Of a stretch of DNA of 35,677 nucleotides, positions 1 through 35,677 are shown piece after piece. Position 1 is the first letter of the stretch; each line of letters starts with the position of its first letter. The notes below the pieces were generated by a model. It had not been told where the DNA came from. It saw nothing but the letters and a program-made list of their open reading frames with translations, and searched no databases. Source of the stretch: Chloroflexales bacterium ZM16-3 (lineage in GTDB: Bacteria > Chloroflexota > Chloroflexia > Chloroflexales > Chloroflexaceae); the NCBI GenBank assembly GCA_004138175.2, contig RYFE02000051.1, positions 1 to 35,677 on the forward strand, written 5' to 3'. Made by a program: the position numbers and the translations under genes.

Positions 1-2314
1 GTACACGGTAGGCCACACACCAACCTCCGTTCTCGAAAGAGGACAAGGGATGGGGCGGCATCCCTTTGAAGCCCAAGCGTTTACGCTTGGGAGCCGTCAC
101 GAGTTCGGCGGTGTTGTTGGTCTTGGGGATGCGGTCGCGCTCGATGGCGTTGACCAGCTTCGGCCAGTGGCGCTCCAGGCTGGAGAAGAGCGCCTCCACC
201 TCCGGCGTCGCGGCCACGTACGCCTCCCGCAAGGCCAAGACCTTGTCGTAGCGCCGCTGGGCCGTCCGTTTTGTCTTGGCCTGGAAGATCCCGTCGAGCT
301 GGCGCTGGAGCTTTACCGCGTCGGGGCGCTGCGTGCGGTAGTGCGTCCCGTAGGCGTCGCGCAGCTGTTTGTGCCAGGCTTGTAGCGCGTGGAAGATGCA
401 CTGGTGGTGGATCGCACGCGGAAACACCGCCGGGATAGCCCGGTCATAATCCGTGCAGAGGTCGGTCACGATCACCTGCGGCTGATACCCTTTGGCCCGC
501 AATGCCAGCAGGAAGGCCCGCGCCGCGTCCGTGCCGCGCACCGGGAAGATCGCCACGTGGAGCAGGTCGTAGGTATACACGTCCACCGCCACGGAGACGT
601 ACATCCAGTGGTGCTGCTTGCCCGCCGGTTTGTCGTTGGTCGGCACCTTGACCCACTTCTCGTCCACGCCCACCACCCCGCTGCTGCGCACCACCCCGAA
701 GAGCGCGGCGACCGGCAGCAGCTGCCCGCCGAACTGGCTGACCCAGCGGTAGGCGGTCGCCGTTGAGATGCCCAGCCCGGCCGCGACCCGGCGGTAGCTG
801 CTGTGTCCCACCTCGTAGGCCTGCAGCGCCTGGAGATGCACCTCGGTGCGCCAGGGCGAGGAGGGCAACAGATCGGGCGGCAGGTTGGTGAAGCTGCCGT
901 GGGCGCAGGCCGCGTTCTGGCAGTAGTAGCGGAAGACGTCGACTGTCTGCTGCTGGCCCGCAGCATCGAGGTAGCGTTTGGCGCGTGGGGTGCGGCTCTT
1001 GCGGCGCACCTGGCTGCTGCCGCAGTGCGGGCAGCGGATCGTCCCGTCGTCGACGGCCTCCCAGTTACCGCAGAGGATGTGTTGGAGATGGTAGCCCCAG
1101 GGCAGTGGGGTTTCCAGCTCCTGGCCGCTGCCCAAGCCCAGCTCGGTGCGCAACGCCAGCAGGTCGGCCAGGCGGCTGCGCTCCTCGGGGGCGGGGCGCT
1201 CGCCACATGCCAGCCGGGCCTGGAGCTGGTCGATGAGCCCAAAGAGCTGCGTGACCAGCCAGTCGTCTTTGGGGTGCAGGGTCTCGATGCTGAGCTGAAA
1301 GCGCTCGCGCAGCACCCGGCGGGCGACCAGCAGGCCGCTGTCCTGGCCAATCTGGGTGATCGCGTGCGCGCTGAGGGTTAGTCCTTCGGCCGCAGCGGCG
1401 GCCTGGACCTCGGCCACGGACCACCACAGATGACGCGCCCAGAGCTGGATGAGCAGGTGCTGCTGCGCACGTGGCACCAGCGGCCCATGCTGGCGGCTCA
1501 TCAGGCTATTCCAGTCACCGGCCTCGCGGTAATCCTCCCAGCGGCTGAGCAGCTCCTGGAGGGTGCCGAACCAGTCCGCCAGCCAGACCTGGCAGAGGAA
1601 GGGCCATTGCGACGGGCGATGCAACAGGTGGATGTCGCGCAGGCCGAGCAGGAACATGCGCCGGTCGAACGCGTCGACCGGTTTGTGGCGGATAGCAATC
1701 AGGTCGCCAATGGTCACCTCGTAGGTGCCGTCGTCGAGGATGCGCCCCGTGGCGCTGGGTTTGGGCGGACGGGCCACGGCGACGGCGGCGGCCAGCGCGC
1801 CGCTGGGCAGGAGGTGGTCACGCAACAGGCCGACGCTAAGGGAGAGCAGCAGGGCCAGCTGGAGGTCGGCACTCGCGGATACCAGCCAGCGGCAGCGCGG
1901 GTGCTGGCCCCAGCGCGGCCAGACCAGGACGCTGAGGCTGAGCAGGGCGCGCAGCAGCGGCAGACTGGCGAGCAGGAACAGAGGCGGCGCGGCACCGCTG
2001 GCCGCAAGCAGCACGGCGAGCAGCCCCGCCTGCACCAGCACGGGCCGCAGGAGCTGGCGGGCGATGGGCCAGACCCACGCGGCGCGGGGTGGCCGCGGCC
2101 ACCGGCGCCACCGCACCCAGCGCACGGTTCCGGTGCGGGTGATCGTGGACGAAGCCGCCGGCAGGCTCACGACGACGTGACCAGCCCCGAGCCCGAGCAG
2201 CAGCGGGAACAGCGCCAGCGCGAGTATCCGGGCAACCTGGGCCTGTCGGCGACGTGAGTACGGAGCAAGGATGGTATGATGCACGCTCTGCCAGCCTTTC
2301 GCGTGTGGGCACAT
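1..2314 (-). CDS. DDE transposase with hydrophobic N-terminal region, 3' end beyond window
   Basis: One reading frame stays open from an ATG at 2314 to the left edge, at least 771 residues, with no stop seen in the window. Residues about 28-170 are strongly hydrophobic (for example ILALALFPLLLGLG and LFLLASLPLLRALLSL) and look like several membrane segments. The middle holds a Cys pair resembling a zinc ribbon (RCPHCGSSQ), then a second Cys pair and a helix-turn-helix (YRRVAAGLGISTATAYRWV). The C-terminal part is a DDE catalytic core: D551 in VGVDEKWVKV, D618 in VIVTDLCTDYDRA and E737 in KTNNTAELV. It would cut and join transposon ends. No family could be fixed; a MULE/IS256-like or IS6-like core is possible. 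The membrane-like N-terminus is unusual for a transposase, and an internal start such as ATG 1501 would give a conventional protein. No terminal inverted repeat could be checked because the left end is outside the window. Confidence 0.8.
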   Translation of the reverse strand, partial: MCPHAKGWQSVHHTILAPYSRRRQAQVARILALALFPLLLGLGAGHVVVSLPAASSTITRTGTVRWVRWRRWPRPPRAAWVWPIARQLLRPVLVQAGLLAVLLAASGAAPPLFLLASLPLLRALLSLSVLVWPRWGQHPRCRWLVSASADLQLALLLSLSVGLLRDHLLPSGALAAAVAVARPPKPSATGRILDDGTYEVTIGDLIAIRHKPVDAFDRRMFLLGLRDIHLLHRPSQWPFLCQVWLADWFGTLQELLSRWEDYREAGDWNSLMSRQHGPLVPRAQQHLLIQLWARHLWWSVAEVQAAAAAEGLTLSAHAITQIGQDSGLLVARRVLRERFQLSIETLHPKDDWLVTQLFGLIDQLQARLACGERPAPEERSRLADLLALRTELGLGSGQELETPLPWGYHLQHILCGNWEAVDDGTIRCPHCGSSQVRRKSRTPRAKRYLDAAGQQQTVDVFRYYCQNAACAHGSFTNLPPDLLPSSPWRTEVHLQALQAYEVGHSSYRRVAAGLGISTATAYRWVSQFGGQLLPVAALFGVVRSSGVVGVDEKWVKVPTNDKPAGKQHHWMYVSVAVDVYTYDLLHVAIFPVRGTDAARAFLLALRAKGYQPQVIVTDLCTDYDRAIPAVFPRAIHHQCIFHALQAWHKQLRDAYGTHYRTQRPDAVKLQRQLDGIFQAKTKRTAQRRYDKVLALREAYVAATPEVEALFSSLERHWPKLVNAIERDRIPKTNNTAELVTAPKRKRLGFKGMPPHPLSSFENGGWCVAYRV

Positions 2315-2935
2315 GGTCTGAGGTAAAGCTCCATGTATACCCGTCCGCGAGGGCTGGCAAGTCTATACCCGAGCAGATTGGCCCCGCGAGGCCGACATGA
2401 CGAAGCGCCCCGGCGGCGGAGCGCTTCCTACTGGCTCTGATTAGTCCCTACCACGTATCGGGGGTTTTTGCAGGACGCCCAATAGAATAAAGCAAACACT
2501 ATCGGATAAGACAAGGAGGCTTTCCTGACCCGCATGACATCATCGATAATGTCACCCGTGTGTAAAACCTTTCTCAGCATAATAGCTCGTATGGGCTGTT
2601 ATTTATGACGATCTCGATGGGAAGTCGCACCACATCATCGCCGCAACGATTATGTTGAGCTTTTGCCAAGTGCAACACATATGGCCCTATGTTGCACATA
2701 CGCCCCGTTCGCAAAGGAGTTCGAGGTGTTCTACCCAAGGTGCCGCCCACAAAAGCACCACCACAGAGCGTGATAATGCATCAGCAGCGGTATGCGCTCA
2801 GGATTAGATCGACAGTAGCGTTTCTGCGGCACGAAACCCTTGACCATGCCAATGCAGGCCCAATGACGCAGGAGAGCGCCATGCTTGTACGTGTGAAATA
2901 GTTCACAGGTGACTTGGTGCCAAGTCACCTGTGAA
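2315..2935. other. Intergenic region between transposase and parB1
   Basis: About 620 bases without a credible gene. It holds a hairpin at 2402-2427 (GAAGCGC arms), copy 1 of a direct repeat shared with 24558-24728, and the left part of a 58-bp perfect palindrome at 2890-2947. A 70-codon plus-strand frame at 2689-2901 ends inside the palindrome, has no recognisable domain and is probably not a gene. Confidence 0.6.
2531..2702 (+). repeat. Direct repeat copy 1, downstream of parB1
   Basis: This stretch aligns along its length, with scattered differences, to 24558-24728. Shared blocks include CGATAATNTNACCCGTGTGT, CTCGTATGGGCTGTTAT and TATGGCCCTATGTTGCACAT. It ends in an inverted repeat: GTGCAACA at 2670-2677 pairs with TGTTGCAC at 2690-2697. 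Both copies lie just past the 3' end of a parB gene, in the same orientation. There is no T-run after the palindrome, so a simple terminator is unlikely. A centromere (parS-like) or recombination site is a better guess. Confidence 0.7.
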
Positions 2936-2947
2936 CTATTTCACACG
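2890..2947. repeat. 58-bp perfect palindrome overlapping the parB1 stop
   Basis: The left arm 2890-2917 (starting CGTGTGAAATAGTTCACAGG) is the exact reverse complement of the right arm 2920-2947, with a 2-base spacer TG. The parB1 stop codon (TAG, 2936-2938) lies in the right arm. No T-tract follows on either strand. Possible roles are a ParB-binding centromere, a bidirectional terminator, or a cruciform for replication or resolution. Confidence 0.8.
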
Positions 2948-3877
2948 AAGTGCTAGCTGCTCCAACAGTGCCTGCGCCCGTATCAGAATGGCCGAGAGGC
3001 TATCCTGCACCGCCGCAGCATGCGACGGCTCCTCAGCAACAAGCTGCTCCCACGAGACAAGAACCGCATCAATAGCAGCGACACCCTGCTGGACGCTCTG
3101 CGTCTGCGGGGCGAAGGCGGGTATCTCTCGATCTGTGCCGGCATCATCTCCGAGAATAGGAGAGCGCTCCTCGCTCCGCCGTGCGCTTACGCGCTTACGG
3201 ACATCCTGGCTCGTCAGCGCGCCTGCGGCAACTCCCTCGATCAAGTTCTGGCGCTCAATCGGGTCTGGGACACCTGCAATCTGTCTAGCCGCATCAAGCG
3301 TATCAGGACGTCGCAGTACCAGATCCTGTACATCAGTGGGCGCTCTGAGGAGCGCCAGTCGGCCCTCCACATAGCTGCGATGTTTGCCCAGACGCTCAGC
3401 AAGCGTGCGGATGCTATAGTCTAGCTCACTGATGAAGGTCTGAAACGCACGGGCTTCCTCCAGCGGATTGAGATCTTGGCGCTGAATGTTTTCTACTAGG
3501 CCAATCTCGATCAGCTCGCGGTCGGTATGTGGGGCAATGTCACATGGAAGCGTGGTTAGGCCCGCGCCTTCCGCCGCACGAAGCCGACGCTCACCATACA
3601 CAAGCTGGTAGAAGCCCTCAGCGGAGGGATCTGCCCGCACCCGCAGGCGGCTGATAAAGCCCTGCTGGCGAATCGCCTCGGCCAGATCGTCGAGATCGCT
3701 AAACTCACGGCGCGCCTGGTAGGGGTTCGGGCGGATGCGGTCTATCGGGATATCCTGACTTACCACCGGTCGAGGGGCAAATCGGGTCGCCACCAAATCT
3801 TCAACCGCCTGGACGCGCTCCGCGCGTCGCTCTGTCTCACGCTCACGGGGAAAGAAGCTCTTAGCGCGAGGCGGCAT
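2936..3877 (-). CDS. parB: ParB-family partition protein, module 1
   Basis: This 313-residue ParB-like CTPase/DNA-binding protein would bind the plasmid centromere and work with ParA in segregation. Visible motifs are GERRLRAAE at residues 95-103, VENIQRQDLNPLEEA at about 128-142 (the ParB box II region) and a helix-turn-helix at about 155-175. The open frame extends back to 3973, but ATG 3877 is chosen because AGGAGGTG lies about five bases upstream. With that start it overlaps the end of parA1 by 17 bases, as expected for coupled translation. It looks intact although its parA partner is frameshifted. It differs in sequence from ParB of module 2, which has GHRRWLAA in place of GERRLRAA. Confidence 0.88.
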   Translation of the reverse strand: MPPRAKSFFPRERETERRAERVQAVEDLVATRFAPRPVVSQDIPIDRIRPNPYQARREFSDLDDLAEAIRQQGFISRLRVRADPSAEGFYQLVYGERRLRAAEGAGLTTLPCDIAPHTDRELIEIGLVENIQRQDLNPLEEARAFQTFISELDYSIRTLAERLGKHRSYVEGRLALLRAPTDVQDLVLRRPDTLDAARQIAGVPDPIERQNLIEGVAAGALTSQDVRKRVSARRSEERSPILGDDAGTDREIPAFAPQTQSVQQGVAAIDAVLVSWEQLVAEEPSHAAAVQDSLSAILIRAQALLEQLALRVK

Positions 3878-4640
3878 CGAGCACCTCCTGGGCGAGCGCG
3901 CGATAGGACTGCGCGGACTCGCTGGCGGGTTCGTATTGAAGGATGGTTTGACCCACGGCCTGCGCCTCTGCAAAGCGCACGGATCGGCGGATCACGGTCT
4001 GGAAGACCGGCACATCGACGGCGCGCCCTGCGGTAAGCTCATCACGGGTGTAGGCCGCCACTTGACGCGACATCACCGTGCGGTCAGTATGGGTGAGCAC
4101 GATGCCGGTGATGCTCAAGCTGGCCGTCGGATCTGAGCGTCGCAAGATAGCAACGTGGTCGATCATCAGATCGACCGAGAGCGTGGCGAGAAATTCGGTT
4201 TGCAGCGGGATGATAATCTCCTGGGCCGCAGTCAATGCATTGTCTACCAGAATGCCAAGATAGGGGAGGGTGTCAATCAGCACAATATCGTAGCGCGGGG
4301 CAACGGGGAGCAGCAGGTTACGCAACACATACTCGCCACGCTGAACCGCCACAAGCTGGCCGTTTGCGAGGTTGAGCCGAGCATCGGCCGGAACGACATC
4401 AACGCCGGCGGATGTCTGCTGGATAACCGTATCGAGCTGGGGCTCGTAGCTGGAGAGATAGGCTGCAATCGCGCTGTAGACGGTTCGCCCATCAGCCTGT
4501 ACACCTAATGCTTGGGTGAGCGCCCCTGAGGGATCACAGCACACGCTGGCCACATTCGGCCAGCGCCGCACCCAAGTTGATCGTGGTGGTCGTTTTGCCA
4601 GTTCCGCCCTTCGGGATGGAAACGGCGATAATTCGCGTCA
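3861..4640 (-). pseudogene. parA: ParA-family partition ATPase, module 1, frameshifted
   Basis: From ATG 4640 the first frame encodes MTRIIAVSIP, then a Walker A motif KGGTGKTTT and the helix after it, and hits TGA directly after GQRVL (about 4536). The rest of ParA (DPSGALTQALGVQ, then DIVLIDTLPYLG as Walker B, and a normal C-terminus) continues in another frame down to 3861. Compared with ParA of module 2 (VLLVDLDAQAS), roughly 11 bases encoding the LVDLD-type A' motif are missing at the junction. The 236-codon frame starting at GTG 4571 lacks the P-loop and could not work alone. Either the gene is broken or there is an assembly error. A GGAG ribosome site precedes ATG 4640. Confidence 0.8.
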
Positions 4641-4723
4641 TCGGCTGACTCCGTACTGAACATAGGGTAGTGGGTGCGTTTCAGCGAGGGACAAGCCCTC
4701 CCCGAACCCCTCGCATTACATAG

Positions 4724-5047
4724 CTAGCCATCCCCTTCGGCCTGGAGCGCATCGAGGAAGAAGTGTACATCCCGTGCGAGGAGCGAATCAGCGGACAACC
4801 GAGCGACGAGATTAGCAGTGGCGGTGTCCGCAATCAGGAGTGTGGCTGGCGGCACCGCCAGCGCGGACGCTAGCGCAGCCAGCCGGTCGAGTTGCAGCGG
4901 ACGACGGCCATACTCATAGTTCACCAGTGTGTCGAGCGGCCAGCCCAAGAGGTCGGCAAGATCCTGAGCCGACATGTTGCGCTCCCGACGCATGGCGCGA
5001 ATGCGCTCGCCCACAACAACACGTAGCTGTTCCACCATTGCCGTCAT
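4724..5047 (-). CDS. XRE-family HTH regulator, module 1
   Basis: This small 107-residue DNA-binding protein has a classic Cro/CI-type helix-turn-helix at residues about 13-65 (RERNMSAQDLADLLGWPLDT, then VNYEYGRRPLQL). Its ATG overlaps the stop of the antirepressor-like gene (ATGA at 5044-5047), so the two are translationally coupled. An 83-base gap separates it from parA1. By position it should repress the promoter at 5926-5954, probably through the palindrome at 5956-5984; that pairing is inference. The same gene order and overlap recur in module 2. Confidence 0.82.
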   Translation of the reverse strand: MTAMVEQLRVVVGERIRAMRRERNMSAQDLADLLGWPLDTLVNYEYGRRPLQLDRLAALASALAVPPATLLIADTATANLVARLSADSLLARDVHFFLDALQAEGDG

Positions 5048-5877
5048 AGATCCATTGTGCTCTGCTCAGGGATGTCGAGATCGGCCCCGGTGAGCTGGCG
5101 GTAGGCGTCGCGCACAAAGGCGACCGCCGCCGGGTACTCACGCATCGGAAGATCCTCATAGCGGCTGAGCCGGAAGCGAACCTTTAGCGTGGCCCAACAT
5201 GCCGCGTAGGGGTTCCGCGCAGACTCCGGGTCGCGGGCGGCCCGCGCCTGGCCCCATGCCTGCACGATGGTGTAGAGATACCCGCGCTGCGCGTCGGTGA
5301 TCACCTGCTCGGTGTGCCCCTCAATGGCGCGCACGCGTGCGTCGAGATCCTTCCACGCCTGGCGCGCCCGCTGCTGGCTCGCCTCGATCTCCTGCTGCCG
5401 CACGGTGAGATCGGCGAGCGCCCCACCGATTTGGTCGAGGTCATGCAGATCCTCAATAGCACGACTCGACGTTTCTGGCAGCCCGGCCAGCCGGGCAAAG
5501 GCCGCGTAGACCTCTGCAATCAGGTAGCGCTTGAGGTGCTGGAGCCGACCCCGCGTCTGGACAGCCGCCTTCCGTGTATTCACCCCCATCAGCCACAGTG
5601 GGTAGAGTTCGAGCTGGAGGAAATACTGCTCCTTCACACCATAGCCGGTATCAACTGCCGCGCGCACAAGGCCGTCGACAAGATCTTCGCTGCTGCGGAT
5701 GCGCCGGAGTTGGGAGGATGGAGCCAGATTGACCACAGCGCAGATATCGCTGAGCGCAAGGTAGATCAGCCCGTCGCCGGCGCGGATAGCGAGGGCAACG
5801 TCGTCAAAGAGGGTGATCGGGAGGCGCTCCTGCACATCGACCAATGGCGTAAGGGGCGGCGGCTCCAACTCACTCAT
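5044..5877 (-). CDS. Antirepressor-like protein (P22_AR_N plus ORF6C-like), module 1
   Basis: This 277-residue protein resembles phage antirepressors. Residues about 15-125 match the P22_AR_N type (GLIYLALSDICAVVNLAPSS, then YPLWLMGVN). A coiled-coil-like linker follows (about 155-190). The C-terminus (about 195-265) looks like ORF6C: YLYTIVQAWG, then ATLKVRFRLSRYEDLP and a Y..A..FV helix. In phages such proteins bind repressors or DNA and control lysogeny; here it heads a partition operon. ATG 5877 has GAGGA six bases upstream. It is first in the operon behind a strong promoter at 5926-5954. Its counterpart in module 2 shares architecture but is divergent. Confidence 0.75.
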   Translation of the reverse strand: MSELEPPPLTPLVDVQERLPITLFDDVALAIRAGDGLIYLALSDICAVVNLAPSSQLRRIRSSEDLVDGLVRAAVDTGYGVKEQYFLQLELYPLWLMGVNTRKAAVQTRGRLQHLKRYLIAEVYAAFARLAGLPETSSRAIEDLHDLDQIGGALADLTVRQQEIEASQQRARQAWKDLDARVRAIEGHTEQVITDAQRGYLYTIVQAWGQARAARDPESARNPYAACWATLKVRFRLSRYEDLPMREYPAAVAFVRDAYRQLTGADLDIPEQSTMDL

Positions 5878-5925
5878 GGGGGATCCTCAGTACAATTCAT
5901 TGTCCTACACGAACAAGATATCGCA

Positions 5926-5954
5926 ACTATAGCATGGGCGTGTCATCGCGTCAA
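5926..5954 (-). promoter_or_regulatory. Sigma-70-type promoter of partition module 1
   Basis: Read on the minus strand, TTGACG (5949-5954) and TATAGT (5926-5931) are separated by exactly 17 bases. It fires toward the antirepressor gene starting at 5877. Confidence 0.75.
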
Positions 5955-7099
5955 GCGTTGCTTGTTCGTGTCGAACAAGCAACGACGGCAAGAAGCAGAG
6001 GAATCGGCAGATTAGCTATTGCGGCAAGCACCCTGGAGCGGATAAACCGCGCACGTGGGCGGCGGGCTGATACAGCAGGGGCATCTCTCGTGAGCGAGCT
6101 AGCGTGTGCAGTGCCGATATCATCTGACTCACAGGGGGCGCAGGCATGGACGCTTAACGTCTCTGCTGGCAGATCGGTATGGATCAGGCACGTAATAGAG
6201 TCCTTATTATCCGCCTGATCCGTACTGTTCGCCGCTCCATCCTCCACTGATTCTGCACGTACCAGCACGCGCCGGCGGTAGGTACGTGCGCGCCCTTTTG
6301 CTCGTGCCTGCTCTTCTTCATCGCTGAGCCCTAGCGCCTGTGCGACCGCCTGCCAATGTGTGCGTACCGTCACCTCGCTGATCTGTGCCGCATGGGCCAA
6401 CTCGGTCGCTGTCAGCCGGGTCTGCTTCTGAGCGATCATCGTGCTAGCAGCGGCGATGATCTTGAGTACAGCTGCCGCCTGCCGCCCGCCGTTGCTGGTG
6501 GGCGAATCGTCTTCCCGCACCGTGGTGGGTTCTAGTCCTGGCAGCGGCAGGCCGAAGAGCAGGGTGATCTGCGCCTCCGGGTGGTCGAGTGGGCTCCCGC
6601 GCATGGCGCACTGGATCAGCTCGGCCTCGCGCCGACTCTCCAGCAGCGCCGCTAGGCGCGGGTCGGCAAAGATCGGCACTTCGATCATCCAGCGCGCACC
6701 GTCGGCGTCGGTCAGCTCGCGCTCGGTGGTGATGATTCGTTCGTCTAGTGCCTCTCCGTCATCGGCGAAGAGCGCCCGGCCCTCACGTACGATTGCCTCC
6801 ATATTCGGGTGGTAGATCTGGGCCAGCACGATGTCGTAGCCCTTGTAGTCGTTCGAGCCACGCAGGGCACCGTAGTGGGCCACCAGCGCGTTCGGGTGGC
6901 CGCGCTCGTCGAGGGCACGGCGTAGGTCGGCTTCGGTGTCTTGGGTGCAGACGACCAGGGTCGGTCGGCCGGGGCGGATGTGATCAGCCACCGTGTCGTA
7001 CCACTGGGTGCGTCGCTCGCCACGCAGGGTTCTCTTGGCCCAGTCGCGGGTGATCACCTGGATTACCGTGGCGTGGTTCTCGCGGGGCGGCTGCTCCAT
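5951..7099 (-). CDS. C-terminal remnant of plasmid helicase with winged helix
   Basis: This 382-residue frame resembles the C-terminal half of a superfamily 2-type helicase found on plasmids. Residues about 45-200 carry TLVVCTQDTEADLRR, HYGALRGSNDYKGYDIVLAQ, and a QCAMRGSPLDHPEAQI segment like the Q..R.RP motif of such enzymes. A winged-helix-like stretch (TRLTATELAHAAQISEVTVR) follows at about 245-275, then a low-complexity tail. No Walker A or B motor motif is present, so ATPase function is not expected. The ATG at 7099 falls just where an HsdR-like fragment in another frame ends, which suggests the start is a junction artefact. The stop (5951-5953) lies in the module 1 promoter. I treat it as a truncated gene that might still be translated. 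Confidence 0.6.
   Translation of the reverse strand: MEQPPRENHATVIQVITRDWAKRTLRGERRTQWYDTVADHIRPGRPTLVVCTQDTEADLRRALDERGHPNALVAHYGALRGSNDYKGYDIVLAQIYHPNMEAIVREGRALFADDGEALDERIITTERELTDADGARWMIEVPIFADPRLAALLESRREAELIQCAMRGSPLDHPEAQITLLFGLPLPGLEPTTVREDDSPTSNGGRQAAAVLKIIAAASTMIAQKQTRLTATELAHAAQISEVTVRTHWQAVAQALGLSDEEEQARAKGRARTYRRRVLVRAESVEDGAANSTDQADNKDSITCLIHTDLPAETLSVHACAPCESDDIGTAHASSLTRDAPAVSARRPRARFIRSRVLAAIANLPIPLLLAVVACSTRTSNA
5956..5984. promoter_or_regulatory. Operator palindrome upstream of module 1 promoter
   Basis: CGTTGCTTGTTCG at 5956-5968 is the exact reverse complement of 5972-5984, with a 3-base spacer. It abuts the -35 box. A half-site CGAACAAG lies at 5910-5917, past the -10. 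The arrangement suggests repression by the operon's own XRE protein. Confidence 0.75.
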
Positions 7100-7239
7100 T
7101 CGTAGTATTTTGGGTTGACCGGGTGCTCGTCGATGATCACCTTGCGCAGGTTGTTCTCGATGGTCTCGGCCATCGCGCCAGGGTTGCTGGCAATCCCGCC
7201 GGGCAGACCGTCAAGCCCATCCGCGCCGCGCTCGACCCA
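7099..7239 (-). pseudogene. HsdR-like type I restriction fragment
   Basis: A minus-strand frame encodes DGLDGLPGGIASNPGAMAET, then IENNLRKVIIDEHPVNPKYY, before running into the helicase remnant in another frame. The second block is typical of the C-terminal region of type I restriction subunit R. Only about 47 codons remain, bounded upstream by TAG (7243-7245), with no start and no ATPase domain. It is a relic of a restriction system or of a recombination event. Confidence 0.6.
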
Positions 7240-7294
7240 GGGCTACGCCGACCTCTCTGAGTCCCAGGTGCGCGCGGCCCTGGAGGAGATGTAG
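7232..7294 (+). pseudogene. Possible antitoxin C-terminal scrap
   Basis: The plus strand encodes a short tail, YADLSESQVRAALEEM, ending at TAG (7292-7294). It resembles the end of DUF433-type antitoxins. No N-terminal part or start is present. The call is weak because it rests on about 20 codons. Confidence 0.3.
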
Positions 7295-7320
7295 GCGGAT
7301 AGCTTCTCTGTACCCCGCAA

Positions 7321-7364
7321 AAACCATCACGGTTTCTGCTATACTAGCAAAACCGTGATGGTTT
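7321..7364. promoter_or_regulatory. Nested operator/promoter dyad of the Fic gene
   Basis: AAACCATCACGGTTT (7321-7335) is the exact reverse complement of 7350-7364. The 14-base spacer contains a second dyad, TGCTA-TAC-TAGCA, and a -10-like TATACT (7340-7345). The whole 44 bases are almost perfectly symmetric. It ends 13 bases before the Fic start codon, so a bound protein would block transcription. No good -35 is visible at 17 bases. Confidence 0.8.
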
Positions 7365-7377
7365 AACGAGGTACTTC

Positions 7378-8349
7378 ATGCAGCCTGCTATCCGGATGGA
7401 CCCGCGCCTGGAGCAGCGGATCGCCGAGAAGCGCGCCGCGCTCGATCGCCAGCGCCCACTGCCCCCGGCGATCCTGGCCAAGCTCGCCGACGACCTGCGC
7501 GTCCGCCTGACCTACCACTCTAACGCGATCGAGGGCAATACCCTCGACCTTGGCGAGACCCAGCTGGTGATCGCCCACGGCGTCACGATCGGCGGTCACT
7601 CGCTCAAGGAGCATATGGAGGCGGTCAACCACGCCGCCGCCTACGACGTTGTGCTCGACCTGGCCCAGCGCGAGACGGAGCTGGATGAGGCCGCGCTGCT
7701 CCAACTCCACGCGCTGATTATGCACGACCTGGTGGGTGAGCCGGGCGTCTACCGACGCGGTGCGGTGTTCATCTCGGGCTCAGAGCATCGCCCACCGCAC
7801 CATACCCAAGTGCCAGGGCTCATGGCCGACTGGTTCGCCTGGTGCATGGGCGACGGCCGAGCGTACCCGCCGGTCATCCGGGCGACGCTGGCCCACGAGA
7901 TGCTGCTGGCCATTCACCCCTTCCTCGACGGCAACGGGCGCACCGCCCGGCTCGTGCTGAGCCTCCAGATGATGCGGGCGGGCTACCCGGTGGCGCTGCT
8001 GCTACAGGGCTGGCGGCTGAGCTATATCCATGCGCTGGAGCAGGCTCACCACGGGCGCTACAGCCCGCTGGTCAACGTGATCGGTCGCGCGGTCGAGGCC
8101 GGGCTTGATCTGTACCTGGATGCCTGCGACGCCCTGCCCGACGAGCTGCGCCGACCGCTGCGCGAGGTGGCCGAAGCGTGCGTGATCGACGCGGGCTATC
8201 TGGGCTGGCTGCTGCGGGCGGGCCGTGTGTCCGGGGCCAAGCGCAGCGGGCGCTGGTACGTCTCGGCCGCTGCGGTGCGGCGCTACCAGGACGAGGTCGC
8301 GGCGGGAACAATCCCTGTCGGCCGGCCGCGACACCGCAGCGAGACGTGA
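7378..8349 (+). CDS. Fic-domain protein (AMPylase-type) with C-terminal HTH
   Basis: This 323-residue Fido-superfamily protein probably transfers AMP (or another nucleotide part) to a target hydroxyl. The complete Fic motif HPFLDGNGRTAR is at residues 180-191, with H180 catalytic. The N-terminal inhibitory helix motif SNAIEGN (48-54) marks a class II, self-inhibited Fic protein. The C-terminus (about 262-310) looks like a winged or MerR-like HTH (GYLGWLLRAGRVSGAKRSGR), as in Fic proteins that bind their own promoter. ATG 7378 follows a weak GAGG. It is the only clear plus-strand gene. The perfect dyad at 7321-7364 is a likely autoregulatory site. It stands alone, without a separate FicA-type antitoxin. 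Confidence 0.92.
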   Translation: MQPAIRMDPRLEQRIAEKRAALDRQRPLPPAILAKLADDLRVRLTYHSNAIEGNTLDLGETQLVIAHGVTIGGHSLKEHMEAVNHAAAYDVVLDLAQRETELDEAALLQLHALIMHDLVGEPGVYRRGAVFISGSEHRPPHHTQVPGLMADWFAWCMGDGRAYPPVIRATLAHEMLLAIHPFLDGNGRTARLVLSLQMMRAGYPVALLLQGWRLSYIHALEQAHHGRYSPLVNVIGRAVEAGLDLYLDACDALPDELRRPLREVAEACVIDAGYLGWLLRAGRVSGAKRSGRWYVSAAAVRRYQDEVAAGTIPVGRPRHRSET

Positions 8350-9189
8350 GCACGACCGTGGAGCGGCATGGTCGGCGTGTGCGTAGGGCGTTCGGAGCGG
8401 CCCAGCCGGCCACTGCGTCAGTGGCCGCGAGAAGCATCCGCGCGACCACATAACAAGTACAAATTGTCACGTGCAGGATTATCCTGCGCATGTGTTGCAG
8501 CGTTATGCTGCGCATCCCCCCAGCCACTTGACGCCGGGCGTACATTTTGACTCCCCAGAACGTCGCTTCTGTGCAGTGAGACTGGCTGAAAATACCCTTT
8601 GTAGCGCCTCAAGAACCTCCGTATCCCATCTGATTCACTTCACGAAAGAAACGCGGGGTCGATCCCAATATTGTCACCTGAGTCCATGCGCTCGTACATC
8701 ACGGTCAGGAATGCGCAAGGTAGCGCTGCACCACATGCGCCACATAACGCTGCACGTGACAATTTCGCCCGATGCCTGACGCCGAGTTAGGGTATACATA
8801 GGCTGACATACCTTCGCTGACATGTATGCTGTGGAGCGCTCGGCATAGCTAAGATTAGCGGATGGATTTTTATGGTTCCCCATGTTATGCTTCTACACAT
8901 CATCGCACAACATCGTAGTCTAGCGTGAACCGGTGCTCATCTTGACCGGATGCTCGCTATGGCTGATTCTGCGCTCCCAGGAATCCAACAGCCAAATCTA
9001 GAAGGCTGGTCGGCACCGACGGCTACCTGGCAACACGCAGGACCATCTGGTCAATTCCAGGTGCGTATCGATCTTGTCCGCGGAGCCTGACTGCCCCGGT
9101 ATGCTCCCCGATGTATCGCTTGGCTATGAAACTTCCATGGGTTGCGCAACGAGCTTTAGCGATGCCGGTAGCCGTGGTGCGCGAGCATC
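8350..9189. other. Non-coding stretch between Fic gene and protease operon
   Basis: About 840 bases without a credible gene. It contains a hairpin at 8408-8426 (GGCCACTG/CAGTGGCC, loop CGT, no T-run), which may end Fic transcription, and the inverted-repeat pair 8461-8517 and 8709-8765. The part 8767-9189 shows only short repeats such as GCTGACAT twice. Confidence 0.55.
8461..8765. mobile_element. MITE-like element bounded by about 57-bp imperfect inverted repeats
   Basis: The arm 8461-8517 matches the reverse complement of 8709-8765 along its length, starting with 16 identical bases (AAATTGTCACGTGCAG). Each arm contains two tandem hairpin units of the form GCAGNNTTATNCTGCGCAT. The interior is about 190 bases with no gene. 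No target duplication was seen at the edges, so a structured RNA or regulatory array is an alternative. Confidence 0.45.
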
Positions 9190-10680
9190 TTATGGCTGAC
9201 CGACTTTGGAATCGTGTACGCATACTGAAGTTAGTGGCGGCAGCGATACGGTTGGGTCGCCAAGCAGTACCGTGCTTTCCACATCACGGGCGGCCAGTTG
9301 ATAGTAGAGACATTTGAGGTTCTGACGCTCGCTTGCCTCGGGCGTCAGAACCTCTTCGAGTCTCGCAAGGTCGTGGGCTGTGTTGAGCACACCCAGCTCG
9401 CGCAGCCATGCCTGCATGGCCCGGCCGATCGTCTTAGGGTGCCGCCTCTCTGTGAGATATTTGGGACTGTAAAACAGCCGCTCGTAGAGCATGTAGTGGG
9501 CGATCCCATCGACGCGTGAATCACGGGAGCCTGGCTGGCGCAGCGTCCAGTCGAAGGTCGGCTCGACATGGCCGATGAAGGCCCGCAGCGGTCGATGGGC
9601 ACCAAGCAGTGCTTTGGGTAATGACGCTGTGATTGCCCCTACCTTAGCGATGCCATCCAGCAGTGCAGCCATCTCCGAGCCCGGCCCAAACAGCCCGCTG
9701 AACATGCTGCGCCTGTCGCTGCCGACAGAGCAGCAGGCGTGAGCATACCACACCGCGCCGTCAGGCTCCCAGGACGCCATCAAGGCCGCCGGGTCGAGCG
9801 GAACATACATGCAGTCCACCGGGAGGCCGAGGGTGGCGCGCATCTGTTCGATATGCTCAAGCGGGCCGGTTTGTCCGTGGCTTGTCGTGACGATCACCCC
9901 CGGCCTGTATTTGCGGAGGGCTGCGATCAGCCTGCTGCATGTTGCGTTGGCCCCATCGAGGAAGGCCAGGCCGGGCCGAAGGTCTTTGTCGGCGCAGTAG
10001 GTGGCCCGCAGTGGCTCAGCGAGTACCTCGTGCATGAGGGTGGTGATATCCGAGCCACCGTGGTTCACCGCCCAGATTAGCGACCGCTCGACCCGTACGC
10101 CCGCATCCTTCCAGTCGGAGCGCAGGGCGTCGATATAGTGACCCAGGCCCTCCTCCTCCAAGTCGAGGCGCCCAACGTAGGTGTCGGGTCTGGCCTGGAG
10201 CAGGTACTGTAGCCGCCAGGGGATTTGGGCGGGTGAGCCGTAGATCAGTAGGTATTTTGGGACGCCACCAAGCTCTGGTCGGGTCGTACTATCGAGCAGC
10301 CAACTCTTCCCCGTATGCTTCCAGAGCTTGTTAAAGCGCTCCGTCGAGGCGTCCTTGTAGCGCAACACCACGCCCTGGCGCTCACGGATGAGTTCCCGTA
10401 GCGGCTCGGGCGCATCGGCGCCGACCCGCAGTTGCTCAGGCGTACAGTCGTCCCGCCAGGGCAACACCACGCCCCAGCCCACTCGCGGGTCGCGCCAGTC
10501 ATGAACATTTTCCTCGTCACAGGGTGCAGCTGTGGCGCTGAGGTCACCGTATCGCTTGCGGGTGCGTCGCACCCAGCTAGCGTAGCTCTTGACGACGGGG
10601 CCACAGGCTGCCCCGGCGCTGATCCAGGCGTTGGCCGTCAGGTCGCTGAGGGGCAGGAACGCGCTGTCCTCGTTGTTCAC
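9190..10680 (-). CDS. Gingipain-like (C25-like) clan CD cysteine protease
   Basis: This 496-residue protein has the signature of clan CD (caspase-fold) peptidases: H268 in VIVTTSHGQTGPLE and C316 in WYAHACCSVGSD. The C-terminal LLGDPTVSLPPL is typical of C25 or CHAT-like proteins. An N-terminal region (YLLIYGSPAQIPWRLQYLL at about 138-156) matches the same part of the 1786-residue protein that opens the operon. No signal peptide is seen, so it should act in the cytoplasm. It begins at GTG 10680 with GAGGAG eight bases upstream, 24 bases after the hydrolase stop. It is the last gene of the operon. Substrate unknown; function as an effector protease is inferred. Confidence 0.78.
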   Translation of the reverse strand: MNNEDSAFLPLSDLTANAWISAGAACGPVVKSYASWVRRTRKRYGDLSATAAPCDEENVHDWRDPRVGWGVVLPWRDDCTPEQLRVGADAPEPLRELIRERQGVVLRYKDASTERFNKLWKHTGKSWLLDSTTRPELGGVPKYLLIYGSPAQIPWRLQYLLQARPDTYVGRLDLEEEGLGHYIDALRSDWKDAGVRVERSLIWAVNHGGSDITTLMHEVLAEPLRATYCADKDLRPGLAFLDGANATCSRLIAALRKYRPGVIVTTSHGQTGPLEHIEQMRATLGLPVDCMYVPLDPAALMASWEPDGAVWYAHACCSVGSDRRSMFSGLFGPGSEMAALLDGIAKVGAITASLPKALLGAHRPLRAFIGHVEPTFDWTLRQPGSRDSRVDGIAHYMLYERLFYSPKYLTERRHPKTIGRAMQAWLRELGVLNTAHDLARLEEVLTPEASERQNLKCLYYQLAARDVESTVLLGDPTVSLPPLTSVCVHDSKVGQP

Positions 10681-10704
10681 CTTGGATCTCCTCTTGCAGG
10701 CTCG

Positions 10705-12081
10705 TTAGCTCGCGGCCACCTGGCTGTAGAGCATCCACCATGTAAAGAGCGAGCTGACATCGCCGTGCCCCGCGATCACCGAGCTGCCATCGGGCTTCTG
10801 GGCCGCCGTGCCGTCTACGGCCAGGATACGCGGGCCGTCCGGCACTAGGTTGTAGTCCAGGCCCCGTGCGTGGGGAACCTCGCGCTGCACCCCATTATCG
10901 CCCACGCCGCCCGGCCCGTAGCCGCCTAGGGCCGCGTAGCGGCTCGGCGGTCCGCCGGCAATTCGCAGCTCGCCGAGATCGTCGAGGCGGCGCACGGCGA
11001 TGTGGAAGAACTCGTGCAGCGGCCAGTCCTCGTTGCTGTAGGTGGTGATGATCGGCTGGCGCACCAGCTTGAGCGCGCCGTGGTATCCGCCCGGCCGGCC
11101 TGTGCCGGTGATCTCGGCGGCGAAGCAAAGGCGCGAGATGGCCGGCTGGAGCAGCAACACCGACTCTACGGCTCGTGGGGGCGCCTCGGCGCAGAGGGCG
11201 GAGAGCATCACCCGGCAGCCGTAGGAGTGCCCGATCAGGTGGACCCGCGTGGATGCTGGAGAATCAAGCAACTCCCGCAGCAGCCGACCCACGCCGCCTG
11301 CGCCCACGACCCCGGCCCGGTCCTTCATGCGCCAGACAGTGGCGATGCGGTAGGGCAGCCGCACCCAGTCGATAAGCTCGCCGGCTGCGGGCTGCGGGTC
11401 GAGGGCCCGCAGATCGTGATCGTGATCGTCATCGTCGTCGTCGCCGAAGCCGAAGTCCAGGCGGGGCACGCCGCTTGCGAGGCGCGCCGCAGACGCCCGC
11501 CAGAACTGCTCCAACTGGCGGGCTTCGGGTGGGCTGTGGACGCCCTGCTCCTCGTCGGGGTGCCCGAAGAGGGGAGCGAGCATCTGCGCCAGCTCGTACA
11601 GCTCTGGTCGACTCAGTTGGGCGCGAGCGGCGAGCTCGCGCACGCGACGGCGGTTGTCGGCGGGGAGCGCTTCGGCCACAAAGGCGACCGCCCGCTTGTC
11701 GGACATGGTAGGCACGCCGCCCGCAGCGAGCTTTGGCCCGCGCTCACTCTCCAGCGTCAGCGCTATGCTGGGCCAGTAGACGCTCACGAAGATCGGACGG
11801 AAGAGCTGGCCACCGGGCGTCGGAACGGGGTTTATGCCGGCGAAGCTCTTGAAGAAATTCCCGGTCAGGCTGTACACCTCGTCCCAGGCGTTGTTCCAGC
11901 CGTGGGAGAAGATGAGAATATGGCTGGCCTTGCCGGCGCGCACCGCCTGCACCAGATGCGCGCGGCTCTTCTGGCTCACACAGCGGCCCGTCGCGTCGAA
12001 CTTGATCATGTACCAGGGCGCCAGCCCGCCATCGGCGAGGGTAATCTGCTCGATCGGCCCGCTCACGGACGGAGCGCTCAT
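10705..12081 (-). CDS. Alpha/beta hydrolase (lipase/esterase-like)
   Basis: This 458-residue serine hydrolase has the nucleophile elbow GHSYG with S286 and an oxyanion-type ILIFSHGWNN at about 56-65. A late GHGDVSS may supply the catalytic His. Between them sits a large cap-like insertion containing an Asp/His-rich run (DDDDDDHDHD, about residue 216) that could bind metal. It would hydrolyse an ester, perhaps a membrane lipid, but the substrate cannot be read from sequence. ATG 12081 is preferred over GTG 12084 because AGGAGG lies five bases before it. It sits between two protease genes with short gaps (24 and 27 bases). No signal peptide or membrane segment is evident. Confidence 0.8.
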   Translation of the reverse strand: MSAPSVSGPIEQITLADGGLAPWYMIKFDATGRCVSQKSRAHLVQAVRAGKASHILIFSHGWNNAWDEVYSLTGNFFKSFAGINPVPTPGGQLFRPIFVSVYWPSIALTLESERGPKLAAGGVPTMSDKRAVAFVAEALPADNRRRVRELAARAQLSRPELYELAQMLAPLFGHPDEEQGVHSPPEARQLEQFWRASAARLASGVPRLDFGFGDDDDDDHDHDLRALDPQPAAGELIDWVRLPYRIATVWRMKDRAGVVGAGGVGRLLRELLDSPASTRVHLIGHSYGCRVMLSALCAEAPPRAVESVLLLQPAISRLCFAAEITGTGRPGGYHGALKLVRQPIITTYSNEDWPLHEFFHIAVRRLDDLGELRIAGGPPSRYAALGGYGPGGVGDNGVQREVPHARGLDYNLVPDGPRILAVDGTAAQKPDGSSVIAGHGDVSSLFTWWMLYSQVAAS

Positions 12082-12108
12082 CACTACCTCCTAATTCTGC
12101 TACTCCAC

Positions 12109-13362
12109 TCAGGTCGCCGCTACCCGTAGGGCGGCGCGGATCAGCTCGCCCCAACCGCTCCTGGCAAAATCGAGATCGTCATAGACGGGCGAGTAGAAGC
12201 TGGTGGGCCAGTAGATCGCAAGGCCGCCCGCCCGCGCCGCGTCGTCACCGTCGAGAGCACTTCTGCCGAGCACCGGGCCTTCGGCAGCATCGAGAGCTCC
12301 CCGCAGCGTCTTGAGCGGCTCCCGCAGCGACTCGGCGGTGGGCACACGCGTCCCCAGGTCTACGATCTTGCACCAGTCGCGCAGATCAGCCAGGTCGGCG
12401 TTCTTCGTCTCGCCGTAGCGCTTCACCCTGGTGCGGACATCCCGTAGCGCTTGACGGACGCATCCATGATCCATGAGTTCCGAGGCAGTGATGCCGGTGG
12501 CGATCACACGCGTCAGCTCGAACAGGGCCTCCACTTGGCCGAGGTCGAGGGCCGCGACGGTTCTGCGGACGGGTCGGCGGAGCAGGTGGGCGGCCTCTGT
12601 GGCGGCCTCACGCACGATGATCCGCCCCAGAGTGGGGCCGTCGATTGTGGGTTCGGCGGCGAGGCCGGTGAGGATGGCACCGTAGGGCCAGCCGGGCGCA
12701 CGCTGCTCCTCTGGCGAGCCGACGAGGGTCGTGGCGAGACCACGGAGCTGGTAGGCTACCTCAATGGTCTGCATCAGGCAGGCGTCAAGTCCAATCAGGT
12801 CCAATGGTCTATGGCGTGCGCAGCCCGCCCGTAGCGCTTCGCGAAGCTGCGCGCCATCGAGGTAGCTACGGTCGGTACTATCGACAACCACGCCGCGTAG
12901 CTTCGGGCGCACGATGACTAGCCGCTCCAGGGTACTAGCAAAGATCGCTCGGCTCAGGGATGCGCGGCTGGCGGCGCGCTCAGCGAACCGCAGAAGGTCG
13001 AAGTCGTAGCCGGGCGGCAGGTCGCGCACCCCCGTGCCGTGGCTCCAGATCACCAGCGCGCTACGGGCACCAGGGAAGCGGCGCAGACCCCAGTCCAAGA
13101 ATGCTGCCAGAACCATCGGATCGCTGCTGTTCAGCTGGCCGAGCGGCGATGCTAGCGCTGTAGCGCCGCCGCTGCGGAAGGCGAGCAACTCGGCACCCGC
13201 CCGGCGATCCACCAGGGCCACGACGTGGGCGAACTCGCCGGCTGGCATAGCCATGAGGCGCCTCTGGAGCAGCGGTACATAGCGATCGAGATCGTTGTCA
13301 GCAGCAGCGTAGAGCAGTATGCTCCAGGGGCGCTGAGGCGCTGGCGGCCCATCAGGGAACAT
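12109..13362 (-). CDS. Clostripain-like (C11) cysteine protease
   Basis: This 417-residue protein fits peptidase family C11, clan CD. It opens with WSILLYAAADNDLD, the usual C11 start, followed by H108 in ALVIWSHGTG and C195 in LIGLDACLMQ, the catalytic pair. C11 enzymes cut after Arg or Lys and usually mature by self-cleavage. No secretion signal is seen, unlike secreted clostripain, which suits an intracellular effector. The open frame reaches 13395 through a TTG, but ATG 13362 has AAGGGGG just upstream and is chosen. It follows the Hsp70 gene by 39 bases within the operon. GLAIYWPTS near the C-terminus is also C11-like. Confidence 0.85.
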   Translation of the reverse strand: MFPDGPPAPQRPWSILLYAAADNDLDRYVPLLQRRLMAMPAGEFAHVVALVDRRAGAELLAFRSGGATALASPLGQLNSSDPMVLAAFLDWGLRRFPGARSALVIWSHGTGVRDLPPGYDFDLLRFAERAASRASLSRAIFASTLERLVIVRPKLRGVVVDSTDRSYLDGAQLREALRAGCARHRPLDLIGLDACLMQTIEVAYQLRGLATTLVGSPEEQRAPGWPYGAILTGLAAEPTIDGPTLGRIIVREAATEAAHLLRRPVRRTVAALDLGQVEALFELTRVIATGITASELMDHGCVRQALRDVRTRVKRYGETKNADLADLRDWCKIVDLGTRVPTAESLREPLKTLRGALDAAEGPVLGRSALDGDDAARAGGLAIYWPTSFYSPVYDDLDFARSGWGELIRAALRVAAT

Positions 13363-13401
13363 CCGACCCCCTTGTTGCTTGCGCGTGTGGAGCAACCCAA
13401 G

Positions 13402-15060
13402 CTACTTCTGCTGGCCGCGCAGTGCGGTGAGTTTATACTCGTCGATCAGCAGCTCGACCGGGCTGGAGGGGCGCAACTGGTCGGTGAGAGTCACCCGCAG
13501 ACATCCTTCGCTGAAGACTTCGAACTTCACTTCGAAGCTACTCGGCGTGGCCGTCTCCAGCACATTTATCTCAATCGCGTCCAGGTAATCGCACTCACTT
13601 ACCTTGGTAGCGCCCTGAGGCCCCTGGAAGATATTTATGCGGATGCGGCGCTGGTCCGGCGAGAAGGGCTTTACCCGGATTCCCTTCTTGACGGGGACAG
13701 TGCTGTTCGCTGGCACCACGACAGTGAACTCCTCGGGGTTGTCGGGGCTATCGACACGGATGCCGAGGCGCCGTGCCGTCACCTGCACTAGCATGCGCTG
13801 CTCGATCTTGGTGCCGCCCCGGCTGAGGGAGTGGGCGTAGGCGCCCGCGCCTAGGGCGACAACGTGCTGTGGCTGATCAGCTACCCGGGGCGGGCGTCCG
13901 AAGAGATCGGCAATGCTCTCCTGCACGCTAGGAAGCAGCGTCTGGCCGCCCACAAGCAAGACCTCGTCGAGATCGTCCCAGGTCAGCTCTTCGCCCTCAA
14001 TCACGCCTCGCACAATCGCGAGGGAGCGCCTGATCGTCGCTTTGGCGCAATCGTCGAGTGTGCTGCGGTTCAGGCTCAGCTCCGCGTCGACAGGCACCCG
14101 GTTGGGGAGCGCTAGAGCGGGCAATGTCACGCTGGTTGTATCGTAGCCGGGTGCGCTCAACCTCCGCTTCGCTTGCTCAGCGGCTTGGCGGAGCTGCATC
14201 GCTGTCGCGGGGTCGCTTAGATCGGGAGCCGCGCCGTAGATTCTGTCGATCTCGTCGCGCAGCCAGAGGGCAAGCTCCCGATCTATGTCGTCACCCCCGA
14301 GCCTGGTATCGCCTGCCGTACGTCGTGTCCAGAAGCGTTGGCCTGTCGCAGTAGCGGCGATCTCCAGGAGCGAGACATCGAAGGTGCCGCCGCCGAGGTC
14401 ATAGACGAGGATCCTGCGCTCTTGCTCGGTGAGAAAGCCCGGCTCGTTGGCAAAGGAGAGGGCGGCGGCCGTCGGCTCATTGAGCAGGTCGACCACGTCG
14501 AGCCCAGCCAGGCGCCCTGCCTCGCGGGTGGCCATGCGCTGGTGGTGACTGAAATAGGCCGGCACCGTAATCACCGCCCGTAACGGATGGGCTGACGGTC
14601 CGAAGACGGCCCTGACCCGCGCCCGTAGGGCCTGCAGCACCAGTGCGGAGATGGCGGGAGCGCTCTTGCGAAGCGGCGCGCCGTCCGAAGCGGGCCCGAA
14701 CTCTACCAGAATGTCGTCTATCGGGTCGCCGCGCCCGACGGGCAGCATGCGGTATGTGAGATTGTCGCGCTCAGGATGGGCCTGGCTGTAGAGGCGACCA
14801 ATGTAGCGCTTGATCGAGTACACGCTGTCGCCGGGGGCGTAGCAGGCATGCGCTTTCGCCGCTTCCCCTACGTGCCAGGCACCGCGTTCTCGATCATAGC
14901 TCACCCATGATGGCAGCAGCGGATCTTCATCCTTTGCGTGGAGCAGCTTGACCATACCGATCTCGGGGAGCCATGCTGCGACGGCGGACTTAGTCGTGCC
15001 GAGATCGATCCCGATAAACGGCCCCTCGGTAGCTGTACCTTGCTGCTCGACGGTGCTCAT
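13402..15060 (-). CDS. Hsp70/DnaK-like chaperone ATPase
   Basis: This 552-residue protein has the full Hsp70 nucleotide-binding domain: FIGIDLGTTKSAVAAW (phosphate 1), VPAYFSHHQR, NEPTAAALSF, VYDLGGGTFDVSLLEI (phosphate 2), GGDDIDRELALWL and VLLVGGQTLLPSVQ (adenosine loop). A shorter beta-sandwich-like substrate domain follows from about residue 390, and the C-terminal lid seems reduced compared with DnaK (about 630 residues). No grpE or dnaJ is nearby, so it is a specialised Hsp70 rather than the housekeeping chaperone. AGGAAA precedes ATG 15060. Its place in a protease operon suggests a nucleotide-dependent sensor or switch, as proposed for Hsp70 proteins in bacterial conflict operons; that role is inferred. 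Confidence 0.92.
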   Translation of the reverse strand: MSTVEQQGTATEGPFIGIDLGTTKSAVAAWLPEIGMVKLLHAKDEDPLLPSWVSYDRERGAWHVGEAAKAHACYAPGDSVYSIKRYIGRLYSQAHPERDNLTYRMLPVGRGDPIDDILVEFGPASDGAPLRKSAPAISALVLQALRARVRAVFGPSAHPLRAVITVPAYFSHHQRMATREAGRLAGLDVVDLLNEPTAAALSFANEPGFLTEQERRILVYDLGGGTFDVSLLEIAATATGQRFWTRRTAGDTRLGGDDIDRELALWLRDEIDRIYGAAPDLSDPATAMQLRQAAEQAKRRLSAPGYDTTSVTLPALALPNRVPVDAELSLNRSTLDDCAKATIRRSLAIVRGVIEGEELTWDDLDEVLLVGGQTLLPSVQESIADLFGRPPRVADQPQHVVALGAGAYAHSLSRGGTKIEQRMLVQVTARRLGIRVDSPDNPEEFTVVVPANSTVPVKKGIRVKPFSPDQRRIRINIFQGPQGATKVSECDYLDAIEINVLETATPSSFEVKFEVFSEGCLRVTLTDQLRPSSPVELLIDEYKLTALRGQQK

Positions 15061-15084
15061 ACGTTTCCTGGGTGTGTGCGCGAC

Positions 15085-16926
15085 TCAGGGGCCAACGGGC
15101 TTCAGACGGGCGATTCCAAACCGCGTGAGAAGCCAAAGGGCGGTAGCCGTCTCGACCATGGCAGTAATCGGCAGGGCGGGCACGCCACTCGTTCGTGGGT
15201 TGAAGGGCAACCCGCCAAGCCTCTCGGGCTGGCATATCTGCGCGGTGGTGGGATCGTAGCGCACCACGCCTTCGGTACCCGCCACCCACAGTGCCTTCGC
15301 CTTGCGGGCGGGTGCCAGTGCGTGGACGCTGCGGATCAGACTTTGCGGGCCTCCGTGAAGCTGCCAGGTTTCGCCCTGCCATGCCCAGAGCCCCTCAGCA
15401 GTACCGGCGAAGAGGATGTTGTCAACGGCGGCGAGGGCGAGGATCGCCGCCCCCTGCGGGCCAGTGTGTTCGCCTGCCATAGCCCACTCGCCTGTCTCGA
15501 GGCGGAAGGTCCCCTGGGCGGTGCCAAGCCAGAAGACGCCATCGGGGGCGACGGTGAGGCAGCGGGGCCGATGGCGGGGCGGCTGGTCCGTCAGGGTGGA
15601 CCAGTCGGAGTTTTCGTAGCGGTAGAGTCCTCTGGAGGTGAGGGCCAGGAGCCGTCCGTCGATCCCCGCCGCCAGCGCCAGGGGCAGGCCGGGGGGCTGC
15701 TTGATAGTGTCGAAGTCGGGGTTGCCGAGTGTGATGTCCAGGCGCCCGATCCCCTCTACCGGAGCGATCAGGTAGGTGTCGTCACCAACAACGCAGAGGC
15801 TCCGCACCTCACCGGTGAATGCGGCGGGGAGCAGCCGCTCGGCGGCTTCGTCGCCCACGAGCAGCCCGCCTACTGTGCCCACCCAGAGGCCGCCCGTATT
15901 ACGGGGCGCCGCGCAGAGGGCGAAGCCGCAGAGGCTATCGTCGTCGTGGGCGGGCAGGATGTCGGCTTCCCACTGCCCCTCGGCAGAGTTATCCCGCAGG
16001 TACAGGCGCATGAGCCCGCGATTCGTGGCGGCCCAGAGGAGGCTGTCATCGCCGCTGTCGGCGATCACGCGCACAGCCGTATCGGCGTCGGGTCGCCCCA
16101 GGTTGCGCCAGCGCCCGCCCTCGACCACGGCCAGGCTTTCGCCGCAGAGCAGCCAGAGGCGCCGCCGACCGGCCGCCAATCCGAGGACAGGATCGATGGG
16201 GCTTGTGGGCCGAACCGGCTCGCCCAGTGCCCCTCCGCTGATGGGATGAACGCCGGTGGGACCGACAGCCCATATAACCCCATCGGCGGTGCGATCGAGG
16301 GCGACACAGGCGGTGAAGGTCTCGGGCCAGAGGGCTACAGGGGCGGCGGCGGGGATCAGGCGAAAGAGGCCCCAGTCGTTGCCTAGCAGCAGGTCGGTGC
16401 CGTCGCCGAGGAGACAAATCGCCTCCTCGGAGCCCTCGTGGTCGGCGGCCAGCACGGCGGGCTCCCGATCGCCGCTGCGTAGCAGGTAAACGGACCGTGG
16501 TCCGGCGGCGGCGATACCGTCGAGGGTTGCGCAGAGGGCGCGGATCGGCTCCGTCGCGAGCCATGGGTAGTTCTGCCATCGGGCCATGTGCTTGTCGTAC
16601 CAGGCGAGACCGTGGTCGGCGCGGGCAACCCAGGGTTGCCCGGCGGGGTCGAGGCAGATGGCCCCAGGGACACCGAGGGCGTGCTCTGAGCTGTAGCGCC
16701 GACAGACGCCTTCGCCATGCTGCCACTCGATCACCCCGCCCGAGCTGGCGAGCCAGAGGTGAGCGCCGTCCGGCGCGACAGCAATTCCGTGGATGGCCCG
16801 CTGTGGTGCGAAGCTGCGCCAACCAGCGAGGCCGGGCGGAGTCACGAGTTCGACGTTGACGAGCTGCACCCTGGTAGAGGCGATCTCCGACTCCTCATCG
16901 ACAAGCCTGACTCGATCATCGCTCAT
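15085..16926 (-). CDS. Beta-propeller repeat protein
   Basis: This 613-residue protein is built from about twelve or more repeats of about 40-50 residues, each with a pattern such as LWVAGTEGVVRYDP, FWLGTAQGTFRLET, LLALTSRGLYRYEN or LWAATNRGLMRLYL. They resemble the Reg_prop/WD-like blades of two-component sensor propellers, enough for one large or two seven-bladed propellers. No kinase, peptidase or membrane segment is present, so it is probably a binding or sensing subunit. Its ATG overlaps the stop of the preceding gene by four bases, and the Hsp70 gene follows 24 bases later. Tight coupling on both sides supports a shared complex. Confidence 0.8.
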   Translation of the reverse strand: MSDDRVRLVDEESEIASTRVQLVNVELVTPPGLAGWRSFAPQRAIHGIAVAPDGAHLWLASSGGVIEWQHGEGVCRRYSSEHALGVPGAICLDPAGQPWVARADHGLAWYDKHMARWQNYPWLATEPIRALCATLDGIAAAGPRSVYLLRSGDREPAVLAADHEGSEEAICLLGDGTDLLLGNDWGLFRLIPAAAPVALWPETFTACVALDRTADGVIWAVGPTGVHPISGGALGEPVRPTSPIDPVLGLAAGRRRLWLLCGESLAVVEGGRWRNLGRPDADTAVRVIADSGDDSLLWAATNRGLMRLYLRDNSAEGQWEADILPAHDDDSLCGFALCAAPRNTGGLWVGTVGGLLVGDEAAERLLPAAFTGEVRSLCVVGDDTYLIAPVEGIGRLDITLGNPDFDTIKQPPGLPLALAAGIDGRLLALTSRGLYRYENSDWSTLTDQPPRHRPRCLTVAPDGVFWLGTAQGTFRLETGEWAMAGEHTGPQGAAILALAAVDNILFAGTAEGLWAWQGETWQLHGGPQSLIRSVHALAPARKAKALWVAGTEGVVRYDPTTAQICQPERLGGLPFNPRTSGVPALPITAMVETATALWLLTRFGIARLKPVGP

Positions 16927-17684
16927 AGGCAGGCCGCCTTCTCTGCGGCAGCGCAGCGTAGAAGCCTCAGGTTCGCCTCGACATTCGTGATCGCTTGCTG
17001 GAGACGCCCACGCTCACGCTCCACATACGCCTCCCAGGCCGTGCGACCATCATGCGTCTCTCTGGCGCGCCAGCGCTCCCAGAGCGCCAGGCTGCCGGCT
17101 ACTTGGCGCAGGTCTGCGGCGACCTCTCGCTCTAGGGTATTGTGATATTCGCAGAGCAGTTCGCCCCAATCCTGGAGCCGGATGAGGTGGGTGTCATGAC
17201 CCTCGCCGGCGACAGGCTGCTCGAACGCATCCCAGCCCAACAGTGCCAGGGCGGCCCCCAGAGGGCGGGCACCGTCATCAATAATTCCATTGATCTCGGC
17301 CTGCACCTCGGCGTCGAGCTGGGCGAAGAAACCGAAAACGAGCAGCTTCTTCAGCTCTCGGCGCCGTAGTCGATGATCGGCGGGAGGAGTCATCGTACGA
17401 GACTGCGTTGGGTCGCTGACACCCTTGTCCCTGTCTGGACGCAGGCGCGGGGGCGGCGGCAAAGTGCTTTTTGGTTTAGGATGCAGCCGCTTTTCGAGCG
17501 CAGCCTGCTCCTCAATCAAGGCGTCGAGGCGCATCTGGTCGGAGGCTAGCAGATCATCGAGGAAAGCCTGGGCCAGGGGTACAGCACGCAGCTCCTCGCG
17601 CCGGGCCTGCAAGGCACCGATGGTGTGGTAAACCGGGCGCAGGGCCGCGATGGCGGCCTCCAGAGAAGGGAATGGGTCGCTCAT
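16923..17684 (-). CDS. Unrecognised helical protein of the protease operon
   Basis: This 253-residue protein is not recognised. The N-terminal 70 residues look helical and coiled-coil-like (LQARREELRAVPLAQAFLDD, then LIEEQAALEKRL). A Pro-rich linker (PPPPRLRPDRDK) follows, then a mostly helical C-terminal part with many Glu, Arg and Leu (RVEREV-like heptads and LEREVAADLRQVAG). No catalytic motif, signal or membrane segment is visible. Its start overlaps the CHAT protease stop and its stop overlaps the propeller start, both by ATGA. Such placement suggests an adaptor or subunit, with no direct evidence of activity. Confidence 0.75.
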   Translation of the reverse strand: MSDPFPSLEAAIAALRPVYHTIGALQARREELRAVPLAQAFLDDLLASDQMRLDALIEEQAALEKRLHPKPKSTLPPPPRLRPDRDKGVSDPTQSRTMTPPADHRLRRRELKKLLVFGFFAQLDAEVQAEINGIIDDGARPLGAALALLGWDAFEQPVAGEGHDTHLIRLQDWGELLCEYHNTLEREVAADLRQVAGSLALWERWRARETHDGRTAWEAYVERERGRLQQAITNVEANLRLLRCAAAEKAACL

Positions 17685-19087
17685 TGTGTGCTCACGGACT
17701 CGATGGCAGGCGGCTCAACGAAAGTGGTGTTATGGGCGAAGAGTACGTAGGCCAGGCCGAGGGGGTTGTCGTACTTTTCCATGAACCACCGCTTGGTTGC
17801 AAGCAACGTGTCGGAGAGGTAACGTTTCTGCGCCGAGGGCGGCACTGCCCATCCGTCGTTTCGGTCGAAGGTGTCGAAAAGTTGCCGGTAGAAGGTGTTG
17901 GCGAAGGCATAGGCAAAGCCGTCGGGAACCGGGCAGACCGTGGCGATCACCGCCTTGGCGCTGTGATCCTTGATCCAAGCTCGTGGCAGGCCCGGCTCGT
18001 AGGTGCCCGTCGTCCCGCCGCTGCCGCATGCGTTCAGGAAGACCACCGGCCCGACGCCTGGCGTGAGTTTGCGCCGTGAGGCGGCCCCCTCCCGGCGTAA
18101 CGAGGCGACATCGATCGACACATCCACGCCGCCAACGGTCAGCAGGAGCCGCGAGAACGACTCATCAGGACTGGGCTCGCAGTGGCAAGCGAAGTGCATC
18201 AGGTCGTAGAGCGTTGGGTCATCGAAGAGGTCGCTCATGGCCCCGCTGTTCCAGCGCTTGGGGCCGTTTTTGCCCTCTTTGGCATAGAGGGCGTCGAGGA
18301 ATGTCTTCAGCCAGTCGTCGCCGTCGCTTCGCAGTTGTTCAGCCTCATCAGGCCGCTTCTCGTTCTTGAGCCAACTCCAGGTGTAGTGTCGCAGACTCTC
18401 GTCCAGTGTCTTCAGGGTTTTGGGAGTAGCACCGCTGCGTTGGTGAAGCATACGGACTTCATTGCCAGCGAAGGAGAGACCCTCGTTCACCGCTGAGAAG
18501 ATCCTTTCGCCGAGCTGGATCTTCGAGGAAATCTCGCGCCAAAACCATGAGGTGATGGGAAAGCGCAGCCCCCAGAAGGAGTGATGATCGAGAGGTTCCT
18601 TAGCATCGCCATCGTAGCAGATGTCCCAGAGAAACGGCGGACTCTTGAAGTCGAAGAAGGTGAGTGGCTGATCTAGTGTGACTACGCCGTCTGCGCCTGC
18701 GGATCGACGCAGCACCTTGTCGCACAACTCTTTGGGGAGCTGTTTGTGAAGGTTTTCACCCTTCAGCTGCAAGTCGCTGAGCAGGTCACGCATTTTTGCG
18801 TGTCGCTTGGGAAAAGCCGCCTTAGTGAAGTCCAGTGAGCTGAGTAAGGCACTATCGTCAGCGCAGCCCTGCTGCTGCTCTGCGACCAGGTCGCTAATCT
18901 CGCTTAGCTCTTCAACCGCGCTCCAGCTCTCCTTTCGCGTCCGAGCGATGTCCGCCAGATCCCAGTCGCATGGCATAGCATCGCCCGGCAGGTACAGCAG
19001 CCCGTCGCCCCCGAAGCGCAACGTGAGCGGCGTGCGAGCCGGGTCGTGGAGAGGGGCATAGGCGCCGGCACTGTTCTGGTTGCTCAT
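17681..19087 (-). CDS. CHAT-domain caspase-fold protease
   Basis: This 468-residue protein carries a C-terminal CHAT domain (about 285-450). Its catalytic pair is His in LMHFACHC (H302, or H298) and C354 in VVFLNACGSGGTTG, followed by AKAVIATVCPVPDGFAYAFA, the usual strand and helix after the nucleophile. The N-terminal 280 residues are of unknown fold, rich in charged helices. CHAT proteases act as regulated effectors, for example Csx29/TPR-CHAT in CRISPR systems and bacterial gasdermin activation. It overlaps the giant gene upstream (ATGA at 19084-19087) and the 253-residue gene downstream, so its output is coupled to both. Confidence 0.85.
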   Translation of the reverse strand: MSNQNSAGAYAPLHDPARTPLTLRFGGDGLLYLPGDAMPCDWDLADIARTRKESWSAVEELSEISDLVAEQQQGCADDSALLSSLDFTKAAFPKRHAKMRDLLSDLQLKGENLHKQLPKELCDKVLRRSAGADGVVTLDQPLTFFDFKSPPFLWDICYDGDAKEPLDHHSFWGLRFPITSWFWREISSKIQLGERIFSAVNEGLSFAGNEVRMLHQRSGATPKTLKTLDESLRHYTWSWLKNEKRPDEAEQLRSDGDDWLKTFLDALYAKEGKNGPKRWNSGAMSDLFDDPTLYDLMHFACHCEPSPDESFSRLLLTVGGVDVSIDVASLRREGAASRRKLTPGVGPVVFLNACGSGGTTGTYEPGLPRAWIKDHSAKAVIATVCPVPDGFAYAFANTFYRQLFDTFDRNDGWAVPPSAQKRYLSDTLLATKRWFMEKYDNPLGLAYVLFAHNTTFVEPPAIESVSTQ

Positions 19088-22000
19088 GGCTCTAACTCAA
19101 CGGATAGCTCTAAGAGAAGGGAACTCAGCTCTTCGTTTCCTTGGACAAAACGCACGAGCAGCGGGAACTCGCCGAACTCGTCGGGGGCCTGTAACTTGAT
19201 GTCGGCGCTGTAGTCACCGTCGGCTTTGCGATCAAGGGCGTAGACGCTTGTCTCGCCGCCGGTAAGGGGTGCCACTATAACGCACACCTCATCACTGAGA
19301 GCTGCTGGTGTGTGGAGGCGGGCGTTGTAGCCGGCGGGGGCCTCAGTGCGGTAGCTCGCCCGAAAGAGGTAGTGGCGCCTGACGATCAGGGGCGCGTCGT
19401 CTGGGTGATCCAGGATCTCGAAGAGCGTGAAGCCGCGCGTCGCCTCCACCTGATAGGGCTCGCAGCGCGGGTGGCCGAAGGCGGCGTAGGCGAGCCAGTC
19501 GGGTCGGCCGGGAAGGGCCTGCCGCACCCTGCGGCGGGCTGCCCAGACCGCAGGCCCCAGTGGAATGCCGGCCCGCAGCTGCGTGTAGAGACTGCGGACG
19601 AAGCGGCGGTCAGCGTCCGCAGTCGTCGGCCAGCGAGGGCCCACGAAGGCTGCGGCACCGGCCCGTAGGAAGGGCAGGGCCCACTCAGCCTCTAGCCGTG
19701 TATCCGGGTCGTGGGCGCGCATCGTCGCCGTGTCCAACTCGATTAGGCTCAACGAGACCACGGGGCGGCGCATGGTAACATCGAGGCGCCGATCCTCGAC
19801 GAAGGCACCTGCGGACCCGCTGGGGGACAGGGGCTCATCGATGGCGGCCACGCGACTCTCGCCGTCGTAGTCAGCGTAGCGCACTACATGGAGCCCGTAG
19901 CACGGCGAGATGGGGTCGCCCAATGGGGCGTACTGCCCATCGCCGCTCGTGATCACCCACGCTGGCCCGCCCAGCACGCCGCGCCAGCGCTCGGCGTCGC
20001 GATGGTCGGACGCAGCGAGGTCGAGCAGGGCGACCGGGGCCTCGGGGAGCAGGGTGAGACCTTGGCCGCCGGGCCAGTGGCAGACGGCGAAGGACGCGCC
20101 GAGGAAACGCTCCGCGTTCGGGCGCTCCTCATCGTAGAGGGGGTAGAGCAACTCCCAAGGTAGAAGGGCAGCGGGCTTGGCGACCACCAGGAACGTCCAT
20201 CGGACGTGGGACTCGGTGGCCAGGATGGCGATCTGGTAGTAGTGGTCGCGCAGCGCATGGCCTTCGGGCATAAGCCGTTGGAAGAGCAGTGTGCCCACAC
20301 CCTTGAGCGCCACGAGCGTATCGTCGGGGGCGGCGCCAGCGTTGGATGCTGCCTCCAGCGCCAGATCGCGCAAGGCGGCGAGATCGCCACGGTTGAGGGG
20401 CAATGGTTCCAGCGTGTAGGCGCGCAGGCCCAAGGTCGGGCAGCTGATGGCATAGTGCAGGTACTCGTTGGAGCCTCGCCGCTCCAGAGAGACAAACAGC
20501 GTCACCTCTGGCTCTGGATGGGGGATAGGCAAGGCGCCAGACACCTCTGGCATCTGGGGCAGATCCAGCGATGGGTCGGGCACGCTCACCTTAGACGGCA
20601 GCATAAGGCGGGCGGGAGGCAAGCCGGCCTCGCGGTCCCCGGCGTACACCTCGACGATCACGTCCTGGGATCCGAGCTCGGTGGCCCGCAGGACGATGCT
20701 GCGACGGACTTCGGCGCCGCTGCGAAACAGTGGTATGCGCAGGGGGCTCTTCCCCGAGACGTAGAAGCCGGGCGCATCGACATAGACGATCAGGTCCAGG
20801 GCTCTGGTTGGTACGACGATTAGTCCGACTACCGCGCCATCTGTGGCCGCCTCAGTGTCATCTAGTTCCACGGGGCGCGCCATGAGGGTCAACTGCGCCT
20901 CGATGCCCACCTGCGTGGGGGCGGCCGGCTCCCAGGCAAGGCTAAGCCGCCACACCACCGCATCGAGGGTCGCCGTCTCCTCGTTGGAGGCGAGTAGGAG
21001 CTCTGCGAAGCCGCTGATAGCGGCTGGCGAGAGGGCAGGGTCTTCCGGCGAATACAAGTGTCGGCGCAGCGACCAGCCGAGCAACTCAGGGGTGAGCTCC
21101 CGCGCATAGGCTAGCTCGAAGAGATGGCGGCCCGCAATAGCCTCGATCTCCAGATCGCCGTACTGCCCTTCCGCGCCGAAGGCGAACAGCTGCGCATTGT
21201 TCAAGGCGGGATACTCGTCGCGGGGTGAGCTGAACACCTGGGGGAAGATGCTGCCCGCTAGCGGCGCACGGCCGCGCTCGTCATTCCACTTGCCCACATT
21301 AATGTCGCCGAATTGGCCACCGGCCCCGATCAGCAGTAGGGGCCAGGGCCAGGGCTCTTCAGCCATTATGGGCGGCGATTCTGACAGCCCTATACTTAGC
21401 TGTACCTGGCCAATCGGCCATGTCCTTCCCTTGACATCCGAGTCCGGTGTCTCGTCGATGACGATCTCGATCTCGGAGGGTAACCCGTCCACACGGACGC
21501 GGTACAGGTCTGAATGATGCACCTGCTTGATCGTAATATCACCGATCTGGGAGTTAGGGCCGAACCAGAATAGTGGAGGGTTGAGTGGCTTGGGCGTAAG
21601 GATGCGCTGGAGCATGGCCTGCTCATCGGACGTACCGAAGTTATGCACCGCCTCTTCGAAGAGCGAGCGCTCCTGCCGACCAAGCAGATTCGATAAGGTC
21701 AGGATGTTCAGACTAGATGTCAAGGTCGAGGCGGACTGCTCACCGGCGAGCCATTGTGATAGACGGTAAAAATCTAGACTGGCGGTCACTGCGGGCCGTG
21801 GTGGGTAGCTCAGCATAGCTCTGAACGTGGTTGTGTCATCGGCAACAGCCGATTCATCGGCTTCGCCCCACCGCTCGTAGAGGACGGTAAGCAGCCGAGG
21901 GAAGAGTGGGTGGGCCCGCAGCCGCTCGACGATGGGCGCGCCGCCGATGCGCGGATTCAGGGCCTCGGTGAGCAAGACCACCAACTCTTCCCGACCCTCG

Positions 22001-24444
22001 GCCTCTGGCAGCAGCGCAGCGAGAGCGCGCCGAACCTGCGCGACCGGTAGATCGGGCACTAAATCCAAACGCACGATGTAGCCGCTAACAACATTTCTCA
22101 CCGTAATGTCACCTACCCATGAGCCGGCAGGAGTGGCGATGACACGGCTAGCGGGATTAAATACGAAGGCGCCAGCGAGATTCTGGGCCCGCAGGTAGAA
22201 GGTGTAGCCATCGACTTCGAAGATCAACTCAGCACCAGTAGACCGAAGCGTGACAAAGCGCTCATCTTCGCTCAGCAAGCTCCGCACCGCGCCCACCGTC
22301 AGGCCGCGCCAGAGGATGGCAATGAAGAGTTCTGCCACAGCCTCGATATTCACTACGAGCTGATGCTCGCGCACGCTGTTTTCAAGCGAGACAGCGTTTA
22401 CAAGCGATTCGACGATCTGCTCAGCCCGCGGCAGGTCGCGGAACACGCTGGCTGCCCGCAGCCCAGCGGCGGGGAACTCTTCGCGCCCCGAAGCGAGCAA
22501 CACGATCAACTGGCTCTCTTCGACGCCCAAGTGCTTCGCGATCCATGTTCTGCACTCAGAGTTGCGGGTTACTAGCCTTAACAACAGCTCGTACTCATCT
22601 ACACTCTGCGGGGCTAACAACTCGGCGAGCGGCATGATAATATCCGCTCGGCTGGTGCCCTCGGGATCTGATGCAGTGGCCCCCGTCAGGAGCGCTCTCA
22701 TCGTGCGGTCAATTGGCACGCGCCCGAGCTCACCCGCATTGATCAGGTCTGGCACCACAGGTTCGAAGGTGAAGCCCAAGGCATTCAGCATGCGCATCAT
22801 AGCCTCCCCGGCGCTGCCCCGCTCGGGGAACAGCTCGCACAGGGCTGCAGTCCTGCTCCCCTCCACCAGGCCCATGCCCGCCAGCAGCAGCGGCAGGCTG
22901 ACCGCCAGCGTGCCTGTGGCCTGCCGTAGCACCTCCGCCCGGCGCAGACTCTCGCGCAGCACTGGGGTTAGCACATCAACGAGCGTGGGCTGCCATGGGA
23001 GCAACGGATCGTCTTGCTGGGCAGTCGGGCGCTCAGCACCCGTCGGGCCAGCCGGATCCTTGGTGATCAGGCGCACCGCAGGGTCGCCAAAAACTACGTA
23101 CCCGCGCACGGCGCACATCGCCGCCCACAGCCGCGCGAGGCGGGAGGGTTCGAAGAGCTTGCCGAACTTCAGATCTTCCAACTCCTCGCTGACCGCAATG
23201 GCGTGCCGCACATAGCTATTGGCAAAGACATCCTCGACCACGGCGCCCACGGGTTTCCCCCCGCGAAGCAGCGCGAGCGACGCTGCCTCCTGGTCGGGGC
23301 GTAAGTCATTTGCGGCAACCGCGGGGAAGCTAGCTCCAATGCGTCCCACCACCGCCAGCGCGCCACCGCTTTTGAGCGAGAGCATGCGCTGCGCGAGTTG
23401 GCTGATCGTGGGCAGTGCCCCCACGGACAGGTCGTTGAACGCGGCCAAATGCGGCTCCATCTCATCGCCCGCGCTGAACGCGCCCTCCATCCAGATCACG
23501 GAGCCGCTCAGCTTTGCCTTTGGGCCGAGGTCATCGATGGAAAAATAGCCATCTGGCGGGATTGGTTGCTCGAATGCCTTTGAAGAGCCAGTCCATTCTC
23601 CAGTGATGGGCGCGCCGCGAGTCCCCTTGCGACCACTCGCGAAGGAGGAGGCTACCGTTGGGCCGTCGATCAGTAGGAGCGCATCCAGGCCCTGTTCGAT
23701 GATCTCGCGCAGCCTTACTTTCGTCGCGACCCCGCCGACGAACTTCGTGAGTCTCCAGCCTTCTATACCGCCGGGCTGGCTTAGGGCTGCGGTGAGCCAG
23801 TGCTGCTCTCCATCGGACAGGTGTGGGGTGAAGAGGCCAACGCTGCGCTGGCGCAGACCGTTCGCGAGCTCGGCCTGCACCACCGCCTCCGCGTAGCGGC
23901 GGTACTCGTCGATCGTGCTGAACCAGATGCGACCGACGGCGTAGTACAGACCGAGATCACGCTGAAACGCATAGGGGATCTCGGAGGGGGAGCCGATCAG
24001 GAGCAGAAAGTAAGGCACCCCTCGGTCTGGGTCAACTGGGCCGAGAGCCACGCCGTGGCGGGCAAGGAAGGTGTTGTGCCGCTCGCCTATTTGGTAGCGT
24101 AGTTCGTGGTAGCGCATCCGTTGGGCGTTGGCCTGTCGGCGGCGATGGTCGAGAAGCGGCTCGAGGGCGTCACGCAGCGGCTCGTTGATCTCGGCAGGGA
24201 ACACAACCCCCCAGCCGGTCACGGCGAGATCGCTCGAGTCGATGTCGCTTATGAGCCCGAAGTGGGATTCGTTGCGTAGCCGGTGATTCGCCTGCAGCTC
24301 CCTAACGTTGACAAAGAGAGTCGTGCTGCGTAGGCTCTCGGCGAGAGCGAGCGCCGAGATACGCTGCGGCTGGCCATCCTCGCCAACGCTCCCAAGGTCG
24401 AGGGTTTCTTGTTCAAGGATCTGCATAGCGCGGCGTAAAAGCAT
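19084..24444 (-). CDS. Giant protein with degenerate C25-like and CHAT-like protease domains
   Basis: This 1786-residue protein opens the operon. Residues about 60-480 are homologous to the C25-like protease at 9190-10680 (TGWGVVFPA, FLLLIGSPSEIPYAF), but the catalytic positions read D260 (LLIDGPT) and F323 (WMEGAFSAGDE) instead of His and Cys. The middle (about 500-1000) looks helical. Four spaced copies of a G(D/N)I/L motif follow or lie within it: WVGDITV, QIGDITI, QFGDINV and QYGDLEI. Residues about 1380-1650 resemble CHAT (LLPWELLYPLY, FLRAGAAAFVGPRWPTTADA), yet the His-Gly site is D1527-G and SLIEL at about 1566-1570 replaces the Cys motif. A C-terminal beta-rich tail ends it. No active site survives, so scaffold, inhibitor or sensor roles are inferred. 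ATG 24444 has only a weak ribosome site. Confidence 0.75.
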   Translation of the reverse strand: MLLRRAMQILEQETLDLGSVGEDGQPQRISALALAESLRSTTLFVNVRELQANHRLRNESHFGLISDIDSSDLAVTGWGVVFPAEINEPLRDALEPLLDHRRRQANAQRMRYHELRYQIGERHNTFLARHGVALGPVDPDRGVPYFLLLIGSPSEIPYAFQRDLGLYYAVGRIWFSTIDEYRRYAEAVVQAELANGLRQRSVGLFTPHLSDGEQHWLTAALSQPGGIEGWRLTKFVGGVATKVRLREIIEQGLDALLLIDGPTVASSFASGRKGTRGAPITGEWTGSSKAFEQPIPPDGYFSIDDLGPKAKLSGSVIWMEGAFSAGDEMEPHLAAFNDLSVGALPTISQLAQRMLSLKSGGALAVVGRIGASFPAVAANDLRPDQEAASLALLRGGKPVGAVVEDVFANSYVRHAIAVSEELEDLKFGKLFEPSRLARLWAAMCAVRGYVVFGDPAVRLITKDPAGPTGAERPTAQQDDPLLPWQPTLVDVLTPVLRESLRRAEVLRQATGTLAVSLPLLLAGMGLVEGSRTAALCELFPERGSAGEAMMRMLNALGFTFEPVVPDLINAGELGRVPIDRTMRALLTGATASDPEGTSRADIIMPLAELLAPQSVDEYELLLRLVTRNSECRTWIAKHLGVEESQLIVLLASGREEFPAAGLRAASVFRDLPRAEQIVESLVNAVSLENSVREHQLVVNIEAVAELFIAILWRGLTVGAVRSLLSEDERFVTLRSTGAELIFEVDGYTFYLRAQNLAGAFVFNPASRVIATPAGSWVGDITVRNVVSGYIVRLDLVPDLPVAQVRRALAALLPEAEGREELVVLLTEALNPRIGGAPIVERLRAHPLFPRLLTVLYERWGEADESAVADDTTTFRAMLSYPPRPAVTASLDFYRLSQWLAGEQSASTLTSSLNILTLSNLLGRQERSLFEEAVHNFGTSDEQAMLQRILTPKPLNPPLFWFGPNSQIGDITIKQVHHSDLYRVRVDGLPSEIEIVIDETPDSDVKGRTWPIGQVQLSIGLSESPPIMAEEPWPWPLLLIGAGGQFGDINVGKWNDERGRAPLAGSIFPQVFSSPRDEYPALNNAQLFAFGAEGQYGDLEIEAIAGRHLFELAYARELTPELLGWSLRRHLYSPEDPALSPAAISGFAELLLASNEETATLDAVVWRLSLAWEPAAPTQVGIEAQLTLMARPVELDDTEAATDGAVVGLIVVPTRALDLIVYVDAPGFYVSGKSPLRIPLFRSGAEVRRSIVLRATELGSQDVIVEVYAGDREAGLPPARLMLPSKVSVPDPSLDLPQMPEVSGALPIPHPEPEVTLFVSLERRGSNEYLHYAISCPTLGLRAYTLEPLPLNRGDLAALRDLALEAASNAGAAPDDTLVALKGVGTLLFQRLMPEGHALRDHYYQIAILATESHVRWTFLVVAKPAALLPWELLYPLYDEERPNAERFLGASFAVCHWPGGQGLTLLPEAPVALLDLAASDHRDAERWRGVLGGPAWVITSGDGQYAPLGDPISPCYGLHVVRYADYDGESRVAAIDEPLSPSGSAGAFVEDRRLDVTMRRPVVSLSLIELDTATMRAHDPDTRLEAEWALPFLRAGAAAFVGPRWPTTADADRRFVRSLYTQLRAGIPLGPAVWAARRRVRQALPGRPDWLAYAAFGHPRCEPYQVEATRGFTLFEILDHPDDAPLIVRRHYLFRASYRTEAPAGYNARLHTPAALSDEVCVIVAPLTGGETSVYALDRKADGDYSADIKLQAPDEFGEFPLLVRFVQGNEELSSLLLELSVELEP

Positions 24445-24790
24445 GCACAGATTGGTTGCTTTGTCCTCTCAAGTCTACCACGCAACAGCCGACTTCGCTA
24501 GACAAACCACTATGGATGGGAATCTAGATGGGTGGCAGTCTGCCGAACATAGCACTCCGCATGACTTCATCGATAATATTACCCGTGTGTAAAGCTTTTC
24601 TTAGCAGAGTGACTCGTATGGGCTGTTATGTATAACGATCTCGCCGGGAAGTTGCACCACACCATCCACGCTATCATTACGTCAAGCTACTCCATATGTG
24701 CAACATCTATGGCCCTATGTTGCACATAGCCATAGGCTCGACATAACTGATGCGGTGATGCTGTGGTACGACTCCCCACCCTACAATGAT
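24445..24790. other. Intergenic region between parB2 and the protease operon
   Basis: This region of 346 bases holds direct-repeat copy 2 and the presumed promoter of the protease operon. I see no convincing -35/-10 pair on the minus strand. No gene is supported. Confidence 0.55.
24558..24728 (+). repeat. Direct repeat copy 2, downstream of parB2
   Basis: This is the partner of 2531-2702, in the same orientation. Its palindrome is stronger: ATGTGCAACAT (24696-24706) pairs perfectly with ATGTTGCACAT (24717-24727) across a 10-base spacer. It sits 63 bases past the parB2 stop and also upstream of the giant gene, so it could affect that promoter. Confidence 0.75.
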
Positions 24791-25885
24791 TTAAGAAATA
24801 TCAAAGCTACCAGTTGCTGCTTCAATCGCCTCTATCAGCGCAACGATATCGCGGTGCAGCGCGGCGCGCTCCTCGTCACTTAGCTCAGCCATGCGTGGGT
24901 GAAGGCGCTTGAGATCTTTGGCCGTGCGGGCGAGCTTGTCGCGCAGCGGCGGTAGCCACTGTGGCGCGCGGGCCGAAGGTGTGGCCTCGGCCCGCCGCAC
25001 TCCTGCCAGCAGGCGCCCAATGGTCGTGAGATCAACACTCGCAGCCACACGATCACCGCTGGAGGCAAGGGCAATGGATCGCTCGCGGATCTGTCCTAGC
25101 ACTGTGTCAACCTGATCGGGGCGCAGCTCCCCAGCCCGCACCGCCCGGTGTAGCGGCTCGATTTGGTTTTCACGCAGGCGTAACTGCGCGATAGCCTGCT
25201 GCTGCGCATTTGTGAAGGCGAGCAGCCGGGTAAGCTCATGTCGCCGCGTGCTGCTGAGGCGGAAGCGACGCTCTACCTCCTCCCAGGGCGCGTCGCCGAG
25301 GGCATCTTTCATCTGGAGCAGCGCCCAGGCCCGCTCCATGTCGGTGAAGTCAGCCCGATCTTCGTTCTCGGCGTACTGCACCTGGACGCGCTCGGCTGGC
25401 GAGGGTGGGTCAACAACAATGGCGTCAAGCGCTACGATACCAGCTGTAGTCGCGGCGAGCCAGCGCCGGTGGCCGATGAGAATCAGGTAGCTCGCCGCAG
25501 TGTAGCGCTCGCTCGCCCCTGGGTACACGATGATCGGCTGGATCTGCCGCTCTTGGAGCGAGGCCCCCAAGTCACGCAGTTCGCCCATCAGCGCTGTGTG
25601 CGCGAGAGGAACTTCGCCCTCGCGGAGCAACTCCTCGGGAAGAGGGAGCAGGCGCGGCTGACGGAACGCAGGGCGCAGATCTGGGGCGATGAGCTTGACG
25701 CTGATCTGCTGCACGGCCCGCCCGGCGGTCACCGTATCCAGCGCCATGATCCCAAAGTGACTCGTGATCGCGCCCTGGCTGGCGGCTGTCTCTTCCGCCT
25801 CAGGGGTGGCAGCGAGATCGGGGCGGCGCAGGGCCGCCGCGTTCTCACGGATCGTCTTCAGGCGGTCGTCATTCTTGGATGCCAT
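24791..25885 (-). CDS. parB: ParB-family partition protein, module 2
   Basis: This 364-residue ParB-like protein has the box I variant IGHRRWLAA at residues 137-145 and YAENEDRADFTDMERAWAL at 171-189, the equivalent of the usual ENxQR region. An HTH region follows at about 190-225, and a helical C-terminus (DLKRLHPRMAELSDEERAAL) probably dimerises. It would load on a centromere and stimulate ParA. ATG 25885 overlaps the parA2 stop (TGATG). It is longer and much diverged from ParB of module 1, so the two probably recognise different sites or are kept apart functionally. The direct-repeat element with the strong palindrome lies just downstream. Confidence 0.85.
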   Translation of the reverse strand: MASKNDDRLKTIRENAAALRRPDLAATPEAEETAASQGAITSHFGIMALDTVTAGRAVQQISVKLIAPDLRPAFRQPRLLPLPEELLREGEVPLAHTALMGELRDLGASLQERQIQPIIVYPGASERYTAASYLILIGHRRWLAATTAGIVALDAIVVDPPSPAERVQVQYAENEDRADFTDMERAWALLQMKDALGDAPWEEVERRFRLSSTRRHELTRLLAFTNAQQQAIAQLRLRENQIEPLHRAVRAGELRPDQVDTVLGQIRERSIALASSGDRVAASVDLTTIGRLLAGVRRAEATPSARAPQWLPPLRDKLARTAKDLKRLHPRMAELSDEERAALHRDIVALIEAIEAATGSFDIS

Positions 25886-26691
25886 CAGCGCTGACCATCG
25901 AGCTTGATCAGCTCGCCTACGAGCTGGAGGAAGAGGGCGCGGGACTCGGAGACATCGGGGCCGCTGTAGTGAAAGATGTCCTGGCGCACTGCAACCGAGT
26001 CTCGCAGGGCTGCCCGGACTGGGATAACGGTGTCGAGGAGCAGATCACGATATTCATCGCGCAGGAGCTCATCGTACACGCGATCCGCGCCGCTGCGCGG
26101 CATATACTTATTGCGGAGTACGCTGACCTGAAGCTGTGGGTTGACCTTACGCACGCGCACCTGCGTTACGGAGTCCATTAGGGCCACGAGCGCACGGATA
26201 ACCAGATCCTCAGACTGCACTGGGGCCAGGCAGCGCGTGGCGGCGGCTAGAGCCATGCCCAAAATAGGGCTGCGCGCGGGCGGGAGGTCGAGCACGGCCA
26301 CATCGTAGGGGATCGGGTGATCTGGGGAGTCGAGTGCCTCCGACAAAAGAAAGATCCCGCCGAGGGTCGCGGCATTGAGCAGAGAAGGGAGGCTCGCCAT
26401 CTGCGGGTGAGCGGCGAGCACATGAACGCCACCGGTCGTAGGGATCGCACGGTCGGTAATACTCTCTGCGCGCAGCTGGCCGGCGATGGCCTCGTTAAAC
26501 ACCCCAAGGGCGCTGCGATCAGCAGGCATGGTTGTGACATCGATGCCGAGCCAGTGGGTCGCGCTGGCCTGGGCATCGAGATCGACCAGAAGAACATCGA
26601 GCCCCGCCTGCTGAAAGGCGGCGGCCAGATTCACAGAAAGGGCGGTCTTCCCGACCCCGCCTTTCTCAAGCGCCACAGCATAGGTGATCAT
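25885..26691 (-). CDS. parA: ParA-family partition ATPase, module 2
   Basis: This 268-residue Walker-type (deviant P-loop) ATPase has EKGGVGKTALSVNLAAAF near the N-terminus, LLVDLDAQASATHWLG (A' motif) at about 34-50 and VAVLDLPPARSP (Walker B) near 125. It would form ATP-dependent dimers on the nucleoid that pull ParB-bound plasmids apart. The frame can start at GTG 26697, but ATG 26691 fits the GGAG site better. It lacks an N-terminal HTH, so it is a short, Ib-like or chromosomal-like ParA; repression is then expected from ParB or the XRE protein. All motifs are intact, in contrast to parA1. It is probably the working partition ATPase here. Confidence 0.9.
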   Translation of the reverse strand: MITYAVALEKGGVGKTALSVNLAAAFQQAGLDVLLVDLDAQASATHWLGIDVTTMPADRSALGVFNEAIAGQLRAESITDRAIPTTGGVHVLAAHPQMASLPSLLNAATLGGIFLLSEALDSPDHPIPYDVAVLDLPPARSPILGMALAAATRCLAPVQSEDLVIRALVALMDSVTQVRVRKVNPQLQVSVLRNKYMPRSGADRVYDELLRDEYRDLLLDTVIPVRAALRDSVAVRQDIFHYSGPDVSESRALFLQLVGELIKLDGQR

Positions 26692-26904
26692 CAGCACATG
26701 CTCCGTTCCGGTGCGGGTAGCGTTCGTTGGCTGAGCATATCGCGTGCGAAGGGCAGGTCAGATCGCGGTTTAGCGCATCTGAATGCAGGAAAAGGGGGGG
26801 GTGCGCTGAGCGCACCCTGGTCGTATGGCGAATAGAGGTCGAGTCGCATTGTACGGCATCCTGATGCGCTATCGAGGGGGGGTGCGCTGAGCGCACCCTG
26901 ATGG
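26692..26904. promoter_or_regulatory. Structured leader upstream of parA2 with twin palindromes
   Basis: Two identical palindromes, GGGTGCGCTGAGCGCACCC, lie at 26799-26817 and 26880-26898, 81 bases apart, each preceded by a G-run on the plus strand. A further pair, TAGCGCATC (26771-26779) and GATGCGCTA (26863-26871), is inverted. There is no T-run after them, so terminators are unlikely. They are good candidates for ParB-binding or XRE operator sites. Confidence 0.7.
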
Positions 26905-27261
26905 TCACGATGAGCGGGATGAAGGCTGATCGAGCAGTCGCTCTAGCGCTGCCAGCATCGGCGGGAGCAGGTCGGGGTGCTGCTCCAGGGTTTGTGTGAG
27001 CAGTTGCACTGCTTGGTGCTGCGCGCTTCGCCGCTGCTCCTCAAGCAGGGCTGCGGGCGGGATGCCCAGCACATCGGCCGCGCGGGTCAGGGCCACCGCC
27101 GTCATGGCCCGCTCGCCAGACTCCCATTTGGCAACCGTCGAGCGATCCACCCCCAGTGCCTGTGCGAGATCTCCCTGGGTGAGCACGACGCGCAGTCGAG
27201 CTGCGCGGAGACGCTCACCAACTTGCGCATCAATGGTCGCCTCGCCAGTGCGCCCAGTCAT
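26905..27261 (-). CDS. XRE-family HTH regulator, module 2
   Basis: This 118-residue Cro/CI-type repressor has a clear helix-turn-helix at residues about 15-70 (LRVVLTQGDLAQALGVDRST, then VAKWESGERAMT). The rest is helical and may dimerise. Its ATG overlaps the antirepressor-like gene's stop (ATGA at 27258-27261), exactly as in module 1. One of the twin GGGTGCGCT palindromes starts seven bases past its stop codon. The likely targets are the three GTGGCGTTCCGCCAC-type operators at 28134-28243 or the twin palindromes; which one cannot be decided from sequence. Confidence 0.88.
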   Translation of the reverse strand: MTGRTGEATIDAQVGERLRAARLRVVLTQGDLAQALGVDRSTVAKWESGERAMTAVALTRAADVLGIPPAALLEEQRRSAQHQAVQLLTQTLEQHPDLLPPMLAALERLLDQPSSRSS

Positions 27262-28118
27262 ATCAGCTGCTCCTGGTGCGGTGGCAGAGCGTCCGGGTCA
27301 TCAGGGAGCAACGTTGCGGCCTGCTGATGCAGCCAAGCAAGTGCGCGGTCGTATTTGCTCGCTGGGAGCGCATCGTATCGTGGGATACCCATGTCGATCT
27401 TAAACTGAGCGAATAGCCGCTCGTAGGTGTTGATCGTCGTATTGGTGCGCTGCAGGTAGCGGATGGCAATCCGCTTGATGGACCGCTGGATATACTCCGC
27501 TTGGACCGCGCTAATTTTCACGATCTGTCGCAGATCCTCGACCACATCCTCAACTGTCTGTAGCCGGTCGTCGATCGAGCCAACCTGCTCGCGCGTCGCA
27601 TGCTGCTCGGCGAGGCTGGCAAGGAGCACATCCCGAAGGGTGCGGAGCTCACGTACAGTGGCGGCCAGCTGCTGATGGATCTCGGTGGGAATGAGGGCGG
27701 TGTCTGTGGTGGCCGGCGAGTTTAGCGGCAGAGTAGGGATAGCGGGGCCATAGAGCGCGTTCAAAACAACGACGAGCTCTTTTTGGTAGCGCACGAGCTT
27801 CGGGCGCACATCATCGCGCACCTGGCTTGGGGTGATTGTCGCGAGCCAGAAGGCGATGTGAGTATGCATGATGGCCAGCACCGAGCGGATGCGACCGCCG
27901 ATAGGGACTTTGACGACGCGGAGGCCCTGGGAGAGCACATCATGCTCGCGGAGGCGATCACTCTGCGGTTGGGTGGCAAGCCCGAGGGCATCGCAGACCA
28001 GGCGGATGGGGACTGCGACCCCCTCGCCTTCTAGCACCGCAGCAATGATCTCATCGCCATCAAGATCGACGCTCTCAATACGGACGGGGCGCTGCGGAAG
28101 CTCCGGCAGATCGGTCAT
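27258..28118 (-). CDS. Antirepressor-like protein (P22_AR_N type), module 2
   Basis: This 286-residue protein has an N-terminal P22_AR_N-like domain at about 15-120 (VPIRLVCDALGLATQPQSDR, then VLAIMHTHIAFWLATI and VRPKLVRYQKELVVVL). A coiled-coil segment follows (LRDVLLASLAEQHATREQVG at about 165-185). The C-terminus is similar to ORF6C (AIRYLQRTNTTINTYERLFA, then KIDMGIPRYDALP). ATG 28118 is chosen over upstream in-frame codons because GGAG lies six bases before it; the earlier frame start would read through operator O1. It leads the partition 2 operon. Function as an antirepressor or DNA-binding regulator is by family resemblance only. Confidence 0.75.
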   Translation of the reverse strand: MTDLPELPQRPVRIESVDLDGDEIIAAVLEGEGVAVPIRLVCDALGLATQPQSDRLREHDVLSQGLRVVKVPIGGRIRSVLAIMHTHIAFWLATITPSQVRDDVRPKLVRYQKELVVVLNALYGPAIPTLPLNSPATTDTALIPTEIHQQLAATVRELRTLRDVLLASLAEQHATREQVGSIDDRLQTVEDVVEDLRQIVKISAVQAEYIQRSIKRIAIRYLQRTNTTINTYERLFAQFKIDMGIPRYDALPASKYDRALAWLHQQAATLLPDDPDALPPHQEQLI

Positions 28119-28133
28119 ACAATCTCCATAACA

Positions 28134-28243
28134 TGTGGCGTAATGCCACAATAGCACAGGTGATCAGGTGCGTCAAGGGCGAAGGTGGCGTTCCGCCACC
28201 TTGGATACAGCAAGTGATCTATCGAACGTGACGTTCCGCCACA
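28134..28243. promoter_or_regulatory. Three operator palindromes of partition module 2
   Basis: O1 is TGTGGCGTAATGCCACA at 28134-28150. O2 is AAGGTGGCGTTCCGCCACCT at 28182-28201 (extending to 28202). O3 is an imperfect GTGACGTTCCGCCAC at about 28229-28243. O1 overlaps the -10 and start region and O2 abuts the -35. This is a textbook repressor layout. Confidence 0.82.
28148..28176 (-). promoter_or_regulatory. Sigma-70-type promoter of partition module 2
   Basis: On the minus strand TTGACG (28171-28176) and TATTGT (28148-28153) are 17 bases apart, the same -35 and spacer as in module 1. It drives the gene starting at 28118. Confidence 0.78.
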
Positions 28244-28283
28244 TTGATCGCACTGCGACATAGCATATGTTCTGGCATGAATC

Positions 28284-29591
28284 TCACCCGCGCCGCGTCT
28301 CCAGGTTGGCAAAGCGCGTCGTCGGCGCGTCAAAGCGCACCCCCACCACGCCCAGCGGCCCGTTCCGCTGCTTGGCCACGTGCAGATCCGCTACGCCATC
28401 GGGCGTCGCCTCGTTGGCATGTTCCTCCCGCGAGATGAAGATCACGATGTCCGCATCCTGCTCCAGGCTCCCGCTGTCGCGCAGGTCGCTCAGCTGCGGC
28501 ACCTTGCTCTGCCGCTTCTCTACTTCCCGCGAGAGCTGCGACAGCGCGAGGATTGGGCACTGGAGCTCCCGCGCCAGCAGCTTCAGCTGCCGCGAGATCC
28601 GCGAGACCTCGTCTACCCGGCTCGTCGTTCCCGTATCGCCGATCAGCAGCTGGAGGTAGTCCACGATCAGCAGCTCCAGCGGGCGCACCGTCGCTAGCCG
28701 CCGCGCCTTTGAGCGCACGTCCATCACCGTCAGCATCGCGCTGTCCTCGATCGCAATCGGGGCGGCGGCGATCACCCCGAGCGCATCCAGCATGGCCGGA
28801 TCGCCCCGTCGGGTCAAGCCCTCCACCCGCCGCGTGTCTACCCCTGTGTGGATCGCCAGCAGCCGCTGTAGTAGTTCGGCCCGCCCCATCTCCAACGACA
28901 CCACGCCCACGCTGCGCTGCTGGCGGACCCCCAGGTGGTAGGCGATGCTCATAGCCAGCCCGGACTTCCCCAGCCCTGGCCGTGCGGCCAGCAGGGCGAG
29001 TTGCCCCGGTCGCAGGCCACCGTTGAGCCGCCGGTCAAGGTCGAGCAGGCCGGTCGGCACTACTCGCTCGTCGCCATCGGCCTGGGCCGCGTCAAAGAAC
29101 TGCTGCACCACCGTGCTCAGCGGCACAAAGTCGGCCCCGCGCTGGCGCTGGCTCACCGCGAACAGTGTCTGCTCGGCCTGGTCGAGAGTGGTCTCCAGCG
29201 CCCCCCGCTCGTTATAGCCCAGCGCGCTGATGGTTCCGCCTGCCTCAATCAGGCGGCGCAGCGTCGCGGCGCGGCTGATTGCCTGTGCGTAATATTCCAC
29301 ATGCACGGCGGTGGGCACCTCGGCGACCAACTCACCCAGAACATGCAGCCCCCCCACGATCTCCAGCCGCTCCTGGCGGCGCAGCTCGCTGGCGACCGTG
29401 GCGAGGTCGGGGGGCACGCGCTGCGCCAGACAGGCCAGCATGGCGGTGTAGATCTGGGCATGTTTCTCCAAATAAAAGTCGGCAGGCTGGAGCTGGTCGC
29501 TGATCACGAGGATGGCGTCGCGCTCCAGCAGGATGGATCCCAGCACCGACCGCTCGGCGGTGAGGTCGTAGGGCACGCTGCGCTCGCTCAT
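28284..29591 (-). CDS. dnaB: DnaB-type replicative helicase
   Basis: This 435-residue hexameric 5'-3' helicase unwinds DNA at the replication fork. The N-terminal DnaB domain spans about 5-105 (ERSVLGSILLERDAI). The RecA-like C-terminal domain has Walker A ARPGLGKS at 203-210, VSLEMGRAEL at about 231-240, Walker B LLIVDYLQLL at 307-316, and RISRQLKLLARELQCPILAL followed by SQLSREVEKR. Length and motifs are those of a normal DnaB. Its ATG overlaps the stop of the initiator-like gene upstream (ATGA at 29588-29591), so the plasmid makes its own helicase with its loader or initiator. A plasmid copy of dnaB suggests partial independence from the host replisome. Confidence 0.95.
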   Translation of the reverse strand: MSERSVPYDLTAERSVLGSILLERDAILVISDQLQPADFYLEKHAQIYTAMLACLAQRVPPDLATVASELRRQERLEIVGGLHVLGELVAEVPTAVHVEYYAQAISRAATLRRLIEAGGTISALGYNERGALETTLDQAEQTLFAVSQRQRGADFVPLSTVVQQFFDAAQADGDERVVPTGLLDLDRRLNGGLRPGQLALLAARPGLGKSGLAMSIAYHLGVRQQRSVGVVSLEMGRAELLQRLLAIHTGVDTRRVEGLTRRGDPAMLDALGVIAAAPIAIEDSAMLTVMDVRSKARRLATVRPLELLIVDYLQLLIGDTGTTSRVDEVSRISRQLKLLARELQCPILALSQLSREVEKRQSKVPQLSDLRDSGSLEQDADIVIFISREEHANEATPDGVADLHVAKQRNGPLGVVGVRFDAPTTRFANLETRRG

Positions 29592-31192
29592 GCGGGGTGC
29601 TCCTGCTCCAGCCGCGCCAGGATCGCCCGCTGCTCGGCGGGGGTCGCCACGGCGCGGAAGCGGTAGATCCAGCGGTCGCGCTGTTCGTCGCTTAGGCCGG
29701 GGTGCTGATAGATTGGCAGGGCGCTAAGCGGTCGCTCAGGGACGACGGGCACCGGGATCGCATCCGGGAGCGCGAGGTCGTCCAGGTGATCGGCAGGGTG
29801 CTCCTGGGCCAGCCGCGCGAGGATGGCGCGCTGTTCGGCAGCGGTATGCACGGCGCGGAAGCGATAGATCCAACGGTCGCGCTGTTCGTCGGTGAGACTA
29901 GGGTGCTGGTAGATCGGCAGGGCGCTCAGCAACGGCTCCGGCTCCAGCGGCGTATCAGTGGCGGGCAGGTCGCGTAGGGCGGAGACGACCCAGGCGGGGA
30001 GATCACGCACATCGGCGCGGGCGCGGGCCTGGGCGATCACCTGCGTGACCTGCGCGACCGGGTGTTCGGCAAAACGCAGCGCGACGCTGCGCCGCACGCC
30101 GATGGCGAGCAGGAGCTGGGTGCTCTCGTTGGGAGCAAGAGCATCGGTCGGTGGCGGAACACGCCGTCCGGCTGTTCGGTGGCGAAGGGAGATCTCTCCA
30201 CCACCAGCAGAGGTGAGGGTCTGCTCACTGGTATCGGTGGTGGAATCTCTATCCTTCTGATTCATGATTCCATGTGATCCCGGCGCGTCGACCGCGAGAT
30301 GTGTTTCCAGGCTTTCTGATGCGGTAATCGGCCCCGCATCATGCGCGCCATGCCCGATCTGGTCCCCGAGTCCCCCCCCGAGTCCCCCCCCGAGTCCCTC
30401 CCCGAGTCCCTCCCCGGTCATGGGGCCGATCTGGCCCGGCGGCACAAAGAAGAGGCCGTGGCCGGGTTCGGCTGGGGGCGGGGGCGGGGGCGGGAAGGCG
30501 GTGCGCCGCCAGCCCGCCTCGGTGAGGGCGTCGGGCGCACGCTGGGAGGCGCTGGCGAGGATGGTGGCTTCGTCGGGTACGGGACGGGGCTGGCCGTGTA
30601 CCAGGAGGTGGAGACCGGCGAGGATGGGGTTGGCGACGGGCAGGCCCGCAAGGGCCAGGGTGTAGGCTCCGACCTCGCGCAGGCCGAGGAGCGGGGTGGT
30701 GAGGTACCGGCGGGCGATGGCCGGGTGGTCGGGGTGGGGGTCGAGCCGACCCATGCAGACATCAAGGAGGTTCTGGTCGAGGCGCAGGGTTGGGATGTGG
30801 CGTGGGCGACCGAGGCTAGGGGCATGGAGATCCCAGAGGCACGGGGTGCCACCGATGCTGCCCCAGGTGGGGGTATAGGTGGACTTGCCGCCAAGCCGTG
30901 GGGTGACGCTGACCCAGGGGGTTTTGGCGAGGTGGATGAGGGCGCGGGCGGCGGCACCGTCGCGGAGGGCGGGGTCGAAGACCTGGAGGTCGCCGGCGGA
31001 GAGGGGGACGGGCTGGCCGGTGGCGCGGAAGATGCGGGCGATGAGGGCGAAGGCGGCGATGGCGATGGGGGCCGAGCGCAGATCCTCGGCGAGGCGGCGG
31101 GGGATGAGGACATAGTAGGTGGGCGTGGGAGCGCCGGTTGCCAGCGGTGCAGGCGGCACCGGGGCGGGGCGGGGAGCTGTCCAGGGCTGCAT
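29588..31192 (-). CDS. Putative replication initiator or helicase loader
   Basis: This 534-residue protein is not assigned to a family but is likely a Rep or loader protein: it overlaps dnaB and lies beside the iterons. Residues about 25-180 look like a winged-helix region (VLIPRRLAEDLRSAPIAIAA, then ALRDGAAARALIHLAKTPW). The middle is low complexity: a Pro run followed by GEGLGEGLGGGLGGGLGD, encoded by a 12-bp tandem repeat at 30364-30411. The C-terminus contains a duplicated unit of about 66 residues (LSALPIYQHPSLTDEQRDRW and LSALPIYQHPGLSDEQRDRW), spanning roughly 29591-29950. ATG 31192 has AAGGA seven bases upstream; the longer open frame to 31297 lacks such a site and runs into the outward promoter. 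Initiator function is inference from position. Confidence 0.65.
   Translation of the reverse strand: MQPWTAPRPAPVPPAPLATGAPTPTYYVLIPRRLAEDLRSAPIAIAAFALIARIFRATGQPVPLSAGDLQVFDPALRDGAAARALIHLAKTPWVSVTPRLGGKSTYTPTWGSIGGTPCLWDLHAPSLGRPRHIPTLRLDQNLLDVCMGRLDPHPDHPAIARRYLTTPLLGLREVGAYTLALAGLPVANPILAGLHLLVHGQPRPVPDEATILASASQRAPDALTEAGWRRTAFPPPPPPPAEPGHGLFFVPPGQIGPMTGEGLGEGLGGGLGGGLGDQIGHGAHDAGPITASESLETHLAVDAPGSHGIMNQKDRDSTTDTSEQTLTSAGGGEISLRHRTAGRRVPPPTDALAPNESTQLLLAIGVRRSVALRFAEHPVAQVTQVIAQARARADVRDLPAWVVSALRDLPATDTPLEPEPLLSALPIYQHPSLTDEQRDRWIYRFRAVHTAAEQRAILARLAQEHPADHLDDLALPDAIPVPVVPERPLSALPIYQHPGLSDEQRDRWIYRFRAVATPAEQRAILARLEQEHPA
30364..30411. repeat. 12-bp tandem repeat within the initiator gene
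   Basis: Four consecutive copies of CCCCGAGTCCC(C/T) keep the reading frame and encode a Gly/Leu/Glu-rich linker. Copy number is likely to vary by slippage. Confidence 0.85.
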
Positions 31193-31251
31193 AGACGAAT
31201 CCTTCTTTGCCGAATAGCGGCAACACAAAAGCGATCCCTGTCGCTTTCTCG

Positions 31252-31280
31252 TTGACAAGGCGATCAGCGGTCGATATACT
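31252..31280 (+). promoter_or_regulatory. Consensus sigma-70 promoter facing the iterons
   Basis: TTGACA (31252-31257), a 17-base spacer and TATACT (31275-31280) form a near-perfect promoter on the plus strand. It points away from the minus-strand initiator gene and toward the iterons. No clear gene follows, so its product could be an antisense, priming or regulatory RNA. Confidence 0.75.
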
Positions 31281-31507
31281 AGAAGCGCATAGGCCACCTG
31301 CTATGGCGTCACCACCCTTCGGTGTGCTGGACGTTCCGGCAGTGGGCGGATTTTGAAGGGCTCTCGACGGCTTGGTGGCTTGGCGAGGGCCTTTCGCATG
31401 CCCACCGTTTGGTGCCTGGTGGCGCTACTCTCCTATAACAGCTATGAGGATACAGTTCGTGATCGTCGGGTCATTGCGGTGGCGATCAGATGTACTATCA
31501 TAGCATG

Positions 31508-31525
31508 CCGTTTTTGGGAAAACGG
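31508..31525. repeat. Hairpin upstream of the iterons
   Basis: CCGTTTT (31508-31514) and AAAACGG (31519-31525) form a 7-bp perfect stem with loop TGGG. It might end the rightward transcript or be a protein site. Confidence 0.5.
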
Positions 31526-31566
31526 AGTGCGATTTGGCTTCCTAATGCCGTAAAACCGTGATCGGC

Positions 31567-31754
31567 AGTTAAACTGCTCGCAAGTACCGGAGGTATGCGT
31601 GGCTGCCGCAGTTAAACTGCTCGCAAGTACCGGAGGTATGCGTGGCTGCCGCAGTTAAACTGCTCGCAAGTACCGGAGGTATGCGTGGTGTGCGGTAGCG
31701 CATGCCGCCTTTGTTCCCACGACTGAAGTTAAACTGCTCGCAAGTACCGGAGGT
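31567..31754 (+). repeat. Four iterons of the plasmid origin
   Basis: Four exact copies of a 28-bp core lie at 31567-31594, 31610-31637, 31653-31680 and 31727-31754. The core begins AGTTAAACTGCTCGCAAGTA and ends CCGGAGGT. The first three are spaced 43 bp apart and also share the segment GGCTGCC or its start; the fourth follows after 74 bp. Copies 1-3 begin with a 13-bp palindrome GCAGTTAAACTGC. Direct repeats next to a rep-like gene are expected to bind the initiator and set copy number. Confidence 0.88.
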
Positions 31755-31817
31755 GTTTGGATTTACAGGTTAAGCTTGCTAGACAAGGTATCAGAAGAGG
31801 CAATTCAGCTTGACAGT

Positions 31818-31879
31818 CTACCCGACAGCCCCACAGCCCTACATATGGCATTGTATTTGGCTGTAGAGCTGTCGGGTAG
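31818..31879. repeat. Nested inverted repeat (cruciform) beside the iterons
   Basis: CTACCCGACAGC (31818-31829) pairs exactly with GCTGTCGGGTAG (31868-31879). Inside it, ACAGCC pairs with GGCTGT. TTGACA and TGTCAA outside may extend the symmetry. It lies between the iterons and the 3' end of the HTH gene, so it may be an initiation structure or a terminator; no T-run is present. Confidence 0.75.
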
Positions 31880-31913
31880 TTGGGCAGATTGTCAATCAGG
31901 TTTGAACCTTGTC

Positions 31914-33662
31914 TTACGGCGAATCAACGGTGTCGGTCGTTGCTTCAGCCAGCCACGCCCGGATCCGGGCGGATAGCTGCGGTGATGGCTGGCGCCGGTC
32001 GCCTTCGATTTGCGAGAGGTAGGGCACGGAGATACTCAGGTGGCGGGCGAGTTGATCCTGCTTCCAGTGCCGTACCGCGCGCGCCCGGCGGATCGCCGCG
32101 CCGCTGATTGGCGTCTCCTCGGTTGGTGGCGGATCGGGGATTACTTCTGATGCCTGTAGGAGGATCTGGGTCGATGTCTGGTTCGTGATCTGCTCTTGGG
32201 GTGCTGGAGTGGTCAGCACCAGATCGATCCGGGAGGCCAGCCAGCGATCAACCCAGCCGCGCTGCCGGTCTTCGTCGGCTGGGCCGTAGCCGTCGGGCCA
32301 GCCGACATCAACAAAGATATCCGCCTCGCGAAGGCTGAGGAGCGCGCTGTCCAGGCGGTCGCGCGTGCGTCCTGCCCAATCCTTGGTGCGCGCCGCTACT
32401 TTAGGGAGCTCGCCGATATCGGTGAGGAGCGCGGCCACGCCGATGGTGATCTGGCTCCGCTGGTTGCTGCCTGCCCGCATCAGGATGTGCTGGCCGATCT
32501 TCTTCGCCAAGACTGCCACGCCGCGATTCTCGCGGTGGTCGAGCTCCAGCAATGCGCGGGCCATGCGGCCCACAAAGATGCGCCCTGAAGCGTTGAGCCA
32601 CCAATACGCCCACTGGCCTGCGCGCACACTCCAGGAGATATTGGCGGCTTGGCTCTCACCGCTCCGCTCGACGATCACAATGTCGAATAGCGTGTCGCCG
32701 CGCCATGAGGCGTGATCGAGCGGCTGATCTCCATCGCCGACTGGCCAGGCCTCAACGTCAAACGAGAGGTGGCGGAGGTGATCGATCTCTTCCGCGATCC
32801 GTTGGCGCATGTCGGCGCGATCACTTCCCCAGCGCTGGATGCCCTTGTAGCTCAGGATGGTGTCGGCGGTGATGCGGATCGGCTCTAGTAATGGGTACTG
32901 TGGCCCAGACCCACTCTCAGGCGCGCAGAGCTGCGCGAGTACGGCCAGGGCTACGTCGGCGGTGAATGGACTCAGCCGCTCAACAAGCGCCCACAGGGTG
33001 TCCCCAGTGGCAAGGCTGCCGCGCCCCGGCTGGACGTAGACGCTGATGATCCCGCCGTGAACCGAGGTGTGCTGGTAGAATGGCATGCCATCAGGGCGGA
33101 TTCCCCAGCCATCGATCAGCTCGCGCGCACGCTGGCCGCCCTTCCAGATGGCGCTGATAGTGGTAAAGACAGCAGGGTTGGTGGGAATGTTTCCCTGTCC
33201 GTCAGGGAAGGCGTTGAGCTCTGCAGTATTACGATCCTGAGCGCGGAGGAGCGGGTCAGGCTGTGCGACAAGAGCCTGGATCTGGGCCAGAAATGCCGCC
33301 CGTGTATCCGGGTCGTCGATCTCGTGGATCACGCCTGCCTGCATGTGCAGCCGGAGGTGCGCGATCTGTTCGTGGTGGATCGGACCATCCTGATCATAGA
33401 GCTCACTGAGCGCTGCACGACCTGGCAGCTCGCCGGGCCTGAGCCGCAGAAAAAACTCTAGCGACCAGCGCCCACCGTTGATGATGAGCCTACGGAATTC
33501 GCTATCCTCGGGCCGCTCAGGCTCCTGCTCAGGCGAGGGCGTATCTCCGGCGGGTAGTGGCGTCATCCGTGCTTTCTCATTGTCTGGGGCGGGCAGATGG
33601 CTGGTGGCGGGATTATAGCACGCTGGGTGTGCGGCGACCGCATAGGTAGTGGGGTCGTGCAT
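31914..33662 (-). CDS. Large protein with C-terminal XRE HTH, possible plasmid Rep protein
   Basis: This 582-residue protein is not recognised as a whole. The C-terminus (about 520-570) is a clear Cro/CI helix-turn-helix (RAVRHWKQDQLARHLSISVP, then YLSQIEGDRRQPSPQL). The main body (about 150-450) has mixed alpha/beta character with segments such as WGIRPDGMPFYQHTSVHGGI, ILSYKGIQRWGSDRADM and ISWSVRAGQWAYWWLNASGR, which recall large plasmid replication or regulatory proteins, but no catalytic motif can be named. ATG 33662 has AGGAG six bases upstream. It is downstream of the membrane-protein gene (20 bases away) and directly beside the origin repeats, so a role in origin binding is plausible. 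That role is inference. Confidence 0.6.
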   Translation of the reverse strand: MHDPTTYAVAAHPACYNPATSHLPAPDNEKARMTPLPAGDTPSPEQEPERPEDSEFRRLIINGGRWSLEFFLRLRPGELPGRAALSELYDQDGPIHHEQIAHLRLHMQAGVIHEIDDPDTRAAFLAQIQALVAQPDPLLRAQDRNTAELNAFPDGQGNIPTNPAVFTTISAIWKGGQRARELIDGWGIRPDGMPFYQHTSVHGGIISVYVQPGRGSLATGDTLWALVERLSPFTADVALAVLAQLCAPESGSGPQYPLLEPIRITADTILSYKGIQRWGSDRADMRQRIAEEIDHLRHLSFDVEAWPVGDGDQPLDHASWRGDTLFDIVIVERSGESQAANISWSVRAGQWAYWWLNASGRIFVGRMARALLELDHRENRGVAVLAKKIGQHILMRAGSNQRSQITIGVAALLTDIGELPKVAARTKDWAGRTRDRLDSALLSLREADIFVDVGWPDGYGPADEDRQRGWVDRWLASRIDLVLTTPAPQEQITNQTSTQILLQASEVIPDPPPTEETPISGAAIRRARAVRHWKQDQLARHLSISVPYLSQIEGDRRQPSPQLSARIRAWLAEATTDTVDSP

Positions 33663-33682
33663 GCAGAGCTCCTTCTCTGATA

Positions 33683-34624
33683 TCAGATCTGAGTCCGGCG
33701 ATAAGCACCGCGCGCGGCGCGCTCAATCTGGCCGGCCTCCATGGCAGCCTGGATGACCCGCTGGGCGCTCCCTTCGGAGCAGCGCAGGCGCACACGCACG
33801 TCGCGCGGCGTGAAGAGGATTCCCTCTCCATCGGGGAATGCGGCCAGCAGGTCGGCCATCCCGTAGGTCATTGGTCGCCCGCCCATGGGCGCTGGCTCGG
33901 TCGTGGCGACGTTTAGTGTAGCTAGTTCGGGCGGTGTGGAAGGACTCATAACCTGTTCTGATGCGGATTCCTGGGGCATGTTATCGCTGAGCAATCCGGT
34001 GATGACGCCCCGTAGCGTCTCGACCTCCACGAGGAGGGCGAGACGCACGGCCTCCAGGGTGCGGTTGGAGGTCTCTACGGCGACGATCCCTGCGGGGATG
34101 CTCAGCGGTAGCAGGAGGACGAAGCTGCCGGCCAGCAGCGGCAGAAGCTGCGCCTGCACGGTCACGTCGATGGCGGGGGCGTGGCGCGCCACGAAGCTGG
34201 CGTTCAGCAGGGCCGTGACGAGATAGAAGTAGATCGTCCAGCGGTTGGATGGCGCGCCGACGAACGCTGCCGCCGCGTTGGCCTTGGCGATGTAGAGCGC
34301 GCAGGCGTCGATCATCAAGGTGAAGGCCAATGCCGCACCGTGGTAGACGGCGGCGGGGAGCTGGAGCGCGCCGACATGCGCCGGGGCGATGGCGGCGACT
34401 GATTCCCAGATGTGGATGGCGCTGACGAAGATGATCGCCCAGGTGAGCAGGTGCCCCCAGGCCAGCAGCCCCTCGGCGGAGCGGAGCGCCTCGGCCTTGG
34501 CCCGCAGCAGGCCGCGCTGGCGGGCGGCCTGGGCCTCGGGGCGCTCCAGCAGGGCCGGGTCGATGCTGAGTAGCGCGGCGAGCGGGGCGGGCGCGGCGGG
34601 GCGCTCGCGGATGGTGATGGCCAT
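33683..34624 (-). CDS. Four-helix membrane protein with C-terminal winged-helix-like domain
   Basis: This 313-residue protein has four predicted membrane segments at about residues 55-80 (LLTWAIIFVSAIHIW), 90-112 (AALAFTLMIDACALYI), 130-148 (IYFYLVTALLNASFV) and 162-188 (LLAGSFVLLLPLSIPAGIVA). A linker and a soluble C-terminus follow. The last 60 residues (ILFTPRDVRVRLRCSEGSAQ, then RVIQAAMEAGQIERAARGAY) look like a winged helix. A membrane-bound DNA-binding protein is suggested. The gene starts two bases after the ATPase stop, so they form one operon. Function is unknown; tethering of the plasmid or a DNA-transfer apparatus are possibilities. Confidence 0.75.
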   Translation of the reverse strand: MAITIRERPAAPAPLAALLSIDPALLERPEAQAARQRGLLRAKAEALRSAEGLLAWGHLLTWAIIFVSAIHIWESVAAIAPAHVGALQLPAAVYHGAALAFTLMIDACALYIAKANAAAAFVGAPSNRWTIYFYLVTALLNASFVARHAPAIDVTVQAQLLPLLAGSFVLLLPLSIPAGIVAVETSNRTLEAVRLALLVEVETLRGVITGLLSDNMPQESASEQVMSPSTPPELATLNVATTEPAPMGGRPMTYGMADLLAAFPDGEGILFTPRDVRVRLRCSEGSAQRVIQAAMEAGQIERAARGAYRRTQI

Positions 34625-34626
34625 GA

Positions 34627-35677
34627 TTAGGATCTCCCTTGGTGGAGCTGCTCGTCCTCGATCTGGCGTACGAGCGCGCTGATGGTCGTGTTGTCGCCCT
34701 TCACCACATCCCGGATCTGCGAAACCGTCCAGCCCTGGCGCACGAGGGTACGCACGAGATCCTCACGGGTGCGGCTCTGGGGCGGTGCGGCGAACTGGTC
34801 TGTCTGTTTGTCTGTCTGTTCGTCTGTCTGCACGGCCTGATGTGGCACGGGGGCCGGTGTATCGAGTGGTTCGTCTGTCTGTCTGGTCTCGGCCATGGAG
34901 GGCTGTGGTGCCACAGCTGCGACCCTATCGATCCCGCGCAGGTCGAGCAGCCGGCGCGCGCCCGTCACCGGCGAGACGGCGACGACGATCAGCGGGAAGG
35001 CGCCGCCCTCGGGGGGGCGGCCCAGCGGCAGGCTGCGGGCTAGATCGGGGATGTCGCGCAGCTCGCGGCCCACGAAGGCGCCGCAGTACACGATCCAGTC
35101 GAAGCTGGCTCGGAACGCCGCGGTGTCGCCCTTGGAGCCCAGGGACTCGGCGGTGTCGCCGTGGGCGCAGCCGATGAACGAGATGCCGAACTTACGGCCC
35201 TCCTTGAGCAAGCGGATCATCAGCCGCCCCGGCGAGTCCTGGTCCTTGCCGACGACGATCTCTGAGGTGACACTCCCCCACTCGTCGGAGGCCAGGGTGA
35301 AGGGGGCGAAGCGGGCCTGGGCGTCGCTGTTGAGCGCCTGGGCGCGCTTGGTCAGCTCGGACTCGGCGCGCAGCAGGGCGGCGTAGATGGTGGCAAAGTC
35401 GCGCCCGCCGCCGAGGACGCGAGCGGTGGCGGGCCACTTGCCGGGGTGGCTGTGCGGGTCGAGCACGTAGCAGCGGCGCTGACGGTGCGCCAGGAGGGCC
35501 TGGAGCAGGGTGGTCTTGCCGCTGCCCCGGCTGCCGACGATCAACAGGTTGTCGCTGGCGGCCAGCTCGGCGAGCGTGATCACCGGCAGGGCGGGGGCGT
35601 CATTGCCAGTCTCGGCGAGCGGGTCGTTGTCGCCCCAGGCGGGCAGCAGCGGCGGCTCCGGCTGGCCCCCCGGTCGC
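34627..35677 (-). CDS. P-loop ATPase (HerA/FtsK or Zot-like), 5' end beyond window
   Basis: The frame is open to the right edge, so the true start may lie outside; a GTG at 35583 is the first good internal start. Walker A is GSRGSGKTTLL, preceded by NLLIV. The next block YVLDPHSHPGKWP and the ASDEWGSV Walker B-like segment resemble ATPases of the DUF87/HerA or Zot group that move or anchor DNA. IRLLKEGRKFGISFIGCAHG is typical of these families. The C-terminal third is a linker with TDEQTDKQTD repeats (short CTGT/GTCT repeats in the DNA) and a terminal HTH-like part (RQGWTVSQIRDVVKGDNTTI). It is coupled to the membrane-protein gene downstream, which fits a membrane-linked DNA pump or partition accessory. 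Confidence 0.75.
   Translation of the reverse strand, partial: RPGGQPEPPLLPAWGDNDPLAETGNDAPALPVITLAELAASDNLLIVGSRGSGKTTLLQALLAHRQRRCYVLDPHSHPGKWPATARVLGGGRDFATIYAALLRAESELTKRAQALNSDAQARFAPFTLASDEWGSVTSEIVVGKDQDSPGRLMIRLLKEGRKFGISFIGCAHGDTAESLGSKGDTAAFRASFDWIVYCGAFVGRELRDIPDLARSLPLGRPPEGGAFPLIVVAVSPVTGARRLLDLRGIDRVAAVAPQPSMAETRQTDEPLDTPAPVPHQAVQTDEQTDKQTDQFAAPPQSRTREDLVRTLVRQGWTVSQIRDVVKGDNTTISALVRQIEDEQLHQGRS

Follow-up and report, generated by a model that had tools for sequence, protein, structure and literature searches.

In the classical iteron plasmids F, P1, R6K and RK2, direct repeats lie beside the rep gene, and helicase and partition genes are found nearby. A tandem spacing of 22 bp is typical of iterons, and DnaA boxes are present in many iteron origins, though not in all. 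To our knowledge, a recognised initiator is lacking in many of the large plasmids found in cyanobacteria, in Chloroflexota and in soil Bacillaceae. For large cyanobacterial plasmids, this is described as a frequent situation in PMC10899382. CyRepA1 and CyRepX, which are replication proteins of cyanobacterial plasmids, are helicase- or primase-like (PMC10899382, PMC9978351), and the terms “iteron” and “helix-turn-helix” occur 0 times in the main text of these two papers. Chromids are of the iteron type in beta- and gammaproteobacteria and of the repABC type, with RepC, in alphaproteobacteria, according to a review (PMC6090056), in which the word “Chloroflexi” occurs 0 times.

The locus described here lies on contig C75, which constitutes the entire window analysed (35,677 bp, 65% GC) and belongs to a 6.27-Mb genome of 127 contigs; its two ends, when compared, show no overlap. 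Read along the minus strand, the genes are those of a P-loop ATPase (34627-35583), a 313-aa protein and the 582-aa protein, then, past a repeat array, those of the 534-aa protein, the DnaB helicase, antirepressor-like and XRE proteins, ParA, and ParB (Table 1). The best explanation of the array, in our opinion, is that it supplies the iterons of the replication origin of C75, a low-copy, Oscillochloris-like plasmid, and that the 582-aa protein is its initiator. We hold this to be probable on sequence grounds, the low copy number being presumed. The origin would be of a known kind (iteron), and the initiator family appears to be new.

Table 1. Features of the candidate replication region of contig C75
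Feature	Position	Strand	Remarks
ParB-like protein	24791..25885	-	PF02195 25.9 bits, slightly below cut-off 26.3
ParA-type ATPase, same conserved module	25885..26697	-	PF13614
DnaB-type replicative helicase	28284..29591	-	PF03796 E 9.2e-80, PF00772 E 4.3e-28
534-aa protein	29588..31192	-	569 aa if GTG at 31297 used; without family match
Non-coding stretch, 534-aa gene to iterons	31193..31564	none	93.5% identical to ZM17-4
Sigma-70-like promoter TTGACA-17-TATACT	31252..31280	+	Consensus match only; faces iterons; identical in ZM17-4
Iteron 1	31565..31607	-	Head 31565-31577; conserved 17-bp core 31578-31594
Iteron 2	31608..31650	-	Core 31621-31637
Iteron 3	31651..31693	-	Core 31664-31680
Iteron 4	31725..31754	-	Core 31738-31754; imperfect head
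MITE-like element	31780..31915	none	Inverted repeat, ends AGACAAGGT / ACCTTGTCT; between iteron 4 and rep stop codon
582-aa candidate initiator (Rep)	31914..33662	-	C-terminal XRE-type HTH, residues about 521-566

The array, just downstream of the 582-aa gene, comprises four exact 28-nt direct repeats, AGTTAAACTGCTCGCAAGTACCGGAGGT, starting at 31567, 31610, 31653 and 31727. The initial annotation had placed four such repeats at 31567-31754, with a 43-bp spacing followed by a longer gap, and both statements are borne out: the coordinates are correct, and the start-to-start spacings are 43, 43 and 74. A 27-nt pattern derived from the repeat occurs 4 times in the 35,677 bases, each time with 0 mismatches where 3 were allowed, and 0 times in 100 dinucleotide shuffles. 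Taken as 43-nt units, the copies at 31565 and 31608 are 100% identical, that at 31651 is 91% identical, and the fourth, at 31725, 77% over 43 nt. At 10.5 bp per turn, 43 and 74 correspond to 4.1 and 7.05 helical turns, so the suggestion that the sites share one face of the helix is arithmetically fair in the window, but it holds less well in relatives. The cores read on the minus strand, i.e., in the sense of the 582-aa gene. Within its own genome, a 19-nt core pattern is confined to C75 at up to 2 mismatches, with one 3-mismatch match elsewhere. The MITE-like element, which has partial copies elsewhere in this genome (contigs C97, C34 and C86), is absent from the ZM17-4 locus described below and is an insertion outside the origin core.

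A pattern-based scan of species genomes, which finds close relatives only, returned two loci. The first, on a 67-kb scaffold of Oscillochloris sp. ZM17-4, shares window positions 25915-31683 (92.5% DNA identity) and 31913-34659 (96.9%), and its array has six copies, spaced by 43, 42, 43, 43 and 71. The array has diverged more between the two (83.5% identity over aligned bases) than either the flanking non-coding DNA (93.5%) or the fourfold sites of rep (92.8%). The second locus, L010, is a MAG contig of Ca. Chloroheliaceae, and its protein is 44% identical to the 582-aa protein. By blastn (E <= 1e-5), the window and L010 have only two alike stretches, both within this gene. The L010 core, ACCTCCGCTACTTGAGA, has 15 of 17 bases in common with the window core, ACCTCCGGTACTTGCGA (2 mismatches; 0 matches in 200 shuffles); it is present in six copies, all in the orientation of the gene and at most 420 bp downstream of it, the last three at 22-bp steps. 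The repeats are followed, after a gap of about 180 nt without an ORF of at least 90 aa, by dnaB and then by a DnaG-like primase gene; the gene order is thus rep-iterons-dnaB-primase in L010 and rep-iterons-534-aa gene-dnaB in the window. Among 400 Chloroflexota genomes, the core pattern was found in 2, the same two that have a full-length protein match, and the L010 genome is not one of the genomes matched; the reversed pattern, used as a control, occurred once in each of five other genomes.

As judged from these alignments, the repeat core is kept with the 582-aa protein in a distant genus and not with the surrounding DNA, a comparative result which favours the “likely origin” that had been proposed for this region. 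The proposal of palindromic heads fares differently. Copies 1-3 do begin with GCAGTTAAACTGC, an odd-length palindrome with arms GCAGTT/AACTGC round one base, but copy 4 begins with GAAGTTAAACTGC, an imperfect head, and the head is not the conserved part of the unit: it is intact in 3 of the 6 ZM17-4 copies and was not found in L010. Outside the genus, the palindromic head shows no conservation.

The core of the 582-aa protein matches no replication family in Pfam, NCBIfam or PHROGs, in keeping with the earlier idea that the initiator family may be undescribed; nor was a description encountered in the literature found, which comprised open-licence papers, so that an older one may be missed. Beyond the HTH, the family is unmatched in Pfam, NCBIfam, PHROGs and PADLOC. 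With respect to Rep_3, TrfA, RPA and other named families, scans of the window protein and of distant relatives gave only HTH and chance-level matches; Pfam detects no primase- or helicase-type domain in the protein, and scans of viral contigs returned no further homologues. AlphaFold2 models of the full length and of residues 150-485, each built with only 3 sequences, are poor (mean pLDDT 44.5 and 45.8, respectively). Foldseek gave zero matches against the PDB at E <= 0.001; that other families are missing there is not evidence of anything. The better-modelled part of this poor model, residues about 383-485, has a winged-helix-like form; among 302 chains compared with it, RepE of plasmid F matches best (Z 7.1, 84 residues, 3.7 Å), followed by rows with Z of 5.4 or less, many of which are winged helices of ORC and others; a Z under 8, as the tool cautions, may mean only a common arrangement. 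The likeness of this second winged-helix part to RepE is suggestive only. We think that the protein combines two winged-helix-like stretches in its core with the C-terminal XRE-type HTH.

Profile and tblastn searches yielded a wider set of relatives. A three-sequence profile gave, among many HTH-only matches, partial matches reaching past the HTH in four genomes (G304, G183, G317 and G362). In all, this search of the phylum matched 129 of 400 genomes at E <= 0.001, but most of the matches listed cover only about residues 500-580, i.e., the HTH, and were excluded as relatives. Two cyanobacterial plasmids with relatives (L049 and L050) came from a tblastn search, and the queries L043 (from G304), L050 and L044 (from G183) then retrieved 27, 46 and 46 plasmid records, respectively. 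The hosts are Peribacillus, Cytobacillus, Metabacillus and Lysinibacillus, together with filamentous and unicellular cyanobacteria; a plasmid of Paludibaculum (Acidobacteriota) carries a relative that is unannotated there, and one plasmid record is labelled Klebsiella grimontii. In the rows shown, the relatives are annotated as HTH or transcriptional regulators or as hypothetical proteins.

Comparison of the cores by hhalign, with the C-terminal 75 residues removed, connects the window group with one cyanobacterial group (95.6%, E 1.3e-8, columns 157-482), with a second cyanobacterial group (95.4%), with G362 (95.7%) and with the G304/G183/G317 group (75.4%, E 2.5e-5). The match of the window group to the Bacillota proteins is weak (44.5%, E 2.3e-4), and that of the G304/G183/G317 group to them is 100%. 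Against this, G362 fails to match either cyanobacterial group (2.6% and 0.3%). The G362 relative (L045, on G362:C12, 3379-5184) is a 602-aa core relative without a C-terminal HTH by Pfam; dispersed AAAAGGCGACTTT repeats lie downstream of it in both orientations (L045 6360-6946). From the 27, 46 and 46 records, 18 plasmid loci were picked for diversity rather than at random. Several plasmids have an annotated CyRepA1 family, PriCT-2, DUF3854, dnaB or primase C-terminal gene and/or a par gene within a few kb of the relative, and in several of the chosen loci zero annotated replication genes adjoin it.

Repeat arrays accompany many of these relatives. Each locus was scored by the best ungapped direct repeat in the 700 nt after the gene, and 15 of 25 loci reach the threshold of 20, which was set after the scores of these same loci had been seen. 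Of 164 control windows taken from these loci, 13 reach it (Fisher p 9.6e-9), and the 700 nt preceding the gene reach it in 3 of the 25 loci. L051, in which the match ends 56 bases from the end of the record, and L045 were excluded from scoring. The window and L009 represent one lineage, and without L009 and the six Bacillota loci the proportion is 14/18. In a small hold-out of three later loci, the scores were 22, 62 and 17, at offsets of 22, 21 and 22. The best repeat has an offset of 43 in the window and L043, and of 21-23 in eight loci (L049, L050, L058, L060, L063, L066, L067 and L046); other offsets are 78 (L068), 108 (L010), 128 (L009), 141 (L065) and 194 (L062). None of the six Bacillota loci has a downstream array, nor is there one (score >= 20) in L044, L059 or L064; in L061 the downstream repeat is weak (score 13, 0/100 shuffles). 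A strong repeat is located upstream instead in L054, L057 and L064. In L057 (2884-3583), from a Peribacillus psychrosaccharolyticus plasmid, a long array of 39-nt tandem repeats upstream of the relative separates it from a divergent primase-type gene. When ten repeat units were compared with the window unit, only that of L010 stood out (1/500 shuffles as high); the other nine resembled it no more than shuffles did (114 to 479 of 500). On present alignments, the iteron sequence is not conserved across phyla.

The array might alternatively be a transcriptional operator, by which the 582-aa HTH protein regulates the 534-aa/dnaB operon and itself, the origin lying elsewhere. We regard this as improbable. 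The C-terminal XRE-type HTH and the near-palindromic heads would suit an operator, and many relatives are named “helix-turn-helix transcriptional regulator” in databases; however, the large protein core exceeds the needs of a repressor, and the 22-bp tandem spacing is typical of iterons. The promoter-like site upstream of the array on the plus strand would also suit regulation, but it faces the array, away from the 534-aa gene. Moreover, the gene after the array varies, being dnaB in L010 and elsewhere a gene of the CyRepA1 family, PriCT-2, DUF3987 or a hypothetical protein, and it is often, though not always, of a replication type. There is no long ORF behind the promoter-like site, from which an RNA across the origin could arise.

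The DnaA box TTATNCACA was absent from 31101-32000 at up to 1 mismatch, and sampled 60-nt windows of 31190-31969, all at most 57% A+T, include no strongly A+T-rich element beside the array. The non-coding stretch next to the iterons is about as conserved between the window and ZM17-4 as the fourfold sites of rep. Rfam gave zero matches at gathering score in the window, with two chance-level matches in 31000-32300, and no tRNA was found in the window. A non-coding RNA at the origin is not claimed, in view of fold z-scores of -1.99 and -1.25 and conservation at about fourfold-site level.

It is considerably less likely still that ParB or an adaptor protein binds the array as a parS-like centromere. 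A parAB pair belongs to the same module and is also seen beside some relatives, but the window repeats adjoin rep and the replication genes rather than parAB, and the core is kept in L010, where no parAB is seen, by look, among the ORFs of at least 90 aa in 8.6 kb. That the 534-aa protein, whose gene lies across the array from the 582-aa gene and directly beside the non-coding region, is the iteron-binding initiator in place of the 582-aa protein is scarcely credible, as L010 keeps the repeats and the 582-aa relative with no such gene before dnaB (the contig is short, so that a gene of this type could lie elsewhere) and as its likeness to the protein after the L043 array is not above that of shuffles (65/500 as high). 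In the sequences compared, it is the 582-aa protein alone, and not the 534-aa candidate, that has been seen to travel with iterons; the 534-aa protein is possibly a helper in helicase loading.

Members of the family also occur on second chromosomes. Chromosome 2 of T. terrenum measures 1,074,634 bp (PMC3035366), and Ca. Chlorohelix allophototropha L227-S17 has chromosomes of 2.96 and 2.45 Mb, a chromid of 375 kb and plasmids of 241 and 55 kb (PMC10972752). On replicon size, we take G183:C2 (1,074,634 bp) as the former chromosome and, among the five contigs of G304, C2 (2,453,413 bp) as the second chromosome of the latter. Each genome has one family match, on C2, adjoining genes that read as parA and parB (L043; L044 by look). 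In G183 and G304 alike, C1 carries the strong DnaA match (E 7.8e-76 and 6.5e-72); weak DnaA matches comprise a second one on C1 in G183 and others on C1-C4 in G304. Along G183:C2, the cumulative GC skew, as sampled, reaches its minimum in the 999-1019 kb bin and its maximum at 594 kb (permutation p 0.017), and rep, at 1,036 kb, lies in the bin next to the minimum, which is shallow and of low resolution, the 27 kb bin being equally low to two decimals. T. terrenum (L044) has a downstream score of 9, i.e., no array. On G304:C2, the GC skew is flat (permutation p 0.60), but a pair of 29-bp repeats, 43 bp apart, begins where rep ends. The skew minimum is away from the array in five small cyanobacterial plasmids (mean distance 0.60 of half circle), and on C75 the cumulative skew climbs on the whole, interrupted by small dips, and does not turn at the array. 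GC skew thus agrees with the position of rep only on G183:C2.

These observations lead us to a broader proposition, for and against which we see about equal weight: that large plasmids of Chloroflexota, Cyanobacteriota, Bacillota and Acidobacteriota owe their replication to one unnamed family of iteron-binding initiators, with a winged-helix core, a C-terminal XRE HTH and iterons mostly just downstream, and that this family has been recruited to initiate chromosome 2 in both Thermobaculum terrenum and Ca. Chlorohelix allophototropha. If this is true, a gene filed as “HTH regulator” is the Rep of many large plasmids, with consequences for vectors and incompatibility typing, and there is a directly testable answer to how replication starts on the second chromosomes of two Chloroflexota, outside the Proteobacteria, the group for which chromid initiators were described.

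If the array is an iteron origin served by the 582-aa protein, monomers of this protein would bind the 17-bp cores and distort the DNA, which would open near the array, and the plasmid's own DnaB would be recruited and loaded, assisted by the 534-aa protein. As a dimer, the XRE domain may contact either the near-palindromic head or an operator. The copy number would be kept down, as in other iteron plasmids, by the binding of spare iterons and by pairing between arrays.

Elsewhere on C75, several further genes deserve mention. The contig carries two parAB pairs (2936-4571 and 24791-26697), of which that at 2936-4571 more closely resembles the parAB genes next to rep on G304:C2 (51% identity for ParB and 42% for ParA). 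It also carries two P22 antirepressor/ORF6C-type genes (5044-5877 and 27258-28157). A small HTH-type gene comes after each of them, assigned to XRE by Pfam in the case of 27258-28157 and judged only by look in that of 5044-5877, and a Fic/DOC family protein is encoded at 7378-8349. A cluster at 9190-24444 encodes a clostripain-type peptidase, a CHAT-domain protein, Hsp70, a propeller protein, an alpha/beta hydrolase and a 1786-aa protein; PADLOC gave zero matches for the six proteins scanned from it (the 1786-aa protein was outside the scan), and it may be an undescribed protease-based system.

Among known systems, F, P1, R6K and RK2, with their RepE/RepA/pi/TrfA-type initiators, resemble this locus in having direct repeats by rep, here with a four-turn (43 bp) or, in relatives, two-turn (22 bp) spacing, and in having helicase and partition genes nearby; the modelled second winged helix of the 582-aa protein is, weakly, most like RepE. 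Unlike their initiators, the 582-aa protein has no replication-family sequence match and carries an extra C-terminal XRE HTH, and the window differs further in that the array is downstream of rep and no DnaA box was found in the stretch searched. A CyRepA1 gene follows the 582-aa relative in several cyanobacterial plasmids, but the protein itself differs from CyRepA1 and CyRepX in being without such a helicase- or primase-like domain by Pfam. Finally, RctB of Vibrio, likened here by description, is a case in which a plasmid-type initiator and iterons drive a second chromosome, and the same idea would apply to chromosome 2 of T. terrenum.
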